Notes under the pieces: generated by a model | Databases searched by the model: none | What the model was told of the DNA's origin: nothing | Seen by the model: the letters and a program-made list of their open reading frames with translations, nothing else | DNA from: Candidatus Altimarinota bacterium | GTDB lineage: Bacteria; Patescibacteriota; Gracilibacteria; UBA4473 | Assembly: GCA_020631075.1 (NCBI GenBank) | Contig: JAHDHX010000003.1 | Coordinates: forward strand, 62,001 to 126,000 | Length of the DNA stretch: 64,000 nt | Direction of reading: 5' to 3' | Shown: positions 1 to 64,000 of the stretch, piece by piece | Layout: each line of letters begins with the position of its first letter | Numbering within the stretch: position 1 is the first letter of the stretch | Program-made: the position numbers and the translations under genes

Positions 1-633
1 TTCAAAAAAGGACGTATCACAATTATTACAATCGCATTCAGAATATCTTTGAATGTGTTTGATCAGTTCGATGTCTTCTTTGTATCTATCGTGAAGTTGT
101 AATGCGCAGAGAATTTCTTTAAAACATTCAGCGTCGTTGAAATTAAGAAACTGCGTTACACCTTCTTTTTCTATTATGTATTCTTGTAAGATTTCGACGT
201 ATATGTCTCTGAATGGTCGAAATTTTTCTATATTGATGTCTTTCAGAGCTTCGTATTGTTGATCATGGTTGTCTAAATGTGAAAAACGCTTGTTTCTTGC
301 GTTTTTTAAGATGGTGAATTCAGATGACAGCGTTTTGAGCTTTTTTTCTAGTTCACGTCTTTTTTCTGTTCTTAGCTGGCTGAGGAGTACGTGTACTCCT
401 TTTGTTTGAGAGTTGTCGCTGTGGTGCAATTTGCAGATGGTAGTTGTGATAGTGGCATGTAACGACCAAGCGATTGTGTTGAATAATCCGGCACGAAGTT
501 TTAGGCACTCTTTATTTTCTTTACTCTCTTGCTTTGAGGGGTCTGTTGCGTCCACCATTGCGTTTAGGAGCAGAAAGGATTTTTCAAGCATGAATATCTC
601 ACTTTCGATGAGATTGGGATTGTCGTCACTCAT
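1..633 (-). CDS. HEPN/AbiU2-like protein, partial (runs off window)
   Basis: Reading the complement from the ATG at 631-633 gives 211 codons without a stop, so the C-terminus lies outside the window. The protein is alpha-helical, Lys/Glu-rich and soluble. Near residues 130-137 it has RNKRFSH inside NARNKRFSHLDNH, which fits the Rx4-6H signature of HEPN domains, and the surroundings resemble AbiU2-type HEPN proteins. HEPN domains are often RNases or nucleotidyltransferase partners in defence and toxin systems; a nuclease role here is inference. Its ATG overlaps the TGA of the MmeI-like gene by four bases (ATGA), so translation is probably coupled and the product probably belongs to the same defence unit. 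It could instead be a non-catalytic HEPN scaffold. Confidence 0.6.
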   Translation of the reverse strand, partial: MSDDNPNLIESEIFMLEKSFLLLNAMVDATDPSKQESKENKECLKLRAGLFNTIAWSLHATITTTICKLHHSDNSQTKGVHVLLSQLRTEKRRELEKKLKTLSSEFTILKNARNKRFSHLDNHDQQYEALKDINIEKFRPFRDIYVEILQEYIIEKEGVTQFLNFNDAECFKEILCALQLHDRYKEDIELIKHIQRYSECDCNNCDTSFFE

Positions 634-3383
634 TTCTGTTTCTTCTCTTTAGCAACTAACCCCTCATACAACCCAAACAACAACTCCACCCGCTCGCTGT
701 CGCTGGCAAAGGCAGCCTTGCGATACAACCCATCCACAGCCTTATCCAGCTTGGTGTGGGCGCGGCGCAGGCTGGGGGGCATGGTGAGCGGGTCATACAG
801 ATCTGCCAAGCTGCTGTCGGGGTACTGCGCACGGGCGTCTAGCACGGCTTGCGCGAGGGTGGCTATTTTGTCTTGCTCTGCCTCGCTGGCATCTGCCCAA
901 GGAAAGTTATTATAGACAATGTCTTTGCTGTATCTGTAATCACCCTTGAGTCGGCCACAGGTGTAGCGCATCCACGCCATGTGCATTTGGCTGGTGAGGA
1001 CGCCGAAGTGGTAGAGGGTGGCGTTGGGCATAGAGAAGCAGAGATCACTCAAGACTACATCCTTAGACATGTAACCAAATGGCACGTATTTACGCCGTTC
1101 TGATGAAACTCGTGGCATCATTATATAATCAGAATCTGGTTGGTTTATTTGTTTAAATAATGTTGGATATTCAGCAGCATCACGAGTGGATTTTGCGACA
1201 CTCGCCAAACGAAATTCTTTGACCCCTTGAATACGCTTTAGAACTGTTGGACATTTTTTGATAAGAGCTGGATCGGCTTTGTGCAACCATAAGCAGTACC
1301 GTTTCAATCGACGAATAAACTCACGAGAACCAATATACATTTTTACAAGTGGCTCGGCTTGCGGTTCATTTTTCAAAAGCTCATCTCTTTGCTCAGGACT
1401 CAAAACAAAATTACCACCATCTTTGGGCATGCTCCCAAGGGTTATGGCAGGCACGTCACAAAGAGGTTTTCGCCTGTGCTCCACAACCACGTTGCTACCC
1501 GCCACCAAATAAGGGCTAATAGTTTTAACTATTTTTTCATGTGGTTCAGCCTTCACGTTATCATATTCATAGAGGACTGCTTGCTTTGGTTTTACCAGCC
1601 CAAAGCCAATGATGACCACAAACACTTGGGCTTTTCCGCTGGCTTGGTTGTCCCATTTGAAGGTTTCATGTGCAAAGTGAATCTGCACCCCGTGATGCTC
1701 AATAAGATGCTTCCATAGAATGCAAACTTGCTCGCCTTGCGTGATGCTGTTGGTGGATACTAGCCCCACGGTTATATCCGTGCCGTCTATGTATTCAGCC
1801 GATTTCTCATACCACGCTGACACGTAATCTAGTGACTTCCACATTTTTACTTTGCCATCAAACACAGATTGCATATCTGCTTTTTGTTCTTTTGTTTGCC
1901 ATTGATAACCATAAAACGGCGGGTTGCCGATGATGTGGCTGCACTGGTCGGGTGGCAGCAGGCTTGCCCAGTCAACTTGCAGGGCGTTGGCGTGGGTGAT
2001 GTTGGCACTGGCACGCAGCGGGATGCGGGCAAAGTGCTGCCCAAACGCCTGCGCCACCAGCGTGTTCATCTGGTGATCGACCAGCCACAGGCTCACTTCG
2101 GCTATCTTGGCACTAAACTCTTCTATCTCGATGCCATAAAACTGATCCACATTCAGCTGTACCATCTCGCTGATGTCAAACAGGCTGCGTCGGCCTTTGC
2201 GCTCTTTGGCGTGGAGGGCTTCGAGCAATTGCAGCTCCAGCCGTCGTAACTCGCGGTAAGTAATCACCAAAAAGTTGCCACAGCCACAGGCGGGGTCGAA
2301 AAACTTCATCTCGGCCATTTTGCTGTGCAGGGCTTCTAGTTTATCCTTTCGGTTGCGTTTGGCGCTCAGGGCGGTGGCTAGCTCTGCCTGCAACGCATCC
2401 AAAAACAACGGCTTGATCACTTTCAAGATGTTTTTTTCATCGGTGTAGTGGGCGCCCATATTGCGACGCTTCTTGGGATCCATCACGTGCTGAAACAACG
2501 AGCCAAAGATGGCGGGGGAGATGCGTGACCAGTCAAATGCACAGCACGTCAATAGCCGCTCACGCATGGTGCGGTCAAACGCTGTTTTACGTATCCGCTC
2601 GGCAAAGAGCTTCCCGTTAATGTAGGGGAAAGCGTTGAGTTCTTCATCCAGCGTGAGTTGGCGTTGGTCGGCGGGGGTGTTGAGCACATCAAAAAGTTCG
2701 TCTAGCTTGGCGCCCAGGTCGCTGCCGTCTGGGGCGGTTCTGTTTTGGATGTAGTCTTCAAACTGTCGCCGTTCAAAAATCTGCGTGTCTTCGGCAAATA
2801 AACAAAACAGCACCCGCACCAAAAACACCTCCAAATCATGCCCCGTGTAGCGGTTGTCATGCAAGGTGTCATGTAGCCCACCCATCAGCTTGCTGGCTTT
2901 TATGTTCACGGGGTCTTCATCGCCCAGCTCCACTTTCTTGCGCCCCGTGAGAAACCCGAACAAGTGGGTTTTTTGGGGCAGGTCACTCAGCGTAAACGCA
3001 TAATGATCACCGCCTTTCTCAAGGTCATAGAGCCACCAGCGCTCAAAGTCACACACCAGAATGTGGGTGGGTAACTCTTCGGGTTTGAGCCCTTGCAGGT
3101 AGGGGCGGGCTTGGTTGGCAAACACATCATCGAGTGGTTCGCCTTTTGATTTTTGTTCGACCAGCAGCTTGCCCGCCAAGAACCCATCAATGCGTTTGGT
3201 TGTGCCACCCTCACTTATTTTAACCCGCTTTTCAAAATCTATGTATCGCCGATCAATCCCGAAAATATCAAAAAAATCGATCAAGAATTTCTGCGTGTCA
3301 CCCATCTCATAGCCGTCATTTTCATGTTCCTTCACAAACGCTAGCGCCCGTGATTTGATTTCATTGAGGGATAAGTTTTGCAT
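630..3383 (-). CDS. MmeI-like bifunctional restriction-modification enzyme (type IIL/IIG)
   Basis: This 917-aa protein is almost the same length as MmeI and combines endonuclease, helical spacer, adenine methyltransferase and target recognition in one chain. The N-terminal nuclease motif is D66-X9-E76-Q-K78, matching the D-X9-EXK motif of MmeI. Methyltransferase motif I is DPACGCGNF at about 363-371 and motif IV is NPPF at 487-490, indicating N6-adenine methylation. Residues from about 600 to 800 should hold the target-recognition domain, so the recognition sequence cannot be read off. The start ATG at 3381-3383 is the only good one. All catalytic motifs are intact, so the enzyme is probably active. 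It is translationally coupled to the HEPN-like gene. The local AT-rich composition suggests an acquired defence locus. Confidence 0.9.
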   Translation of the reverse strand: MQNLSLNEIKSRALAFVKEHENDGYEMGDTQKFLIDFFDIFGIDRRYIDFEKRVKISEGGTTKRIDGFLAGKLLVEQKSKGEPLDDVFANQARPYLQGLKPEELPTHILVCDFERWWLYDLEKGGDHYAFTLSDLPQKTHLFGFLTGRKKVELGDEDPVNIKASKLMGGLHDTLHDNRYTGHDLEVFLVRVLFCLFAEDTQIFERRQFEDYIQNRTAPDGSDLGAKLDELFDVLNTPADQRQLTLDEELNAFPYINGKLFAERIRKTAFDRTMRERLLTCCAFDWSRISPAIFGSLFQHVMDPKKRRNMGAHYTDEKNILKVIKPLFLDALQAELATALSAKRNRKDKLEALHSKMAEMKFFDPACGCGNFLVITYRELRRLELQLLEALHAKERKGRRSLFDISEMVQLNVDQFYGIEIEEFSAKIAEVSLWLVDHQMNTLVAQAFGQHFARIPLRASANITHANALQVDWASLLPPDQCSHIIGNPPFYGYQWQTKEQKADMQSVFDGKVKMWKSLDYVSAWYEKSAEYIDGTDITVGLVSTNSITQGEQVCILWKHLIEHHGVQIHFAHETFKWDNQASGKAQVFVVIIGFGLVKPKQAVLYEYDNVKAEPHEKIVKTISPYLVAGSNVVVEHRRKPLCDVPAITLGSMPKDGGNFVLSPEQRDELLKNEPQAEPLVKMYIGSREFIRRLKRYCLWLHKADPALIKKCPTVLKRIQGVKEFRLASVAKSTRDAAEYPTLFKQINQPDSDYIMMPRVSSERRKYVPFGYMSKDVVLSDLCFSMPNATLYHFGVLTSQMHMAWMRYTCGRLKGDYRYSKDIVYNNFPWADASEAEQDKIATLAQAVLDARAQYPDSSLADLYDPLTMPPSLRRAHTKLDKAVDGLYRKAAFASDSERVELLFGLYEGLVAKEKKQK

Positions 3384-3545
3384 CGTACTCAGCGTACTTT
3401 GTTTGTGTGCCTACGTCTACACCAGCACTATTTATGGCGATATACGCAACTACTCAAATCCTTTCGATTTTAAGAATATCCGAGAGATGCGTTGAACATC
3501 ATTAGAAGCTTAGAAGACTTTATCTTTCCCCAAGAAACCCAAGAG
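3384..3545. other. intergenic region between divergent genes
   Basis: This gap separates the MmeI-like gene from the rightward envelope cassette. No gene was recognised; a promoter for the left gene must lie here but no convincing -35/-10 pair was seen for it. Confidence 0.4.
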
Positions 3546-3574
3546 TTGCTAGAATTTCATCACCCTGTCACAAT
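3546..3574 (+). promoter_or_regulatory. promoter of the secreted Cys protein, leaderless type
   Basis: TTGCTA (3546-3551) and CACAAT (3569-3574) are separated by 17 nt, and the ATG follows 8 nt after the -10 box, so transcription would begin at or next to the start codon. Confidence 0.5.
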
Positions 3575-3582
3575 TCGCACCG

Positions 3583-3963
3583 ATGCTTCGCAGACTATTT
3601 GGCTTACTGCTTACTTTTTCCCTCAGCTGCACCTGCTGGATGACCACCGCCGTCGCACTCTACAGCGACGTCACCCCACCGTGCCACGGAGAAACAACAG
3701 ATACATCTGCGTATTTTGATGGCAGTGATGCTGGTGAAGAGAGCGAGAACTGTTGCCAAGAGAAGCTCGAGATTTGGCGGGTGTTAACGAATGTATCACC
3801 CGACCTTGAGTCACTTAACGACCAGGTCTGTCCACCACAATTTACTCAAACGATACAGTTACCAACACAGACCTGGGGCGCACCTATTACCCGCCCGCCA
3901 CCACAGCAAGCGACGCTTCCTTCGTTTATCAGTCACTGGCAGTCGGTGCTTCTGCGTATCTAA
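3583..3963 (+). CDS. small secreted Cys-containing protein
   Basis: A 126-aa protein with a signal peptide at residues 1-25 (LRRLFGLLLTFSLSC core). The mature part contains an isolated Cys (PPCHG), a Cys pair (NCCQ) and a further Cys (QVCPP), with many Pro, Gln and Thr and no recognised domain. It is the first gene of a cassette that continues with a MauE-like membrane protein, a DUF305 protein and a thioredoxin-like lipoprotein. A role in metal binding or extracytoplasmic thiol chemistry is therefore plausible but inferred only from context. The start is supported by a leaderless promoter 8 nt upstream. It is separated from the next gene by a possible attenuator hairpin. Family unknown. Confidence 0.6.
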   Translation: MLRRLFGLLLTFSLSCTCWMTTAVALYSDVTPPCHGETTDTSAYFDGSDAGEESENCCQEKLEIWRVLTNVSPDLESLNDQVCPPQFTQTIQLPTQTWGAPITRPPPQQATLPSFISHWQSVLLRI

Positions 3964-4003
3964 AAGAAAAGAGTTCTCTATTTTTCTCTTTTAGATGCTT
4001 TTT
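3958..4003 (+). terminator. hairpin at the end of the Cys protein gene (attenuator-like)
   Basis: ATCTAAAAGA (3958-3967) pairs perfectly with TCTTTTAGAT (3987-3996) and is followed by GCTTTTTC just before the next ATG. It could be a weak terminator or attenuator within the cassette. Confidence 0.45.
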
Positions 4004-4004
4004 C

Positions 4005-4517
4005 ATGGACGCCTCGTCTCAACCCTTTCGTATCTCAACCACACTCAAGACCTATCAGCCATTGCTGTTAGTGCTGGGGTACATTTTGCTGGGAACGATT
4101 ATCAGCCAGCAAAATGGCTTTGCATTGCTCGACGCCAGCCGTGTTTTTATGGGGCTTTTCTTTCTGGTGTTTAGCTTTTTCAAGCTGCTTGATCTATCTG
4201 CATTTGCCAAAGCCTACCGAAGCTACGACATCCCGACGAAGCGTATTCCTGCTTGGGGGTATCTTTACCCCTTTGTCGAGCTCGGCCTTGGCATTGCCTA
4301 TCTCACGCACTTTGCCCCCAAAGCCACGAATTGGGTGGCCCTGACCGTGATGAGTGTGAGCCTGGTGGGGGTGGTGCAAGCGGTGGCGAGCCAGACCAAA
4401 ATCAAATGTGCTTGCTTGGGCACAGGGTTTAACCTGCCCATGAGCACCGTTACCATCATAGAAGACGCCACCATGGTGCTGATGGCCGCGGGGCATCTTT
4501 ATTTTCTGTATTTCTAA
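4005..4517 (+). CDS. MauE/DoxX-like membrane protein
   Basis: A 170-aa integral membrane protein with about four hydrophobic segments (roughly residues 22-36, 47-66, 85-103 and 108-127) and a CACLG motif at about 135-139. The motif matches the conserved Cys-containing loop of the MauE/methylamine-utilisation branch of the DoxX superfamily. Such proteins supply reducing equivalents for disulfide exchange or handle quinones in the membrane. The following genes encode a His-rich DUF305 protein and a thioredoxin-like lipoprotein, so a thiol-redox or metal-stress role in the envelope is likely but inferred. The ATG at 4005 follows the T-run of the preceding hairpin. No Shine-Dalgarno site is visible. 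Confidence 0.65.
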   Translation: MDASSQPFRISTTLKTYQPLLLVLGYILLGTIISQQNGFALLDASRVFMGLFFLVFSFFKLLDLSAFAKAYRSYDIPTKRIPAWGYLYPFVELGLGIAYLTHFAPKATNWVALTVMSVSLVGVVQAVASQTKIKCACLGTGFNLPMSTVTIIEDATMVLMAAGHLYFLYF

Positions 4518-4535
4518 ATTTTCACTTTTTTTACC

Positions 4536-5540
4536 ATGTTTCGATATATTTTTCTTCTTACCATTCTCACACTGCCTGTTTCGAGTTTTGCTATGATGTC
4601 GCACCACGATGACCACGGCACGCATGACCATGCCCATGACAGCACACATGCGACAGATATGCCAATGTCCATGACGTCGACCACCATGGTGACCAGTGAA
4701 CCCATGACACCAGTGGTTCCGCAAATCTCTCAAGCGGAATTTCAAGCGATGATTCGTGAGCGCATTGCGTTATACATTGCGTCACAACAAACTATGGAAC
4801 CCGAAATGCATATGAACACACATATAGGCTCAGAGAAATCTCATGACCAGTCACATCAAGCCCATGAGTCACAAACTATACACCATGATCAGACTTCTCA
4901 TGCTATAGAGTCACAGAATGATGCGCACCCTATGGCAGGGCATCACATGATTATGCCAACAATTACACCCGATATGCCAATAAGCACACAGCAGTATCTG
5001 CAAGCCAACCATGACATGCATATGGGCATGGAGATTGAATTCACGGGTACTACAGACATTGATTTCTTGCGTGGGATGATACCCCACCACCAAGGCGCGG
5101 TGGATATGGCAAATATTGTGCTAGAGCATGGAAAAAACGGTCGCACGAAAGATCTTGCCCAGCGGATTTTGAATGCGCAAAAACGTGAAATCCGCTGGAT
5201 GAACCAGATGCTTGATCGCATCGAAACCAACCATGGTTTGCACACCCACCCAGACGCACCGTCTACCCTTGAATTCAAACAGCAAAACATCACCATGCAC
5301 GAGGGGATGAATATAGATTTCTCGGGCAATGCTGACATTGATTTTGTCAAAGGGATGATCCCGCATCATGAAGGGGCCTTAGCGATGGCTCGCACGGTGC
5401 TAAAGTACGGAAACGACCAGAATGTCAGGCTCTTTGCTTTGGATGTTATTACCGATCAACAACGAGAAATCCGTGAGATGAAACGCTGGCTCAAACAACT
5501 GCAAATGCGAGAAGCCTACAACACACTTTACACCCGTTAA
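4536..5540 (+). CDS. tandem DUF305 protein with His/Met-rich N-terminus
   Basis: A 334-aa secreted protein: signal peptide at 1-19, then a long segment rich in His, Met, Asp and Ser (HHDDHGTHDHAH and similar), then two DUF305 modules. Module 1 begins near residue 174 (DFLRGMIPHHQGAVDMA) and module 2 near 268 (DFVKGMIPHHEGALAMA). DUF305 proteins are ferritin-like helical bundles found beside copper-resistance genes, and the PHH motif is the expected metal site. The low-complexity His/Met stretch is typical of extracytoplasmic copper or silver binding. Two complete modules in one chain suggest an internal duplication. It probably acts in the envelope with the MauE-like and thioredoxin-like neighbours. 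Confidence 0.85.
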   Translation: MFRYIFLLTILTLPVSSFAMMSHHDDHGTHDHAHDSTHATDMPMSMTSTTMVTSEPMTPVVPQISQAEFQAMIRERIALYIASQQTMEPEMHMNTHIGSEKSHDQSHQAHESQTIHHDQTSHAIESQNDAHPMAGHHMIMPTITPDMPISTQQYLQANHDMHMGMEIEFTGTTDIDFLRGMIPHHQGAVDMANIVLEHGKNGRTKDLAQRILNAQKREIRWMNQMLDRIETNHGLHTHPDAPSTLEFKQQNITMHEGMNIDFSGNADIDFVKGMIPHHEGALAMARTVLKYGNDQNVRLFALDVITDQQREIREMKRWLKQLQMREAYNTLYTR

Positions 5541-5543
5541 GAC

Positions 5544-5981
5544 ATGAAAACATTCTACACAAAAGCACTGCTGCTCTTCACCGCACTTTTACTCGTGGGC
5601 TGTGGCACAAACACCGAAAAATCAACCAACTCTATCGCCATCATCAATGAAGCCCATGGCTACGCAGACATTTATACTCCCGAGCGACTGGAAACACTCC
5701 AAGCTTCAGGAGAGAAGTTTGCCATATTTCTGGGGGCAGAGTGGTGTCCAGGCTGCGTGCGACTGACCGAAGAAATCCACGCAAATCAAGAAATTTTACC
5801 CGCTGGCACGGCGATCTTGACCGCAGATTTTGATACTGATACCGAGCTGCGTCGTGACTATGGAGCGGCAGTAAAACACACCGCCATTTATTTCGACAAA
5901 AACGGAAAGCACCTCAAAACTGAGTCTGGCGTTCTCATGAAAGATTTGCTCGCACATTTATCTGGCACGAGCAATGAGTAA
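5544..5981 (+). CDS. thioredoxin-like lipoprotein
   Basis: A 145-aa protein with a lipobox (LLLVGC, Cys at about residue 20) and a thioredoxin fold. The active-site motif is WCPGC in FLGAEWCPGCVRL at about residues 68-72, followed by the expected aspartate-rich strand (ILTADFDTDTELR). CPGC differs from the CGPC of thioredoxin and is closer to disulfide-handling proteins. It is probably anchored outside the cytoplasmic membrane and reduces or forms disulfides in partner proteins, possibly fed by the MauE-like protein two genes upstream. It starts three bases after the DUF305 stop and overlaps the next gene by 8 bp, so it is clearly in an operon. Confidence 0.8.
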   Translation: MKTFYTKALLLFTALLLVGCGTNTEKSTNSIAIINEAHGYADIYTPERLETLQASGEKFAIFLGAEWCPGCVRLTEEIHANQEILPAGTAILTADFDTDTELRRDYGAAVKHTAIYFDKNGKHLKTESGVLMKDLLAHLSGTSNE

Positions 5982-6534
5982 ACTTCGTCATTTATTTTTG
6001 CCAACTGTCGTTTTTGTTGGGCTCGTGCTCTTGTTTCAAGGGGTACATTTTGCTGAGCATTTCATCCAGCTGGGGGCGTGGTTTGGTGGCTTTCGAAATA
6101 TGCCCTACATGACCCCGTGGGCGACAGACCTGATCTGGTCACTGGGTGAATGGATGTTGCCGGGCGAGGAGGATTACCACCGTATCTTTGAGGTCGGGGC
6201 AGAGCTTCTTCATCTGCTTGGGAATGCTGTGTTTTTGGTTGGAACACTCGGGTTACATTGGCTGGTGCGAAACACCTACAGCCAGTGGGCGAATGTGTTT
6301 CAGGGGGTACACCTCTTTGAGCACATCATGCTCTTTTGCACGCAGTATTATGTGCATCAATCCATCGGGATGAGTACCCTCTTTGGGTACTTTCAACCCT
6401 ACGGTACCGATGTATATGACCGCGTCGCCATGACAACCTTTCGCGTGTGGTGGCACTTTCTCGCAAATTTAATCCCTTCAGTGCTTGTGGTGCTTGCCAT
6501 TATAGTGGCTGTGAAATCTTATCGGAGAGCCTGA
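5974..6534 (+). CDS. His-rich polytopic membrane protein of unknown function
   Basis: A 186-aa membrane protein with about four hydrophobic segments. Histidines recur at membrane boundaries as HFAEH (about residues 26-30) and HLFEH (about 113-117), with further His and Glu near HYVHQ-type and RVWWHF sequences. The paired HxxEH-like motifs could coordinate a metal or heme, but no family is recognised. It overlaps the thioredoxin-like gene by 8 bp and ends the cassette just before a strong terminator. A role in metal transport or membrane redox chemistry is a contextual guess. Confidence 0.6.
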   Translation: MSKLRHLFLPTVVFVGLVLLFQGVHFAEHFIQLGAWFGGFRNMPYMTPWATDLIWSLGEWMLPGEEDYHRIFEVGAELLHLLGNAVFLVGTLGLHWLVRNTYSQWANVFQGVHLFEHIMLFCTQYYVHQSIGMSTLFGYFQPYGTDVYDRVAMTTFRVWWHFLANLIPSVLVVLAIIVAVKSYRRA

Positions 6535-6539
6535 GCGTA

Positions 6540-6572
6540 CCAGCCCACCTCAGGTGAGGTGGGCTGGTTTTA
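6540..6572 (+). terminator. strong intrinsic terminator of the envelope cassette
   Basis: A perfect 13-bp stem (CCAGCCCACCTCA with its complement, two unpaired bases) is followed by TTTTA. It overlaps the end of the convergent YdeI-like gene and may serve both strands. Confidence 0.85.
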
Positions 6573-6857
6573 CTTAAACCATTTCTTGGCACTTTCACGA
6601 CGATGAGGACAGCCTGACCAACAACAAGGTCGCCTTTTTCCTTTCAATAGATCTTCTTGCAGTCGGATAAGGTGCTTTTGTCGAGTTTCTGCTTTTTTCA
6701 CAATCGTAATCCAGCATATCCACTCGTTGCGAGCCAGTGGCGTAAGAGTGTTCCATTTTTCTAAGACTGCACTGTCTGAAAGAAGAACTGCTTCCAGATC
6801 CGTTGGCACTTCATGTACGACCCCAGACAAGATTTTATCCTTCATGCACTCATTCAT
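6570..6857 (-). CDS. YdeI/OmdA-like C-terminal-domain protein (short)
   Basis: A 95-aa protein whose middle reads LARNEWICWI followed by KKAETRQKHLIR at about residues 42-66. This matches the YdeI/OmdA C-terminal motif in which LSxxxRxEYxxWIxxAKxxETRxxRI is conserved. Full-length family members are about twice as long, so this is a stand-alone C-terminal domain or a truncated gene. The end is Cys/His-containing (PCCWSGCPHR), perhaps a small metal site, which is unusual for the family. It converges on the envelope cassette across the shared terminator. Function is unknown. Confidence 0.6.
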   Translation of the reverse strand: MNECMKDKILSGVVHEVPTDLEAVLLSDSAVLEKWNTLTPLARNEWICWITIVKKAETRQKHLIRLQEDLLKGKRRPCCWSGCPHRRESAKKWFK

Positions 6858-7127
6858 AGTAAAATTTGAAGATTACGCACCCATATCCAAAAAATAAATT
6901 GATTGAAATGCATTAGTACAAAAAACTAATTTTCAGCTTGCCAAAAAAATAAAACTACAGAGAATCTGGGTTACTCCCGCTGAATTTACAGTGTAATAAG
7001 CGGATAGGGATTGTATCTCTCTCTGGAGGTCACCACCCGCTGGGAGAAAACGCTCGGTCACTGTCGGGAAACTTGTTTTAACGACGACCGAGCGGATACA
7101 AAAAAACTCCTTTACTCCTCCTTGCTT
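6858..7127. other. intergenic leader region before the RimK-like gene
   Basis: The region contains one inverted repeat, CGCTCGGTC (about 7054-7062) with GACCGAGCG (about 7086-7094), separated by about 23 nt and followed by an A-run. No gene or known riboswitch was recognised. A TTG at 7011 opens the downstream frame but the ATG at 7128 fits the family better. Confidence 0.35.
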
Positions 7128-8027
7128 ATGTATCGTCCTAGCATTTGGGTGCTCAATCGCAAAGATCGAATCGAAAAGTACCAGAGTAAACGATTAGAAG
7201 AAGAAGCCGTGCAACTTGGTTTGAACCTTGTTCATGTAGTTGCCGAAGATTTTGAAATCATTGAGCCTGCGCCTTTTTCAGACAAGATTGTGTATAATGG
7301 CACTCTTCAGACACTACCTGACGCTGTTCTCACTCGCCAAACAGGCATGACCTACTTCTCACATTCACTCTTACGTCATTTTGAGCGACGAGGGGTTTTT
7401 GTCGCAAATACATCTGAAGCCATAGAGAATGCAGAAGATAAATGGAAGAGCATGCAATTGCTCGCTGCCTATGAAGTGCCTACTCCAAAAACTATCCTCC
7501 TCAAGCCTTTTCATGATTCTACATTCGTTGAAGAAGAGATTGGTTTTCCACTTGTATTAAAGACAGTGCAAGGCACGAAAGGCGAAGGGGTCTTTCTCTT
7601 TCATCATGAAGAGCAGTTTGAAGAACAAGTTCGCCTGATCCAAAAACTCACGGAGAATACTGCTCAGCTGATTGTGCAAGAATATATCGCCGAGAGCCGA
7701 GGGACAGACCTTCGTGTTTTTGTGGTTGGAGAGCACGCTATCGGTTGCGTACAACGCACCGCGTCAGATCCGCACAAACAATTTAAAGCCAATGTGGCAC
7801 TCGGAGGAAGGGCTGAATACCGAACCGTAGATCATGAAATTGCCAGCATTGCGGTGGAAAGTGCCAAGGCACTTGGTTTAGATATAGCGGGAGTCGACCT
7901 GCTCCTCGACACAGATGGCTATAAAGTGTGTGAAGTAAACAGTGCTCCCAGTTTTGAAGGATTTGAAACAGATGCTGCAGTCAATGTGCCACAGGCAATA
8001 CTCCAACATCTGTTACGAGAATTGTAA
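7128..8027 (+). CDS. RimK-like ATP-grasp ligase
   Basis: A 299-aa ATP-grasp enzyme of the RimK/glutamate-ligase type. After a pre-ATP-grasp domain come the ATP-binding strand (PLVLKTVQGTKGEGVF) and the metal-binding end (VCEVNSAPSFEGFE). RimK relatives ligate an amino acid, typically glutamate, to a carboxyl group of a protein, coenzyme F420 or a small molecule; the substrate here cannot be told from sequence. Start choice: the frame extends upstream to a TTG at 7011, but those residues do not resemble the family and the ATG at 7128 begins YRPSIWVLNR, a normal N-terminal strand. It is convergent with a second, unrelated ATP-grasp gene 24 bp away. Confidence 0.85.
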   Translation: MYRPSIWVLNRKDRIEKYQSKRLEEEAVQLGLNLVHVVAEDFEIIEPAPFSDKIVYNGTLQTLPDAVLTRQTGMTYFSHSLLRHFERRGVFVANTSEAIENAEDKWKSMQLLAAYEVPTPKTILLKPFHDSTFVEEEIGFPLVLKTVQGTKGEGVFLFHHEEQFEEQVRLIQKLTENTAQLIVQEYIAESRGTDLRVFVVGEHAIGCVQRTASDPHKQFKANVALGGRAEYRTVDHEIASIAVESAKALGLDIAGVDLLLDTDGYKVCEVNSAPSFEGFETDAAVNVPQAILQHLLREL

Positions 8028-8051
8028 TCTCTCTAATTCAAACTTACGTGC

Positions 8052-9311
8052 TTATTTTAGAACAGGAATAAGAATCTCTTGGTAGTAACGACACTTTTGC
8101 AAAACTTCTTGGTGCGTCTTTCCCGTTACAAAAAATTTCATGGCAGATTCATGCCCCAGCTTCGCTGGACCGATTTGTCCCTTGCTATTCACAACGATAT
8201 TTGATGTTTGCGGATCTTTCTCAACTTCATCTAATCCGCTTATGTGCGAAAGCTCGCCAATGTCATTGGGGTATATATCCGTTACCGCTACGTATTGTTT
8301 CAGGGCACGGCGTGCTTTCACTTCTTTTCTGAGCACTGCTTTGATTAACTGATCAGGCAGGCTTAATCCATAAGCCATTTCATACATTTTGGGGCGAAAT
8401 CCTCCCGTACGGCTCGCAATTTCAATGATTTTCACCTCCCCATCTGAAGTAATAAAGAGCTCTGTATGTGCTGCACAGTGCTGCATACCCAAAACACGAA
8501 TAGCCGTAGAAACCGCTTTTTTCGCTTTTTGTTGTATTTCTTTGGGCAACGCAGACCCAAGAACTCGAATAGCATTGCCACGACCATTATGTGCGTAAAT
8601 ATCTACGACACTAGGCGCATGCCAAATGCGGTAATCTCCAATAACAGAGTCAATGCTAATTTGTTGCCCTTCAATCGCTTTTTCAACGAGAAATGTCGTG
8701 CGCGGGTCTGGGTATTCAAACTGAAACTCACAATATTCATAGGGATCATAGAAATCTTTGTTTGTGTTTGTGCAACCATCGATCATTTGCTTGTACGCGT
8801 GCAATAACTCATCTTCACTTTCAACGCCAAATATAAGCTTACTTTTTACACCACTGATTGATTTTAAAAACACTTTTGGTCCTAACTCACCATACGCCAA
8901 CAATGCCTCAGTTCTATTGGTTACAATTCGGTAAGGAATGTTTTCTTTCATAAAAGAAAGAGCGTGTCGTTGCATCGCCTTATTTCGAGAGCAACAAGCA
9001 CTGTAGATACTACAAGAAGGGATACCAAAATGTTCGGCAAAGTACGATCGAGGCACAACAAATTTCTCATAATTTGTGATCACACTTTTGACCATGTAAT
9101 GCTGTCGAATGTAAGGAATAATTTCTTGGAGTTCTTCGAGGTTAGTCACATCTTTTTCAATCACCTCATCAAAATGACTTTGCGCCATTTCTGGTTTTGG
9201 AAATTTTGTAACAAGGACTGTTTTGTAGCCCGCATCGCGTGCAGCAATAATAGTTTCGGTTTTATGCATAAAACCGATAAAAACAATGGTTTTAGGTTTT
9301 CGAGGTTTCAT
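8052..9311 (-). CDS. ATP-grasp domain protein (carboxylate-amine ligase-like)
   Basis: A 419-aa protein with a Rossmann-like pre-ATP-grasp domain (TIVFIGFMHKTETIIAARDAGYKTVLVTKF) and an ATP-grasp fold. The lysine strand is about residues 147-156 (GPKVFLKSIS) and the metal-binding end is EVKIIEIASRTGG. The layout resembles carbamoyl-phosphate-synthase-like and amino-acid ligases that make peptides or modify natural products; the substrate is unknown. The ATG at 9311 (MKPRKPK) is preferred to an upstream TTG at 9338. It lies tail to tail with the RimK-like gene, and the two could act in one pathway, but neither shares a promoter with the other. Confidence 0.75.
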   Translation of the reverse strand: MKPRKPKTIVFIGFMHKTETIIAARDAGYKTVLVTKFPKPEMAQSHFDEVIEKDVTNLEELQEIIPYIRQHYMVKSVITNYEKFVVPRSYFAEHFGIPSCSIYSACCSRNKAMQRHALSFMKENIPYRIVTNRTEALLAYGELGPKVFLKSISGVKSKLIFGVESEDELLHAYKQMIDGCTNTNKDFYDPYEYCEFQFEYPDPRTTFLVEKAIEGQQISIDSVIGDYRIWHAPSVVDIYAHNGRGNAIRVLGSALPKEIQQKAKKAVSTAIRVLGMQHCAAHTELFITSDGEVKIIEIASRTGGFRPKMYEMAYGLSLPDQLIKAVLRKEVKARRALKQYVAVTDIYPNDIGELSHISGLDEVEKDPQTSNIVVNSKGQIGPAKLGHESAMKFFVTGKTHQEVLQKCRYYQEILIPVLK

Positions 9312-9749
9312 GAAATGAAAGGAATAAATGAGCCTCAATTCTGAGCTGTTTTTTTAAAATGGCAACTAGAATCAATGAATTTTCACGAGAGGAACTGCTT
9401 GTTTAATTTGCCTCTAAATCTCCTCCTGCTTTTTAACAAGGATATAGCATTATCACTACTTAGTTAGTAATTCCAAAAATTTTGTTGATTGTTGGTCGTG
9501 AAATTTTTGATAATTTTGCTGTTTTTGAGGCCGTTAAATCCTCTGAAAAATATCGTAATATTTCTCGAAATTTCTTCTCCGAAATTTTGGATCGGCGACA
9601 ATACTTGTTAGGCATCTTCTAGCTATAGCTTAAGAGGTTTTTATTCCTCCTCAACTTATCTAGACCCTTAGTTAACACAATCACTATTGTGCAAGGTGAA
9701 AGATATGTGACCCACATGCTCTGCCAGCAACAAGATATTGAATTCATTA
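9312..9749. other. AT-rich intergenic stretch
   Basis: About 440 bp without a supported gene. A short open frame near 9485-9620 has no start context or recognised family. The promoter of the leftward ATP-grasp gene should lie at the left end. Confidence 0.35.
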
Positions 9750-9940
9750 GGTAGTGTTCACAAATTGGTTTGAGAAGAAAAAAGAGAGATTTTTGAGCGA
9801 AAAATGGGCGCGTATTTGCTGCCTTGATGGATCAAGGAAAAATTCGCAACCATTTTGCAGCCAAAAAGATCCTTTTTTCACTCAAGTTTCTCCTTAATAT
9901 TTCAGAATCAACCTATTTTTTTCAATTTGTTAACACTACC
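9750..9940 (+). mobile_element. MITE-like element, family A copy 1
   Basis: A 191-bp non-coding element with terminal inverted repeats: GGTAGTGTTCACAAATTGG at the left and, on the complement of the right end, GGTAGTGTTAACAAATTG. TA dinucleotides flank it (9748-9749 and 9941-9942), as expected for a TA target duplication. The centre holds a small palindrome, CCTTGAT-GG-ATCAAGG. It is a reverse-complement relative of the element at 32007-32197, with the same length. No transposase is present, so it must be moved in trans, perhaps by an IS630/Tc1-like or IS5/IS427-like transposase; that assignment is inference. Confidence 0.85.
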
Positions 9941-9942
9941 TA

Positions 9943-10372
9943 GGGCATTTGAGACATGTTTGCGCTGTCAGCCTGAGCTCAATATATGCCTGTGAGCGTT
10001 TATTCATGAGTCTCGATGAGAATTACTGAGTAAAAAAACAATCATCACGCGGCTGTGAGCGGGGTAATTTCGCTTGACCGAGGGGCGGCGGTCACTAGGT
10101 TCTTGCTGAAACTGTACATTTACCCACACCACAATATGACTAATCGATCTGGCGCAAAGCAGCACTGTCTGGTCGGGATCAAAACCCGCCAACCAAAAGC
10201 AACTATGAGTAAAAAACGTAGCAAGCAACGAGCGGCTGAGAATCGGGCAAAAATCAAAGCGGCGAATGAACTAGCGCAGTGCTAGAGTCCCCCGTGGTGA
10301 GAGAATGACAGGATGGTCTGTAGAAATGGGGGTCGTGCGGTAGAGGCGCTGCATTCTCTGGTCTGATATGTT
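9943..10372. other. intergenic region with structured DNA and one possible small ORF
   Basis: The stretch marks the change from AT-rich to GC-rich sequence. It includes AGAGAATG (about 10301) and CATTCTCT (about 10352), which could pair as a long-range stem ahead of a strong terminator, so a small RNA is possible. It does not match tmRNA, RNase P RNA or SRP RNA by eye. Confidence 0.3.
10205..10285 (+). CDS. possible 26-aa basic peptide
   Basis: ATG at 10205 encodes a 26-residue peptide beginning MSKKRSKQRAAENRAK and ending AANELAQC, then TAG. It is Lys/Arg/Ala-rich and would be helical. No ribosome-binding site is visible and no family is recognised. It could be part of a structured RNA instead. 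Confidence 0.25.
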   Translation: MSKKRSKQRAAENRAKIKAANELAQC

Positions 10373-10401
10373 AAAAATCTCTCTGGGGGGAGAGATTTTT
10401 T
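10373..10401. terminator. bidirectional intrinsic terminator after dnaJ
   Basis: AAAAATCTCTC pairs with GAGAGATTTTT around a short G-rich loop, with a T-run on both strands. It would end dnaJ on the minus strand and any rightward transcript from 10.2 kb. Confidence 0.75.
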
Positions 10402-10452
10402 GCTTTTGGGAAATGGATAAAAGAGTGGTAGTGACAGACTATGCACAGACTC

Positions 10453-11514
10453 TTACAGCTGATCACGCAGGGTTTGCAGGGTGTCTTTGGCCTTTTGGCT
10501 GAGGGTTTTGGGCAGGGCGTAGCTGACCGTGACCAGGTGGTCACCCTGACGGCCGTCACGCTTGACCCCCTGACCCCGCACCCGCAAGCGCGAGCCGTCG
10601 GGGGTGAGCTCGGGCACGGTGAGGTTGACCTCCCCCCAAAAAGTCGTGAGGGGGTGGTCGGTGCCGAGCAGGGCTTCGGGGACGGAAATCGACACGGTGG
10701 AATGCAAATCGAGGCCGTGGCGCTCGAACTCGTGGCTGGGCTTGACCCGTACGTGGACATACAAATCGCCCGCCTGGCCCCCACGGCGTCCTGCCTCGCC
10801 CCGACCACGCAGGCGAAGGGTCTCACCGTCTTCGACCCCTTGGGGGATTTTGATTTCGTATTTGACCTTGTCGCGGTGGTGGCCTTCGCCCTGGCACTGG
10901 CTGCAGGTGTCCTTGAATTTAGTGCCTTCACCCCGACAGCTCTGGCAGGGGGTTTGCTGGCTGACCACCCCAAAGGGGGTGCGGAGTTGCTGTCGCACCA
11001 CCCCGCGGCCGTCACACTCGGGGCAGGGGGTGGGGTCGGTGCCGCCTTTAGCTTCGCACTGGGCACAGCCAACCAGTGTCTGGGCGCTGAATGTGCTGGT
11101 GGTGCCGTGAAGAGCGTCTGAGAATGAAACTTCGAGGTGAGTCTCTAGGTCGGCGCCTTTGGTCTGGCCGCCCTGTGAACGGCGCTGACCGCCACCACCG
11201 CCGCCAAACCCGCCCCCGAAGAAACTGGAAAATATGTCCTCAACATTGATGCCGCTGGCGTCAAACCCGCCAAAACCCCCGCCGCCCCCAAAGCCCCCTG
11301 CCCCTCCTCCACCGACTGAGCCAAACTGGTCGTATTGGGCTTTTTTCTGCGGGTTGCTGAGCACCTCGTAGGCTTGGTTGACCTTCTTGAATTTGGCTTC
11401 GTCGCCGCCACGGTCCGGGTGGTGCTGCTTGGCTTTGCTGCGGAAGGCCTTTTTGATCTGGGAGGCGTCGGCCGATTTGCTCACGCCGAGGATGTCGTAG
11501 TAACTTTCACTCAT
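10453..11514 (-). CDS. dnaJ: chaperone DnaJ
   Basis: A 353-aa type I J-protein that stimulates the DnaK ATPase and holds unfolded substrates. The J domain (residues 1-65) has HPD in KQHHPDRGGD. A Gly-rich linker follows. The zinc-binding region has four CxxCxGxG-type repeats: CAQCEAKG, CPECDGRG, CQSCRGEG, CSQCQGEG, the first missing one expected Gly. The C-terminal substrate domains are complete. The ATG at 11512-11514 (MSESYYDILG) is chosen over an upstream start at 11550 because the longer frame would run through the CIRCE-like operator and promoter. No dnaK, grpE or hrcA lies in the window. Heat-shock control by HrcA is likely. Confidence 0.95.
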   Translation of the reverse strand: MSESYYDILGVSKSADASQIKKAFRSKAKQHHPDRGGDEAKFKKVNQAYEVLSNPQKKAQYDQFGSVGGGGAGGFGGGGGFGGFDASGINVEDIFSSFFGGGFGGGGGGQRRSQGGQTKGADLETHLEVSFSDALHGTTSTFSAQTLVGCAQCEAKGGTDPTPCPECDGRGVVRQQLRTPFGVVSQQTPCQSCRGEGTKFKDTCSQCQGEGHHRDKVKYEIKIPQGVEDGETLRLRGRGEAGRRGGQAGDLYVHVRVKPSHEFERHGLDLHSTVSISVPEALLGTDHPLTTFWGEVNLTVPELTPDGSRLRVRGQGVKRDGRQGDHLVTVSYALPKTLSQKAKDTLQTLRDQL

Positions 11515-11522
11515 GGGGGCTG

Positions 11523-11550
11523 AATCTAAAAAATCTAGCAGTGATGTCAA
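11523..11550 (-). promoter_or_regulatory. dnaJ promoter, leaderless type
   Basis: On the minus strand TTGACA (complement of 11545-11550) and TAGATT (complement of 11523-11528) are 16 nt apart, and the ATG lies 8 nt beyond the -10 box. The same TTGACA-16-TAGATT pair precedes rpmA. Confidence 0.65.
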
Positions 11551-11561
11551 TTGAGTGCTAA
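11535..11561 (-). promoter_or_regulatory. CIRCE-like HrcA operator
   Basis: GAGTGCTAA (11553-11561) is a perfect CIRCE half-site. Exactly nine bases away CTAGCAGTG (11535-11543) matches the other half, TTAGCACTC, at six of nine positions. It overlaps the -35 box and spacer of the dnaJ promoter, a good position for repression. Confidence 0.65.
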
Positions 11562-11645
11562 GGTTTTTGCTGGACTTTTAACGGGCGGAAAAGTCTGTGG
11601 TTGAGCGAACCATGGTTCGTTGTCGCATCGCAGCTGGATCACTAC

Positions 11646-11710
11646 GCTGCGGCTTCTTTGGGCTCAATCCCCCAAAGTGCGCGCTGCTTCGTTATCGCTC
11701 CTCTTTCCTC
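11646..11710 (+). repeat. 65-bp direct repeat, copy 1
   Basis: It matches 11868-11932 with two mismatches. Each copy contains a hairpin formed by CTTTGGG and CCCAAAG around a short loop. Confidence 0.85.
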
Positions 11711-11867
11711 ACGAGTCTGAAATTGTCACACACAGAGCGACTCCCTCGGATGTCTGCATCTGCATTCAGGCATCTTGAATGCTTCAGGTAAGCTTGATTC
11801 CGCTTCGCTCCATCTACGCGACCTTCCGCATTCGCTATTGTTCTTATGTCAGTCAAACACTCACTTT

Positions 11868-11932
11868 GCTGCGGCTTCTTTGGGCTCAATCCCCCAAAGT
11901 GCGCGCTTCTTCGTGATCGCTCCTCTTTCCTC
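11868..11932 (+). repeat. 65-bp direct repeat, copy 2
   Basis: It matches 11646-11710 with two mismatches. The copies start 222 bp apart. Origin unknown; it may be a dispersed intergenic repeat of this genome. Confidence 0.85.
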
Positions 11933-12340
11933 CGTGATCGCTAGCCCATGAGCCATGTGACGCGATCACCTCGAATATCTGCAACAGACAAGGAGTTATC
12001 TGTCATCTGGAATGCTGTCGCCGCGGTTTGTCCTTGCGTTGGTCGGTCGGCTCGCTAGCGACTCATTCGCTAAAGGGCTCAGTGGGGAGTGTTTTTATGG
12101 ATAGTGGAAGATGATTTGGTGGACTCGCGTAGCGAACCACTGTGGGACACATAGAAGAAATTTTGGGGGGTAAAATGAAGGTTTGGGGCTTGCGGGAGGG
12201 GCAATGACTGGTGTCGAGAAAAAATACAGCATTTGAAAAAAAGTTCGGGTCAGGAAAAAAACCGTGAACGAATGGGGGTCTGTGAAAGTGGGGGCCAAAA
12301 AATGGGTTTGGGGCAATGGCGGGAGGTGCAGTAGAGAAAG

Positions 12341-12358
12341 AAAGATCCGAAGATCTTT
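12341..12358 (-). terminator. hairpin downstream of the cell-wall operon
   Basis: On the minus strand AAAGATC and GATCTTT enclose a TTCG tetraloop, followed by CTTTCTCT. It is a plausible weak terminator for the operon ending at 12414. Confidence 0.5.
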
Positions 12359-12413
12359 GAAAAAGCGATCAGAAGGTGTGTAAGCTTGAAAGGAATTCAA
12401 GACACCTTTGAGG

Positions 12414-13433
12414 TTAGCACCAGTAGCCTTTTTTGCGTTGGCGCCAGGACTCGAGCAGCCAGTTGAGGTAGTACTTAGCGGTGAGAGGGAGGTCGTGCGC
12501 GTGGAGGTAGGGGGTTTCGGTGCCGCCCCAGCCGCGTTTGAATTTGCTGAGCCCGTACCACGGGTGCTGCGGTTTGTCGGCGGGGGAAACGCCCCAGAAG
12601 TTGAATTCGGTGCAGCCGCGGGCTTTGGCCGCGACGATGGCCGCCCAAAGGCCACGGTAGGCGACGGGGAGTTTGGAGCGGAGGGACGCACCCTGGTGGT
12701 AGTAGCCTGCGTGGTGGTCAAAGATGATGACGCAGCTGGAGAGGGGCTGGCCGTCGTGCCAGACGGTGAAAATCTGGGTGTCGCCTGCGTAAGATTCGAG
12801 CTGGGACTCGGTCGCGGTGCGGGCAAATGGGGTGAACCCCTGCCGTGCGGCGGTGGCGGTGTGGAGCTGCCAGAAGGCCTCAAGCGCGGGGGTGTCGGCG
12901 CCTTGGGTGACGGTGAGGTCAGCTTTGAGGCTTTTACGGATCTCATAGCGGGTGGTTTTTTTCATCTGGGCGAGGAGCTCGTCTTCGGTCTGGGTGAGGT
13001 CAAGCCGAATGGTGACTTCGGGGTTGGTCATGTAGACAGGGCAGGGCCAGTAGCCCTCCTGCGTGAGGGTCGGGGCCTCTGACGCGGGCATGAGGGGGCT
13101 CAGCCTCACCCAGTCGCAGCGCTGCGTGCGGGCGTAGCTTTTGACCCACTGGCGGAAGCTGGGCCAGCTGGACCCAGCCGTCGCGGGTGACAGCAGCGGG
13201 CCGTGGGGACAGAGCAGGTAGCGACCACGGCGGGCCGACACCACGACGGTCTGGGCGATGCCGACGAGCTGGTCGTGTGCGTCAAAGCAGCCCCAGCGGG
13301 CGACTGACTCGCCGAGCTGGCTGCGCCACTGGCCGTAGGCCCAGCCCTGCAGGAAGGTGACATCGCCGAGGTGGGCGCGGAGGAAGGTGTCGTATGCGGG
13401 GCGGTCAAGTGGACGCCAAGGGAAGTGTGCCAT
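12414..13433 (-). CDS. FemX/FemAB-like aminoacyltransferase
   Basis: A 339-aa protein with the double GNAT-like fold of the FemABX family, which transfers amino acids from aminoacyl-tRNA to lipid II or another acceptor. Family features are the KKTTRYEIRKSLKADLTV segment, the acceptor-fold strand SSCVIIFDHHAGYYHQGAS, and near the end EFNFWGVSP followed by GLSKFKRGWGGTETPY, which is very typical. The ATG at 13431-13433 is chosen because the longer frame reads into low-complexity Pro/Ser residues. It overlaps the end of the DegT-like gene by 29 bp and is third in an operon with a MurF-like ligase and that aminotransferase. A role in building a peptidoglycan cross-bridge is inferred from family and context. 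Confidence 0.85.
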   Translation of the reverse strand: MAHFPWRPLDRPAYDTFLRAHLGDVTFLQGWAYGQWRSQLGESVARWGCFDAHDQLVGIAQTVVVSARRGRYLLCPHGPLLSPATAGSSWPSFRQWVKSYARTQRCDWVRLSPLMPASEAPTLTQEGYWPCPVYMTNPEVTIRLDLTQTEDELLAQMKKTTRYEIRKSLKADLTVTQGADTPALEAFWQLHTATAARQGFTPFARTATESQLESYAGDTQIFTVWHDGQPLSSCVIIFDHHAGYYHQGASLRSKLPVAYRGLWAAIVAAKARGCTEFNFWGVSPADKPQHPWYGLSKFKRGWGGTETPYLHAHDLPLTAKYYLNWLLESWRQRKKGYWC

Positions 13434-14598
13434 CGCGGCACAGTGTGGCAAAGCGGGTGACATCTGACAAGCGGGTGCGGGGGTTGGTGGGGAGGGTGAC
13501 GAGGGTCTGGGCGGCGTGCTCGGCGCCCTGACACTGGCCATGAACGTAGCCCAGCTGGGTGAGGTCGGTGCCTGCGGGGGCGATGGGACTGCCCTGCCAA
13601 TCAACCAAATGGAAGCCGTGGCGCTTGGCGGTGGTGACGAAGGTGGGGGCGTCCGCCACGCGCAACAGCACGCGGTGGTGGTGGTCGGTCTGGCGGAGGT
13701 TGTCAGAGCCGACCAGCGGGGTGAGGGCGGCGGCCCAAGCGGCGGAGAGCTGAAGACGGTGCTGGCGGACGTAGGGCTGGCGGTGGAGGGCTTGCTGCAG
13801 GATGCGGCGCTGGGTCAACCCCAGGGTGGCGCGGGTGGTGTAGGGCTCGGTGTTAGTGCGTTCGGTGGGGCTGACGGCGAGAGGCAAGAGCCCAAGCGCT
13901 TGGATGCACTTCGGGAGGAGGGCCCCGCCCCAGTGCCACCATGGTAAGCTGAGGGAGTACCAGAGGGGTTGCAGGGCGTGGAGCACCTGCCACCGCTGAC
14001 TGGGGGGTGGGAGCTGTGGCGTGGGCAGGCCCAGGGTGTGGCGGGTGGCCAGTGCGCCCCCAGCGACGCAACTGAGGTCTTTTTCTCTTCCCCAGCTGTA
14101 GAGGCGGGCGTCCGCCACGAGGGGGTCGGTGTGGTGGGCGTGGGCGCAATCTTCGATGAGGGTGAGGCCGTGGGTGTCAGCCGCGGTGCGCCAAGGGGTG
14201 AGGTCGAGCCTTTGCCCCCAGGGGTGGATGACGAGCAAGGCGTCGAGGGTTTGCAGGGTGGGGGGCGTGGGGAGCTGAACCCTCCCCCAGTGGTCGGTGT
14301 CGAGCCAGTGGACAGACCAGCCCTGGCTGAGCCACGGGGTGGCCGTGACGGCGCAGGTGTAGGCGGGAATGCCGATGCGGGGGGGCTGCCCCGAGGTGAC
14401 GCCGCGAGTGGGGAGGTGCTGGGCGAGGTAGGCGAGGGCTTCGCGGGCCTGTCGCCACCATGACCAGTCGACCCCTGGCTGCGCCAACAGGGGCGCGGCG
14501 GCTGCCCCCCACCCGAGCGCTGCCCCCACGGCCCCGAGGGCGGACGTGAGTGAAAACTGGGGGGCGAGCATATTACTGACCAGCTGGGGGGGGGTCAT
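13405..14598 (-). CDS. DegT/DnrJ/EryC1-like PLP aminotransferase
   Basis: A 397-aa protein with the fold-type I layout of sugar aminotransferases. It shows PRIGIPAYTC near residues 73-82, the PLP-nitrogen aspartate D150 in LIEDCAHAHH, and the likely Schiff-base lysine K173 in SWGREKDLSCVAGGAL. The family makes amino sugars from nucleotide-linked keto sugars; a few members act on other carbonyl substrates. The sequence is divergent and unusually rich in His, Trp and Leu, so the substrate is uncertain. Its ATG overlaps the stop of the MurF-like gene (ATGA) and it overlaps the FemX-like gene by 29 bp. This tight coupling suggests it prepares a modified precursor for the cell wall. Confidence 0.75.
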   Translation of the reverse strand: MTPPQLVSNMLAPQFSLTSALGAVGAALGWGAAAAPLLAQPGVDWSWWRQAREALAYLAQHLPTRGVTSGQPPRIGIPAYTCAVTATPWLSQGWSVHWLDTDHWGRVQLPTPPTLQTLDALLVIHPWGQRLDLTPWRTAADTHGLTLIEDCAHAHHTDPLVADARLYSWGREKDLSCVAGGALATRHTLGLPTPQLPPPSQRWQVLHALQPLWYSLSLPWWHWGGALLPKCIQALGLLPLAVSPTERTNTEPYTTRATLGLTQRRILQQALHRQPYVRQHRLQLSAAWAAALTPLVGSDNLRQTDHHHRVLLRVADAPTFVTTAKRHGFHLVDWQGSPIAPAGTDLTQLGYVHGQCQGAEHAAQTLVTLPTNPRTRLSDVTRFATLCRDGTLPLAST

Positions 14599-16034
14599 AG
14601 CGAGGTGGCGGGGATGACAAGGTCGACGACGGCCTGCGGGAGGCGGGACTCCAGCAAGACGATGTCGCCTGCCTTCAGCGTGCCGAGGGTTTGGGTGAGC
14701 TCACGCAGGTCGTGGCCGTGGAATTTTTTACTGAGGAGGTTGTAGCCCATGGGTTGGTATTCGGTCTTGAGCCACCAGACGTCGGCGTCGGCAGCGTGCA
14801 GGGCGGTGAAGATCTCGCGGTGGACGGGGGCGCTGGCGGGGCCGAGCTCCAGCAAAGGTTGGCCGATGAAAATCTTGCGGCCTTTGCCCTTGGCGAGGAT
14901 GCCGATGGCGGCGAGGACGCCCTCACGATTGGCGGAGTAGAGGTCGGAAAGGATTAACCAACCGTCGGGGTGCTGCACGGTGTGCAGGGCTCGCGGCAGC
15001 GGAAACACACTGGCGAGGCCGACGGCGAGCTGGGCGTCGAGCAGGCCGACGCGCCGACCGACGCTGAGGGCGAGGAGGGCGTTGCCGACGAAGAACTCGC
15101 CCACCCACGGGAGCTGCCAGTCGCGCCCGCCCCAGTGAAAGGCGGTGCCTGACCAGTCGCTCTGGCGGACGGTGACGTGCCCAGTGTCGGGGGTGTCGAC
15201 GGTGATGTCGGGCGGGAGCTGGGCCGTGAGGGGCTGGAGCTGGGTCAAGTGGGCGGGGTAGGTGATGGACGTCTGGGCGGCTTGGGCGATTTCCCATTTG
15301 CCAAGTTTGAGGTTGTCGGGGCCGCCGAAGAGGTCAAGGTGCTGGGACCCGAGAGCGGTCAAGATGCTGTGGTGGGGCTGGACGAAGTCGCAGACGAGGG
15401 TGATCTCGCCCCTGGTGTAGGCGCCGATCTCGACGATGAAGAAGCGCTCGTCGGTGCGGTCAAAGAACGCTGTGTGGGAGCGGATGAGTCGGGCGATGGC
15501 GATTTCGTTGTTTTGGTTTTCGGGGGTGCAGAGCACGGCGTCGGCGCCCTTGGCCGAGACGAGCAGGTGGCGGAGGAGTTCCTTGGTGGAGGTCTTGCCG
15601 TAGCTGCCTGTCAGGGCGATGACGGTGAGGTTTAGGGCGCGGAGGCGGATGGCTTTGGCTTGGGCGAAGAGGCGCTTTTTTTGGTGGTTGACGAGGAGCT
15701 GCGTCGCCGCCACCCCGAGGCTGACCGAAAGCCAGAGGAGGCGCTCGGTCAATAAAGCGGACAGCACCGTCGAGGTGACCTGTGACAGGAGCCAAAACCA
15801 GAGCCCGCTGAGCAGCACCGCCACCACGATGACCAGCAGGGCCCGCACGGACCACTGGGGCCGCGGCAAGATGCCACGGAAAAACCACAAGCTGCGCAAG
15901 GAGCGCTGGCCGTCGGCGGTGCGGAGAAAAGACCGAAGGCGGTCGAAGCGGTACTCACGCAGTTGCCAGGACTGGACGTGCCAGAGGAGCGTGCGCAGGC
16001 CCACGAGGGCGACGAAGCCGTAGAAGTACATCAT
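14595..16034 (-). CDS. membrane-anchored MurF-like Mur ligase
   Basis: A 479-aa protein with about 100-130 N-terminal residues holding several hydrophobic segments and then a Mur-ligase core. The P-loop is TGSYGKTSTKELL. The next conserved blocks are NQNNEIAIARLI, EIGAYTRGEI and LTALGSQHLDLFGG, followed by a C-terminal ligase domain. MurF adds D-Ala-D-Ala to UDP-MurNAc-tripeptide. The membrane anchor and the missing usual N-terminal UDP-binding domain suggest a lipid-linked or non-standard substrate. Tandem ATGs lie at 16032-16034 and 16029-16031; TACAGT ends 7 nt before the second. It leads the operon with the DegT-like and FemX-like genes and is divergent from the transporter gene. Confidence 0.8.
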   Translation of the reverse strand: MMYFYGFVALVGLRTLLWHVQSWQLREYRFDRLRSFLRTADGQRSLRSLWFFRGILPRPQWSVRALLVIVVAVLLSGLWFWLLSQVTSTVLSALLTERLLWLSVSLGVAATQLLVNHQKKRLFAQAKAIRLRALNLTVIALTGSYGKTSTKELLRHLLVSAKGADAVLCTPENQNNEIAIARLIRSHTAFFDRTDERFFIVEIGAYTRGEITLVCDFVQPHHSILTALGSQHLDLFGGPDNLKLGKWEIAQAAQTSITYPAHLTQLQPLTAQLPPDITVDTPDTGHVTVRQSDWSGTAFHWGGRDWQLPWVGEFFVGNALLALSVGRRVGLLDAQLAVGLASVFPLPRALHTVQHPDGWLILSDLYSANREGVLAAIGILAKGKGRKIFIGQPLLELGPASAPVHREIFTALHAADADVWWLKTEYQPMGYNLLSKKFHGHDLRELTQTLGTLKAGDIVLLESRLPQAVVDLVIPATSL

Positions 16035-16119
16035 CAGGGGGACTGTAGCGCAAACAAGGAACAGTGGCGACTGGATATACTGGGGTCGGTTTTTGATACC
16101 CTTATCATAAATAGTAGTG

Positions 16120-16125
16120 TAAAAT
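16120..16125 (+). promoter_or_regulatory. -10 box of the transporter gene
   Basis: TAAAAT lies 5 nt before ATG 16131 and 8 nt before an in-frame ATG at 16134. No good -35 box at normal spacing was seen. Confidence 0.4.
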
Positions 16126-16130
16126 ACTAA

Positions 16131-17543
16131 ATGATGAAGTCCCCTGCCATTGAAGATCATCCGTTTTTTCGGCCGCTGTATGCGGCGCAGGTGCTGGTGC
16201 AGGCGCTGACCTTAGTAGGGTGGTGCTATGGCTTGGCGATCTGTCTGGGGGGGGTGTCGCTGACTTCGGTGTGGTTGTTTTTCTTTGTGACGGCGGTGGC
16301 CCATGGGGTGACGAGTTTGCTGCTGTATCCGTTTTGGGACCGTACGCCGCCAGCGAAATTCCTCATCGGGCTGACGGTGGTGCTGTTGCTGGGGCTGCTG
16401 TTGCTGGGGCTGGGGGGGAGTGGGTCGATGCGGGTGTGGGGGGTGCTGGGGCTGTATGGGGGGGTGGTGAGTCACTTCCCGCTGGCGCTGAGCCGACTAG
16501 AGGAAGCGGTGTATAGCCCTGCGGAGGCGCGGACGCAGTTGCCGCACCTCGAAAGTGGGCACACGGTGGGCGTCGTGCTGGGGGCGCTGCTGATGCTGCT
16601 GTGGTTGCTGTGGCTGCCTGTGACGACGGCGTGGTGGCTGTGGCTGGGGCTGGCGGGGGCGCTGCTGGGGGTGAGTGGGGTGATATATCAATGCTATAGC
16701 CAACAAAAAAAGACCCATGGCCACGGGCACCCGCCTGGGCACCATTGCCAGCTGGGGACGCTGGTGCGCCACCCGCACTGGCGGTATGTGCGGCCGTTTG
16801 CGCTGGGGACGGTGCTGGTGTGGGGGTTGACGGTGGTGTTTGATTTTTTGTTTGTGCAGGCGATCTTAGAGCATTCGCTGACGCTGGACTCAATCGGGAA
16901 CTTTCTGTTGCGGATACAGGACGTGCAGTGGGAGAGTTTCTGGTCGCTGCGGGAAGAAATATCGACGCCTGACTCATTTTCGGTGCAATCAATCGCGCAT
17001 TTGCTGACGATGTTTCACTTGCTGTTTGGGGGGGTGACTTTCTGTCTGCAGTGGTGGTTGATCCCGATGGTGCTGGAACGGCGAGGGACGTGGACGCTGT
17101 GGGGGGTGAGTACGGTTTTTGGGGGACTGACGGCGCTGAGCCTGCTGCTGGGGCTGGTGAGCTCACAGTGGTATAAAATCCTCAGTCACATCCTGTATGC
17201 GCCGCACGCGACGGCCTACCATATGGGGCTGTATGCGCTGCCTGGGAATTTCCGTGAGTCGTATCGGTTGCTGATAGACGGGCTGGCCCAGCCGATCGGT
17301 GTGTTGCTGGGGCTGGGACTGCTGCTGGCGACGAGCCCTGCGGTAGTGGGGGGAGCGCTGCTGGTGGGGTATGGGGTGGTGTGGGGGCTGACGAAACCCG
17401 CCCGTGAGCAAAACATTGAGATATGCCGAGCGAGTATGCGCCACGCTGACCATGACCCACACCATGCAGCGGTGTGTCGGCAGATCATTACGCAGCCAGA
17501 CACCACGGTAGCCGGTGCGGTGGGGACGCTGGTGCGGGGGTGA
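16131..17543 (+). CDS. polytopic transporter-like membrane protein (MFS/TLC-like)
   Basis: A 470-aa protein with about twelve hydrophobic segments split by a cytoplasmic loop rich in His (KKTHGHGHPPGHH at about residues 195-207). The segment FRESYRLLIDGLAQPIG in the second half resembles the basic/acidic loop of MFS-like ATP/ADP-type (TLC) carriers. This is only a general likeness. It is expressed divergently from the cell-wall operon, so export or import of a wall precursor or nucleotide is possible. The His-rich loop may bind metal. The substrate is unknown. Confidence 0.55.
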   Translation: MMKSPAIEDHPFFRPLYAAQVLVQALTLVGWCYGLAICLGGVSLTSVWLFFFVTAVAHGVTSLLLYPFWDRTPPAKFLIGLTVVLLLGLLLLGLGGSGSMRVWGVLGLYGGVVSHFPLALSRLEEAVYSPAEARTQLPHLESGHTVGVVLGALLMLLWLLWLPVTTAWWLWLGLAGALLGVSGVIYQCYSQQKKTHGHGHPPGHHCQLGTLVRHPHWRYVRPFALGTVLVWGLTVVFDFLFVQAILEHSLTLDSIGNFLLRIQDVQWESFWSLREEISTPDSFSVQSIAHLLTMFHLLFGGVTFCLQWWLIPMVLERRGTWTLWGVSTVFGGLTALSLLLGLVSSQWYKILSHILYAPHATAYHMGLYALPGNFRESYRLLIDGLAQPIGVLLGLGLLLATSPAVVGGALLVGYGVVWGLTKPAREQNIEICRASMRHADHDPHHAAVCRQIITQPDTTVAGAVGTLVRG

Positions 17544-17585
17544 AGCGAAAAGGCTTGTCTTTCTGAAATTCGGCGTGGGGGAGCA

Positions 17586-17613
17586 TTGACAGGTCGGGGC
17601 GAGCCCGCACAAT
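17586..17613 (+). promoter_or_regulatory. glmS promoter, leaderless type
   Basis: TTGACA (17586-17591) and CACAAT (17608-17613) are 16 nt apart, and the glmS ATG at 17621 follows after 7 nt. Because Cys2 fixes the true start, this is one of the safest leaderless examples here. Confidence 0.7.
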
Positions 17614-17620
17614 GGGTGTG

Positions 17621-19369
17621 ATGTGTGGTGTATTTGCGGTTTCGGCGGAGAGCAGGACAGACGCGGGGGAACTGACCCTGCAGGGTCTGCGCCGACTGGA
17701 GTACCGTGGGTATGACAGCTGGGGGTTTGCTGTGCGTGGGTCCGACGGCCCAGCGACCATCACCAAGGATGTCGGGAAAATTTCGGAAGCGGATATTGCC
17801 TTCCCGTCGAGTGGTGAAGTGATTAGTCACTCCCGCTGGGCCACCCACGGTGGGGTGACGCAGGCCAACGCCCACCCGCACCGTGTGGGGCGGGTGACAC
17901 TGGTGCATAATGGGATCTGTGAGAATTATGCGGCGCTGAAGCAAGCTTTCCCTGGGCATGAGTATGTGTCGGAGACTGACACGGAGGTGATAGCGCGTGT
18001 GATCGATCATTACCTCGGGCAAGGGATGGGGCCCGTGGCGGCGATCCGCCAGGCGGTGGAGCAGATAGAGGGGCGGTATGCGGTGGTGTGTTTCATTGAC
18101 GGGCAGGCGGGGATATATGCCGCGCGGCGGGGGTCGCCGCTCATCATCGGGCGGAATGAAACGGAGACCTACATTGCGTCGGACATCCCTGCCTTCCTGA
18201 CGGAAACCAACGTCGTGAATTACCTCGATGATGATGAGATGGTGCACATAGTGGGGGGGAAGGCGGAGTACTTTAACCTGACGACGGGGGCGAGCGTGCA
18301 GAAGCGGGACATCGCGGTGCAATGGCAGTATGAACAGGCGGAGAAGGGAGACTTTGCACACTTTATGATCAAAGAGATCACGGAGCAAAAAGACACACTG
18401 AAGGCGGCCATCGACCACACGGACACGGAACTGAACCGCGCGGTGAACCTGCTGCGGGAGTGCAATGGGGCGTATTTCATCGCGTGTGGAACGGCCCACA
18501 AGGCGGCCATGGTGGCGGAGTATTTCTTTGCGGAGGTGTCGCGCCGTAAGGTGAACATTGTGGCGGCGTCGGAGATGAAGTACTTTCAGCAGTTTGTGAA
18601 TGATCGGACGGCGATGATCGCGGTGTCGCAGTCCGGCGAGACGGCGGACACGCTGGAAGAACTGCAAAAAGCGCAAACAAAGGGGGCGAAAATATTGTCA
18701 CTGACCAATGTGGTGAGCTCGAGCATGGCGCGGATGAGTGATGTGCATCTGCCCATCAATGCGGGGCCAGAGCAAGCGGTGGCGTCGACCAAGGCGGCGA
18801 CAGCCCAGATGGCGCTGCTCTTGCTGCTGGCGTATGCCGAGAGTGGCCGCACCAATGAAGGCCGTGAGCTGCTGCACACGGTGGCGGGGAATGTCAACGA
18901 CATGATCAACCCGCGGTATGAGGAGCACATTGCGGAAATAGCCAAGAGCATCGTGGAACGGGAAAACCTCTTCATCATTGGGCGGGGGGCGCTGGCGCCG
19001 ATGGCGTATGAGGCGGCGATTAAGATCCAAGAGGTGTCGTACATCCATGCGCAGGGTTTTGCGGCGGGGGAACTGAAACACGGGCCGATAGCGCTGATCA
19101 CGGATGGGGTGCCGGTGATAGTGCTGGGGGATGATCTGGAGACGATCTCGAACGCGACGGAACTGAAAGCGCGGGGGGCGCACTTGATCGGGGTTTCGGC
19201 GCAGCGTGATGATATATTTGATGAGTGGATCCGCGTGCCAGACTGCGGCACGGCCCAGTGCATTGCGTCGATCATCCCTGTGCAAATCTTGTCGTATCAC
19301 CTGGCGGTGCTGCGCGGGGTGGACCCTGACAAGCCGCGGAATCTGGCCAAGTCGGTCACGGTGAAGTAG
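17621..19369 (+). CDS. glmS: glutamine-fructose-6-phosphate aminotransferase (isomerising)
   Basis: A 582-aa enzyme making glucosamine-6-phosphate from fructose-6-phosphate and glutamine, the first committed step of UDP-GlcNAc and peptidoglycan synthesis. The N-terminal glutamine amidotransferase class II domain (about 2-215) starts MCGVFAVS; Cys2 is the nucleophile exposed after Met removal, so the ATG at 17621 is required and the ATG at 17612 is excluded. Two SIS sugar-isomerase domains follow (about 270-400 and 440-570), with CGTAHKA, SQSGETADTLE and the typical end DKPRNLAKSVTVK. It is next to the peptidoglycan operon, though on the other strand. No glmS ribozyme is visible; there is no room in the leader. 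Confidence 0.97.
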   Translation: MCGVFAVSAESRTDAGELTLQGLRRLEYRGYDSWGFAVRGSDGPATITKDVGKISEADIAFPSSGEVISHSRWATHGGVTQANAHPHRVGRVTLVHNGICENYAALKQAFPGHEYVSETDTEVIARVIDHYLGQGMGPVAAIRQAVEQIEGRYAVVCFIDGQAGIYAARRGSPLIIGRNETETYIASDIPAFLTETNVVNYLDDDEMVHIVGGKAEYFNLTTGASVQKRDIAVQWQYEQAEKGDFAHFMIKEITEQKDTLKAAIDHTDTELNRAVNLLRECNGAYFIACGTAHKAAMVAEYFFAEVSRRKVNIVAASEMKYFQQFVNDRTAMIAVSQSGETADTLEELQKAQTKGAKILSLTNVVSSSMARMSDVHLPINAGPEQAVASTKAATAQMALLLLLAYAESGRTNEGRELLHTVAGNVNDMINPRYEEHIAEIAKSIVERENLFIIGRGALAPMAYEAAIKIQEVSYIHAQGFAAGELKHGPIALITDGVPVIVLGDDLETISNATELKARGAHLIGVSAQRDDIFDEWIRVPDCGTAQCIASIIPVQILSYHLAVLRGVDPDKPRNLAKSVTVK

Positions 19370-19417
19370 CGGGGGGGAGGGCGGTAGCAGTATGAGAGAC
19401 TCTGGCGGGGGGAAGGG

Positions 19418-20524
19418 CTAAGTTTTTTTTTGCAGGCGCTGAAGCGTGGCAGCGACTTTCTGCGTGGTGTCGATGGTGGAGCTGAGCCATTGCTCGGACG
19501 GGTTGACGCTGCGGGCCTGCGGCCCGATGACAAAGAGAGACAGTGGGGTTTGGCCGTCGTAGAGCTGGTAGTCTTCACGCAGGGTGAGGTCAACACGGTC
19601 GGTGGTGAGGGACTGCAGCACAGGAATGCTCTGAAAGTCACTCTGGTAGCCTGTGCAGAGGATGACCCCGTGGCTGGTGGTGTGGCCTGAGTCAAGGGTG
19701 AGGGTGATGCTGTGGCCTGAGTCTGTGGCGGAGACGACCCGTGCGCTGGGCTGGAAATCGACGCGTTGGAAATCTATTTCTTGGTTGACCTGCTGCAGGA
19801 TCTGCTGGTTGTAGTCGGCATTAATGTCGATGGCGGTGCGAGGGTCGGCGTGGGGGGTGACCACTTGCAAGGTGAGGTCACGGGTGCGGGTGGTCAGCGC
19901 GTGGATGACTCGCACGGCTGACGCGCCGTAGCCCACAATGGTGATCTAGTCCTTTTCGGCGGCAAACTCTGCCCAATCTGCGTGGGTGTTTTGCTCATCG
20001 GCGTGGATGACGCGGTCGCTGGTGCGGACAAGCCCTGTGGGGTCACGCGGTGCGCCCATGCCCGTGGCGAGGACGACGCTGGCAACGGTGTGCTGGCGGT
20101 TGAGTTGGATGTGTCCGTCGGGGGTGAGGGCGAGGTGGTGGATGGGACTGCTAAACCTCAGGCCCGAGATATGCTGAGAGAGCCACTGCAAATAGTGCCG
20201 AAAGTTGTCGCTGCTGGGGAAGCCGCGCACGAGGGGGTAGCGCCTCTGGTAGCTGGGGGAGCGGGAACGCAAGTAGGTCTGGAAACTGAGGGCTGGGTCG
20301 GGGAGGATTTCTAAATTATGCGGGGTGATGGTGGTGCGGCGGTTGATGCGGTTGGGGGCGAAAAAGGCCCCAGCGCGATTACGGGCCTCAAACAGGACGC
20401 TACTCACGTCGTGCTGCTGGAGGGCGTGCTGCATGGCGAGGCCTTTGGGGCCAGCGCCGATGACGGCGACGTCAAAGTCGCCATTGTCACCATGAGAAAG
20501 GGGGGCTGTTTCAGGAGATTTCAT
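19418..20524 (-). pseudogene. FAD/NAD(P)-dependent oxidoreductase interrupted by an in-frame TAG
   Basis: Two consecutive pieces in one frame make a flavin-monooxygenase-like protein of about 367 residues. The first (20524-19946) has the FAD Rossmann motif VIGAGPKGLA and the later VVLATGMGAP motif. The second continues after a TAG at 19946-19948 with ITIVGYGASAVRV, the second (NADP) dinucleotide fold, and an ATGYQ-like ILCTGYQS motif. Homology runs through the stop, so the TAG splits a single gene. It may be a nonsense mutation, a base-call error or suppressed in vivo. The fold resembles SidA/IucD-type and FMO-type monooxygenases; the substrate is unknown. A palindromic operator precedes it. 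Confidence 0.75.
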
Positions 20525-20557
20525 GACGGTACATTCTTATGTCGTACGCTGTGGGTT

Positions 20558-20581
20558 GTCATTTTATGTGTATAAAATGAC
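20558..20581 (-). promoter_or_regulatory. perfect palindromic operator upstream of the oxidoreductase
   Basis: Ten-base arms GTCATTTTAT and ATAAAATGAC enclose GTGT. The site lies 34-57 bp before the start codon and includes -10-like AT-rich sequence, so it looks like a dimeric repressor site. The regulator is not in the window. Confidence 0.6.
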
Positions 20582-20677
20582 TTAAAATCTGTGGAAATGT
20601 TTTAAGTGAAACAAAAAGGAGGTGTAGTGGTTTACTATGGGGTGTCAGTAGCTGGGTGTAAAGTGATGTAAGAATCT

Positions 20678-22651
20678 TTATCGACGGAGCTTCCCTTCGA
20701 GGACGACGATCTCGTCACGGAGCATGGCGGCGAGCTCGAAGTCGAGGGCTTTAGTGGCGTCGTCCATTGACTGTTCGAGTTCCTTGATGAGGGTTTGTAT
20801 CTCTTCCTGCTTGGTGAGTTTGTCGAAGTCGCGGGTCTTTTTGGCGGTGAGTTCCTGCGAGATGTCGACGATTTCTTTCTTAATGGTGGTGGGGGTGATG
20901 CCGTGTTTGGTGTTGTAGGATTCTTGCAGCTCACGACGGCGGGCGGTTTCGTCCATGGCTTGGGCCATGGCGGGAGTGACTTTGTCGGCGTACATCGTGA
21001 CGCGGCCGTTTGAATTACGCGCGGCGCGGCCGATGATCTGCAGGAGGGAGTCGCGCGAGCGGAGGAAGCCTTGCTTGTCGGCGTCAAGGATGCAGATGAG
21101 TGAGACCTCGGGGAGGTCGAGGCCCTCCCGTAGGAGGTTAATGCCGACGATGACGTCGATGACGCCTTGGCGGAGCTCTGTGAGGATCTGGATGCGGTCG
21201 ATGGTGTCGATGTCGGAGTGGAGGTATTTGGCTTTGACGCCTGCTTCGATGAGGTACTCGGAGAGGTCTTCGGCAAATTTCTTGGTGACGGTAGTGATGA
21301 GGACGCGTTCGCCTTTGGCGATGGTGGCCTGGGTGTCGGCGAGGAGGTCGTCGATCTGGTGCTGGGTGGGGCGAACCTCGACTAGTGGGTCCAGCAGGCC
21401 CGTGGGGCGGATGATCTGCTCGACGATGTCGGACTCGTCACACTGGGCGTATTCGTATTTGCCTGGGGTGGCGGAGACGTAGATGACCTGGCCGAGGCGT
21501 GCCTCAAACTCGGGGAATTTTAGGGGGCGGTTGTCGTGCGCGGAGGGTAGACGGAAGCCGTGGGAGACGAGGTTGTTTTTGCGGGAGAGGTTGCCGTTGT
21601 GCATCCCCCCGACCTGCGGAATGGAAATGTGGGACTCGTCGACCATCATCAAAAAGTCGTCGGGGAAGTAGTCGAGCAGGGTCGTGGGGGGGGTGCCCGG
21701 GGCGGCCCCTGTCAGGTGTCGGGTGTAGTTTTCGATACCGTTGACGTAGCCCATTTCGCGCAGCATCTCTATGTCATACATGGTGCGCTGCTGGATGCGG
21801 TGGGCTTCGAGGGGTTTGCCGATTTCGTTGAGCTCTTTGTATCTCTCCTTGAGCTCGGCTTCGATGGTGCTGACGGCTGCTTCGATGCGGTCGGGGGTGG
21901 TGACCTGATGTTTGGCGGGGAAGATGAGTACGTCGTCGTGCTTGCGGATGAGCTCACCCGTGAAGGCGTCGACTTCTTTGATCACGTCGAGGTTGTCACC
22001 CCAGAACTCCAGCTGGTAGGCGTTGTCGCTATTAGGCGGGAAAATGGTGATGACGTCGCCGAGGACTTCAAAGCTCCCGCGTTTGAGGTTGGATTTGACG
22101 CGTTCGTATTGCACGTCGACCAGCTGGCGGAGGAGGTCAGCCCTTGGGTAGTCGGCGCCTGCCTTGAGCGGGAAGGCAAGGCCTTCGTAGGTTTCGACGT
22201 CACCGAGACCGTAGATGCAGGACACTGAACTAATAATGATGACGTCGCGTCGGGTGAGGAGGTTGATGGTGGCGGCGTGGCGGAACTTTTCGATTTCTTC
22301 GTTGATGGTAGCTTCTTTCTCAATAAACGTGTCGGACTTGGCGATGTAGGCTTCGGGTTGGTAGTAGTCGTAGTAGGAGACAAAGTAGCTGACGGCATTA
22401 TGCGGAAAAAACTGCTGGAACTCGGCACAGAGCTGGGCGGCGAGGGTTTTATTATGCGCGAGGATCAACGTGGGGCGTTGCTGCTGCATGATGATATTGG
22501 CCATGGTGAAAGTCTTGCCCGTGCCCGTGGCCCCGAGGAGGGTTTGGTGCTTGATGCCGTCATTGAGACCCTGATGCAGGTGGGCGATGGCGGCTGGTTG
22601 GTCACCTGTGGGTTGGAATTTGGAGACGAGCTCAAAGGGGCGGGATTGCAT
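20678..22651 (-). CDS. uvrB: excinuclease ABC subunit B
   Basis: A 657-aa nucleotide-excision-repair helicase that loads onto damaged DNA with UvrA and then recruits UvrC. It has the Walker A motif GATGTGKTFTMANI near residue 40, the damage-probing beta-hairpin region YYDYYQPEAYI, the helicase DESH box, and late motifs QIIGRAARN. The C-terminal UVR domain that binds UvrC is complete (about residues 620-655). The ATG at 22649-22651 (MQSRPFELVSKF) is chosen because the preceding 38 residues of the longer frame are unrelated to UvrB. It is divergent from the alpha/beta hydrolase gene. uvrA and uvrC are absent here. Confidence 0.97.
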   Translation of the reverse strand: MQSRPFELVSKFQPTGDQPAAIAHLHQGLNDGIKHQTLLGATGTGKTFTMANIIMQQQRPTLILAHNKTLAAQLCAEFQQFFPHNAVSYFVSYYDYYQPEAYIAKSDTFIEKEATINEEIEKFRHAATINLLTRRDVIIISSVSCIYGLGDVETYEGLAFPLKAGADYPRADLLRQLVDVQYERVKSNLKRGSFEVLGDVITIFPPNSDNAYQLEFWGDNLDVIKEVDAFTGELIRKHDDVLIFPAKHQVTTPDRIEAAVSTIEAELKERYKELNEIGKPLEAHRIQQRTMYDIEMLREMGYVNGIENYTRHLTGAAPGTPPTTLLDYFPDDFLMMVDESHISIPQVGGMHNGNLSRKNNLVSHGFRLPSAHDNRPLKFPEFEARLGQVIYVSATPGKYEYAQCDESDIVEQIIRPTGLLDPLVEVRPTQHQIDDLLADTQATIAKGERVLITTVTKKFAEDLSEYLIEAGVKAKYLHSDIDTIDRIQILTELRQGVIDVIVGINLLREGLDLPEVSLICILDADKQGFLRSRDSLLQIIGRAARNSNGRVTMYADKVTPAMAQAMDETARRRELQESYNTKHGITPTTIKKEIVDISQELTAKKTRDFDKLTKQEEIQTLIKELEQSMDDATKALDFELAAMLRDEIVVLEGKLRR

Positions 22652-22722
22652 AAAAGGGATGGGCAAATGGCGGGGCCAAACAGCGAGTGGGGGGAGTGTG
22701 GGGATTTTGGGGGAAAGTGCAA

Positions 22723-22751
22723 GTGACAGGCCGTGGTGAAAAACATACAAT
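22723..22751 (+). promoter_or_regulatory. promoter of the alpha/beta hydrolase gene, leaderless type
   Basis: GTGACA (22723-22728) and TACAAT (22746-22751) are 17 nt apart; the ATG at 22759 follows 7 nt later. Confidence 0.6.
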
Positions 22752-22758
22752 ATCTGGG

Positions 22759-23562
22759 ATGTCACACACGATAGAAGAAAAGTACCGCGGGCTGGACGTG
22801 CACGTCGACGGGCGCCGCACCCATGTGCGGGTGTGGGGAGACGGAGACCCTGTGCTGGTGTGCCTGCACGGGTGGGGGGGGAGTGTGGGGAGCTTCAATG
22901 CGCTGGCGCCACGACTGGCCCAGGCGCTGGGGGGGGCGGTGTGGTGCGTGGATGTGCCTGGGTTTGGGCAGAGTGACCCGCCCCCCGCAGACGGCTGGGG
23001 CACGCGGCAGTTTGCCGACTGGCTGGAGGGGACACTGGCCGAACTGGGGCTGCGTGATGTGCCGCGGTTGGGGCACAGCAATGGGGGGCGGATACTCCTG
23101 CGTCATAGCCTAACCCACCCGCACCACGTGCCGACTGTGCTGGTGGGTGCCAGTGGGGTGCAGTGGCCCCTGACCCGACGCCAGCGGCTGACCCAAGTGC
23201 TGGCCAAGGTGAGTAAACCACTGACAGAGCGGCTGCCGAAGCGACTGGTGCGGTGGGTGACGGCGAAGGTGTTTCGTGCGCATGACTGGGCGGCGGCGCC
23301 TGCGTCGATGAAAGCGACGCTGAGCAAGAAGATGGCGGAAAAATGTATGCGAACGGAGCTGGGGGGGGTGACCCAGCGGGTGCTGCTGCTGTGGGGTGAG
23401 CACGACACCATGACGCCGATGAAGTCGGCCCGTGTGCTGCACGAGGGGCTGCCGAATGCGGAGCTGGCGGTGTGTGGGGGGCGGCACGGAATACACCGAA
23501 CGCACGCGGAGTGGGTGACTGAGCGGGTGGGGGGGTTTTTGGGGCGTGATGATAGGGCTTAG
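22759..23562 (+). CDS. alpha/beta hydrolase
   Basis: A 267-aa hydrolase of the abhydrolase_1 type. The oxyanion-hole motif is LHGWGG, the nucleophile elbow is GHSNGG (Ser at about residue 101), the acid is likely in LLWGEHDTMTP, and the catalytic His is in CGGRHGIHRTH. It has no signal peptide, so it is cytoplasmic; substrate unknown. The start is set by a -10 box 7 nt upstream. The stop codon TAG (23560-23562) is formed by the TA target site plus the first G of the adjoining MITE-like element, so the element was inserted at or into the end of this gene. The length is normal, so function is probably kept. Confidence 0.85.
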   Translation: MSHTIEEKYRGLDVHVDGRRTHVRVWGDGDPVLVCLHGWGGSVGSFNALAPRLAQALGGAVWCVDVPGFGQSDPPPADGWGTRQFADWLEGTLAELGLRDVPRLGHSNGGRILLRHSLTHPHHVPTVLVGASGVQWPLTRRQRLTQVLAKVSKPLTERLPKRLVRWVTAKVFRAHDWAAAPASMKATLSKKMAEKCMRTELGGVTQRVLLLWGEHDTMTPMKSARVLHEGLPNAELAVCGGRHGIHRTHAEWVTERVGGFLGRDDRA

Positions 23563-23750
23563 GCAGTGTTGAAATAACGGTGATAGAAAAGTGATAGATT
23601 GAAAGAAGAAATCTCGAACAAAAATGAATCTTTTTCGCGAGGGTACGCTTGAGAACTGCAAAAGGTACGAAGGTACCTTTTGCAAACCTCGCACTCCCCT
23701 CACAAAAAATCTCCTATTTTTATCCTGAGACCATTTATGTCAACACTGCC
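23562..23750 (+). mobile_element. MITE-like element, family B copy 1
   Basis: A 189-bp element with ends GGCAGTGTTG and (complement of the right end) GGCAGTGTTGACA, flanked by TA at 23560-23561 and 23751-23752. A central 12-bp perfect hairpin, TGCAAAAGGTAC-GAAG-GTACCTTTTGCA, could act as a terminator-like structure. It is a reverse-complement relative of 37108-37297. Its first base completes the TAG of the hydrolase gene. Confidence 0.85.
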
Positions 23751-23851
23751 TAGGGAGCAGCTGCTCCCTAATTCTTTGAGTAAAAAAATAAACCTTGTTG
23801 ACTTTTTGTGATCAAAAAACAAGATGAGGTTGATTTTTTGAAACTCTTTGC

Positions 23852-25201
23852 ATGAGGTCTCCTGATTTTTCTCAGCTTTGTCGCGTTTTTTGTTTGGTGT
23901 TGGTATTTGGGCTGGTGACGCCTGTGGGTGCTGCCTATGGCGAGTACCTCCCGCTGAGGGCCAATGAACTCAACCAAGCGTATGGGATTCGTAATACTTC
24001 TGCGCGGACGCTGAACTATCGGGTGACGTATGAGCCAGCGGAAAAATATGCACAGCAGTACACTTCGGCGGTGACGGCGCTGAGCTACACGGTGCCTGAG
24101 GGGTTGCAGCGGGTCGAGAGCCCTGTCGCGCCGCAAGCCGTGGATGCGGAAGTGCTGTATGACCTGACGCAATGGAGTAGCGGTGAGCATACGCTCAGTA
24201 GCTGGGCGGATGAGGCGTATTGCCCGCATGGGACGGGGCTGCCGAGTCAGCCGTGCCTGACGGCGGCCCACACGCAGATAGTCAAGCAGATGACGGCCAG
24301 TGTGGGCCCGCTGACCGAAACGATCGCCAGTGAGCGGATAAGCAGTCGGTTGGTGGACAGTGACCACCTGAGCCTGTATGCGCGGCAGTCTTTTGGGCGG
24401 CTGACGACACTCCGCACTGGGCACTGGCGCACGAGTGTGATGACGGTGCGGTACCCTGTGGATGGGCAGGTGTTTCACCTCGTGCTGCAGAGCCGACACC
24501 AAGGCAGCAGCGGCGACCACGCACGGCTGGCGAGCATGGTGGTGGGGTCGGCATTTTGGACGGAAGACAGCCCCGCGCCTGGGCTGACACCGCGGCGCAG
24601 CCAGCGGAGTCTGAACCGACCTGACCTCGACCTGCGGCCCCATGACCGCAAAGTCCGCCGTGGGGGGCGGGGGGTGCTGACCGCTGGGGGAGGGCGGAGT
24701 GAGCTGCAGACCATCAAAACCCTCGGGCAAACGCTGTCACTCAAGGTGCCGACTGAATTCCAAGTGGTGGTGAACACCCTGACGACAGACAATGGGCAGC
24801 TGGTCGCGCAGACCCCTGCGCGAGCCCAACTGACCGTCAGCCCTGTGTCGGTGGAGTGCCAACCGCTGTCGGGGCGGTATGCGCAGCGGTGTTTTGGGGA
24901 GCGGGCAACGGCGGACTTCGCCGAGTGGGGGCCGACAGATAGCCGCGGTGAGCAAGTGGAGCCGTATTATGATTTCTTGCGTTTGACCCCCACCAGCCCG
25001 CGCCAGCGTGAAGTCGGGCAATTGTATCAATTTGAGGATCAAGGGTTTGCCCATCGGGTGATGTATTGGGTGTCGCCGATCGACCAGACGGTGTATCGAC
25101 TGCATCACATGGCGCCCCGCGGGGGCCGCGAGACCCTCAACGAGATAGAGTGGCGGCGGGTGCTGACGAGTGTGCGGCACCAAGGGGATGTTGTGCAGTA
25201 A
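23852..25201 (+). CDS. secreted protein of unknown function
   Basis: A 449-aa protein with a signal peptide at about residues 1-29 (CRVFCLVLVFGLVTPVGA). The mature part seems to contain two similar halves, each with a DFAEW/SSWADEAY-like segment and a closing segment with a HRVMYWVSPIDQTVYRLHHMA-like or FHLVLQSRHQ-like strand. It may thus be an internal duplication. A basic linker lies between the halves (about residues 240-275). No catalytic motif is seen. The upstream DNA has a small hairpin (TTTTG-TGAT-CAAAA) but no clear promoter. It is probably an envelope or secreted protein. Confidence 0.7.
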   Translation: MRSPDFSQLCRVFCLVLVFGLVTPVGAAYGEYLPLRANELNQAYGIRNTSARTLNYRVTYEPAEKYAQQYTSAVTALSYTVPEGLQRVESPVAPQAVDAEVLYDLTQWSSGEHTLSSWADEAYCPHGTGLPSQPCLTAAHTQIVKQMTASVGPLTETIASERISSRLVDSDHLSLYARQSFGRLTTLRTGHWRTSVMTVRYPVDGQVFHLVLQSRHQGSSGDHARLASMVVGSAFWTEDSPAPGLTPRRSQRSLNRPDLDLRPHDRKVRRGGRGVLTAGGGRSELQTIKTLGQTLSLKVPTEFQVVVNTLTTDNGQLVAQTPARAQLTVSPVSVECQPLSGRYAQRCFGERATADFAEWGPTDSRGEQVEPYYDFLRLTPTSPRQREVGQLYQFEDQGFAHRVMYWVSPIDQTVYRLHHMAPRGGRETLNEIEWRRVLTSVRHQGDVVQ

Positions 25202-25255
25202 GAAGAGAGTGTTTACAGTACACATTGTACGTCCCCTCCTCTGTGTGAACTGCCT

Positions 25256-26425
25256 ATGTCTCAGACGTTTCTTTGTCCCCATTGTCAGCAGCCGATAGAA
25301 CTGACCCAGACGCTGAGTGCGCAGCTGGAAAAATCACTGCAGACGGAATTTGCCGCCAAAGAGCAAACCCTGCGGGATGAACTGAATGCGAAGTATAAAG
25401 AACTGCGAGCGGCCGAAAGAGCCAAAGCCGAAACGGAAGCCAAAAAGCAGCTGGCCGAAATGCAGCAGCTGACCGAAATGCAGCAAAAGAAGCTGGACGA
25501 AGCGCGTGAGCACGAGCTGCAGCTGCGAAAAGAAAAAGCCGAACTGGAAGACCAAAAGAAGGCGCTGAACGTGGAAGTGGAGCGCAAGGTGGCCGAACGT
25601 GAGAAGGTGGTGGGGGAGAAAATCCAGAAGCAGGTGATGGGGGAGCTGGACGAAAAATATGCCAAGCGGCTGGCGGAGCGTGACCAAGAGATAGCGCAGT
25701 TTAAGAAGAAAATCGAAGATCTGAACCGCCAAAAAGAACAAGGATCGACCCAGTTGCAGGGTGACGCCCAAGAGGTGCGACTGCACGAGGCGCTGCGACG
25801 GAACTTCCCGCTCGATGACATAGCGGACGTGCCGACGGGGGTGACGGGGGCGGACCTCATCCACACCGTGCGGACACCACTGGGGCAGGTGGCGGGGAAA
25901 ATCGTGTGGGAGAGTAAACAAACCAAAGCGTGGTCAGAGAAGTGGGTGTCGAAGCTGAAAGATGACGCGATGGGGGTGGGGGCGGACTTGAGCATTATCG
26001 TCACGACGGCCCTGCCCAAGGGGGTGGAGCGGTTTGGGATGCACGAAGGGGTGTGGGTGTGTGACTATCTGTCGGCGCTGGCGCTGGTGTCGACGTTGCG
26101 GTTTCACCTGATAGCGGTGTCGCAGCAGCGCGTCGCCCACCAAAACATGGATGAAAAAATGCAGGTGCTGTACCAGTACCTGACCAGTGCGCAGTTTCGC
26201 AACCGTATGGAAACCATGCTGCAGAGTTTTGCCAATATGCAGCAAGTGATAGAACAAGAAAAACGCGCCATGACCAAGCACTGGAAGAGTCGTCAAACCA
26301 ACCTTGACCGTATGATCACCACCACGGCGACCCTGCAGGGGGAACTGGAGGGGCTGATGGGACAGCAAGCGCTCGACACTCCGCCGAGCCTGGAGCTGCC
26401 TGGGCTGGGGGGTGATGGTGAGTAA
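25256..26425 (+). CDS. DUF2130 family protein
   Basis: A 389-aa protein starting with a CPHC half zinc-binding motif (residues 7-10). A long charged coiled coil follows (about 20-165, rich in AKAETEAKKQL-like repeats). The C-terminal DUF2130 domain holds IVWESKQTKAWSEKWVSKLK at about 220-239 and VWVCDYLSALALVSTLR. The DUF2130 fold has been compared with restriction-endonuclease-like domains; WESK-x-T may correspond to the E-x-K part. The role is unknown; DNA or nucleic-acid handling is possible. An upstream GTACA-CAT-TGTAC palindrome might be regulatory. Confidence 0.85.
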   Translation: MSQTFLCPHCQQPIELTQTLSAQLEKSLQTEFAAKEQTLRDELNAKYKELRAAERAKAETEAKKQLAEMQQLTEMQQKKLDEAREHELQLRKEKAELEDQKKALNVEVERKVAEREKVVGEKIQKQVMGELDEKYAKRLAERDQEIAQFKKKIEDLNRQKEQGSTQLQGDAQEVRLHEALRRNFPLDDIADVPTGVTGADLIHTVRTPLGQVAGKIVWESKQTKAWSEKWVSKLKDDAMGVGADLSIIVTTALPKGVERFGMHEGVWVCDYLSALALVSTLRFHLIAVSQQRVAHQNMDEKMQVLYQYLTSAQFRNRMETMLQSFANMQQVIEQEKRAMTKHWKSRQTNLDRMITTTATLQGELEGLMGQQALDTPPSLELPGLGGDGE

Positions 26426-26449
26426 TGTTTGGGGGGGAGAACAATGGCT

Positions 26450-26866
26450 TTAGCTCAGACGATCGATCTGCGTTTCGCGTACCTCAACCAAGGGTCGGTC
26501 TGTGTTGCCGTACATTCTTTGGTATTTTTTGTAGGTGGGGTGTTGTCTGAATGCTGGGGATGATTTCGGTGCGCGCGTGGCCAGAGCGCACTGGTTGGCG
26601 AACGTGTCAGGGATGATCTCCACAATGATGGAGCGGTGGTCGGGGGCGGCGCGAAAAGTGCCTTTAATGATTTCAGTGCCAGCGAAGGGGGTGTTTTTGA
26701 GGTGTAGGCCTTCGTAGAGGCACTGACGGACAAACTGCTGCTGGGAGGCGATGAAGTTGCGTAACTCGGTGAGGATGCCCCGTGAGAGGCCACGGGTGGC
26801 TTCGGACTGCTGGATGAAGTCCTGCTGGGCGAGTTGGCTGTCGGCAAAGGCATCTAAGTAGTTCAT
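26450..26866 (-). CDS. hypothetical protein, 138 aa
   Basis: A soluble, mainly alpha-helical protein with no recognised domain. It has an N-terminal Gln/Ala-rich helical part and a middle strand region (GTFRAAPDHRSIIVEIIPDTF). The C-terminus is charged. It starts directly downstream of an unusually good promoter with the ATG 6 nt after the -10 box, supporting a real and leaderless gene. It is convergent with the DUF2130 gene, 24 bp apart. Confidence 0.65.
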   Translation of the reverse strand: MNYLDAFADSQLAQQDFIQQSEATRGLSRGILTELRNFIASQQQFVRQCLYEGLHLKNTPFAGTEIIKGTFRAAPDHRSIIVEIIPDTFANQCALATRAPKSSPAFRQHPTYKKYQRMYGNTDRPLVEVRETQIDRLS

Positions 26867-26872
26867 ACTGTT

Positions 26873-26900
26873 TTTATAAATTATTATTTTATATTGTCAA
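26873..26900 (-). promoter_or_regulatory. promoter of the 138-aa protein, leaderless type
   Basis: On the minus strand TTGACA (complement of 26895-26900) and TATAAA (complement of 26873-26878) are 16 nt apart; the ATG at 26866 lies 6 nt beyond the -10 box. Confidence 0.7.
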
Positions 26901-26971
26901 ATATTGTGGTATTATATGTTTGTAATAGTCGACGATTACAAAATCTTCTTTGTTCTTTACCATCCACACAC

Positions 26972-27181
26972 ATGCACAAACCTTTGTGGCCATATCTGGC
27001 TGCATTCTGTGGTGGCTTCATCCTCGGGGGGGTGAGTGTGACTGCCAGTGACCTGCTGCACCATGACGACCACTCGACCGACGAGCTGGTGGCGAGCGCG
27101 GTGCCAGTGAGCTCGGCGGAGTACCTTCAGGTCAGTCGCCCAACCACAACCAGTGTACCTGTACGCTCTAATACACGCTAA
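26972..27181 (+). CDS. small single-span membrane protein
   Basis: A 69-aa protein with one hydrophobic segment (PLWPYLAAFCGGFILGGVSV, about residues 4-23), then a His/Asp cluster (LLHHDDHSTDE) and a Ser/Thr/Val-rich tail. It could be membrane anchored with the tail outside. No family recognised. An alternative start at 26894 would add 26 residues without obvious merit. Confidence 0.45.
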   Translation: MHKPLWPYLAAFCGGFILGGVSVTASDLLHHDDHSTDELVASAVPVSSAEYLQVSRPTTTSVPVRSNTR

Positions 27182-27239
27182 AGCACTGGTATACTTACTC
27201 ATCTGAACTCGCCCTGTCGAGCGTATGTCACTGACGCGG

Positions 27240-27460
27240 TATAATTTTTTCATCCTTCACCGATGAGAAATCTGCCCTGTGACCAGCAGACAAGGCAGGC
27301 AGATGAAATCATGAGAATGTGCCTGACCAATGCCGTCGTGGGCCGTGAAGCAGCCACTGGCAGGTCAGCCGCAAGCGACACCCCCCTCGGGGCGCGAACA
27401 CGTCAAAATAGATACAACGACGAACGTATCTGACTGACGGCTCACGCTCGAGGGGGGTGG
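27240..27460 (+). ncRNA. candidate structured RNA, unidentified
   Basis: TATAAT (27240-27245) precedes a region of nested complementary segments. ATCTGCC with GGCAGAT and TGCCTGACC with GGTCA/GGCAGG could form stems near 27280-27400. GATAC with GTATC forms a hairpin near 27410-27430. ACCCCCCTCG (near 27381) pairs with CGAGGGGGGT (near 27453) as a closing stem, followed by GGTTTGGTTTG. The 3' part overlaps the end of the convergent dGTPase gene. By eye it is not SRP RNA, tmRNA, RNase P RNA or 6S RNA. Only the sequence supports it. Confidence 0.4.
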
Positions 27461-28584
27461 TTTGGTTTGTCTGCTGGGGGCTGAGCTGAGGCGAGGAAAT
27501 CTGTGGCGAAGTGGTCGGTCATGCCAGCGATGTAGTCGGTGATGCGCTGCAGGAGGGGGTGGTGGGGGGCGAAACTGGCGGGGAGGCGGCTGGGGTCGTG
27601 CAGGAGGGAGTCAAAAATCTGGGTGATGATGGTCTGGCCGTGGGTGGTCATGGCGGTGACGGCGGGCGCGTGGTAGTAGTGCTGGCTGAGGTAGGACTTA
27701 GTCTGGGTGAAGGCCGACTGCACGGCGGGGGGGTAGCCCACCAGTGCGTTGGGGCACTGCTGCGCGGCGGTGACCGACGAAATGCCATGGGTGGTGAGGC
27801 GGGCGGTGACCTCCGCTGTGAGCTGCGCAATGAGGTAGCCGATGACCTTGCGGGTGAGGCCCAGGGCGGCGTAGGGGCCGGTGGTGAACTCCAGCTGGGG
27901 CCAGACAAGAGCGCAGACCCCGACCGACTGTAGGGCACTGAGGGTGAGGTAGCGGCCACGGAGGGCGTCCTCGAGGTCGGCGGCGAGGTAGGCGATCTCG
28001 TCGGCGTAATCGACGATGAGCATCTCAAGGTGGGGGCGATGGACGGGCGTGCCGTCGGGGAGGGTGAAGGCGGTGTCGTGCTTTCGCAGGCCCTGGGCGA
28101 CGGCCCAGGTGAGGTTGAGCCCTGGCCAGTGGGGGTAGGGGTGCTCGAGCTGGGTGACGATGCGGTAGCTCTGGGAATTATGCGAGAAGTGGTGCCCGTG
28201 GGGGCGGAGAGACTGGTCGAGGGCGCGCTCGCCCGCGTGGCCAAAGGGGGGGTGCCCGAGGTCGTGGCCCAGAGCGATGCATTCGCAGAGGTCTTCATTG
28301 AGCCCTAGGGTGCGGGCGAGGTCACGGGCGATCTGGGTGACTTCCAGCGTGTGGGTGAGGCGGTTGCGGTAGTGGTCGCCTGTGTCGGGGGCGACGACTT
28401 GCATCTTGCCCCGAAGGCGACGAAAGGCCCGCGAGTGGACGATGCGGTCGCGGTCACGCTGGAAGGGCAGTCGCTGGGGGTCTTCGGGGTTGGGGGCGGG
28501 GCGGGCGCTGAGCGGGCTGTGGTGGGGCACGGCGTAGGGCGCCAGTAGCTGAGCGTAGCGAGCGGTGAAAGCAGGGCGCGACAT
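27442..28584 (-). CDS. dgt: deoxyguanosinetriphosphate triphosphohydrolase-like protein
   Basis: A 380-aa HD-domain dNTPase that removes triphosphate from dNTPs and helps balance nucleotide pools. The family start RDRIVHSRAFRRLRGKMQV, the metal ligands H in NRLTHTLEV and HD in ALGHDLGHPPFGHAGERALD, and a later D in LIVDYADEIAYLAADLED are all present. The ATG at 28582-28584 (MSRPAFTARY) is chosen because the longer N-terminus is unrelated. It is divergent from pyrC, so two nucleotide-metabolism genes share this promoter region. The last codons overlap the closing stem of the candidate RNA. Confidence 0.9.
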   Translation of the reverse strand: MSRPAFTARYAQLLAPYAVPHHSPLSARPAPNPEDPQRLPFQRDRDRIVHSRAFRRLRGKMQVVAPDTGDHYRNRLTHTLEVTQIARDLARTLGLNEDLCECIALGHDLGHPPFGHAGERALDQSLRPHGHHFSHNSQSYRIVTQLEHPYPHWPGLNLTWAVAQGLRKHDTAFTLPDGTPVHRPHLEMLIVDYADEIAYLAADLEDALRGRYLTLSALQSVGVCALVWPQLEFTTGPYAALGLTRKVIGYLIAQLTAEVTARLTTHGISSVTAAQQCPNALVGYPPAVQSAFTQTKSYLSQHYYHAPAVTAMTTHGQTIITQIFDSLLHDPSRLPASFAPHHPLLQRITDYIAGMTDHFATDFLASAQPPADKPNHPPRA

Positions 28585-28729
28585 GACAAGGGCGGGCAAG
28601 AGCAAACAAAAGGACTGCGGTGACGGCTCGGGGACAGACAACAGAAGGGTAGCACTTTGCGGAGGGAGGGGCTATGATAAATCTGATGTATGGTGGTGTT
28701 GCTGGCCCTCTAAAAAACTCTGAAAAATC

Positions 28730-29788
28730 ATGACGACTCGATTTACGATCCCGCGGCCGTATGACTTGCACGTCCACTGGCGTGATGACGACCGCACTGC
28801 GCTGGCGGTGCCCCACACGGTGGCTCAATGCGCGGGGGCGGTGGTGATGCCCAACCTCGTGCCGCCTGTGCGGACGGTGGCGGACGTGGATGCGTACTTG
28901 TCACGGCTGTCGCCTTACCTGACGGAAGGTTTTGCGCCGATGATGACGCTGTATCTGACCGATGACACCACGGTCGAAGACATAGCCGCGGCGGCGGCGC
29001 ACCCGCGGGTGGTGGGGTGTAAGCTATACCCCGCGGGGGCGACGACCAACTCGCACGCGGGGGTGACCGACCTGCAGGCGCTGCGGCCCGTGCTGGAAGC
29101 GATGGCGGAGCGGGGAATGGTGCTGCTGGCCCACGGGGAGGTGCTGGCGGGGCCTGGGGTGGATATATTTGAAAAGGAGGCGCGCTGGGTGGAGACGCAG
29201 CTGACGTGGCTGACCCAGACGGTGCCTGAGCTGAAGATCAGCTGTGAGCACATGACGTCAGCGGTGATGGCGGAGTTTGTCGGGAGTGCGGGGCCGAATG
29301 TCGGGGGGTCTGTCACACCGCAGCATTTGTTGTATGACCGCAATGACCTGCTGGAGGGTGGCATTAAACCGCATCTGTATTGCTTACCGATTCTCAAAAA
29401 GCACACCGACCGTGCGGCCCTGTGGCGACTGGTCAAAGACCAGCACCCGCGGGTGTGGGCCGGGACAGACAGCGCCCCCCACACGCGCGGCCGCAAAGAG
29501 TGTGCGTGTGGCTGTGCGGGGTGCTATAGCGCGTATGATATGGTGAGTTTGTATGCTGAGGCGTTTGACCGTGAGCTGGGGCTGGGGGCGAGCGCGGTGC
29601 AGGCGAACTTTCGGGAGTTTGTCGCGGTGCGGGGGGCGGAATTTTATGGGATGGAGGTGAGTGCTGAGACCCTCACCGTGGTGGCGGAGCCCCAAGTGGT
29701 GCCGTCGCACTATGACCTGGCGGGGGGTGACACGGTGGTGCCCCTGTGTGCGGGTGAGACCCTCGGGTGGAGTGTGGTGAGTGAGTAG
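28730..29788 (+). CDS. pyrC: dihydroorotase (class II, PyrC type)
   Basis: A 352-aa enzyme that cyclises carbamoyl-aspartate to dihydroorotate in pyrimidine synthesis. The zinc-binding DLHVHWRD motif lies at residues 12-19; the carboxylated lysine is in GCKLYPAGATTNS near 96-108; further His ligands are in LAHGE and SCEHMTS. The conserved AGTDSAPHTRGRKE block near 240 holds the catalytic Asp. The length matches E. coli PyrC (348 aa). A TATGAT box lies about 50 bp upstream. No other pyr gene is in the window. Confidence 0.95.
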   Translation: MTTRFTIPRPYDLHVHWRDDDRTALAVPHTVAQCAGAVVMPNLVPPVRTVADVDAYLSRLSPYLTEGFAPMMTLYLTDDTTVEDIAAAAAHPRVVGCKLYPAGATTNSHAGVTDLQALRPVLEAMAERGMVLLAHGEVLAGPGVDIFEKEARWVETQLTWLTQTVPELKISCEHMTSAVMAEFVGSAGPNVGGSVTPQHLLYDRNDLLEGGIKPHLYCLPILKKHTDRAALWRLVKDQHPRVWAGTDSAPHTRGRKECACGCAGCYSAYDMVSLYAEAFDRELGLGASAVQANFREFVAVRGAEFYGMEVSAETLTVVAEPQVVPSHYDLAGGDTVVPLCAGETLGWSVVSE

Positions 29789-29841
29789 GGAGCTGAAGAG
29801 AGACTCAGAAAATGCGGGTGAAGGAAATGGCAGAAAAGACT

Positions 29842-29869
29842 TTGACAGGGGGCAGGGAAGGCATAGATT
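29842..29869 (+). promoter_or_regulatory. rpmA promoter
   Basis: TTGACA (29842-29847), 16 nt, then TAGATT (29864-29869): the same pair as for dnaJ. Here a leader of about 20 nt with AGGA (29888-29891), 4 nt before the ATG, gives one of the few Shine-Dalgarno-like sites in the window. Confidence 0.6.
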
Positions 29870-29895
29870 GGCTGGCGAAATAACTTCAGGAAAAC

Positions 29896-30177
29896 ATGGC
29901 TCATAAAAAGGCAGGGGGGAGTAGTAAGAATGGTCGCGATTCTAATGCGAAACGCCGTGGCGTGAAGCGCTTCGGTGGGCAGCTGGTCAACGCGGGTGAG
30001 ATCCTCATCCGACAAAAGGGCACGAAGTTTCGCCTCGGGGATAATGTCGGGATGGGAAAAGACTTTACGGTCTACTCGCTCGTGAATGGTAAAGTGCACT
30101 TCAATGAAAAAGCCTACACGCGGTTTGACGGTCGACGCTATGTGCGGAAATTTGTGAACGTGGTGCCTGCGGCGTAG
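29896..30177 (+). CDS. rpmA: 50S ribosomal protein bL27
   Basis: A 93-aa large-subunit protein near the peptidyl-transferase centre and tRNA 3' ends. The N-terminus [20 protein letters not shown] is the classic sequence without the cleavable extension found in Firmicutes. [19 protein letters not shown] follows, and the end is KFVNVVPAA. It is normally next to rplU (bL21), which is absent here, so it stands alone with its own promoter and terminator. Confidence 0.97.
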
Positions 30178-30267
30178 TTTGTTAATTGCGTGGTGCGTTT
30201 GCGGGGGAGATAATGCTTAATGTTTTAGGGGGGAAGTGCATTGTGCCAGATATCGGATCAAAAAATG

Positions 30268-30300
30268 AAAATCCTGAGCGAGCTTAGGATTTTTCTTTTA
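30268..30300 (+). terminator. intrinsic terminator after rpmA
   Basis: AAAATCCTGAGC pairs with GCTTAGGATTTT (one G-T pair) and is followed by TTCTTTTA. TATAAT (30299-30304) begins immediately after and may be the -10 box of the next gene. Confidence 0.8.
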
Positions 30301-30332
30301 TAATGTGGATGATTATTTAGACCTGCACGGAC

Positions 30333-30986
30333 ATGGTGGAAGAATTTGGTGGTGCGTTTGAGGGGATCCGCGAGGGGGAGGGCGGGGCGGCGGAGTCAGC
30401 CGAGAGTGTGCGTGAGTCCGCCGAGCGGGCCCGCGCCAAAGCCGCGGCGGCCGCCAAACGACTGAAAAAAATCGCCAAGGACGAAAAACAGGAAAAAAAC
30501 TGGGACCAGCACCTCGTGAAGGTGCTGCCCGGGCTGCTGGCCCAAGACATGGAGTTTGTGATGAGGCTGATCAACTGGGGGGTGCCGAGCCTGACGATCT
30601 TGGCGTTTTTGAGCTTGCGGTATGACCACGCCTTTGATGTGTGTCACCATGAAATCCAGCGGTTTATCACCACGCGGGGGGACTTCAGCCGAGTGGGGGT
30701 GGATGACGGGTCGGAGCACCGACTGGGGCTGTGGGTGTCATATTGCCTGGCGGGGAACCACCTGACGACTACGACTACGCTGCATGAGGTCCTGCACGAG
30801 GCGGGAGCGGTGAGCACGGTGGAGCAGTATTGGGTCTGGTCGGCGGAGGAGTACCTGAAAATGCGGGGGCAAACGGAGTATAGCCCTGAAGAGCTGCGTA
30901 ACACGCTGGCGCACTATAGCCCGATGCTCTGGGAGCCGATTGCCGGGAAAGAGGCTGACCCAGTGGGGCCGCCCAAGCTGATGTGA
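30333..30986 (+). CDS. hypothetical protein, 217 aa
   Basis: The N-terminal 60 residues are a charged Ala/Glu/Arg helix (SAERARAKAAAAAKRLKKIA), probably a coiled coil. A hydrophobic stretch, WGVPSLTILAFLSLRY (about 83-98), may be a membrane segment or buried helix, followed by a soluble domain rich in His and Trp. No family is recognised. ATG 30333 is 28 nt after TATAAT; an earlier ATG at 30309 stops after two codons. No Shine-Dalgarno site is seen. Confidence 0.6.
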   Translation: MVEEFGGAFEGIREGEGGAAESAESVRESAERARAKAAAAAKRLKKIAKDEKQEKNWDQHLVKVLPGLLAQDMEFVMRLINWGVPSLTILAFLSLRYDHAFDVCHHEIQRFITTRGDFSRVGVDDGSEHRLGLWVSYCLAGNHLTTTTTLHEVLHEAGAVSTVEQYWVWSAEEYLKMRGQTEYSPEELRNTLAHYSPMLWEPIAGKEADPVGPPKLM

Positions 30987-31073
30987 GGGAGGCGGGGTGG
31001 AAATAGAGTCCAGCCCCTTGTGGCGGGGGCGCGAAACGTGGTAGGGTGGTGGTATACATAACCCCCCTCCCCC

Positions 31074-31445
31074 ATGACGAAAACAACAGCCGAAGTGGCA
31101 GCAGAATTTGTGGCGCTCTTGCGGGCGGACAAAGAACAGACGGTGTATGAGACGCTGTATAGCCCTGACATTGTCAGTGTGGAGCAGATGCCTGGACCAC
31201 ACCAGATGTGTGAAGGGATGGCCGCCAAGCAAGCCAAAAATGAATGGTGGGAACAACAGCACGAAGTGCACCGCATGGAGGTGTCGGACCCGCTGGTGGC
31301 GGACGGGTACTTTGCGGTGCGGTTTGACCTCGACATGACCCACAAGCCCAGCGGACAGCGCCATGACGGTGATGAGCTGGCACTGTATACCGTGAAAGAT
31401 GGGTTGATCGTGCGGGAAGAATACTTTTACCCCACGGGGCAGTAG
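31074..31445 (+). CDS. SnoaL-like (NTF2 fold) protein
   Basis: A 123-aa protein of the cone-shaped NTF2/SnoaL fold. It has an N-terminal helix, LYSPDIVSVEQMPGP, GMAAKQAKNEWWEQQHEVHRMEVSDPLVADGYFAVRF-type strands and an end ELALYTVKDGLIVREEYFY. Such proteins bind small ligands or act as isomerases/cyclases; the function here is unknown. A TATACA box lies about 16 bp upstream. Confidence 0.75.
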   Translation: MTKTTAEVAAEFVALLRADKEQTVYETLYSPDIVSVEQMPGPHQMCEGMAAKQAKNEWWEQQHEVHRMEVSDPLVADGYFAVRFDLDMTHKPSGQRHDGDELALYTVKDGLIVREEYFYPTGQ

Positions 31446-31517
31446 GAAGGGGGAAATACCGAATATGAAGGAGCTCCTCTCGCGGTGGGGGCTTCTTTCG
31501 GGTATGGTGCGTGGGAA

Positions 31518-31904
31518 ATGATTCGATTTTTACTCGGTATCGTGGTGATCTTGGCCGTGAATGGCTACGCGTTGTGGTATCTGGCGCAAAACTTCCTGGC
31601 GGGGGACCTGACGGTGACGGGTGACCCTGAGTGGCTGAGCTACGCAGTGGTGGCGGCGGTGTTTACGGTCGTCAATACCCTCGTGCGGCCTGTGGTGATG
31701 CTGATCAGCCTGCCCGTGCGGTGGCTGACGATGGGGCTGGCGACGGTGGCGCTGAACGGGGTGCTGATGTGGGTGACGGAGCGGGGGGTCAACACGCTGC
31801 AGCTGGCGGGCACGACCGTGACGGTCAATGGGTTGCTGACGTATGTGCTGGTGGGGATAGCGCTGGGGAGCCTGAACGCGGTGCTGCACTGGGTGCTGGA
31901 CTAG
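31518..31904 (+). CDS. phage_holin_4_2-type small membrane protein
   Basis: A 128-aa protein with four hydrophobic segments. It begins MIRFLLGIVVILAVNGYALW and has the family-typical NTLVRPVVMLISLPVRWLTMGLATVALNG. Despite the name, most members are chromosomal membrane proteins of unknown role. The ATG at 31518 is chosen because the eleven preceding residues of the longer frame are not hydrophobic and a TATGGT box sits 9 nt before it. Confidence 0.8.
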   Translation: MIRFLLGIVVILAVNGYALWYLAQNFLAGDLTVTGDPEWLSYAVVAAVFTVVNTLVRPVVMLISLPVRWLTMGLATVALNGVLMWVTERGVNTLQLAGTTVTVNGLLTYVLVGIALGSLNAVLHWVLD

Positions 31905-32006
31905 CGGGTGCTGAAATGAGATTGCGTCTAAAATATGCAAAGAATAGTGTTCGCACTTTTTTGTGTTGCGGAAGCAAATAATAGGGGGCTGAAAATTACT
32001 TGGTTA

Positions 32007-32197
32007 GGGAGTGTTCACAAATTGGAAAAAGCAGATTGATCCTGAAATAAAAAAAGGGATTTGAGTGAAAAAAGAATCTTTTTGGCTGCAAAATGGTTGC
32101 GTATTTTTGCCTTCATCCATCAAGGCGGCAAATACGCGCCCATTTTTCGCTCAAAAATCTCTCTTTTTTCTCCTCAAACCAATTTGTGAACACTCCC
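32007..32197 (-). mobile_element. MITE-like element, family A copy 2
   Basis: A 191-bp element with near-perfect ends GGGAGTGTTCACAAATTGG and the reverse complement, flanked by TA (32005-32006 and 32198-32199). It is a reverse-complement relative of 9750-9940 over its whole length. A central imperfect palindrome CCTTCAT-CC-ATCAAGG matches that of copy 1. Its right end completes the TAG stop of the 1201-aa surface protein gene. Confidence 0.9.
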
Positions 32198-35100
32198 TAG
32201 AGTTTGATCCGTAGGGTTTCGGGCTCAGTATTTCTGGGCCACCACGTGACCACGGCCATGCCCCCCAGCGCGAGCAGGAGCACCCAGAGGGGGCTGAGGC
32301 TGAAGCGGCCGCCTGCGCCTGTGTCTGGGGTGGTGGGAATCTCTGTGTCTATGATGTCGTTGACACTCTGGCAGCCCGGAGTGCCCGACACTGGGGTGGG
32401 GGTGCCCGCCAGGCCGTCGGCCGTCAGGGCGGTGACGGTGAAGTCGTAGGGGGTGCCAGGGACGAGTCCTTCGACGTACCATCGGGTGCGGTCGTCTGGG
32501 GTGACATTGAGGCCGCTGAGCGACAGCCCAGACTGCCCGAAGGCCACGCGATAGCTCGACACTTGGGTAACTGGCTGGGCGCTGAGCCAAGTGAGCCAGA
32601 CTTTTTGGTCGTCGGTTTCGTCGCAGCTGGCGGTCAGGCCTGTGACGGCGGAGGGGGCGACGCCTTGGAGGGGATTGGGGGAAGTGTCGTCATCGGGCTC
32701 TTTGGCGCCAGTGGGGCCAGCGGCGGCGGCGTGGAAGGGGGATGTGTCGGCGGTGAGTTCGTCAATATTGGGGATGGTGTCAGAGTCGTAGTCATTAAAC
32801 GGGTCGGACTGGTCAGGGGTGCCGTTGCCGGTGGAGTCGGTGACGCTGCTTTCGAGGTAGTCGGGGATGCCGTCTTGGTCCTGGTCGTTGATCTCGTTTA
32901 GGTCGAGGATGCCGTCGGCGTCGGAGTCGAGTAATGAGGGGGGGACGTCGGGCCACTGGGAGTAGTCAACGGGGGCGACTGGGCAGGTGCCTTGGCTGAG
33001 GGTGGTGGTGTTGGCGTTGTTGCTGGGGTCGCGGTCAGACTGGGTGGCGCTGGCGGTCACGCTGGCGTGGAGCTGCTGACAGTCAGCGGGGGCGAGGGTA
33101 AAAGGTACGGTGCGGGTGACGTTTTGCCCTGCGGGGAGGAGCCCCACTGCCCACTGGCAGTCGCCCGCGGTGTAGGTCGCGCCAGCGAGGTGACACTGCA
33201 CGGTGACGCCCGTGGCGTCGGTGTCGGAGAGGTTGGTGATGGTCAATGTGAGGGTGTCGGGGGCGGACTGGGTGACGGTGGCTTGTAGGTCGACGGCCTG
33301 GCCGCAGCCCCATTTGCCTTCGGCTTGGCTGGTGTTGTTTTCGAGGGTGGTTTCGAGCTCTTGAGCTTGGGCGGTGGCGGTGACGGTGCCTTCGACGCAG
33401 CCTGTCTCTATGGTGGGGATCTGGATGGTTTGCTCGGCCCCTGGGGCGAGGGTGCCCAAGGCGAGGACGAGGTCGAGCGGGTCGACGGCGGTCAGCCCCA
33501 AGGGGAGCTCAACCGTGCTGCTGACCCCAGTGGCGGGCTGGGTGCCGAGGTTGGTCAGGGTGACGGTGACCCCTGTGGGGGTGGGAGTGATGGTGGTGGC
33601 AACATCGACGCCCTGTTGGCTGGGGGGAGGGGTGCTGCCCTCTGGGAGTGGGTCGAACTCGGTGGGGGTGTCTGCGCAGCCGAGGGTCACGGAGGTGGTG
33701 TCGGCGTTGTTTTCGAGATCATAGTCGGCCTGACTGGCGAAAGCCTGCGCCATGATGGCCCCACTGACGCAGGTGTCGGGGGTGGCACTGACGGGGATGG
33801 TGACGTCGGTGGACTCACCCGGGGAGAGCTGGGAGAGGTTTAGGGTGAGGTCGGTGGGGTTGGCCGTGAGGCCCTGTGGCAGGAGGATCGTCCCTGTGAC
33901 TTCGGTGGCTTGCGTGGTGGACTCATTACTGATGGTCACGGTGAGGGTGGTGTCGCTGAGTGCTACCACGGTGGCGATGTCAACCCCAGGGGTGGTGTTG
34001 TCGGGGGTGCCTGGGGTGTCGGGGTCTTGCTCATTCGTGGTGCCGTCGCCGTCGTCGTCGGCGGTGTTGCTCTCTAAGTAATTGGGGACGCCGTCGCCGT
34101 CGTCGTCGAGCATTTCGGTGATGTCGGGGGCGCCGTCGCCGTCGGTGTCGGGGAGCTCGGTACCAGGGCTGCACACGCGCACGAGCTCGGCGTTGGGTTG
34201 GCTGAGCTCATTGCCGAGGTTGTCAGCCACGGTGCAGTCAAGCGGGTAGGTGCCCGGCTGCAGGGGCGCGGCGAAGGTGCCGTAGAACCGTTGGCCGTCT
34301 GACTGGAAATTGGTAACGATGTCCTGAAACGTACAGCGTGCGGCGGAGAGCTGCTCTGACGAGCTGACGTAGGTGGTGAAAGCTTGGCCTGGCTCCAGAC
34401 AGCCTGTGGGTTGGACTTCCACGGCGAGGGCCGCGGGGGGGGTGCGGTCGATGAGGATGTCGACGCCGTCGGACTTGAGGGTGGCGTCAGTATTGCAGAT
34501 GGCTTGGAGGTCGTGGGGGCCGTCCTCGAGGGTGGGGGTCTGGACGATGAAGGAACCGTCGGACGTGGGGGTGATCTGCGGGACGAGGGTGCGGTCACCG
34601 TCGATGAGTTTGAGGGAGTCGCAGCAGCTGCTCGACCCTGCGACGGTCAATCGGTTTGACTTGTAGGTGCCAGACCGTGGGCTGTTGATGGTGACGTAGC
34701 ACTGGGTGGGGTCGTCGGGGGGGGCGGTGGGGCCTGTGCTGCCGTTGCTGGGTTCGACCTCGACGTTGACCTCGCCGAAGATGCGGAGGTCGTCAAGCCC
34801 GTCGACGCGGAGGGTTTGGGTGCCTGCGGTGTAGAACGTGACGGCGAGGCCGAACTCGTGCACGCCTTGGTCGTCGAGCGTGAAGGTGTAGTCGGTGGGG
34901 AGCTTGGCTTCGTTGTCGGTGGAAGAGAAGCGCACTGTGCCTGTGTAGGTCGGGACGGGGGTAAAGGAGCTGTCGACTGAGGTGAGGCGGAAGGTGACGG
35001 GTTCGCCTGCCTTCACGCTGGTGGGGAGGGCGTCGAATTTCAAGAAGCTGACCTCGGGGTAAGCGAGTGAGTCTTCCTCAAACAGCTGGGCGGTCAAAAA

Positions 35101-35802
35101 TTGCCCCAAGGTGGTGTCGGCCTGACCGCGCCCAAACGCAGCGGGGTCGCGGGCGTCGGCGAAGAAAAAGAGCTCTGGTTGCTGGGTGATGACGGTGCCG
35201 TCGACTATGGCGGTGAGGATGCTGAGGCCCGGGGAGCTGGACCGCACGGTGCCACGGACGACGCCGTGGGTGTCGGTATAAGTGTCAACGGCGACGGTGT
35301 CGGTGTCTTGGCGGGAGCTGAAAACGCGGACGTCGCGACTGGCGCTGGGCTGGCCGTAGCGGTCACGCAGCTGCAGGGTGAACGGGATGACGGTGCGGTT
35401 GTCGGCGGGGGCGCTGGAGTCCAGCGTGATGAGCGTGGACTGGTGGGCGGAGGGGCCGTCTGAGGTGACTTGGAAAGAGGCGAACTCGGTGTCGCCTGCG
35501 ACGCGGTCACGCCCTGCGGTGAGGGTGTAGGTGCCTGGCTGGGTGGTGTGCAGGCCGTAGACTTCTGTCTGGGCTGTGCCGAAGTCGTCCGCTGTGACGG
35601 TGAAGTCAACCGTCAGCCCCGTGGGGGTGAGGAGTTGCAGCTGGGCGACTTCGCCCGCTTGCAGCCCCGCCAGCCGCACCTGAGTGGGGGCACCACTGGT
35701 GGTGTCGTCGGCGCTGAGCCAGAAATCTGCCCATGCCAAGGAAGGCGCCGCGCAGAGCGCGACGAGTCCTAAACTGGTAAGGCGGATAAGGCGGCGAAAC
35801 AT
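32197..35802 (-). CDS. large surface protein with DUF11/CARDB-like, thrombospondin-3-like and FN3 modules
   Basis: A 1201-aa protein. Signal peptide 1-27 (LIRLTSLGLVALCAAPSLAWA). N-terminal immunoglobulin-like modules follow to about residue 540. Asp-rich calcium-binding repeats of thrombospondin type 3 style (DTDGDGAPD, DDDGDGVPN, DDDGDGTTN) lie at about 545-600. Three CARDB/DUF11-like modules follow, then a second Asp-rich block at about 955-1020, an FN3-like domain at about 1045-1130 and a C-terminal membrane span (SPLWVLLLALGGMAVVTWW) with a short cytoplasmic tail. It is probably a calcium-stiffened stalk or adhesin. The ATG at 35800-35802 is chosen for the signal peptide. Its TAG is formed by the MITE end. 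Confidence 0.85.
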   Translation of the reverse strand: MFRRLIRLTSLGLVALCAAPSLAWADFWLSADDTTSGAPTQVRLAGLQAGEVAQLQLLTPTGLTVDFTVTADDFGTAQTEVYGLHTTQPGTYTLTAGRDRVAGDTEFASFQVTSDGPSAHQSTLITLDSSAPADNRTVIPFTLQLRDRYGQPSASRDVRVFSSRQDTDTVAVDTYTDTHGVVRGTVRSSSPGLSILTAIVDGTVITQQPELFFFADARDPAAFGRGQADTTLGQFLTAQLFEEDSLAYPEVSFLKFDALPTSVKAGEPVTFRLTSVDSSFTPVPTYTGTVRFSSTDNEAKLPTDYTFTLDDQGVHEFGLAVTFYTAGTQTLRVDGLDDLRIFGEVNVEVEPSNGSTGPTAPPDDPTQCYVTINSPRSGTYKSNRLTVAGSSSCCDSLKLIDGDRTLVPQITPTSDGSFIVQTPTLEDGPHDLQAICNTDATLKSDGVDILIDRTPPAALAVEVQPTGCLEPGQAFTTYVSSSEQLSAARCTFQDIVTNFQSDGQRFYGTFAAPLQPGTYPLDCTVADNLGNELSQPNAELVRVCSPGTELPDTDGDGAPDITEMLDDDGDGVPNYLESNTADDDGDGTTNEQDPDTPGTPDNTTPGVDIATVVALSDTTLTVTISNESTTQATEVTGTILLPQGLTANPTDLTLNLSQLSPGESTDVTIPVSATPDTCVSGAIMAQAFASQADYDLENNADTTSVTLGCADTPTEFDPLPEGSTPPPSQQGVDVATTITPTPTGVTVTLTNLGTQPATGVSSTVELPLGLTAVDPLDLVLALGTLAPGAEQTIQIPTIETGCVEGTVTATAQAQELETTLENNTSQAEGKWGCGQAVDLQATVTQSAPDTLTLTITNLSDTDATGVTVQCHLAGATYTAGDCQWAVGLLPAGQNVTRTVPFTLAPADCQQLHASVTASATQSDRDPSNNANTTTLSQGTCPVAPVDYSQWPDVPPSLLDSDADGILDLNEINDQDQDGIPDYLESSVTDSTGNGTPDQSDPFNDYDSDTIPNIDELTADTSPFHAAAAGPTGAKEPDDDTSPNPLQGVAPSAVTGLTASCDETDDQKVWLTWLSAQPVTQVSSYRVAFGQSGLSLSGLNVTPDDRTRWYVEGLVPGTPYDFTVTALTADGLAGTPTPVSGTPGCQSVNDIIDTEIPTTPDTGAGGRFSLSPLWVLLLALGGMAVVTWWPRNTEPETLRIKL

Positions 35803-35817
35803 AGGGGTTTTCAGGGG

Positions 35818-35823
35818 ATTATA
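35818..35823 (-). promoter_or_regulatory. -10 box of the 1201-aa surface protein gene
   Basis: A perfect TATAAT on the minus strand, 15 nt before the ATG, leaving a leader of only about 8 nt. No convincing -35 box was seen. Confidence 0.5.
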
Positions 35824-35960
35824 CCACAAGGGGAAGGCTGTGCCCAGCCTCATTGACCTGTCTTGGCCTGCTGCAGAGACGGTGTGTCATTTGCCCTCAT
35901 TTCTGAGGTCGACCCGTGGCAGGCTATTGACCATCTGTAGTATACTCATCATCATGGAGT

Positions 35961-35986
35961 TGTCATTCTGTCATTGATTTGTCATT
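35961..35986 (+). repeat. three TGTCATT heptamers upstream of the aldolase gene
   Basis: TGTCATT occurs at 35961-35967, 35969-35975 and 35980-35986. This may be a regulator-binding cluster about 55-80 bp before the aldolase start. Confidence 0.3.
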
Positions 35987-36041
35987 GTCTGATCGACCTT
36001 TAACAATTGATTTCTTTTCTACTTTTTTCTCATTAAAACCT

Positions 36042-37046
36042 ATGTCAGATCTTGTTCAAACTGCGTACGACCTCGTCGCCCCCGGAAAAGGGGTGCTGGC
36101 GATGGATGAAAGTCACGGCACCTGCACGAAGCGCTTCACGGCGCTGGGGGTGGAGTGCACGGAAGCCACCCGACAGAGCTATCGTCAGATGATCGTCACC
36201 TGCCCTGACCTCGAGCAATATGTCAGTGGGGCGATCCTTTTTGACGAAACACTCCGCCAGTCGACCACTGACGGGGTGCCGTTTGTGAAGATCCTGGAAG
36301 AAAAAGGGATCTTGCCTGGGATTAAAGTGGATATGGGGGCAAAACCCCTGTCGGGGACGCTCGACGAAACCGTTACGGAGGGGCTGGACGGTTTGCGGGA
36401 CCGTTTGGCGGAGTATGCGGAGCTGGGGGCGCGGTTTGCCAAGTGGCGGGCGGTGATCAAAATCGGTGAGGGGAAGCCTTCGCTGGCGGCGCTGGAGGCC
36501 AATGCGCACGCGTTGGCGCGGTATGCGGCACTGTGCCAAGAGGCGGGGATCGTGCCCATTGTGGAGCCTGAGATCTTGATGGAGGGTGACCATGACCTTG
36601 AGGTGGCGTACTCCGTGGCGGAGATGACGCTGCACACGGTCTTTAACAAACTGTTTGACCAAAATGTGCTGCTGGAGGGGATGCTCCTGAAACCGAGCAT
36701 GGTGATCAACGGTGTTGACTGTGGCTCGCCTGCGACGGCGCAGGAAGTCGCGGAGGCGACCATGAACTGTTTCTATAACACTGTGCCAGCGGCTGTGCCA
36801 GGGATTATATTCTTGTCGGGGGGGCAGACCGGGCCCCAAGCGGCGGAGCACTTGAGCCTTATGAACCAGCTGGGCGAGCACCCGTGGGCGGTGTCATTTT
36901 CGTATGGGCGGGCGATCCAGCAGCCTGCGCTGGAGGCGTGGGCCAAAGACCAGGATGACCATGCGGCTGCGCAGAAGCTCCTGCTGCACCGTGCCCAGTG
37001 CTGCGGTGCGGCCAGCCTGGGGGACTACACGGCGGAGATGGAATAG
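36042..37046 (+). CDS. class I fructose-bisphosphate aldolase
   Basis: A 334-aa glycolytic enzyme cleaving fructose-1,6-bisphosphate through a lysine Schiff base. The family motifs GKGVLAMDESHGTCTKRF, FDETLRQ, FAKWRAVIKIG, VEPEILMEGDHD and LLKPSMVINGVD (Schiff-base Lys) are present, as is FLSGGQTGPQAAEHL. It is the metazoan-type class I family rather than the DhnA type. The ATG at 36042 is chosen because the 21 upstream residues are hydrophobic and unrelated. No neighbouring glycolytic gene is seen. Confidence 0.95.
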   Translation: MSDLVQTAYDLVAPGKGVLAMDESHGTCTKRFTALGVECTEATRQSYRQMIVTCPDLEQYVSGAILFDETLRQSTTDGVPFVKILEEKGILPGIKVDMGAKPLSGTLDETVTEGLDGLRDRLAEYAELGARFAKWRAVIKIGEGKPSLAALEANAHALARYAALCQEAGIVPIVEPEILMEGDHDLEVAYSVAEMTLHTVFNKLFDQNVLLEGMLLKPSMVINGVDCGSPATAQEVAEATMNCFYNTVPAAVPGIIFLSGGQTGPQAAEHLSLMNQLGEHPWAVSFSYGRAIQQPALEAWAKDQDDHAAAQKLLLHRAQCCGAASLGDYTAEME

Positions 37047-37107
37047 GGTTCCTCTTTGGGAATCATCACTGTGGAAAACTGAAAGTCGGCCTAACGGCTG
37101 ACTTTTA

Positions 37108-37297
37108 GGTTGTGTTAACATAAACGGTCTCGCAACAAAAATAGGAGATTTTTTGTGAGGGTAGTGCTAGGTTTGCAAAAGGTACCTTCGTACCTTTTGC
37201 AGTTCTCAAGCGCCCCCTCGCGAAAAAGATTCATTTTTGTTCGAGACTTCTTTGTTCAATATATTACTTCACTTACACCGTTTCTGTTAACACTACC
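37108..37297 (-). mobile_element. MITE-like element, family B copy 2
   Basis: A 190-bp element with ends GGTTGTGTTAACA and (complement) GGTAGTGTTAACA, flanked by TA (37106-37107 and 37298-37299). It carries the same central 12-bp hairpin as copy 1, read on the other strand with a CTTC loop. Its right end completes the TAG stop of the canonical photolyase gene. Confidence 0.9.
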
Positions 37298-38808
37298 TAG
37301 TGTATAAGTCGCAGTTGCTTGTCGGGGGGTGGAGGTTTGCGGGGGCGTTTTTTCTTGCGACTGCCGTGCTTGGCGTAGACTTTTTGACTTAATGCCTTGG
37401 TGCTGCTCTTGCGTCTGATGGCAAACACGGCCTCCTTCATGAGCTTGGTTTGGGCTTTGTGGTCGACGATGGGGCGGGGGTAGGCCCCGAGGGGTACTTT
37501 GTCGGCGTTGGCGATTTCGGCCGTGGTGAAGGGGCGGAGCTCGGGCACCCATGTCTTCACAAATTTACAATGAGGGTCCTGGTCGAGGAGCTGCTTGCTG
37601 GGATTATAGACGCGGATGGTGTTTATGCCGACGACGCCTGCTTGCATCTGCAGTTGGCTGAGGTGGATGCCTGGTTCGTAGTCTTGGAACACGCGGGCCA
37701 AGTGGGGGTGGATGAACCGCCAGTCGAGATGGAGGCTGAAACAAGCGAAGCTGACGACCATGGCTCGCATACGGAAATTAAGCCAACCGCAGCCAGCCAG
37801 GCAGCGCATACACGCGTCGACCAGCGGATAGCCTGTTTGGCCTTCGGCCCAAGCGTGCAGGTGGCTGGGGTGGTCGGTGTAGGGGAGGTGCTGGTAGGCG
37901 GGGTTGAGGGCGGTGAATTCCATGGTGGGGTCGCTCTCGAGCCTTTGGATGAAGTGGTCACGCCAGTGGAGTCGGGCCAGAAAACCACGCAGTGACTGGG
38001 CCCATGGGCCTGACTGTGGGTTTGCCTTGAGGTGCTGGAGGCGGACCAAGGTTGCCTGGTAGGCTTGGCGGAGGCTGAGCGTGCCCCACGCGAGGTGCAC
38101 GCTGAGACGGCTGGCCCGTGTGAAGGCTTTGAGCGGGCTGGAGATGCCGCCGCGGTAGCCCACCCCGCGCCGCTGCAAGAAGTCTTGCAGGGTGTGCTGG
38201 GCGTGGTACTCGGTAACGTCCTGCACGGGGTAAGCCGCCACGGGGGAAACGATCGGTGAGACTTTCGGGGGGCGGGTCTTGGCCATTATGGTTTTGGTTG
38301 CCTTTGCGAGCGGGATGGCTGTCGGTGCGGGGAGGACGGGACTGTGGACGATGCGCTGTTGCCAGATCTGGCTGCGGCCGTCGCGACTCTGCAGTCGTCG
38401 GATAACGCCATTTTGCGGGACTTCGCACCAAGTGATGCCGTGGTCGTGACACCAGCGGGCGACGGCACGGTCGCGGGCGTAGGTGAGGGCGTTGCCTGTT
38501 TCCTGATGGCTGTAGATGTGGGTAAACGGGTAGACGGTGCGGAGGCGGTCGAAAGCGGGAGGGACTTCGTCGGTGATGTGGGCGAGCTCGGCCCCTGTGC
38601 CCTGCACGAGCTGCCGAAGGTAGTGGAGTGCCTGGGCCCAGGAAGCGAGGTGAAAGGCCGAGGTGTCTGGGGCTTGCATGAGGGAGGGCTCCCAGATGAA
38701 GACCGGCAACACTTGGGTGCACTCTTGCAGGGCTTTGGTCAGGGCGGGGTTGTCTGACAGGCGCATATCACGCTTGACCCACCAGAGAGCAAGTTTATTT
38801 GGCGCCAT
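37297..38808 (-). CDS. deoxyribodipyrimidine photolyase/cryptochrome
   Basis: A 503-aa protein with the standard order: alpha/beta antenna domain (residues 1-130, ALWWVKRDMRLSDNPALTKAL) and then the FAD-binding helical domain (about 210-460). Landmarks include FLARLHWRDHFIQRLESDP, TGYPLVDACMRCLAGCGWLNFRMRAMVVSF and LDWRFIHPHLARVFQDYEPGIHLSQLQMQAG. It resembles class I-type photolyases and cryptochromes, using blue light to repair pyrimidine dimers or to signal. The basic tail (HGSRKKKRPRKPPPP) could bind DNA. The start overlaps the DUF2256 gene by 14 bp. The last codon and TAG lie at the MITE boundary, so the original C-terminus may have been a little different. Confidence 0.9.
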   Translation of the reverse strand: MAPNKLALWWVKRDMRLSDNPALTKALQECTQVLPVFIWEPSLMQAPDTSAFHLASWAQALHYLRQLVQGTGAELAHITDEVPPAFDRLRTVYPFTHIYSHQETGNALTYARDRAVARWCHDHGITWCEVPQNGVIRRLQSRDGRSQIWQQRIVHSPVLPAPTAIPLAKATKTIMAKTRPPKVSPIVSPVAAYPVQDVTEYHAQHTLQDFLQRRGVGYRGGISSPLKAFTRASRLSVHLAWGTLSLRQAYQATLVRLQHLKANPQSGPWAQSLRGFLARLHWRDHFIQRLESDPTMEFTALNPAYQHLPYTDHPSHLHAWAEGQTGYPLVDACMRCLAGCGWLNFRMRAMVVSFACFSLHLDWRFIHPHLARVFQDYEPGIHLSQLQMQAGVVGINTIRVYNPSKQLLDQDPHCKFVKTWVPELRPFTTAEIANADKVPLGAYPRPIVDHKAQTKLMKEAVFAIRRKSSTKALSQKVYAKHGSRKKKRPRKPPPPDKQLRLIH

Positions 38809-38926
38809 GGCGGCAACGGTTTGAGCAATATTTCACCTGTGGCCAGATGCCCCGACTGGCCCACTGCTTGCGGTTGGTGAAGGGGCGACCACAACGGGCA
38901 CAGATTTTGGTTTCTTTCGGTTTCAT
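38795..38926 (-). CDS. DUF2256 zinc-ribbon protein
   Basis: A 43-aa protein beginning MKPKETKICARCGRPFTNRK and ending VKYCSNRCRHGAK. The four cysteines (CxxC ... CxxxC) and the surrounding residues match DUF2256. This family is often found beside photolyase or cryptochrome genes. It lies 13 bp after the permuted photolyase gene and overlaps the canonical photolyase start by 14 bp, so the three are one operon. Its role is unknown; a zinc-stabilised helper of photolyase is an inference. Confidence 0.85.
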   Translation of the reverse strand: MKPKETKICARCGRPFTNRKQWASRGIWPQVKYCSNRCRHGAK

Positions 38927-38932
38927 TGGCTC

Positions 38933-38945
38933 GGTAGTGTTAACA
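38933..38945 (+). repeat. solo terminal-repeat sequence of the MITE-like elements
   Basis: GGTAGTGTTAACA is identical to the end of the element at 37297. Nothing beyond these 13 bp matches either family and no TA precedes it. It contains the TAA stop of the permuted photolyase gene (complement of 38940-38942). Confidence 0.4.
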
Positions 38946-40058
38946 CTTGCTCATGTCTGCAAAGCGGTCAGTCTTTTGGCAGGCTTTCCAATAGGCAAAA
39001 AATGATTTGTAGTACTTTACGTTGGGGGCGAACAGAGTGCGGGGGTCTTCGGCGTGAGCTGACCGTAGGAAGTGGTCCCAGTGACTGACGGCTGGGTGTT
39101 TTTGGTAGGTTATGTGCGCGTTGCCGATGCCTGTGAGCTGGCGGAGTTCGCCGACGAACACCTGTAGGCCTGCTATTTCCTGCGCTAAATCGAGTATGAA
39201 TTTCATTCTTTTCCCACTCATGGGCCAGGCGGAAAACCGACTGGGCTCAAGCACGAGCACGCGCTGGGCGGGTGACTGGGCGTGCCAGCGGGGGTCAAGC
39301 CCCCAAGGGTGGTAGAGGAGGACTTCGCCTGTGACGCTTGAAACTTCGCTCTGGGGGAGCGAGGTTTGGAGGTTGACCTCGGTGGTGGGGTGTAGCGCTG
39401 GCGGGATGGGGAGGTCGGGGAGCTGGTCGTAGCTATAATCAATGATCGTGTGCTGTTGCTGCGTTTTGGTGTATCGATTGACGTTTTCTTGGTTGGCCCA
39501 GTACTTCTTGCTGGCGAAGGCCCCTGCGCACCACTGCCAGCTGAGGGTATTACTGGCGAGGTCGCCATCCAGCAGATGATAGTACAGCCATTTGGCGGGG
39601 GTCTGCCAGTGGTATTGCCCACGGTTGCAGACGACGCTGGCTAGCCACATCCGAGCGTGGTTGTGCATGTAGCCTGTTTTGACCAGCTGGGTGAGGGCGG
39701 TGTCGAGGGCGGCCACGCCCGTGGTGGCGTCGGGGATGCACTGCGGGAGGCCGTGGGAAGCGACGGGCGACTGGGGGAAGCGAAGGTCGCTGAAAATAGT
39801 GTCACCCTGCACCCGCCAGACGAGCTGGAAAAATTCTCGCCAGGCGAGTTCTTGGATTAGCTTCTCACACTGGGGGAAGGTGTATTTCTCTAAAACATGG
39901 TGCATCACGTCGTGGGGGGTGATCACCCCGTGGGTGAGATAGGGCGACAGATAAGTGACTGCGCCGTCGGTAAAGTTGCGTGTCTTGGCGTATTTCACAG
40001 GGTTGATCGCCTCGACTCGGTGCCAGATGCTGTCGAAATCAGTGGGAAAGTGCGTCAT
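38940..40058 (-). CDS. photolyase-like protein with apparently permuted domains
   Basis: A 372-aa protein that begins directly with the FAD-binding helical domain of the photolyase family. Landmarks are YLSPYLTHGVITPHDVM, LAWREFFQLVW, VKTGYMHNHARMWLASVV and LASNTLSWQWCAGAFASKKY at about residue 187. The usual N-terminal antenna domain is missing. After about residue 225 comes a segment with GEVLLYHPWGLDPRW, RVLVLEPSRFS and LDLAQEIAGLQVFVGEL that reads like an alpha/beta antenna-type domain placed C-terminally. This order is a circular permutation of the normal one. DNA repair or light sensing is inferred. The start sits 8 nt after TATAGT; the TAA lies in a MITE-end sequence. Confidence 0.75.
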   Translation of the reverse strand: MTHFPTDFDSIWHRVEAINPVKYAKTRNFTDGAVTYLSPYLTHGVITPHDVMHHVLEKYTFPQCEKLIQELAWREFFQLVWRVQGDTIFSDLRFPQSPVASHGLPQCIPDATTGVAALDTALTQLVKTGYMHNHARMWLASVVCNRGQYHWQTPAKWLYYHLLDGDLASNTLSWQWCAGAFASKKYWANQENVNRYTKTQQQHTIIDYSYDQLPDLPIPPALHPTTEVNLQTSLPQSEVSSVTGEVLLYHPWGLDPRWHAQSPAQRVLVLEPSRFSAWPMSGKRMKFILDLAQEIAGLQVFVGELRQLTGIGNAHITYQKHPAVSHWDHFLRSAHAEDPRTLFAPNVKYYKSFFAYWKACQKTDRFADMSKC

Positions 40059-40065
40059 GGGGCAC

Positions 40066-40072
40066 TACTATA
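40066..40072. promoter_or_regulatory. overlapping -10 boxes of divergent photolyase operons
   Basis: On the minus strand TATAGT (complement of 40067-40072) is 8 nt before ATG 40058. On the plus strand TACTAT (40066-40071) is 7 nt before ATG 40079. The two cannot be occupied together. Confidence 0.5.
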
Positions 40073-40078
40073 ACGATG

Positions 40079-40408
40079 ATGAAACTCAATGAAAAGCAGG
40101 TTGAGCGTTTGGCCAAGGGGCAGAAGTCCGGTGGGAGGGTTGGGAGTCGGGGGGTGGGGCACCGCCTGCGTCAGCACGAGCAAAAGCAGTTTCGTGTGGC
40201 TCGTGAGCGGGGGTACTTGCTCTGTCGGCGGGGCCAACGCGCGAACCTGCACAATGTGTGGTATCTGTATTGTCAGCACAAAGGGTGTGATTGCTGGGTG
40301 GTCAAACAAGAGGGCAATGACACCCAGTACACGGTGCTGAAAAACCAAACCCCTGTGCACGCTGGCACGAGGGTGGCGTGTCTTTCTTTCATACAAGATA
40401 ACCGATGA
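40079..40408 (+). CDS. small basic protein with Cys/His cluster, photolyase operon
   Basis: A 109-aa protein, Arg/Lys/Gln-rich in its first half (QVERLAKGQKSGGRVGSRG), with a central cluster LYCQHKGCDCWVV and earlier LLCRRGQR. The Cys and His could form a small zinc site. Family unknown. The start ATG at 40079 is preferred to the adjacent ATG at 40076 because of the 7-nt distance from TACTAT. Its stop overlaps the next ATG (ATGA), so it is translated together with the DPRP-type photolyase and probably assists it. Confidence 0.65.
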   Translation: MKLNEKQVERLAKGQKSGGRVGSRGVGHRLRQHEQKQFRVARERGYLLCRRGQRANLHNVWYLYCQHKGCDCWVVKQEGNDTQYTVLKNQTPVHAGTRVACLSFIQDNR

Positions 40409-41871
40409 AAAAAATTGCTTTGGTGTTTCCGCATCAGGTTTTTGCCCAACATCCTGCGGTGCAGGCTGCGGAAGTGGTGTATGTGCTGGAGGAGCCGTTG
40501 TTTTTTTATGATCAGGGGTATGCAATACCCATGCATAAGGCGAAAATAGTGCTGCACCGTGCCAGCCTGCAGCACTATGCGGCCGAGCTGCGAGGGCAAG
40601 GGAAGCAGGTGACGTACCTCGAATGGGCGAAGTACCCGAGCTCAACGGAGATGTTTGCCCAGGTGCCGCAGGGGGTGTGGCAAGTGGTGGAGGTGGATGA
40701 CTTCGTGCTGCGGAGGCGGATAGAGCGGGCGGCGGCGCGGACGCAAAGCCAGATAGTCTGGCACGAGAGTCCGCTCTTCCTCAACACGGGCCAAGAAAAT
40801 CTGGCGTTTTTCTCAGGGCGGAAGCGGTGGTTTATGGCGGATTTTTATAAACACCAACGGCAGAAGCTGAATGTGCTGATGCATGACGGGCAGCCCGTGG
40901 GAGGACGGTGGTCGTATGATGAAGATAACCGCAAAAAGGTGCCGAAGAAGATGATGGGGCAGATACCGAAGGTGTGCCGACCGACTGCGGATGTGTATGT
41001 GACGGAGGCAAAGCGGTATGCTGCGGGGAAATTTGCCAGTCACCCTGGGGAGGCGGAACTGCACTTCCCCCACACGCACGCTGGGGCGGAGGCGTGGCTG
41101 GGCACCTTTTTGCGGGAGCGGTTTGGGCTCTTTGGTGACTATGAAGACGCCATCGTGCGGGGGGAAAACACGCTCTGGCACAGTGTGCTGACGCCGATGC
41201 TCAACATTGGCCTGCTGACACCTGGGCAGGTGGTCAGGGGGGCGCTCGAATATGCGCAAGAGCAGGCGGTGCCGCTCAATAGCCTTGAGGGGTTTGTCCG
41301 ACAGGTGATCGGCTGGCGTGAATTCATCCGTGCGGCGTACCACCAGCACGGGGTGACGATGCGCACGAGCAACCACTGGCAGCACCACCGCCCCTTGCCC
41401 AGGGGTTTTTGGGACGGGTCGACGGGGGTGCCACCGATAGACGACTGCTTGCAGCGGATACTAAAAACTGGGTACTGCCACCACATAGAGCGCTTGATGG
41501 TTTTGGGTGGGTTTTTGTTTCTGTGTGAGGTCGACCCGAGGGAAATCTATCGCTGGTTTATGGCGATGTTTGCTGACAGCTATGACTGGGTGATGGTGCC
41601 GAATGTGTATGCGATGAGCCAGAACAGTGCGGGGGGGTTGATTACGACGAAGCCTTATTTCAGCGGTTCTAATTACATCCTGAAGATGAGCAACCACCCG
41701 CGGGGTGAGTGGTGTGATGTCTGGGATGGGTTGTATTGGCGATGGGTGACCACACACGGTGAGGGGCTGCGGTCAAACCCGCGGTGGGCGATGATGGTCC
41801 GTATGGCGGAGAAAAACCAAGACAAGAACCGCCCGAAGATCGAGCGGGCGGAGTCGATATTTTTTGTGTAA
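40405..41871 (+). CDS. photolyase-related protein (DPRP/FeS-BCP lineage)
   Basis: A 488-aa protein of the deoxyribodipyrimidine-photolyase-related family, to which prokaryotic (6-4) photolyases such as PhrB belong. It has KIVLHRASLQHYAAELR in the antenna domain, SLEGFVRQVIGWREFIRAAY, YCHHIERLMVLGGFLFLCEVDP and WVMVPNVYAMSQNSAGGLITTKPYFSGSNYI. Relatives bind a 4Fe-4S cluster through four Cys. Here a Cys in DDCLQRIL and one in EWCDVWDGLYW remain, but the usual YCxxC after the MS motif is replaced by MSNHPRG. The cluster may therefore be absent or altered. Operon partner of the small Cys/His protein. Confidence 0.9.
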   Translation: MKKIALVFPHQVFAQHPAVQAAEVVYVLEEPLFFYDQGYAIPMHKAKIVLHRASLQHYAAELRGQGKQVTYLEWAKYPSSTEMFAQVPQGVWQVVEVDDFVLRRRIERAAARTQSQIVWHESPLFLNTGQENLAFFSGRKRWFMADFYKHQRQKLNVLMHDGQPVGGRWSYDEDNRKKVPKKMMGQIPKVCRPTADVYVTEAKRYAAGKFASHPGEAELHFPHTHAGAEAWLGTFLRERFGLFGDYEDAIVRGENTLWHSVLTPMLNIGLLTPGQVVRGALEYAQEQAVPLNSLEGFVRQVIGWREFIRAAYHQHGVTMRTSNHWQHHRPLPRGFWDGSTGVPPIDDCLQRILKTGYCHHIERLMVLGGFLFLCEVDPREIYRWFMAMFADSYDWVMVPNVYAMSQNSAGGLITTKPYFSGSNYILKMSNHPRGEWCDVWDGLYWRWVTTHGEGLRSNPRWAMMVRMAEKNQDKNRPKIERAESIFFV

Positions 41872-41884
41872 ATTACAGGTGGGT

Positions 41885-42301
41885 TTACTTCTCGCTAGCG
41901 GCCCAGTCCATCAATGCGCCGACGATCAAACCGTCGCACAGTACCCACCAGGGGCTCATAAACCATGGGACTTGGGTCATGAGGAGGCCGAGGGGTTCCC
42001 ACGCGAGCAACGCCAGCAAGAGGTGAAAACTGACCCCGATGACTGGGCCCCGCACCCACCACGGCAGGGCAAACCCGAACCATGGGTGGCGGTCATATAG
42101 CCCCATGAGGCCGATCATGGCGCCCATCATGACATACATGAGCCAGACGCCGAGGCGCAGGCTGGGGGCCATTTCAAACCCGAGCCACGGGGTGACGAAA
42201 AATACCAGTCCGCCGATGACCGCCCCCATGACTTTGCCGATGACTATTCGTCGGAGGATCATAGTGCGGAGGGTGGTGCTGTCTGTGAGTGTGGTGGCCA
42301 T
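41885..42301 (-). CDS. hypothetical membrane protein, 138 aa
   Basis: It has four hydrophobic segments (about residues 23-41, 48-67, 84-102 and 115-133) with Trp- and Met-rich boundaries (LGLYDRHPWFGFALPWWVRGP). No family was recognised. It is convergent with the DPRP gene. The ATG at 42301 is supported only by length. Confidence 0.65.
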   Translation of the reverse strand: MATTLTDSTTLRTMILRRIVIGKVMGAVIGGLVFFVTPWLGFEMAPSLRLGVWLMYVMMGAMIGLMGLYDRHPWFGFALPWWVRGPVIGVSFHLLLALLAWEPLGLLMTQVPWFMSPWWVLCDGLIVGALMDWAASEK

Positions 42302-42550
42302 GGGGGTGGGGGTGAGTGTGTATGGATTTTTGAAACAGCTTTATTCTACACGGTTTGTGCCTTTTGTGCGACTGGTATGTGACCAGTACGCCGCGTGTAT
42401 CACGCAAGTATTGCCCCTATTCCCCCATCAATTGAGTCGCTAATTTTCTCACTGTAGACCGTCGAGAAGCCTTCATTTCCGCATCAATCTGGGCTTTTCC
42501 CTTGTGCCGAACCCCTTGCGCCCTATGTTGCTGGCACATTTCCCCCTTAT
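42302..42550 (+). promoter_or_regulatory. upstream region of the DEAD-box helicase gene
   Basis: TTGTGC and TATGTT 16 nt apart (near 42502-42529) would give a leader of about 20 nt before ATG 42551. No gene or known RNA element was seen in the rest. Confidence 0.35.
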
Positions 42551-44248
42551 ATGACCACATTTGCTGACCTCGGTCTCGGCCCTGCGGCCCTTGCTGCCAT
42601 CACGGCGAAAGGCTTTGAAGAACCTACTCCTGTGCAGGCGCAGGCCATTCCGCCGCTGTTGCAGCAGGAGCGTGACCTGATAGTCCAGGCCCAGACGGGG
42701 ACAGGGAAAACGGCCACTTTTGGTTTGGTTTTCACCGAGAAGCTGACGGCGAAGAAGTCAAAGAATCCGCAGGCGATCGTGCTGGCCCCGACGCGGGAGC
42801 TGGCGGTGCAGATCAGCGAGGAGCTGAACTCGCTGAAGGGCCAGACGGGGTTGCGGATAGTGCCGATCTATGGCGGGCAGTCGTGGACGATGCAGCGCCG
42901 ACACTTAGCCCAAGGGGTGGACATAGTGGTGGGTACGCCTGGGCGGGTGATCGACCACTTGCAGCGGCGGACTCTTGACCTGGGAGGAGTTGATTACTTT
43001 GTGCTGGATGAAGCGGACGAGATGCTCAATATGGGGTTTATCGAAGACATTGAGTCTATCCTGGACCATGTGAACCCTGAACGGCAGACGTTGCTGTTTT
43101 CTGCGACTATGCCGCGGCGGATAGAGCAACTGGCGAGTCGATATATGCAAGAGGCGGAAACTATCCGTGTGTCGGCGGGGCAAATAGCCAACAACACGGT
43201 CGATCAGATTTACTTTGAGGTGTATGAACGGGATAAATTTGAAGCGCTGTGTCGGATCATTGATATGGAGGAAGACTTTTATGGGATTATCTTTTGCCGA
43301 ACACGGGTGGCGACGTCGGAGGTGAGTAAGCACCTCAACGACCGAGGTTACCGCACGGAGGCACTGCATGGGGACGTAGCGCAAGACGGCCGTACGCGAA
43401 TTTTGAAGAACTTTAAGGCGCGGCGGACGGAAATCCTTGTCGCGACGGACGTGGCGGCGCGGGGGATAGACGTGCAGAACCTGACTCATGTGATCAACTA
43501 TGCGCTGCCGCAAAATGCGGAGTCGTATGTGCATAGGATAGGGCGCACGGGCCGCGCGGGCCGTGAGGGGAAAGCTATAACGCTCATTACCCCAGCGGAG
43601 TCGCGGAAACTGCGCAGTTACCAACATCACGCCAAGGCGGAAATATCCCGCCAGGACATCCCGCCAGTGCAGGAGCTGCTGACGGCGAAGAAGGCGAAAT
43701 TTATCAGTCGGATAACTGACCTGGCGCAGACTGACCTAACGACCCATGACGACCTGGCCACCACGTTGCTGGCGGCGGCCCCTGCGGAACAAGTGGTGCG
43801 GGCGCTGCTGTCGTATGCGGTGGACCAGCAGTTTGACCCGACTGCCTATAAAGAAATCAAACCCGTGAAACCCCGCCCCGAGCGCGGAGAGAAAGGGAGT
43901 GGTCGCCTTGACCTCGGGGAGAGTCGGCTCTTTCTGACGCTTGGTCGGCAACATGGTGCCACGCCGCCACGGATCCTCGAAATGCTGGCGGCGGACTTTA
44001 ACGTGCCGAAGCGACAAGTGGGGGATATCGACATCATGGACGAGTATAGCTTCATCTCTGTGCCGTTGCCGATTGCGGAGTCGATCCTTGATGCCTTTCA
44101 CCAAATGCAGCAGGAATTTGACCTGAACCTGCGCATAGAGCGGGCCGAACCGAAAAAACGTACACGGGGGCGCGGCACCTGGCGGCGTCGCAAAGGTGGG
44201 GGCCGCGGACGCAGCGGGGGCGGCAGTCGGGGGCGGGGGCGGCGATAG
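42551..44248 (+). CDS. deaD: DEAD-box ATP-dependent RNA helicase (DeaD/CsdA-like)
   Basis: A 565-aa helicase that remodels RNA in ribosome assembly, mRNA decay and cold growth. Motifs in order: Q motif (FEEPTPVQAQAIP), I (AQTGTGKT), Ia (APTRELA), II (VLDEADEML), III (FSATMP), V (ATDVAARGID), VI (HRIGRTGRAG). A DbpA-type RNA-binding domain lies at about 455-530 (VPKRQVGDIDIMDEYSFISVPL). The last 35 residues are Arg/Gly-rich (RGRGTWRRRKGGGRGRS), an extra RNA-binding tail. The gene is followed by a remnant of a MITE end and by a secreted protein gene that also ends in an Arg/Gly tail. Confidence 0.95.
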   Translation: MTTFADLGLGPAALAAITAKGFEEPTPVQAQAIPPLLQQERDLIVQAQTGTGKTATFGLVFTEKLTAKKSKNPQAIVLAPTRELAVQISEELNSLKGQTGLRIVPIYGGQSWTMQRRHLAQGVDIVVGTPGRVIDHLQRRTLDLGGVDYFVLDEADEMLNMGFIEDIESILDHVNPERQTLLFSATMPRRIEQLASRYMQEAETIRVSAGQIANNTVDQIYFEVYERDKFEALCRIIDMEEDFYGIIFCRTRVATSEVSKHLNDRGYRTEALHGDVAQDGRTRILKNFKARRTEILVATDVAARGIDVQNLTHVINYALPQNAESYVHRIGRTGRAGREGKAITLITPAESRKLRSYQHHAKAEISRQDIPPVQELLTAKKAKFISRITDLAQTDLTTHDDLATTLLAAAPAEQVVRALLSYAVDQQFDPTAYKEIKPVKPRPERGEKGSGRLDLGESRLFLTLGRQHGATPPRILEMLAADFNVPKRQVGDIDIMDEYSFISVPLPIAESILDAFHQMQQEFDLNLRIERAEPKKRTRGRGTWRRRKGGGRGRSGGGSRGRGRR

Positions 44249-44281
44249 TGGTTGGGTGTATGGAGAGGGGTGTGAAACAAG

Positions 44282-44345
44282 GCTGTGTTTACAAATTGCT
44301 TTGAGAAAAAGAGAGCTCTGAAAAAAACTCTCTTTTTTTGAAAGA
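44282..44345 (+). mobile_element. decayed end of a family A MITE-like element
   Basis: From 44284, GGCTGTGTTTACAAATTG followed by CTTTGAGAAAAAGAGAG aligns with the left end of the element at 9750 with few changes. No partner end is found before the next gene. AAAGAGAG with CTCTCTTT further on can pair, with a T-run, giving a terminator-like hairpin after the helicase gene. Confidence 0.6.
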
Positions 44346-44428
44346 AAATTCTTCCAACTGCGTATACACCCATGAGAGTTCCGGATCACACTTCTCACTT
44401 TTTCTTTCTTTCTTTTCAGAAAATTCCT

Positions 44429-45103
44429 ATGAAAAACTTTCTCTTTGGCCTGATGGCCCTCACCGTTATTGCTGGTCTTGGTACGGCTTCGGCTGCATAT
44501 GGCAAGGTGGCAGCTGACTTGCCCATCACCAAGTCGGTGGAGCTGACCGACAATGGGGTGGTTAAAACGTTTACCCTGACGGACGCGGCGTACACCGACG
44601 CGCTGACACAGCTGGCGGCGAAACTGAGTGGTCGCACCATGACGCGTGATGACGTGACGGTCAGTGTGGAAGCAACTGACACGCAGGTCGTGGTGACAAA
44701 AACGACCACCGACACCGAAAAACTGGAGCGAATGCACGCCCGTGCCAAACGCAAACAACTGAAGCAAATGGTCGAAAAAACGGTGGAAAAAACCGACAAT
44801 GGGGTGGTGGTCACGTTGAGCTCTGACAATGCGGAGGCGGTGGAGATGATCCAGGCGAAGTCTGCGCAAAAAGCGGAACGAAACCGAAAAAATGTCACCA
44901 TCAGTGTGGCGAACACGGCCGATGGTGCGGTCATTACCATGAGTGCGCAGGACGCTGACACCATCGCCAAGATGCACGACCGGGCTGACAACCCAGAAAA
45001 ATATAAACGAGGCCGAAGAGGCAAACGTGGTGACCAGTCTGGACGAGGTGGCCGACGTGGGGCGGGGAAATTTATGCAGCAAAATGCTGAGTCAGGTGAG
45101 TAG
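44429..45103 (+). CDS. secreted repeat protein with Arg/Gly-rich tail
   Basis: A 224-aa protein. Signal peptide at about 1-23 (FLFGLMALTVIAGLGTASAAYG). The mature part has three related segments with an alternating strand/helix pattern (DNGVVKTFTLTDAAYTDALTQ, DNGVVVTLSSDNAEAVEMIQ, ADGAVITMSAQDADTIAKMH), suggesting internal repeats. The end is strongly basic (KRGRRGKRGDQSGRGGRRG). Outside the cell such a tail could bind anionic surface polymers or DNA. No family was recognised. The ATG at 44429 begins the signal peptide. Confidence 0.75.
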   Translation: MKNFLFGLMALTVIAGLGTASAAYGKVAADLPITKSVELTDNGVVKTFTLTDAAYTDALTQLAAKLSGRTMTRDDVTVSVEATDTQVVVTKTTTDTEKLERMHARAKRKQLKQMVEKTVEKTDNGVVVTLSSDNAEAVEMIQAKSAQKAERNRKNVTISVANTADGAVITMSAQDADTIAKMHDRADNPEKYKRGRRGKRGDQSGRGGRRGAGKFMQQNAESGE

Positions 45104-45160
45104 ACTTACCCTCCTAACGAAAACTGAAGCTCCGTAGAGAAAAGGAGCACTGAGGAAATG

Positions 45161-45197
45161 TTCCCCCGCTGTGAGCAAGCTCACAGCGGGGAATTTT
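45161..45197 (+). terminator. strong intrinsic terminator
   Basis: CCCCGCTGTGAGC and GCTCACAGCGGGG form a perfect 13-bp stem around AA, extended by TTC/GAA, then TTTTT. It ends the secreted repeat protein gene just before the converging giant gene stops. Confidence 0.9.
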
Positions 45198-45208
45198 TAG
45201 GAGAGCTA

Positions 45209-48200
45209 TTACCAGTTCCATCCGCCGAGCAGGCTGGCGGTGAGGGCTTGGGCGATGCTCCCGAGCCAGTCGCCCCAGCTCTGGGTTTGGGGGGTGTTTT
45301 CGCTGTTGACGGGCTCGGCGTACCACACCCAGCGGTAGGCGATGTCGGTGTCACACGTCATGAGGGTGAGTGGCATGTCGGTGGCGTCACGCAGGGCGCT
45401 GACGGCGGACTCTGGGACGCGGACTTTGTCGTCGATGCGGTACTCGGCAGACTGGCCGTTGACGTCAATGAATATGGTGTCACCGACATTGAGGTCGTCC
45501 ACGAGCTGGGCGAAGATCTGCCCGTAGGGGTTGGGGTCGTCGGCGAACTGGCTGCTGTGGGCGAAGATGTGCATATGGCCGAGGGCCTGTGGCCGTACGT
45601 CCCAGTAGACACCTGCGCCGTGAGTCAAGGTGGGGAGCCAGAGGCTGGAGTGACTCATGGCGGTGCTGTTGACGGGGACGTCCCAGAGGTCGGCGGAGGG
45701 GACAGTGACTTGCACGCCAGTGGGGTAAGCCGTCCGCCCGAGGTCAGTGACCAGCAGGGCTCGTTGCAGCATGGTGGCGGCTTCGCCGATGGTGACTGGT
45801 TGGTCAGTGGCTTGGGTGTCTGTGCTGGGGGGGAGGAGGTGGCGTTGCTGGGCGGCGGCGATGGTGAACGGCTGGGTGCGGGTCTCGCCGTAGACGTCGG
45901 TGATGGACTCTGCCCACCCGAAGGCTTCACCGAGCATGGTGACGGTTTCGGTGAGGCTGAGACTCTGGGAGTAGTTGGCTGTGACGGTGTGACCAGCTCG
46001 GGTCAGCCACTTGGTGAGTGTCTGGCCACTGAGGAGCTGGTCGGCGTCGAGCACGCGAGCTTCGGGGACGCTCACGAGGCCCTGAGTGACGAGCTGGCCC
46101 AAGGCACCGTAGTGCGGGTGGGTGATCTCGACCCGTGGGGTGAGGCTCATGGCTTCGTAGCGGGCTTGCACGGCGGGGGGGATGGGCCCTGTGCGCGGGA
46201 GAATGCTGGTGCGTGACCAGTCGTCGGCCACTCGGGTGGTATTTTCGGGGGCACTGGGGGCGTGGGGAGCCGCCGCGTGGCCGAGCATGGTGTCGAGGGT
46301 GAGCTGGTCGGCGGTGGTGGCGGCTGCCCAGCTGCTGAGGAAGTCGCCATACCCGTCTGTGTCACCTGTGTCTGTGCCCCCAGTGGTGCTGGTTTGGGTG
46401 GTGCCGTCGGTGGCGGTAGTGGTGGCGGTGGTAGTCGGCACATATGGGCCGCCTGTCAGACCACCTGTGGTGGTGGCACTGGCGCTGGTGTCGCCCGCAC
46501 TGGTAGTGGTGCTGCTGGTAGTGCTGCCTGTGCTGCTGGTCGGGACGTATGGTGGGCCTGAGACACTCACGCTGGTGCTGGTGCTGCCACTGCCGCCGTT
46601 ACTACTGGTGCCAGTGTTGCTGCCGCTGCTGGTGCTGCTGTTAGAGTTATTACTGCTGCCGGTCCAGCTGCTGGTGACGGTGCTGACGCTACTCGACCGT
46701 GTGGAGCCGTTGCTGCTGCCACTGCTGGAGCTGCTGTTGCTGGGGTTACTGACGGTGGTGGCGTTCGTGGTCGTGGTCGTGCTAGTAATTGTACTGGTGC
46801 TGGTGCCGCTGTTGGTCACGGTGGGTGAGCCGTCAGTGGGGCCACTGACGGTGCTGGGGACATCGGGGTCGAAGAAGGCAAAGTCGGCGGTGACGTCGTC
46901 GGGGGCGGCTGGGGTGAGAGACACGCTGTAGCCAGTGGAGTCCTGGGCGTGCTCGTCCAGGCCAGCGGTGCCGAGCACTGGGGTCAGGCCCGTGGGGGGG
47001 CTGGTGGTGACGACGTAGGTCTGGTCGACGGGGAGGTCCTCGAAACTGTAGAGGCCGTTGCTGTCAGTGGTGGTGGTGCCGTAGAGGGTGTCGTCAGGGG
47101 TCAGGCCGTTGCCTGTGAGGTCAACCCAGAGCTCGACGGTGTGCCCGCTGATGGGGCTGTCGGTGGAGTCGGGTTGGCCGTTGATCTGCGCGTCGAACCA
47201 GATGTGGTTGCCGATCGAGCCGAGGTCTTCGCCGAAGTTGTTGTCGGGGGAGTGGTCGCCCTCAAAGATGATGATGTTTTGGATGCGGTCGATGTCGGTG
47301 GCGAGGGTGGTTTGGACGGAGCCTTCACCATTTTGGGCTGTGGGGAGGCTGTCGCCTGCGTCTGAACCCGTGGAGTAGTACCCAGGGGGGTTGATCTGGT
47401 AGACATTATAGATGCCTGGGACGAGGTCGTCGAAGAGGTAGTAGCCAGAGGCGTCTGTGAGGGTGGTGGGGGAAGTGATATAGGCGGTGTCGGTGTCGGT
47501 GATGCCGTACTGGGTGACGAAGTCGGCGTAGGCGTCTGGGTAGAGGGTCTGGTCTGGGCCGTAGTAATTACCGTAGACGTCCATCCCTGTGAGGATGAGG
47601 GTCACGCTAGGGATCATACTCTCGCCGCCGTCGATCAGCACGTCGGTGTCTTGGTCATACCAGACATATCCGCTGAGCTGCCCGAGGTCGGTGCTGGCGA
47701 TGATGGGTGTGTCGTGGCTGTCTTGGTTGTCGTCGGTGTATTTCTCTGTGCTGGAGGTCTCGATCGAGACTTCGTTGTGCAAGGTGGTGGGGGCGACGAG
47801 CAGGTCGGTGTTATTGTCGACCAGCACGACGACTTCGATGACGCCGCTGTCCATCGCGGGGACGGTCAGGCCGTTGGTGGCGGTGCCGTCGGCGCTGCAG
47901 CTGACTATACCCGGGGTTGACTGGCTGCACACCCATGGGGTGGCCCCAGTGAGCTGCGTCACGCTGACGAGGGTGACGTGGGCGGGGAGGGTGTCTGTGA
48001 GGATGGTGTCGAGGGCGTCGGCGCTGCCGTCATTGGCGTAGACGATCGTGTAGGTGACCTCACGGCGGAGGTTGGCGGTCAGGTCGCCTGTTTTGGTCAC
48101 GCGGACGTTGGCCACGGGGGGCAACGGGGTGGTGAGGACGTATTCGTTGTCGCTTTGGTCTCTGTCGGTGTCGTCGGTGGCGGTGACGGTGTTGGTCAGG

Positions 48201-51200
48201 CTGTCGCTGCAGGGGGTGGTGGGGTCCATTAGGACTTCGAGCATGATCTGCCCGCTCTCGCCCGCGGACAGTCGCCCGCTGTCGGGGGTGCAGGTGAGGC
48301 TGAGCGGCACGAGGGTGGTGGTGCAGCTGACGGTGTTGCCCAACGTGGTGACACTGGGCGTGATGGCCACGATGCTGGTGATCTGGCTGGGGAGGGTGTC
48401 GGTGATGCTGGCGGTCAGGCTGTCGCTGACGCCGAGGTTGGCGTAGTCGATGGTGTAGGTGAACGTGCTGGTGTAGGGGTTGACGGTGTCGAGGTCGGTG
48501 GTCTTGGTGACTTGGAGGTCGCTGACGCGGGTGAGGTCGATCTCAACACAGCTTTCATTATTACTCATGTCGGGGTCAGGGGTGCCGCCGTCCGCCGCGT
48601 GGGCCACGGGCACCACCAGCCGCCAGAGGTCGGTGAGGTCGCCAGTGGGCTCTTCGCCACTGGCATTCACGATGGCGCAGTTGTTGACTTGCATGACGTC
48701 GTCGATGATGTCGACAGCGACACGGATGGTGAGGGTCTCGACGGCGCCGTCGAGCAGGTCACCCAGTGACCAGACCCCTGTGGCGGGGTCGTAGGTGCCG
48801 ACACTCGGGGTGTCGGTGACATAGAGCAGTCCGACGGCGAGGGGTTCATTGACCACTACGTTTTTGGCGGTTGAGGGGCCGTTGTTGGTCACTGTTAAGG
48901 TGTATTCGACCTCATCACCCTCGGCGACGGTGTCTTCGCTGACGGTTTTGAGTATCGCGAGGTCGGCCTGTGGGGTGATGGTGACGGGGGCGCACATTTC
49001 ATTGTTGTCGGGGTTGGCGTCGATGATGCTGCCAGCGCCGATCAGGGCGCAGTTGGTCACTTCGGTGACATCGTCGACGATGTCACCTTCGGCCACCAGA
49101 GTCAGGATTTGGACGTCGCCTGCGAGCATTGGGCCGACGCTCCACGTGCCTGTGCTGGGGTCGTAGGCCCCTGCGCTGACGGTGTGGCTGTCGTAGGTGA
49201 GCCCGACGGGCAGGACGTCTGTCACCAGTGCACTGGGGTGGTCAGAGGGGCCATTATTGGTCACGATGATGGTGAAGGTCACTTGGTCGCCCTCAACGAT
49301 GACGGTACTGTCGGCGGTTTTGCTGACGGTGAGGTCAGAAGTGAGGCCGATCATGACCTCTTGGCAGGCTTGGTTGTTGTGGGCGTTGGTGTCGGGGGTG
49401 GTGAGGGACTCATTCATAAAGTCAGCACAGTTGGTGGGACTCTCGTCGCCGTTGATGACGTCGGCTTCGACGGTGAGCTGGAGTGTCTCGACCGCGCCTG
49501 CGAGCAGGTCACCGACTGTCCAGACCCCGGTGGCGGGGTCGTAGGTGCCGACGCTGGGCACGTCGCTGGCGTAGGTGAGCCCGAGGGGTAGGGGGTCATT
49601 GACGGTGACGGCGGGCATGGTGCTGGGGCCAGCGTTGCTGACGGTCACGGTGAAGGTGATGAGTTCGCCTTCCTCTGGGGTGGGGTTGTCGACGGTTTTT
49701 TCTATGAGTATGTCGGCGGCGAGTTTGGTTTCGACGGTGCGGCAGAGGGTGTTGTCGGTGTCGTCGGTGTCGGGCACGGGGCTGTCGGTGGGGTCGTACT
49801 GACCACAGTTGGTCAGGGCGGTCATGTCGTCGATGACGTCGACTTCGACGGTGATGTCGAGGGTTTCGAGTTGCTGGTCGAACATGGTGCCGACGGTCCA
49901 GTCACCAGTGACAGGGTCGTAGGCCCCCACACTGGCGGTGTGACTCTGGTAGATCAACCCGACGGGGAGGACGTCCGCCACGGTGACGGCGGGCATGGTG
50001 CTGGGGCCGTGGTTTTTGACGGTGACGGTGAAGGTGATCACGTCCCCTTCGGTGGGCATAACTTGGTCGACGTCTTTGGCGACCTGCACGTTGGCTTCGG
50101 CCGTCACGTCGACGGCGGCGCAGGATTCATTATTATCTAATACTGGGTCAGGCATCTCACCACTTTCGGTGTAGGTGGCGCAGTTTTGGAGGTCGGTGGC
50201 GCCGTCGACGATGTCGGTGACGGTGGTGAGGGTCAGTGTGTGGGTGTCGCCGTCGGCCATCGGCCCGACGGTCCAGACGTTGCTGACGCTGTCGTAGCTG
50301 CCTGCGGTCGGCACCCAGCCAGTGGCAATGAGCCCTGCGGGGAGGGTGTCGGTGACACTCACGCCTGCGCGGTCGGAGGGGCCGTTATTGGTCACGGTGA
50401 TGGTCCAAACGACGTCGTCGCCCTCCACCACGGTGGTGGCGTCTGTGGTTTTGACCACGCTGATGTCTGACTCAGGGGTGAGGGTCACTTCGGCGCAGGG
50501 GTTATTATTGGCGAGGGTGACTTCGGCGATGAGCTCGTCGGAGGTGACCACGGCGCAGTTGGTCGGGGTGAGGTTGCCGTCGACTATGTCGGTGAGGGCG
50601 GTCAGGGTGAGGGTTTCGGTTTGACCGCTGGTCAGGGTCCCCAGTACCCAGACGCCTGTGACTGGGTCGTAGGCACCGACTGTGGCGGTGCTGCTGTCGT
50701 ATGTCAGCCCAGTGGGGAGGACGTCGGTGACGTCGACCCCTGTCAGGGTCGATGGCCCTGCGTTGCTGGCCACGATGGTGAAGGTGACAAGCTGGCCCTC
50801 AACGATGGGGTCGGTGGTGGCGGTCTTGGTCAGGGTGAGGTCGCCGAGGGTGTCGATGACTGTTTCGGCACACGCTTGGTCGTTGGATTCGTCCGTGTCG
50901 GGCACGGTGGAGAGGTTGGTGTAGGTGGCACAGTTTTCGACCACGGTGTTGCCGTCAACTACGTCCGCTTCGCAAGTGATCTCTAACGTCTCTTCGGCGT
51001 CGGCGAGCATGTCACCGATAGTCCAAACCGCTCCGTCATAGGTGCCGACACTGGGGGTGTTGGCTCCGCTGTACACACACCCTGTCGGCAGCACGTCGTC
51101 TATACTCACGGCGGGCATGGTGCTGGGGCCGAAGTTGGTCACGGTCACGAGCCAGGTCATGTCGTCGGCTTCTGTCACTACGGGGGTCAGGCTGGCTTTC

Positions 51201-54200
51201 GCCACTTGCACGTCGGCCTCGGGGGTGATGTCCACCGTGGCGCACTGCATGTTGTCGGTGGGGTCGGTGTCGGGTACGGTCACCCCTGGGGTGTATTCGG
51301 CGCAGTTTTCCAGCGTGGTCTGGCCCGAGACGATGTCTGTCACACAGCTGAGGGTCAGGGTGGCGCTGGTGCCTTCAACCATGTCGCCGAGCAGCCACGT
51401 AACGCCGTCAAATGTCCCTGTGCTGGCGGTGTGAGTGCCGCCGTAGGTGCAGGCCGCTGGCAGTGTGTCTGTCACCACGACGTTCGGCATGGTGCTGGGG
51501 CCGGCATTGCTGACGGTCACGGTCCAGGTGGCGTCTTGGCCCTCGACCACGGTCGGGGTGTCGGTCACTTTTTGCACGGTGATGTTGGCTTCTGGCTCGA
51601 TTGCTACCTCCGCACAGGCCGCGTGGTCGACGAGGTCAACGTCGGGGGTGGTGGATGTGTTGGTGTAGGTGGCGCAGTTTTCGACCACGGTGTTGCCGTC
51701 GACTATGTCGGCGACGCAGGTGATGTCTAGGGTTTCGGTGGCCCCTGCGAGCAGGTCGCCCACGGCCCAGACCGCGCCGTCATAGATGCCGACAGTCGGG
51801 GTGTTGACTCCGCTGTACACACAGCCAGTGGGCAGCACGTCGTCGAGGCTCACGGCGGGGGCCGTCGACGGCCCTGCGTTGCTGACGGTGATCTGCCAGG
51901 TCATGTCGGTGTCATCCGTCACTGTGGGGGTGAGGGCCTGTTTGGCTACACTCACGTCGGCGAGGGTGTCGATGACTGTTTGGGCGCACGCTTGGTCGTT
52001 GGATTCGTCTGTGTCGGGCACGGTTGAGAGGTTGGTGTAGGTGGCACAGTTCTCCACCACGGTGTTGCCGTCGATGACGTCGGCTTCGCAGGTGATCTCT
52101 AACGTCTCTTCGGCGTCGGCGAGCATGTCACCGATAGTCCAAACCGCTCCGTCATAGGTGCCGACACTGGGGGTGTTGGCTCCGCTGTACACACACCCTG
52201 TCGGCAGCACGTCGTCTATACTCACGGCGGGCATGGTGCTGGGGCCGAGGTTGGTCACGGTCACGAGCCAGGTCATGTCGTCGGCTTCTGTCACTGTGGG
52301 GGTCAAGCTGGCTTTCGCCACTTGCACGTCGGCCTCGGGGGTGATGTCCACCGTGGCGCAGCTTTCGTCATTGTCGGTGTTGGTTTCGGGGACGCCTGAC
52401 TGGTTGTCATAGGTGGCGCAGTTTTCGACGAGGGTGTTGCCGCCGACGATGTCGGTGACGGTGGTGATGGTCAAAGTGTGGGTGTCACCTGCGGCCATGG
52501 CGGTGATCATCCAGATGCCGAGGGTGGGGTCATAGAGGCCGTCGGTGGCGCTGTGGCTGACATAGTCTGTACCAGTGGGGAGCATGTCATTGACCACGAC
52601 GGGGGCGGTGTCTGAGGGGCCATTATTGGTGACGACTATCACCCAGTCCATGGTGTCGCCCTCGGTCACGGGGGTGGTGGGCACGGCTGACTTGCTGACG
52701 GCGATGTCTGTTTCTTGGTTTATGGTCACGCTGGCACAGGCGTGGTTGTTGTCGGGGGAGATGTCGGGGACGGTTTGGCTGGCGTTCATGAAGTCGGCAC
52801 AGTTGACGACGGTGAGTTGGTCGTTGACGACGTCGAGCTCGACGGTGATGTCTAACGTGAGGGACTGACCTGCGAGCATGGTGCCGATGACCCAGTCGCC
52901 TGTCAGCGGGTCGTAGGTGCCGCTGCTCTCAGTGTGGCTGACGTAGACAGCCCCAACGGGCAGGACGTCAGTGACGGTCACGCTGTCGATGTCTGAGGGG
53001 CCATTATTGCTGATAGCGATGGTGTAGGTGACCGTGCCGCCCTCCACCACGACGCCGTCGAGCACGCCGTCTGACTCACTGCTGATGACTTTGGTCAGGG
53101 CCATGTCGGTCTGCAGGGTGGTGGTGACATCGCGGCAGGCTTCATTGTTGGACTCGTCGGTGTCAGGCACAGCGGAAGCGTTGGTGAAGGTGGCGCAGTT
53201 GAGCGGCATGGTGTCGCCGTCGACGACGTCGACCTCCACGGTGATCTGTAGTGTTTCGTAGGCTTGGTCGAGCATATCGCCGAGGGTCCAGACCCCTGTG
53301 ACAGGGTCGTAGGCCCCGACAGTGGGGGTGTCGCTGACGTACACAAAGCCACTGGGCAGCAAGTCGTCGATGCTCACGGCGGGCATGGTGCTGGGGCCGT
53401 TGTTTTTGACACTGACGGTGAAGGTGACTTGGTCGCCCTCAATGGGGGTGATGGTGTCGACGTCTTTGGCGACTTCTATGTCGGCCTCTGGGACTATTTC
53501 AATCGTTGCACAGGGGGTGTCGTTGCCGACGCTGGTGTCGGGGACTTCTGATGATCCGCGGTACTCGGCACAGTTGCTGACGGTCGTTGCCCCGTCGACG
53601 ATGTCGGTGAGGGTGGTGATGCTGAGGGTTTCGGACTGCCCTGCGGTCAGGGTGCCCAGCAGCCACTGGCCTGTGGTGTGGTCATAGACCCCTGCACTGG
53701 CGGTGTGGCTCTGGTGGGGGAGCCCTGCGGGGAGGGTGTCCCACACTTCGATGCCTGTCATGGTGCTGGGGCCAGCGTTGGTCACGGTGACGAGCCACGT
53801 GATGGTGCCGTTTTCGACAATGGAGCCGTCGAGTGTGCCGTCACCTTCGGCGACTATGGCCTTGGTGACGCTCAGGTCACCGATGGCCACAATGTTGGCT
53901 TCGGCGCACATGCTGTCGTTGCTGACGCTGGTGTCTGGGATGGAGGAGCCGTTGGTGTATTGGGCACAGTTGCGGAGGTTGGTGTTGCTGTTGATGATGT
54001 CTGTCTCACACGTCACGGTGAGCTCCGCGCTGGCGCCAGCGAGCAGGTCACCGATGGCCCAAACGGCGCCGTCGTAGGTGCCGACCGTGGCGGTGTTGGC
54101 CCCGCTGTAGACACAGCCAGTGGGCAGCACGTCGTCTATGCTCACGGCGGGCATGGTGCTGGGGCCGTCATTGCTGACGGTGACCGTCCACGTGATGTCT

Positions 54201-57200
54201 TCGCCTTCGGTGGGGGTGGGGTTGTCCACGGTTTTGGTCACTTGCACGTCGGCCTGTTGCTCGATGGTGCTGGTGGCGCAGGCTTGGTTGTCTTGACTGT
54301 CGGTGTCGGGCACGGTGCCAGTGGGGACGTACTCTGCACAGTTTTCTAGTACTGTCACGTCGTCGATGACGTCGGTCTGACAGGTGACTGTCAGCATAGC
54401 ACTGCCGCCAGCGAGTAGGTCGCCGATGGCCCAGACGGCGCCGTCGTAGGTGCCGACACTGGCGGTGTGGGCCCCGCTGTACACACAGCCCGTGGGCAGC
54501 ACGTCGTCTATACTCACGGCGGGCATGGTGCTGGGGCCGTCATTGCTGACGGTGACCGTCCATGTGATGTCTTCACCTTCGATCGGGCTGCTGTCATCGA
54601 CGGTTTTGAGGACGGTGATGTTGCCTTCGGGGAGGATGCCGGCGGGGGCGCAGCTCTGGTCGTTGTCGGGGTCGGTGTCGGGCACGGCACCCGCGGAGGT
54701 GAAGGTGGCGCAGTTTTCGATAGTGGTGACCCCAGCGACGATGTCACTGAGGCAGCTGAGGGTCAGGGTGGCGCTGCCGCCTGCGGCGATGTCGCCGACG
54801 GTCCAGACGGTGCCGTCGTAGGCGCCCTGGCTGGCGGTGCTGGTGCCGGTGTAGGTGCAGCCAGTGGGGAGGGTGTCGGTGACGGTCACGGCGGGCATGG
54901 TGCTGGGGCCAGCGTTGGCCACGGTCACCTGCCAGATGATGTCTTGGCCCTCGGTCACGCTGGGGGTGACGGCGGCTTTGATGACGCTTATGTCGGCCTC
55001 AGGGAGGATGTCGATCGGGACACAGGCTTGGTTGTCTGTGAGGATGGTGTCGTCGGGGAGGCCGCTGAGGGTGACGAGGTCGTAGGTGGCACAGTTGGTG
55101 CGGGTGGTGATGTCGTTGGTGATGTCGAGGACACAGCTGAGTGTCAGGGATTCGTTTTGCCCAGCGAGCAGGTCACCCACGGCCCAGACCCCACTGGCGG
55201 GGTCGTAGGTGCCGATACTTTCCAAGTGGGTGGCATACACACACCAGTCAGCCAGCGCGTCGACGATCTCGACATTGGGCATGGTGCTGGGGCCAGTGTT
55301 GCCGACTGTGACGGTGTACTCGACGATTCCGCCCTCGACGAGGGCACCGTCGAGCACGCTGTCGGACTCATTACTGATCGTTTTCCCGACTACGATGTTG
55401 GCTTCGGCTTCAATATTTACCACGGCGCAGCCTTCATTATTGCTGTCGACGGGGTCAGGGGTGGGAGCGGTGTTGGTGAAGGTGGCGCAATTTTCTAGTC
55501 GTGTCTCACCGTCGATGATGTCCATCTCGCAGGTGATGTCGAGGGTTTCGGTGGCGAGGCTGGCCATGTCGCCCACGGCCCAGACTGTGCCGTCGTAGGT
55601 GCCGACACTGGGGGTGTTGGCCCCGCTGTACACACAGCCCGTGGGCAGCACGTCGGTGACGCTCACATTGGGCATGGGGCTGGGGCCGAGGTTGGTGACG
55701 GTGACCGTCCAGGTGATGTCTTCGCCTTCGGTGGGGGCGGCTTCGTTAACACTTTTTTGCACCCAGATGTCCGCCATGGGGCTGATTTCGATCTCGGCGC
55801 AGGGGACGTTATTACTCGGGTCGGTGTCGGGGATGTCTTCGTTTACATTCAAGAAGTCGGCGCAGTTTTCGACGGTGGTTGCACCACCCACCACGGTAGC
55901 AGTGACGATGATGTCTAAGGTTTCGCTCTGCCCTGCGACCAGCGTCCCGACGCTCCACTGGCCAGTGGGGTTGTCGTAGGTGCCAGTGGTGGCAACGTCA
56001 TTAACGTAGACCAAGCCCGCTGGCAGGCCGTCGGTGACGACCACGGCGGGCATGGTGCTGGGGCCGTCATTGCGGACGGTGATGGTGTAGGTGATCTGGT
56101 CGCCTTCAGTCGGGGCGTCGTCACTGACGGTTTTGGTGACGACGATGTCGGCTTCTTGATCGGTGGTGACGTCACGACAGGGCTGGTGGTTGCTGTCGTC
56201 TGGGTCGTTTATGTCGCTGGTGTTATTAAAGTTCGCACAGTTTTCGGGCATGGTGTCACCGTCAACGACGTCGACTTCGACGACTATCTGCAGCTGCTCT
56301 GTTTGCTGGTCAGCGAGGGTGCCGACGGTCCAGACACCTGTCACGGGGTCGTAGGCCCCGACGGTGGGGCTGTCACTGACGTACACAAACCCACTGGGCA
56401 GGAGGTCGATGACTTCGACGCCTGGCATGGGGCTAGGGCCGTCATTTTTGACGGTGAGGGTGAAGGTGATCACGTCACCTTCGGTGGGGTTGGTTTCGTT
56501 AACGTCCTTGGTGAGGATGATGTCTGACTCTTGCTCGACCACGAAAGTGTCGCACTGTTGGTCATTGTCTGGGTTGATGTCTGGGACTGTTTTATTGGGC
56601 ACATATTGGGCACAGTTTTCGTATTTGGTTTGGCCTGCCACCACGGTGGCAAGACAAGTGATGGTGAGGGTTTCGGTCTGGCCGTTGGTCATGTCGCCGA
56701 TGTACCAGAGGCCAGCGCTGTCGCTATAAAACCCTGCTGTTGCGACGTTGCCGGTGTGCACACACCCTGCGGGGAGGGCGTCGCTGACCTGTACGTCAGG
56801 CATGGTGCTGGGGCCGTTATTGGTCGCGGTGATGGTGAAAGTCACGACGTCCCCTTCGGTGTACACTTCGCCGTCGGCGACTTTTGTCACGGCGATGTCG
56901 GCCTGCGGGATGATGTCTATGGTGTCGCAGGCGCGGTTGTTTTCGAGGTCGGTGTCGGGGGTGGCGGCACCGCTGACGTCCGCGGTGGACTGGGTGGCGG
57001 CACAGTTCTCACGCTGGGTGATGTCGTCGATGACGTTGGCTGTCACGGTGATGGTGAGGGTTTCGGTCTGGCCGACGGCCATATCTCCTACATTCCAGAC
57101 GCCTGTGAAGTCGTCATACGCCCCGACGGTGGTGGTGTCACTGACGTATGCCAGCCCCGTGGGGAGCACGTCGCTGACGGTGACGGCGTTGGCGGGTGAG

Positions 57201-59644
57201 GGGCCGTCATTGCTCACCACGATGGTAAACGTCACGGTGTCGCCGTCATTGACGGGGTTTGGTTTTCCGACTTTTGTCACGAACAAGTCGGCTGCGGGGG
57301 TGATCTCTACCGTGGCGCAGCTTTCGTCATTGTCTGGGTTAGGGTCAGGCTGGTCTGGTTTGGCGCCCATGTCGGCACAGTTTTCAACCTTTGTTTGTCC
57401 GTCTATCACCGTTGCTGTGGCGGTAATGGTTAAAGTTTCACTCTGGCCATTGGTCAAGGTGCCGACTGTCCAGACACCTGTCGCGGAGTCATATACGCCT
57501 TGGGTGGGAGTGTCACTGGCGTAGGTCAACCCTGCGGGGAGGCTGTCGGTGACGGTGACATTGGTCGCGGTGGAGGGGCCATTATTGGTCACTGTGATGG
57601 TGAACTCGGCGGTGGAGCCTTCGACCACGGGGGACTCGGTGACGGTTTTGACCACCCCGAGGTCTGCTTCTGACTCTATAGTCACGGGGACACAGCTTTC
57701 GTTGTCTTTGGGCTGGGTGTCGGGCACCCCTGCGGTGCTGCCGTCAGGGCAGCTGCTGACGGTGCCTGACAAGCATTGTTTGTTGCTGTCTTGGCAGGCC
57801 GCGGCACATTCTTTGGTTTCACACCCTGCTTGGCAGACTTCTAGATCCACAGCACATTGCTTCTCACACGCTTCATACGTTGTTTGACATTCAGCGGCAC
57901 AAAGTTTGCTGTCGCAGTTGGCTTGGCACTCTTCAGCAGCGGGGCGACACCCGAGGGTTTCCTCACCGTTACAGTGTGGCTGATACACGGCACAGTTTTC
58001 AAACTTTGTACCTTCGCTGGCGTCGACCGTGCACTGGATCTGCAAAATGGCGCTCTGCCCTGCGGTCATGTCACCGATAGTCCAGAGGTCGGTGGTTTGG
58101 TCATATGCGCCGAGGGTGGCACTGTCGCTGACATACGCACACTGTGGGGGAAGGGCGTCAGTCACGATGACATCGTTCATGGTGCTGGGGCCGTCATTAT
58201 TGACCGTGATGGTGAAGGTGATGGTGTCGCCGTCGGTGGGGTTGGCGTTGGAGACGGTTTTGTTGACGGCGATGTTGGATTCTTCGGGGATGATGGTGAC
58301 GCAGGCTTTGTTGTTGCTGGGGGCGTCGTCAAAGGTGGCGGGGCGGATGCCGTTACCTTGAGCGATTTCATTGGATTGTCCGACGGCACAGTTTTCGATC
58401 TTGGTTTCGCCTGTGCCAATGTCGGGCACGACCACGATGGTCAGGGTTTCGGTCTGCCCATTGGTCATGTCCCCGATGATCCATTCGCCAGTGACTGCGC
58501 TGTAGGTGCCGATGGTCACACTACTGCTGCTGAGTGTCACCCCCGCGGGGAGGAGGTCGTCGACGGTCACAGCCTGGGCGGGGTGGGGGCCGTCATTTGT
58601 CACTTCGATGGTGTAGGTGACGGCCTGGCCCACATAGGGGGTGGGGTCATCGACTTTTTTGGTCACTTGGACGTCAGCGTAGTTTTGCTCGACCACTACG
58701 ATCGAGGCTGGTTCGCTGGTGTGGTTTGACTCACTGTTACAATAGTTGTCCTCTTGGATGGCTATGCCTGCGGCGGTGGCGGTGTTGGAGCATTCGCGCA
58801 CCCAACCACCGTCCCCACCGTCGAGTTGGTCTTTTTTACTGTTGAAGTGGGGGGGGGCGACGTAGGTGTTGGCGTAGTTGTAGGTGTAACAACCATTTTG
58901 CACGCCATACACATTGTCGGGGGTTTTGATGGCTTCGTATTGGATGAGGTGGCCACTGTTGTCGGCGACGCTGCCTGCGGCGCCTGCGTTCAGAGCCATG
59001 TATCCGACGACTTCCGTTGTGGGGATGGCACAGGACCCGACTTCGCTCCGTTGCATGGCGAAGAGAAAGCTACCAGTACCAGTGTTGTAGGTTTCTTCGG
59101 TGATCCAGGTACAGCTGGTTTGCCCTGGGGGGTTGATCTCACTGTTTTGGCTCTGGAAGCTCGCGACCAAGGATGGTGGTGTCGCGTATGTGCCTGCGAA
59201 GGGCACGGTGTCCCAAGCTTCTGTGCCGCTGACACAGACGCCGTGCTGGACGGCGTCGGTCTTAAAGAGGCCGACTTCCAGGGTGTCGCCCCCTGCGAGT
59301 GTATGCAGGCCTGGCTCAGCGGCGATGAAGTCAAAAGTCATCGCGCCGCAGGCTCCGTCCTGATTGTCGGACTCACGGATGGTGGCCTCGAAGCTCGTCG
59401 TGGTCACATTCCCGATCCTGATGTGGGCGGTGTCTGTGTTTTGCAGGTTGGACAACCCGACCACCACGGGGGTGGTGGCAAAGGGGGTCTCGAACTCCAC
59501 CGTCATGGGGGTGCCACAGCTGGCAATGGTGGCTTGGCCTGCCTCCAGCGGGACAGCCCCAGCTGTCTGGGCCAGGCCCAGCGCGAGCCCAAGGTGAAGA
59601 ATTACGCCCCCCATCACACTGAAGACAACACGTTTGATCGACAT
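45209..59644 (-). CDS. giant DUF11 surface protein with LPRTG motif, SLH-like repeats and fused C-terminal sortase
   Basis: A 4811-aa protein. Order: signal peptide 1-30; H-type-lectin-like strands about 31-180; then from about 318 to 3950 some 28 DUF11 modules of about 120-130 aa, 26 of them with an N-x-GPS/GPH motif. A Cys-rich insert (15 Cys in ~95 residues) lies at about 555-650 between modules 2 and 3. Two SdrD-B-like modules follow (from about 3985 and 4143), a Ser/Thr/Asn/Gly linker (about 4265-4400), LPRTG at 4482-4486, two SLH-like repeats (about 4505-4660) and a sortase domain with H4696, C4764 (LTLMTCDTD) and R4771 (YRWVWYAE). No C-terminal membrane span follows the LPRTG as in ordinary substrates. 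Each DUF11 module has a conserved Cys pair (ENCA ... C). It is probably a long surface fibre with its own transpeptidase; activity is inferred. TACAAT lies about 23 nt upstream. Confidence 0.85.
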   Translation of the reverse strand: MSIKRVVFSVMGGVILHLGLALGLAQTAGAVPLEAGQATIASCGTPMTVEFETPFATTPVVVGLSNLQNTDTAHIRIGNVTTTSFEATIRESDNQDGACGAMTFDFIAAEPGLHTLAGGDTLEVGLFKTDAVQHGVCVSGTEAWDTVPFAGTYATPPSLVASFQSQNSEINPPGQTSCTWITEETYNTGTGSFLFAMQRSEVGSCAIPTTEVVGYMALNAGAAGSVADNSGHLIQYEAIKTPDNVYGVQNGCYTYNYANTYVAPPHFNSKKDQLDGGDGGWVRECSNTATAAGIAIQEDNYCNSESNHTSEPASIVVVEQNYADVQVTKKVDDPTPYVGQAVTYTIEVTNDGPHPAQAVTVDDLLPAGVTLSSSSVTIGTYSAVTGEWIIGDMTNGQTETLTIVVVPDIGTGETKIENCAVGQSNEIAQGNGIRPATFDDAPSNNKACVTIIPEESNIAVNKTVSNANPTDGDTITFTITVNNDGPSTMNDVIVTDALPPQCAYVSDSATLGAYDQTTDLWTIGDMTAGQSAILQIQCTVDASEGTKFENCAVYQPHCNGEETLGCRPAAEECQANCDSKLCAAECQTTYEACEKQCAVDLEVCQAGCETKECAAACQDSNKQCLSGTVSSCPDGSTAGVPDTQPKDNESCVPVTIESEADLGVVKTVTESPVVEGSTAEFTITVTNNGPSTATNVTVTDSLPAGLTYASDTPTQGVYDSATGVWTVGTLTNGQSETLTITATATVIDGQTKVENCADMGAKPDQPDPNPDNDESCATVEITPAADLFVTKVGKPNPVNDGDTVTFTIVVSNDGPSPANAVTVSDVLPTGLAYVSDTTTVGAYDDFTGVWNVGDMAVGQTETLTITVTANVIDDITQRENCAATQSTADVSGAATPDTDLENNRACDTIDIIPQADIAVTKVADGEVYTEGDVVTFTITATNNGPSTMPDVQVSDALPAGCVHTGNVATAGFYSDSAGLWYIGDMTNGQTETLTITCLATVVAGQTKYENCAQYVPNKTVPDINPDNDQQCDTFVVEQESDIILTKDVNETNPTEGDVITFTLTVKNDGPSPMPGVEVIDLLPSGFVYVSDSPTVGAYDPVTGVWTVGTLADQQTEQLQIVVEVDVVDGDTMPENCANFNNTSDINDPDDSNHQPCRDVTTDQEADIVVTKTVSDDAPTEGDQITYTITVRNDGPSTMPAVVVTDGLPAGLVYVNDVATTGTYDNPTGQWSVGTLVAGQSETLDIIVTATVVGGATTVENCADFLNVNEDIPDTDPSNNVPCAEIEISPMADIWVQKSVNEAAPTEGEDITWTVTVTNLGPSPMPNVSVTDVLPTGCVYSGANTPSVGTYDGTVWAVGDMASLATETLDITCEMDIIDGETRLENCATFTNTAPTPDPVDSNNEGCAVVNIEAEANIVVGKTISNESDSVLDGALVEGGIVEYTVTVGNTGPSTMPNVEIVDALADWCVYATHLESIGTYDPASGVWAVGDLLAGQNESLTLSCVLDITNDITTRTNCATYDLVTLSGLPDDTILTDNQACVPIDILPEADISVIKAAVTPSVTEGQDIIWQVTVANAGPSTMPAVTVTDTLPTGCTYTGTSTASQGAYDGTVWTVGDIAAGGSATLTLSCLSDIVAGVTTIENCATFTSAGAVPDTDPDNDQSCAPAGILPEGNITVLKTVDDSSPIEGEDITWTVTVSNDGPSTMPAVSIDDVLPTGCVYSGAHTASVGTYDGAVWAIGDLLAGGSAMLTVTCQTDVIDDVTVLENCAEYVPTGTVPDTDSQDNQACATSTIEQQADVQVTKTVDNPTPTEGEDITWTVTVSNDGPSTMPAVSIDDVLPTGCVYSGANTATVGTYDGAVWAIGDLLAGASAELTVTCETDIINSNTNLRNCAQYTNGSSIPDTSVSNDSMCAEANIVAIGDLSVTKAIVAEGDGTLDGSIVENGTITWLVTVTNAGPSTMTGIEVWDTLPAGLPHQSHTASAGVYDHTTGQWLLGTLTAGQSETLSITTLTDIVDGATTVSNCAEYRGSSEVPDTSVGNDTPCATIEIVPEADIEVAKDVDTITPIEGDQVTFTVSVKNNGPSTMPAVSIDDLLPSGFVYVSDTPTVGAYDPVTGVWTLGDMLDQAYETLQITVEVDVVDGDTMPLNCATFTNASAVPDTDESNNEACRDVTTTLQTDMALTKVISSESDGVLDGVVVEGGTVTYTIAISNNGPSDIDSVTVTDVLPVGAVYVSHTESSGTYDPLTGDWVIGTMLAGQSLTLDITVELDVVNDQLTVVNCADFMNASQTVPDISPDNNHACASVTINQETDIAVSKSAVPTTPVTEGDTMDWVIVVTNNGPSDTAPVVVNDMLPTGTDYVSHSATDGLYDPTLGIWMITAMAAGDTHTLTITTVTDIVGGNTLVENCATYDNQSGVPETNTDNDESCATVDITPEADVQVAKASLTPTVTEADDMTWLVTVTNLGPSTMPAVSIDDVLPTGCVYSGANTPSVGTYDGAVWTIGDMLADAEETLEITCEADVIDGNTVVENCATYTNLSTVPDTDESNDQACAQTVIDTLADVSVAKQALTPTVTDDTDMTWQITVSNAGPSTAPAVSLDDVLPTGCVYSGVNTPTVGIYDGAVWAVGDLLAGATETLDITCVADIVDGNTVVENCATYTNTSTTPDVDLVDHAACAEVAIEPEANITVQKVTDTPTVVEGQDATWTVTVSNAGPSTMPNVVVTDTLPAACTYGGTHTASTGTFDGVTWLLGDMVEGTSATLTLSCVTDIVSGQTTLENCAEYTPGVTVPDTDPTDNMQCATVDITPEADVQVAKASLTPVVTEADDMTWLVTVTNFGPSTMPAVSIDDVLPTGCVYSGANTPSVGTYDGAVWTIGDMLADAEETLEITCEADVVDGNTVVENCATYTNLSTVPDTDESNDQACAETVIDTLGDLTLTKTATTDPIVEGQLVTFTIVASNAGPSTLTGVDVTDVLPTGLTYDSSTATVGAYDPVTGVWVLGTLTSGQTETLTLTALTDIVDGNLTPTNCAVVTSDELIAEVTLANNNPCAEVTLTPESDISVVKTTDATTVVEGDDVVWTITVTNNGPSDRAGVSVTDTLPAGLIATGWVPTAGSYDSVSNVWTVGPMADGDTHTLTLTTVTDIVDGATDLQNCATYTESGEMPDPVLDNNESCAAVDVTAEANVQVAKDVDQVMPTEGDVITFTVTVKNHGPSTMPAVTVADVLPVGLIYQSHTASVGAYDPVTGDWTVGTMFDQQLETLDITVEVDVIDDMTALTNCGQYDPTDSPVPDTDDTDNTLCRTVETKLAADILIEKTVDNPTPEEGELITFTVTVSNAGPSTMPAVTVNDPLPLGLTYASDVPSVGTYDPATGVWTVGDLLAGAVETLQLTVEADVINGDESPTNCADFMNESLTTPDTNAHNNQACQEVMIGLTSDLTVSKTADSTVIVEGDQVTFTIIVTNNGPSDHPSALVTDVLPVGLTYDSHTVSAGAYDPSTGTWSVGPMLAGDVQILTLVAEGDIVDDVTEVTNCALIGAGSIIDANPDNNEMCAPVTITPQADLAILKTVSEDTVAEGDEVEYTLTVTNNGPSTAKNVVVNEPLAVGLLYVTDTPSVGTYDPATGVWSLGDLLDGAVETLTIRVAVDIIDDVMQVNNCAIVNASGEEPTGDLTDLWRLVVPVAHAADGGTPDPDMSNNESCVEIDLTRVSDLQVTKTTDLDTVNPYTSTFTYTIDYANLGVSDSLTASITDTLPSQITSIVAITPSVTTLGNTVSCTTTLVPLSLTCTPDSGRLSAGESGQIMLEVLMDPTTPCSDSLTNTVTATDDTDRDQSDNEYVLTTPLPPVANVRVTKTGDLTANLRREVTYTIVYANDGSADALDTILTDTLPAHVTLVSVTQLTGATPWVCSQSTPGIVSCSADGTATNGLTVPAMDSGVIEVVVLVDNNTDLLVAPTTLHNEVSIETSSTEKYTDDNQDSHDTPIIASTDLGQLSGYVWYDQDTDVLIDGGESMIPSVTLILTGMDVYGNYYGPDQTLYPDAYADFVTQYGITDTDTAYITSPTTLTDASGYYLFDDLVPGIYNVYQINPPGYYSTGSDAGDSLPTAQNGEGSVQTTLATDIDRIQNIIIFEGDHSPDNNFGEDLGSIGNHIWFDAQINGQPDSTDSPISGHTVELWVDLTGNGLTPDDTLYGTTTTDSNGLYSFEDLPVDQTYVVTTSPPTGLTPVLGTAGLDEHAQDSTGYSVSLTPAAPDDVTADFAFFDPDVPSTVSGPTDGSPTVTNSGTSTSTITSTTTTTNATTVSNPSNSSSSSGSSNGSTRSSSVSTVTSSWTGSSNNSNSSTSSGSNTGTSSNGGSGSTSTSVSVSGPPYVPTSSTGSTTSSTTTSAGDTSASATTTGGLTGGPYVPTTTATTTATDGTTQTSTTGGTDTGDTDGYGDFLSSWAAATTADQLTLDTMLGHAAAPHAPSAPENTTRVADDWSRTSILPRTGPIPPAVQARYEAMSLTPRVEITHPHYGALGQLVTQGLVSVPEARVLDADQLLSGQTLTKWLTRAGHTVTANYSQSLSLTETVTMLGEAFGWAESITDVYGETRTQPFTIAAAQQRHLLPPSTDTQATDQPVTIGEAATMLQRALLVTDLGRTAYPTGVQVTVPSADLWDVPVNSTAMSHSSLWLPTLTHGAGVYWDVRPQALGHMHIFAHSSQFADDPNPYGQIFAQLVDDLNVGDTIFIDVNGQSAEYRIDDKVRVPESAVSALRDATDMPLTLMTCDTDIAYRWVWYAEPVNSENTPQTQSWGDWLGSIAQALTASLLGGWNW
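50845..51242 (-). repeat. near-identical DUF11 coding repeat, copy 1
   Basis: About 398 bp nearly identical to 51961-52358, offset by exactly 1116 bp (372 codons, three DUF11 modules). This points to a recent in-frame duplication of a three-module block. Confidence 0.8.
51961..52358 (-). repeat. near-identical DUF11 coding repeat, copy 2
   Basis: Partner of 50845-51242 at a distance of 1116 bp, with few substitutions. Confidence 0.8.
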
Positions 59645-59696
59645 CTAAAAGGTTTAAGAATCCTTTTATTGTACCATGATCAATGCGCAAAAGAGA

Positions 59697-62600
59697 CTAA
59701 GGCGCATTGCGTAAATCTTCTTGTATTTTTTTGTAAATTAAAACCATGAGTAGTCCGCTCAGGGTCACGGCGCTCAGCACCCAGCGCCACCACCAGAGGT
59801 TTTTCCGCATGAAATAAACGGCGAAGTTGGTTTCAGTGTCGGTCATTTCTGGGCGCACAACCACCGTTTGGGTTAGGCCCCAGTGCGGTACTATTTCACT
59901 GGCTGATTGGTCGGTTTTCCACAGTGGGTGGTAGGCTTCTGGCAGGGCCAAGAGCAGGCGGTCAGTCTCAGGCGGGTGGGTGAGGTGGAGCTGCTTGCCA
60001 CTGGGGGTGGGGGTTGCGGTGAGGGTAACGGCGGGGTGGGGGGCGGGGCTGCGGAGGACGTCTTGCAGGGGGCCGCCAGTGGCTTCGTCGGCCAGGCGCT
60101 GCACCAGCACCCAGCTGTCGAGGAGGGGCAAGTCACCGTAGCGTTTCATAGTCAGACCGCGCACGGCTGTCTGTGACTCGGTGAAGCGGTTTTGCCGTGA
60201 CCACACCTGCCATTGCACATATTTCGTGCCCGAGGGCACGGTGACAAGTCGTTCGATCTCTGTCCAGGGCCAGGTGTCGCCCTCGGGGGTGTGCTGCAAG
60301 ATGTGGTAGTCAACAAATACGCGGTTTTCGTCCAAAAATATCAACTTGAAGTGTGGGCGGCGGGCAAACTGCGAACGGGCCTCAAACCGTAGCCAGTACT
60401 CGTCACCAGCGGTCACCTCGGCCAGGTCACTCGCGGTGATCGACCACCAGCACGAGCACCCCGCGGTGGTGTCGGCTATGGCTTCTTTTTCGGCGTTTAG
60501 GCGTACCTTGAGGTGGTCTGCGCCCAGGTCGACGCAGTCACAGCAGTCAGCGTTGCGCTCGGTGTCGCCTAAGGTATCTAGGTACCGATGTCGTTCGTAC
60601 CACTCGGCGTCATAGGCAAAAGGATGGAGCGACTCCGTGGACAGGAGGCTTGGGGAGGTGTCGCGGAGTTTGTGCTTCCAGATGGCTCGCCCTGGGAGGA
60701 GGTCGTAGGTGCCAGCGTGCACCATGGGGACGGCACCTGCCTGATGCACTGTGGGCCACTGCGGGGTGGGGAAATCGGCAGCTTGCAGAGCGGGTGACAG
60801 CACGGTGTGCTGCTCGACTGTGCGCTGTCGCCGCCCTGAGCGAAACACTTGGTGCTCGTCGGTGGCGCGGGCGTCTTCACTCATGTCTACGCCGACGTAC
60901 AGGTCATATTGTCCTGCCTCGGTCACGTCTACGCTGGCGGTGACGACCCCGTCGTTGAGCCGTACGCCTTGGCCGTTGGTCAGGGCGCTGCTGCGGCGGC
61001 CTGTCTGGATGTTGCCGCTGTGGTTCATCTCTAAACTTGGTTCAAGAACGGTCAGCCCCCGCGTGCGGGACCGCACCGCCGTGGCTTTCGCTTGGGCGGC
61101 TTGCCAGTCGTCTTCGGGCACGACCAGCACTTCATTGACGGCGTTGAAGCCTTGTACGTTGGTGATGGTCATCTGGCTGAGGCCCAGCGGTGGTGTCACG
61201 GTGCCGAGGTCTTCCCAGTACCATTGGTTTATGTCTGGGCTGCGGGTCAGTGCGGTGGCCGCCCAGCTGCCCAGCCCGAAGTCAACCTGTCCCCCAGCGC
61301 CCGAGTGCCAGACCCGCGCCAGCACACGGTGGGGGCGCTGGCCGTCGGCGGTGATGGGGATTGGGAGCTCATTGGGTACGGTGTGGGTGGCCAGTTGTCG
61401 GACTTCGAGGTCGTGCACCCACCAGTAGACGCGCTGGCTGGGGCGCTGGTGCGTCCAGAGCTGTAACCGCATGGTGCGAGCGGCGGCGGGGGTGATGAAA
61501 CTCCCCACAAAGCGCTGCACGTCGAAGCTGGCGGCCGCGTGGGGGGCTGTGACATACGACACGGTCAGTTCTTCACCAGCCTCGTCATAATATTTCACTT
61601 TGCCGTGGAGTCTGTCAGTGCCGTGGCCCGAGACCGTCAACCCAAAGCGATAGCCCATGAGGGGGTCAATGTCGATGGGCTGGCTGGTGACCACTTTCCA
61701 GTACTCCCCTCCCCCTTCGGTGATTTCTCCGCGGAGGTAAGGCAGGGCGTCGTAAACATTGGTCGGGGCGAAGTCGACCTCGATCACTTCGGGGTCATCG
61801 GCCACGAAAAAGTCAGCGTTGGTGCCCAATACATCTTCGGTCTGCAGGACGACTTTGCCGAGGTCGTCGAGTGGGGTGTGGGGAGGCACGTCGAGCGCCA
61901 TGGGGGAAGTGGTGAGGGCGATGCCCCGCCCACTGTCGCCCTGGCCGAGGCTCATCGTCAAACCCTGATGTTGCTGGTGCCAGCGCCAGTCAGGGCTGTT
62001 GACACTGCTCTTGGCCCACCGTGTGAAGGCGTCGGCTTGGTCGGTGTGGTCAAAGGGAGCGTAGCGGTGGCGCCTGTCGACCCAGAGGGTCGGCAGGTCG
62101 CTCGCAAACCGCTCGACCAGCAGGTCGCCCGCTTGCAGGGTGTCGGGGGACGGCACGGTTGACTGTTGGTCAGCCCACCACAGGGCGGTGTTGGTCATGT
62201 CTGACCCTGGGAGGGCTGACAGCACCTGCCCCCCTGCCCACCCCCCCAGTGACAGCACTGCCCGCCCCAGCACCCGCGGCTGGGTGATTTCTGAAATAGT
62301 TTCGCCGACGGCGGTCAGGTCCGCGCCCCACCAGTCACCGTGGCGGGTGACGGCACTCACCCCCAGTTGCCGCCCCAGTCCCCCGAGCATGTCTATGAGC
62401 TGGCTCCCCTGTCCGTAGATGTCACGGTGCAGCACGAGCTCACTCACCCCGAGGCTCCGCCACAGTGGCCCGAGCTGGTCGGTGAGGTTGTACTCCAGCT
62501 GATGCTCTGTCCAGTCGTACCACCGACGCCAGACAGGGGTGGTGCCTTCGGTGGGGTTGTAAGTGTGTCGCGTAGTGGAGTGGATGTCGAGCCCTGCGGT

Positions 62601-64000
62601 GGGGGCAGAGGGGTTCCAGGGGGTGGTGCCGACGGCGGTGTGGGGGGATTGCCAGGCTTCAAACCGTGGGAGGTACCCCACGCGAGTCGCCGCTGGGCGC
62701 CCAGCGGCCCAGTGCGCATAGGGCGCGGGGACGGCCACGGGGGCGTAACCCTGCAGTAAGTATTGTGCGTAGTGCGGAGCCCCCCCGCCCAGCACCGATA
62801 GGACTGTCAGCAAGCCCACGACCCCCTGCACGGCGCGGTGTCGCCGCGGGAGCAGCAGCGTAGTGCCCAGCTTTTGTGCCAGTGGCCGTAATTTCTGCCA
62901 CAGGGCGTGACGCCGTTCACAGACTTGGACCAGTGTCGTGAGGCCACTGCCCAGACAGAGGCTGTAGACTATGAGCACCAGCCCAGAGAGCTTGTCGGGG
63001 TCACGGAAAATAAACCCAATGGCGCCCGCCAACGGCCCGTCAAACACCAGCCAGAGCAGCAGCCCCCGCAATGGCCCCTGCGTGCCCATGCTCAGCCCCA
63101 AGAGCACCACCCCCAGCCCCACCCATGGTCGCAGCCACCGTCGCCAGAGGGCCGTCGCTGCGCCGCTGGCGATCACCACGCCCAGCCAGGCCCAACTGCC
63201 CCCCCACCAGAGGCCCGTGTCTGCGCGAGGCACGTCTGACCACCAGTACCCTGAGACGGTCAGCACCCTGCGCCAGTCACTCATGCGGGAAAAAAGCCCA
63301 ATGGTGTCGACGGTGTTGATGTTTGTCGGGCCTGCGCCTCCACCACTGGCCAACAGCATGGGGAGTAAAAAGTGCAGACTGAGGCCAAGGACCATCCCGC
63401 CCAGGGCGCCCAGCCGCACCCACGCCCACGGCACGGGGGCGTCAGTCGGCCTTCGGTCGACGCTCCGCCAGGCCACCGCCCACGCCAGCACCCCACCGAG
63501 GTAAAACCACCAGTGCACCGCCGCCCCCGCCAGCACCCAGAGCAGCGCCCCCCGCAGCAGGCGGCCGAGGGTTTGGGGGCTCCATATTTCGCGGTTGTCA
63601 GCCCAAAGGGCGCGCTCACACTGATGCAGCACCCACGGCCCCAGTGCCCACCCCGCCAGCAGGTAAATATGCTGCAAACGGTGCACCACCCACGGGTTGT
63701 GGAGGTACACCCCGCCCACCACGGCCAGCACGCCCCAGCGCGTCACCCACGGCAAAGTGGTTTGGGAGTCTTCTGACTGGCGGTGCCCCTGCCACAGGCG
63801 TATGACCCCCACGACCCCGACGGTGCCCAGCCCCCAGACGAGTAATGGGTAGAGTCCCTCCGCCCCCAGCCCCAGCAGCCACCCCACCAGCAGGAGCAGG
63901 GCGACCAGTGGGGCTCGGCTGAGGTTGAAAAAGTTTGGGTTTGACCACAGGTCGTTCCAGAGGGTGAAGGCCCGCTGGCCATAGACTTCGCTGCGGAGCC
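59697..64000 (-). CDS. large GT-C-like membrane glycosyltransferase, partial (AftD-like layout)
   Basis: The frame is open to the window edge: 1433 residues are visible and the N-terminus is missing. The first ~380 residues contain many membrane segments with the Trp/Gly/Leu-rich loops of GT-C enzymes (LWSNPNFFNLS, GPLAGAIGFIFRDPDKLSG). A long extracytoplasmic part follows with several beta-sandwich, carbohydrate-binding-like modules (for example around FGLGSWAAT and HFKLIFLDENRVF). A last membrane span is near the C-terminus (WVLSAVTLSGLLMVLIYK). The layout resembles AftD-type alpha-arabinofuranosyltransferases, which use polyprenyl-phosphate sugars; the sugar is unknown. It ends 52 bp before the giant surface protein gene on the same strand, so it may act in glycosylating surface polymers or that protein. 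Confidence 0.65.
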   Translation of the reverse strand, partial: LRSEVYGQRAFTLWNDLWSNPNFFNLSRAPLVALLLLVGWLLGLGAEGLYPLLVWGLGTVGVVGVIRLWQGHRQSEDSQTTLPWVTRWGVLAVVGGVYLHNPWVVHRLQHIYLLAGWALGPWVLHQCERALWADNREIWSPQTLGRLLRGALLWVLAGAAVHWWFYLGGVLAWAVAWRSVDRRPTDAPVPWAWVRLGALGGMVLGLSLHFLLPMLLASGGGAGPTNINTVDTIGLFSRMSDWRRVLTVSGYWWSDVPRADTGLWWGGSWAWLGVVIASGAATALWRRWLRPWVGLGVVLLGLSMGTQGPLRGLLLWLVFDGPLAGAIGFIFRDPDKLSGLVLIVYSLCLGSGLTTLVQVCERRHALWQKLRPLAQKLGTTLLLPRRHRAVQGVVGLLTVLSVLGGGAPHYAQYLLQGYAPVAVPAPYAHWAAGRPAATRVGYLPRFEAWQSPHTAVGTTPWNPSAPTAGLDIHSTTRHTYNPTEGTTPVWRRWYDWTEHQLEYNLTDQLGPLWRSLGVSELVLHRDIYGQGSQLIDMLGGLGRQLGVSAVTRHGDWWGADLTAVGETISEITQPRVLGRAVLSLGGWAGGQVLSALPGSDMTNTALWWADQQSTVPSPDTLQAGDLLVERFASDLPTLWVDRRHRYAPFDHTDQADAFTRWAKSSVNSPDWRWHQQHQGLTMSLGQGDSGRGIALTTSPMALDVPPHTPLDDLGKVVLQTEDVLGTNADFFVADDPEVIEVDFAPTNVYDALPYLRGEITEGGGEYWKVVTSQPIDIDPLMGYRFGLTVSGHGTDRLHGKVKYYDEAGEELTVSYVTAPHAAASFDVQRFVGSFITPAAARTMRLQLWTHQRPSQRVYWWVHDLEVRQLATHTVPNELPIPITADGQRPHRVLARVWHSGAGGQVDFGLGSWAATALTRSPDINQWYWEDLGTVTPPLGLSQMTITNVQGFNAVNEVLVVPEDDWQAAQAKATAVRSRTRGLTVLEPSLEMNHSGNIQTGRRSSALTNGQGVRLNDGVVTASVDVTEAGQYDLYVGVDMSEDARATDEHQVFRSGRRQRTVEQHTVLSPALQAADFPTPQWPTVHQAGAVPMVHAGTYDLLPGRAIWKHKLRDTSPSLLSTESLHPFAYDAEWYERHRYLDTLGDTERNADCCDCVDLGADHLKVRLNAEKEAIADTTAGCSCWWSITASDLAEVTAGDEYWLRFEARSQFARRPHFKLIFLDENRVFVDYHILQHTPEGDTWPWTEIERLVTVPSGTKYVQWQVWSRQNRFTESQTAVRGLTMKRYGDLPLLDSWVLVQRLADEATGGPLQDVLRSPAPHPAVTLTATPTPSGKQLHLTHPPETDRLLLALPEAYHPLWKTDQSASEIVPHWGLTQTVVVRPEMTDTETNFAVYFMRKNLWWWRWVLSAVTLSGLLMVLIYKKIQEDLRNAP

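What the first reader, a model, noticed from the sequence alone, without database searches (positions are those of the whole stretch)
38940..40058. Apparent circular permutation of a photolyase
The FAD-binding domain is N-terminal and starts at residue 1; an alpha/beta segment with GEVLLYHPWGLDPRW and LEPSRFS follows it. Normal photolyases have the opposite order. The permuted layout could change antenna binding or make a sensor.
Basis: inference. Interest (0 to 1): 0.65.

Follow-up and report, generated by a model that had tools for sequence, protein, structure and literature searches.

The report
Light-driven DNA-repair enzyme with swapped domains
This bacterial gene encodes a light-driven DNA-repair enzyme whose two halves come in the opposite order from textbook photolyases; that inverted kind was already described in other bacteria, and here it turns up in a distinct branch found in tiny-genome bacteria, with relatives in which the two halves are still two neighbouring genes.

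Summary
Confirmed. The minus-strand ORF 38940-40058 (372 aa) has a complete photolyase FAD domain from residue 1: its AlphaFold model (pLDDT 96.7) aligns residues 1-220 with E. coli photolyase 195-463. The C-terminal ~130 residues, predicted alone, fold like the N-terminal alpha/beta "antenna" domain of photolyases, and a chain of profile comparisons links them to it in the same internal order. The domain order is really inverted.

The kind is known: NewPHL (2020), and cyanobacterial Phr4/Phr5 or fused Phr6 (2022). The window protein belongs to a separate, well-supported clade without Fe-S cysteines, in Gracilibacteria, other small-genome lineages and Granulosicoccaceae, often beside other photolyase genes.

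Beyond the finding: "short photolyase-like" relatives said to lack the alpha/beta domain mostly have it as the next gene: 17 of 21 short loci (plus one that looks frameshifted), 13 of the 17 with a 4-nt stop/start overlap; in a Chloroflexota sample, 12 of 14 carriers. The inverted order is best read as fusion of an operon pair, FAD gene then antenna gene.

Likely function: light-driven CPD repair, perhaps on single-stranded DNA. A sensor role is unsupported.

The parts
38940..40058 (-). Inverted-topology photolyase, 372 aa (P0001)
39399..40058 (-). N-terminal FAD/catalytic domain, residues 1-220
   Evidence: VIA alignment to E. coli photolyase 195-463, Z 17.5; Pfam FAD_binding_7 68-194
38943..39380 (-). 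Linker and C-terminal alpha/beta (antenna-derived) domain, residues 227-372; first strand at residues 245-250
   Evidence: AF2 of the isolated domain pLDDT 89.8; VIA best rows are photolyase N-terminal domains; hhalign
38979..39002 (-). Helix 353-360 in the segment SFFAYWKACQK, in register with the FTPFWR end of the normal antenna domain
   Evidence: DSSP; hhalign alignments
38795..38926 (-). Small DUF2256 protein, 43 aa, 13 nt after the photolyase stop, overlapping the next gene by 14 nt
   Evidence: Pfam PF10013 E 2.8e-14; spacing; conserved next to relatives
37297..38808 (-). Neighbouring photolyase of normal domain order (P0002)
   Evidence: PF00875 at 8-133 and PF03441 at 276-461
40405..41871 (+). 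Divergent DPRP / prokaryotic (6-4)-photolyase-like gene (P0003)
   Evidence: PF04244 E 5.7e-46 and PF03441 E 6.9e-09; conserved neighbour
40076..40408 (+). Small conserved ORF of unknown function between the divergent genes (P0004)
   Evidence: tblastn matches in 5 of 80 loci; no Pfam family at its cut-off

Best explanation
P0001 is an inverted-topology CPD photolyase of the NewPHL/SPL/Phr4-6 kind. The N-terminal domain holds FAD and the lesion-binding pocket; blue light excites reduced FAD, which gives an electron to a cyclobutane pyrimidine dimer and takes it back. The C-terminal domain is the same module as the N-terminal antenna domain of ordinary photolyases, now behind the FAD domain and stripped down, most likely acting as a lid over the FAD pocket rather than as a light harvester. 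The order arose because this lineage keeps the antenna module 3' of the FAD module: in many relatives as a separate, overlapping downstream gene, and in the window lineage fused to the FAD gene. Shown here: domain order, fold and profile links, conserved positions, gene-pair arrangement in relatives. Inferred: electron-transfer repair of CPDs, preference for single-stranded DNA (from NewPHL), the lid role, and the direction of evolution.
For: FAD domain. C-terminal domain: of the 50 VIA rows shown for the isolated domain, 45 are photolyase/cryptochrome chains, including all of the first 22, aligned from their N-terminal domain (7ykn residues 3-133, Z 7.7, rmsd 2.4 over 99; 1dnp from residue 1, Z 7.0). 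Profiles: actinobacterial C-domains vs 20 normal N-domains Prob 96.0; pooled permuted domains vs normal N-domains Prob 93.5, E 2.3e-7, 0 of 60 column shuffles as good; window family vs Methylotenera C-domains 96.4 and vs other betaproteobacterial C-domains 97.5. Stand-alone antenna ORFs vs normal N-domains Prob 98.5, E 2.1e-15, 142 columns; vs the window family 90.4. Gene pairs. Clade support 100/99. Conserved positions in the clade (of 22 rows): E70 21, W73 22, N133 22, M137 22, D164 22, D166 22, N170 22, W174 22, W151 21.
Against: Direct profile comparison of the window family's C-domain with normal N-domains is weak (Prob 11.6, though above all 60 shuffles), so that link is transitive; the B2 subset alone does not match (Prob 0.36, 12 of 60 shuffles as good). 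Foldseek with the isolated domain has no match at E <= 0.001, and its top rows are other alpha/beta proteins; VIA Z values of 5.5-7.7 are middling. The third tryptophan of the class I electron-transfer triad is absent. In the one in-vivo test of such a pair that I read, phr4/phr5 protected E. coli from UV-C but not in a light-dependent way (PMC9426592, section 9). I had no coordinates, so the placement of the C-domain on the FAD domain was not checked.
Confidence: 0.8

Rival explanations
1. The order arose by true circular permutation: tandem duplication of an ordinary antenna-FAD photolyase gene, then loss of the outer halves, giving FAD-antenna; the split gene pairs are later fissions.
For: Antenna and FAD modules of the SPL lineage are both nearer to class I photolyases than to DPRP proteins, so the two modules share one history. 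On the tree, fused and split states need at least 2 changes, and in the quick tree the split rows form one group with the fused Methylotenera rows inside rather than lying at the base, which fits a fused ancestor.
Against: No duplicated intermediate was seen; the separate, overlapping gene pair is widespread and would give the same order by a small indel.
Confidence: 0.4
2. It is a cryptochrome-like blue-light sensor rather than a repair enzyme.
For: The altered position of the C-terminal domain could serve output; the surface tryptophan of the class I triad is missing.
Against: Positions aligned with CPD contacts and with the Asn next to flavin N5 are conserved in the clade (roles recalled); the neighbours are photolyase genes and DUF2256, not signalling genes; relatives (NewPHL) are reported to repair CPDs (PMC13274461, one passage).
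Confidence: 0.12
3. The C-terminal domain is an unrelated Rossmann-like add-on, not the antenna domain.
For: Foldseek alone and Pfam give no significant antenna match for the window family's domain.
Against: VIA ranking, profile chain with shuffled and reversed controls, end-to-end match of stand-alone antenna ORFs to normal N-domains, PF00875 matches in 6 of 7 stand-alone ORFs tested, best E 5.4e-5 but below the curated cut-off.
Confidence: 0.05

Closest known systems
NewPHL photolyases (Emmerich et al. 2020; paper not held, seen as a reference and in citing passages)
   Same: FAD domain first, small alpha/beta (Z) domain last; CPD repair on single-stranded DNA is reported for them
   Different: The presumed NewPHL clade (Rhodobacterales and others, my clade R) is separate from the window clade A (100/98 and 100/99); identity of clade R with NewPHL is inferred from taxonomy and layout, no NewPHL sequence was compared
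Phr4/Phr5 and fused Phr6 of picocyanobacteria (Haney et al. 2022, PMC9426592; pair already suggested as a heterodimer in PMC3441193)
   Same: Inverted order; split and fused states both exist
   Different: Phr4/Phr6 have Fe-S cysteines according to the paper; clade A lacks the motif. No Phr4-6 sequence was compared here
Short photolyase-like (SPL) proteins (Xu et al. 2021; paper not held, seen through citing papers)
   Same: Same FAD-domain lineage, judged by the citing papers' description
   Different: Described there as lacking the alpha/beta domain; here the domain is fused behind, and in most short relatives sampled it is the next gene
Class I CPD photolyase
   Same: Both modules and most active-site positions
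   Different: Opposite domain order; shortened alpha/beta domain; third Trp absent

Membership tests
Inverted-topology photolyases (NewPHL/SPL/Phr6 kind) | Photolyase FAD domain at the N-terminus | tested here: met
   residues 1-220 = E. coli 195-463
Inverted-topology photolyases (NewPHL/SPL/Phr6 kind) | Alpha/beta antenna-type domain at the C-terminus | tested here: met
   VIA on the isolated domain and profile chain; the direct profile link is weak
NewPHL | Groups with characterised NewPHL sequences in a tree | not tested
   no named NewPHL sequence fetched; clade R is only presumed NewPHL
NewPHL | Light-dependent CPD repair in single-stranded DNA | not testable with these tools
   needs enzymology
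Phr4/Phr6 (Fe-S inverted photolyases) | Fe-S cysteine motif after the FAD domain (scored here as C..C.{3,9}CP) | tested here: not met
   absent in 22 of 22 clade A rows; present in all 39 split, short, frameshifted, B1 and actinobacterial rows
SPL as described (no alpha/beta domain) | Protein lacks the alpha/beta domain | tested here: not met
   domain present at the C-terminus
Class I photolyase | Antenna domain N-terminal to FAD domain | tested here: not met
CPD photolyase (chemistry) | Positions equivalent to CPD contacts and flavin-N5 Asn conserved (role of positions recalled) | tested here: met
   E70, W73, N133, M137, N170 in 21-22 of 22 clade A rows
Class I photolyase | Third (surface) Trp of the electron-transfer triad | tested here: not met
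   alignment

The most novel reading that the evidence does not exclude
SPL, NewPHL and Phr4-6 are one lineage in which the antenna module sits 3' of the FAD module, very often as a separate translationally coupled subunit. 'Short' photolyases are then half of a two-subunit enzyme rather than primitive antenna-less ancestors, and the two domain orders of photolyases were fixed by independent fusions of an originally two-gene enzyme.
Probability: 0.35. Interest if true: 0.65.

Novelty: new member of a known kind. Interest (0 to 1): 0.4.

Why it matters
A photolyase that works with its domains in the opposite order tests what the alpha/beta domain is for, since it is kept even when stripped and relocated. 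The gene-pair evidence bears on the proposal that SPL proteins are antenna-less ancestors of the whole photolyase/cryptochrome family: in most sampled short forms the missing domain is simply the next gene. It also gives a natural system in which split and fused forms can be compared directly, including within one genus (Deinococcus).

Tried and rejected
Pfam and PDB profile searches with the window family's C-domain or the Rhodobacteraceae C-domains gave nothing useful; the best rows for the window family were cutinases at E about 0.1. Foldseek with the isolated C-domain had no match at E <= 0.001. The B2 C-domains alone do not match normal N-domains. No solved structure of a close relative was found by sequence with P0001, an actinobacterial SPL or a Rhodobacteraceae relative.

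Loss of an upstream antenna domain was considered and rejected from the upstream DNA. Three short SPL loci of 21 (L040, L044, L047) have no antenna ORF anywhere in the held locus, and two of 14 Chloroflexota carriers (L147, L150) have none within 1.5 kb. An 8-HDF antenna looks unlikely in this genome: no CofH match; lumazine synthase is present. No chromophore can be assigned.

Literature: 'photolyase' with 'circular permutation' (11 papers) or 'permuted' (19 papers) showed no title or abstract on a permuted photolyase; the prior art came. Emmerich 2020 and Xu 2021 were not held, so what they say is taken from citing passages or recalled.

Full report
What is there. The ORF at 38940-40058 (minus) encodes 372 aa. 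It matches photolyase FAD_binding_7 at residues 68-194 (E 3.4e-22). AlphaFold2 with 49 aligned sequences gives pLDDT 96.7 and pTM 0.93. VIA aligns model residues 1-220 with E. coli photolyase 195-463 (Z 17.5, rmsd 3.0, 218 aligned). The FAD domain therefore starts at residue 1.

The C-terminal domain. Residues 227-372 were predicted alone with 22 sequences (pLDDT 89.8, pTM 0.79). Foldseek found no match at E <= 0.001. VIA, a second look at Foldseek's 1000 best chains, ranks photolyase/cryptochrome chains first: 45 of the 50 rows shown and all of the first 22, aligned from the N-terminal domain (7ykn 3-133, Z 7.7, rmsd 2.4 over 99 residues; 1dnp from residue 1, Z 7.0). These Z values are middling on their own; the consistent ranking is the argument. 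Profile comparison supports it by a chain: window family to Methylotenera C-domains Prob 96.4, those to actinobacterial C-domains 96.2, those to 20 normal N-terminal domains 96.0. All permuted groups except the Rhodobacteraceae group, pooled, give Prob 93.5, E 2.3e-7 against normal N-domains, with 0 of 60 column shuffles as good and a reversed control at Prob 0.2. The direct comparison of the window family is weak (Prob 11.6, 0 of 60 shuffles as good), and the B2 subset alone fails (12 of 60 shuffles as good). Alignments run in the same internal order and end with the window's SFFAYWK against the normal FTPFWR-type end.

Relatives. One genome-contig scan gave 90 relatives, 80 kept. They fall into FAD-antenna fusions and short proteins of about 255-335 aa. 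Of 21 short loci examined, 17 have an intact antenna ORF on the same strand downstream, one (L042) looks frameshifted, and three have none. Of the 17, 13 show a 4-nt RTGA overlap of stop and start and 2 a 1-nt overlap; L046 has a short gap and L041 a 450-nt gap. The 17 stand-alone proteins match normal N-domains end to end (Prob 98.5, E 2.1e-15, 142 columns) and the window family's C-domain (Prob 90.4); against an FAD-domain profile they score Prob 0.2. Of 7 tested against Pfam (6 of these 17 plus Deinococcus QL22), 6 match PF00875, best E 5.4e-5, all below the curated cut-off. As a second sample, 14 of 251 Chloroflexota genomes carry a short SPL at E <= 1e-30, and 12 of the 14 have the antenna ORF downstream; two of the 14 are the genomes of L048 and L030, already in the first set. 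On Deinococcus plasmids both states occur: strain QL22 has two overlapping CDS, the second named 'hypothetical protein', while D. wulumuqiensis and strain AJ005 have one CDS. In an Actinomycetota sample 63 of 197 genomes had some photolyase match to the query; 14 loci from it (L105-L118) have the C-terminal domain fused.

Tree. With 13 normal photolyases as outgroup and 87 SPL-lineage rows, the careful tree supports clade A with the window (22 rows, 100/99), clade R (22 rows, 100/98) and A+B2 (99/93). Fused versus split needs at least 2 changes, the Fe-S cysteine motif 1. The order of the deep branches inside the lineage is not settled, so gain and loss are not told apart. Both modules of the SPL lineage are nearer to class I than to DPRP proteins (hhalign scores: antenna 96 against 45, FAD 292 against 129), so the two modules share a history.

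Function. Positions aligned with CPD-photolyase residues are conserved in clade A (the roles of these positions are recalled). The third tryptophan of the class I triad is absent. [quoted passage not shown] For the phr4/phr5 pair, a Synechococcus phr4 mutant survived UV-C 20-30 times less well, and the pair protected E. coli from UV-C without clear light dependence (PMC9426592, sections 8 and 9). I infer light-driven CPD repair for the window protein; the lid role of the C-domain is an inference.

Context. The gene is followed after 13 nt by a DUF2256 gene, which overlaps P0002, a photolyase of normal order; a small ORF and then a divergent DPRP gene lie on the other side. Among 23 clade-A-type loci (L001-L022, L037; some cut by contig ends), 12 have a strong P0003-like gene in the locus, 8 of them divergent and within about 150 nt, 11 have DUF2256 and 7 have a P0002-like gene. 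The arrangement is shared by Gracilibacteria and Granulosicoccaceae, which suggests transfer of a cassette. The window genome (1.46 Mb) has four FAD_binding_7 genes. In the relatives search of 60 genomes, the window's own included, full-length orthologues occur in 3 further genomes, all of the same family.

Prior knowledge. [quoted passage not shown] A heterodimer of the two cyanobacterial genes was suggested in PMC3441193 (passage). I therefore file the window protein as a new member of a known kind, in a clade of its own among the sequences compared. What I did not find in my ten paper searches is the statement that short SPLs of Chloroflexota, Acidobacteriota, Verrucomicrobiota and Deinococcus carry the antenna as the next gene; the key papers of 2020 and 2021 could not be read.

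Noticed in passing
window 37297-41871; L005, L013, L020, L022, L037: A photolyase cassette (DPRP gene divergent from inverted photolyase, then DUF2256, often then a normal-order photolyase) is shared between Gracilibacteria and Granulosicoccaceae.
   Followed up: partly
G000 C3:182510-183112 and C7: A 1.46 Mb genome carries four photolyase-family genes.
   Followed up: no
window 40076-40408 +: Small ORF P0004 with no Pfam family is conserved near relatives in 5 of 80 loci.
   Followed up: no
L105-L118, L095: The actinobacterial fused Fe-S rows have changed active-site positions (D166 to S and H134 to Q in 13 of 14 rows), so they may do something else.
   Followed up: no
L042 around 6867: The FAD gene runs into the antenna domain and then breaks, with the rest in another frame; sequencing error in a low-coverage MAG or a real frameshift.
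   Followed up: no
window 40405-41871 + and 16 relatives: The DPRP group has no column with cysteine in at least 80% of 17 sequences, so it seems to lack the Fe-S cluster of many prokaryotic (6-4) photolyases.
   Followed up: no
PDB 7pub_Ff / 7pua_Ff: A protein of a trypanosome mitoribosome assembly intermediate matches both the FAD-domain and the antenna-domain models.
   Followed up: no

Follow-up and report, generated by a model that had tools for sequence, protein, structure and literature searches.

A giant Gracilibacteria surface protein that joins a PxTG motif, SLH-like repeats and a sortase domain in one chain, with a possible self-anchoring role

The window analysed here is a 64,000-nucleotide stretch from a 1.46 Mb genome of an uncultured member of the Gracilibacteria. 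Its minus strand carries a gene for a 4811-aa surface protein, which is read from ATG to TAA without an internal stop. From the N- to the C-terminus the protein consists of a signal peptide, an H-type lectin-like domain, a DUF11 stalk, two SdrD B-like domains (PF17210; the second copy lies directly N-terminal of residues 4143-4238), a linker, the segment RVADDWSRTSILPRTG, an SLH region, a sortase domain and a short tail (Table 1). An alternative genetic code was ruled out as the cause of this arrangement, the window gene and the eight relatives checked all using TAA or TAG stops, and so was an assembly artefact, the identical order being present in ten genes from several genomes.

Table 1. Features of the 4811-aa protein and their positions in the window.
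Feature	Position	Strand	Basis
Gene, 4811-aa surface protein	45209..59644	-	Open reading frame, ATG to TAA
Signal peptide, residues 1-30	59555..59644	-	Sequence; AGA/V cut judged by eye
H-type lectin-like domain (weak), residues 48-94	59363..59503	-	PF09458, 27.6 bits (cut-off 24)
DUF11 stalk, at least 28 repeats of about 125 aa, residues about 320-3700	48545..58687	-	PF01345, 28 stretches, 1990 bits
SdrD B-like domain, residues 4143-4238	46931..47218	-	PF17210, 2 stretches, 60.7 bits
Ser/Thr/Gly-rich linker, residues about 4250-4430	46355..46897	-	Sequence
Extended motif RVADDWSRTSILPRTG, residues 4471-4486	46187..46234	-	Kept in most fused relatives
LPRTG, residues 4482-4486	46187..46201	-	P, T and G invariant in 9/9 distinct fused relatives with catalytic Cys
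Degenerate SLH region, residues 4487-4630	45755..46186	-	Homology to relatives with three SLH repeats
Sortase domain, residues 4647-4779	45308..45706	-	PF04203, 45.7-45.8 bits; fold
Catalytic His4696 (AHSSQF)	45557..45559	-	Invariant; aligns with active-site His of solved sortases
Catalytic Cys4764 (LTLMTCDTD)	45353..45355	-	Invariant; aligns with active-site Cys of solved sortases
Catalytic Arg4771 (YRWVWYAE)	45332..45334	-	Invariant; aligns with active-site Arg of solved sortases

The next genes upstream (window 59697-63998 and beyond; L006:1701-7012) encode a 1488-aa protein that matches nothing in Pfam and whose two ends look hydrophobic by eye, and then a family 2 glycosyltransferase; these genes beside the fibre gene possibly serve surface glycosylation. 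Elsewhere in the window (37297-41871), three adjacent genes resemble relatives of photolyase/cryptochrome by eye.

A sequence-only reading of the locus had proposed a sortase at the C-terminus, and both the profile and the fold bear this out. The C-terminal piece matches PF04203 at 45.8 bits against a cut-off of 26.6, a match that was seen only when this piece was scanned, as the Pfam scan of the full-length 4811-aa chain misses the sortase. In an initial genome search with PF04203 the window's own copy was likewise overlooked, and absence in single-profile searches is therefore not counted as absence. The structural model of the window protein was built from four sequences, in an alignment that came from three loci found in the second of two genome-contig scans for relatives, the first having returned none. 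The model is poor overall (mean pLDDT 49); among the PDB matches listed, 50 of 50 chains are sortases, with Z up to 9.5, in agreement with the sortase barrel named beforehand as the expected fold. The better model of a relative (L142, pLDDT 62) matches the three-SLH module of Bacillus anthracis Sap with a Z of 17.2, followed by sortases with a Z of 8.9. His4696, Cys4764 and Arg4771 lie exactly where the earlier reading had placed a catalytic triad, and by alignment they sit at homologous places of the class C sortase 7cg9. In both models the LPRTG/PxTG motif has a pLDDT of about 25, so that neither places it in the active site.

LPRTG is likewise at the position first given for it, and it is the sole hydrophobic-PxTG in the protein. 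From the composition of the 4811 residues, 0.20 LPxTG and 0.94 hydrophobic-PxTG motifs would be expected by chance, so that a single LPxTG in so long a sequence is close to chance and would mean little alone. It stands out from chance because every one of the nine distinct fused relatives with an intact catalytic Cys has the motif at the same position. The segment upstream, R-x-x-[DN]-[DN]-[LWVY], is also mostly kept across the fused relatives, giving a family form of roughly R-x-x-D-D-L-x5-hydrophobic-P-x-T-G. A bare DNA pattern for PxTG was uninformative, with fewer matches than in the reversed control. The 325 residues that follow LPRTG are not hydrophobic, and the protein has neither the hydrophobic span nor the basic tail expected of an LPXTG sorting signal. 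The absence of a membrane span after the motif, already noted in the earlier reading, is thus confirmed: apart from the signal peptide (hydrophobic residues about 5-24), the protein has no strongly hydrophobic segment, and the fused sortase, joined as it is to its putative substrate, has no membrane anchor of its own.

The two SLH-like repeats claimed between motif and enzyme were upheld by alignment, in which they correspond to repeats 1 and 3 of the full three-repeat module of the relatives, the middle one being deleted; they are degenerate, and Pfam SLH (PF00395) found no match in the C-terminal piece of the window protein. The same profile matches six of nine members of set A2. Since the middle repeat is gone, wall binding by the window copy itself may be weak. 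Pyruvyltransferases are the type of enzyme that makes SLH ligands, and a search for such a gene in the window's genome gave one weak match, barely above the cut-off (26.2 bits).

The order of linker, hydrophobic-PxTG, SLH and sortase recurs at the C-terminus of five proteins of the window's genome and of five in related genomes (Table 2), so that the expectation that homologues would keep the motif ahead of the enzyme holds, in the form PxTG at the same place. A search of the window's genome with the C-terminal module gave six close copies, of which five have a surface region or a linker fused to them and bear PxTG, and the sixth (C40) is standalone. Across 353 genomes of the class, close members, set apart by a score gap (126 bits against 73 bits below), were found in six more genomes (G007, G004, G307, G331, G332 and G033), the first five of which, from three families, hold PxTG-bearing fused proteins. 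The close members form one clade in the tree (98/91), separate from more distant standalone sortases, and the standalone C40 is sister to the fused C7:134480 (95/89). As the fused relatives all belong to one clade, the counts are not independent. No relative was found in the viral contigs or the plasmids searched. In 380 sampled genomes of the phylum, searched with the sortase half and with scoring limited to a few top candidates in each genome, only the window's own genome gave a close match; a phylum-wide search with SLH in the query was swamped by SLH-only proteins.

Table 2. Fused proteins and their motifs.
Protein or genome	Motif	Length	Remarks
Window protein	LPRTG	4811 aa	Fused
C8:104830	IPQTG	2732-aa frame	Fused
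C8:126490	IPFTG	798 aa	Fused
C7:134480	IPSTG	1709 aa	Fused
C10:18027	WPKTG	492 aa, mostly linker	Fused
G007	YPLTG		Also one standalone copy and one fragment
G004	LPRTG		Fused
G307	IPKTG		DUF11-SLH-sortase in a single chain (Pfam)
G332	WPRTG		GEVED-SLH-sortase in a single chain (Pfam); near-identical to G331
G331	WPRTG		Near-identical to G332
G033 C17 (L022)	FPQLG		Fused; Ser replaces catalytic Cys

An alignment of nine distinct fused proteins, mostly 25-40% identical, has only ten invariant columns (P4483, T4485, G4486, L4518, W4669, H4696, F4711, G4721, C4764 and R4771), six of which are the motif residues P4483, T4485 and G4486 and the catalytic H4696, C4764 and R4771. In the fused relative of G033, a genome that keeps a conventional housekeeping sortase, the catalytic Cys is replaced by Ser (TTTACTTCT; Phe-Thr-Ser, LFTS) and the motif Thr is gone (CCACAGCTCGGC; Pro-Gln-Leu-Gly, FPQLG); this is the single case of a joint loss. 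A hydrophobic-PxTG ahead of the sortase module is present in 10/10 fused proteins with the Cys, in 0/25 standalone sortases and in 0/56 SLH-only proteins (Fisher 4e-8 and 4e-11, respectively, with kinship ignored and some loci cut by their flanks). This co-conservation, together with the one co-loss, supports the view that the fused enzyme and the motif would work together.

The close family has two standalone members, one in the window's genome (G000 C40) and one in a related genome (G007 C1), which bear on the point of the putative cut. Their AxA signal peptidase sites, judged by eye, fall at the T-G position of the fused proteins: VSA/VTVPDWLRSKY in C40 against T/GATPDWLRERY in C7:134480, and AMA/AYIPSNLRKAY in G007 C1 against T/GYVPEWLREKY in G007 C71. 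Since the standalone proteins start where the fused ones have T-G, the SLH-sortase module appears as a unit, its start set by signal peptidase in the one case and presumably by a T-G cut in the other. On a modest reading, the coinciding start point could be a plain domain boundary.

Conventional sortase anchoring is also represented in these organisms. A membrane-anchored conventional sortase is encoded at C5:83935-84357 of the window's genome, and each of the six further genomes that hold fused proteins has one too. A PF00746 search of the window's genome gave no match above the cut-off, and two candidate conventional sorting signals were found in the about 1.2 Mb scanned. The fused proteins would be a second anchoring mode beside the conventional one, not a replacement for it. 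The first candidate signal belongs to a 1229-aa surface protein with Big_1, DUF11 and fn3 domains (window 32200-35886, minus strand), which ends in TTPDTG, a hydrophobic span and WPRNTEPETLRIKL (RIKL end), its motif beginning with Thr, unlike those of the fused proteins. The second is in a 371-aa protein (C8:144404-145516; L180) with a VPQTG-hydrophobic-RRRR end. The same genome also encodes an 804-aa protein (L182:9499-11910, minus strand) that by eye resembles a membrane-fusion protein and ends in RPATGVPDTGYVPLSAE; here PxTG is followed by YVP, as in the fused motif of G007, at the extreme C-terminus and without SLH or sortase, and it may be due to chance or mark a substrate cut in trans.

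Taking the conserved sequence features together, we consider it rather probable that the fused sortase cuts the PxTG of its own chain or of a sister molecule and moves the fibre to a wall amine, while the SLH-sortase part remains. The cleavage, the acceptor and the action in cis or on a sister are what we infer, in the following sequence. The fibre would first be exported, residues about 31-4485 forming its mature part, and the C-terminal SLH module, degenerate here and complete in relatives, would hold the chain end at the wall. Cys4764, with His4696 and Arg4771, would then cut between Thr4485 and Gly4486 of the same chain or of a neighbouring sister, and, in the usual manner of sortases, the amine that receives the fibre would most likely belong to peptidoglycan. 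The piece from Gly4486 onwards, which has the layout of the standalone SLH-sortase of this genome, would stay behind. The SLH-sortase module would in this way take over the part that the membrane span and the basic tail play in an ordinary sorting signal. The wider proposal of a self-anchoring single chain that makes its own cut, attaches the fibre either to the wall or to the next one along, leaves a wall-bound ligase behind and recognizes the extended R-x-x-D-D-L-x5-hydrophobic-P-x-T-G is more tentative, and we place it a little below an even chance.

The motif might instead be cut in trans by the housekeeping sortase (C5:83935-84357), with the fused enzyme serving another role or other proteins. 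That pathway evidently exists, given the conventional sortases in all seven genomes and the two candidate signals, but neither the membrane span nor the basic tail of its ordinary substrates is present in the fused proteins, their active site is fully conserved wherever the motif is, and G033 lost the motif along with the fused Cys despite its housekeeping sortase; we judge cutting in trans to be unlikely. We are similarly doubtful of a polymerisation in which the Thr of one fibre would be joined to a Lys of another to give pilus-like chains or nets. Class C sortases polymerise pilins covalently and are among the closest sequence and structure matches, the union of substrate and enzyme in a single molecule would fit growth by addition, and cross-links could form among the five fused proteins that this genome encodes; however, class A, D and E sortases match nearly as well, and there are just 55 Lys among the 4811 residues.

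Self-release, in which hydrolysis at T-G would shed the fibre and SLH would hold the uncut form only, seems quite improbable. Sortases do hydrolyse their substrates if an amine is absent, and SLH alone would suffice to hold the uncut protein. Against this stand transpeptidation, the usual reaction of the family, and the peptidoglycan synthesis genes of the genome, where five Mur ligase matches make such synthesis likely. Least probable is that nothing is cut, the PxTG being a fossil or domain-boundary peptide, the sortase dead or ligand-binding and the fibre held by SLH alone, for although such anchoring requires no cut and the G033 protein persists without Cys and motif, drift would not keep P, T, G, H, C and R as six of ten invariant columns at this divergence.

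Sortase anchoring usually involves two proteins, a membrane enzyme finding a membrane-held substrate. With classic LPXTG sorting-signal proteins the fused proteins share a signal peptide, a long repetitive stalk, a Ser/Thr linker, a near-terminal hydrophobic-P-x-T-G and a His-Cys-Arg sortase. They differ in that the motif precedes SLH repeats and then the sortase in one chain, without span or basic tail, in that it often starts with Ile, Trp or Tyr, and in the mostly conserved R-x-x-D-D-L upstream. The three-SLH module of the relatives, which matches solved structures of this kind, and the giant extracellular region are shared with SLH surface proteins such as B. anthracis Sap and P. alvei SpaA, whereas in the fused proteins SLH lies between the PxTG motif and the sortase. 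The standalone SLH-sortases of the same class (370-430 aa) also have a signal peptide and SLH repeats followed by sortase, but neither the fused surface region nor PxTG, and G000 C40 and G007 C1 fall within the fused clade. Many standalone SLH-sortases of this size, with a TCWPPDS-type active-site motif and without PxTG, occur in the f9 and f5 genomes (L089-L110).

Target, LPxTG and sortase are also combined in a single chain in engineered self-cleaving fusions (Mao's method, BISOP and PhaC-SrtA beads), which differ in being artificial, in using Staphylococcus aureus SrtA, in having this sortase N-terminal of the motif and in the lack of SLH. Such LPETG-sortase-target fusions cut themselves in the laboratory, even unintentionally during synthesis, the fused sortase being needed for the T-G cut (PMC2901362, PMC4658790). 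Genome papers on the CPR give sortases as separate enzymes only (PMC4736985, PMC6851277, PMC6744442). In the open-access literature, where absence is weak evidence, no account of a naturally occurring PxTG-SLH-sortase chain was found, nor were 'sortase domain' and 'SLH domain' found together in one paper.

Judged from their sequences, surface fibres of uncultured Gracilibacteria seem to carry a cut-site and a would-be welding enzyme in one chain. By uniting motif, wall-binding module and enzyme, the family points to another solution for sortase anchoring; it is found in bacteria with small genomes, and the large surface proteins of these bacteria may make contact with host cells. The self-processing that it would perform lends itself to direct testing, parallels in nature the self-cleaving tags engineered from sortases and might yield a new ligation tool that recognizes a longer sequence.

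Within the fibre itself, the nucleotide spacing of the DUF11 repeats is 372-378, and two of them (50813-51112 and 51929-52228) are 92% identical across 300 nt, a recent duplication. A Cys conserved in most DUF11 repeats suggests disulfides. At the other end of the chain, a 32-residue tail follows the sortase barrel (45212-45307, minus strand; ending SWGDWLGSIAQALTASLLGGWNW); it is hydrophobic and helix-like, is missing in most relatives and possibly touches the membrane.
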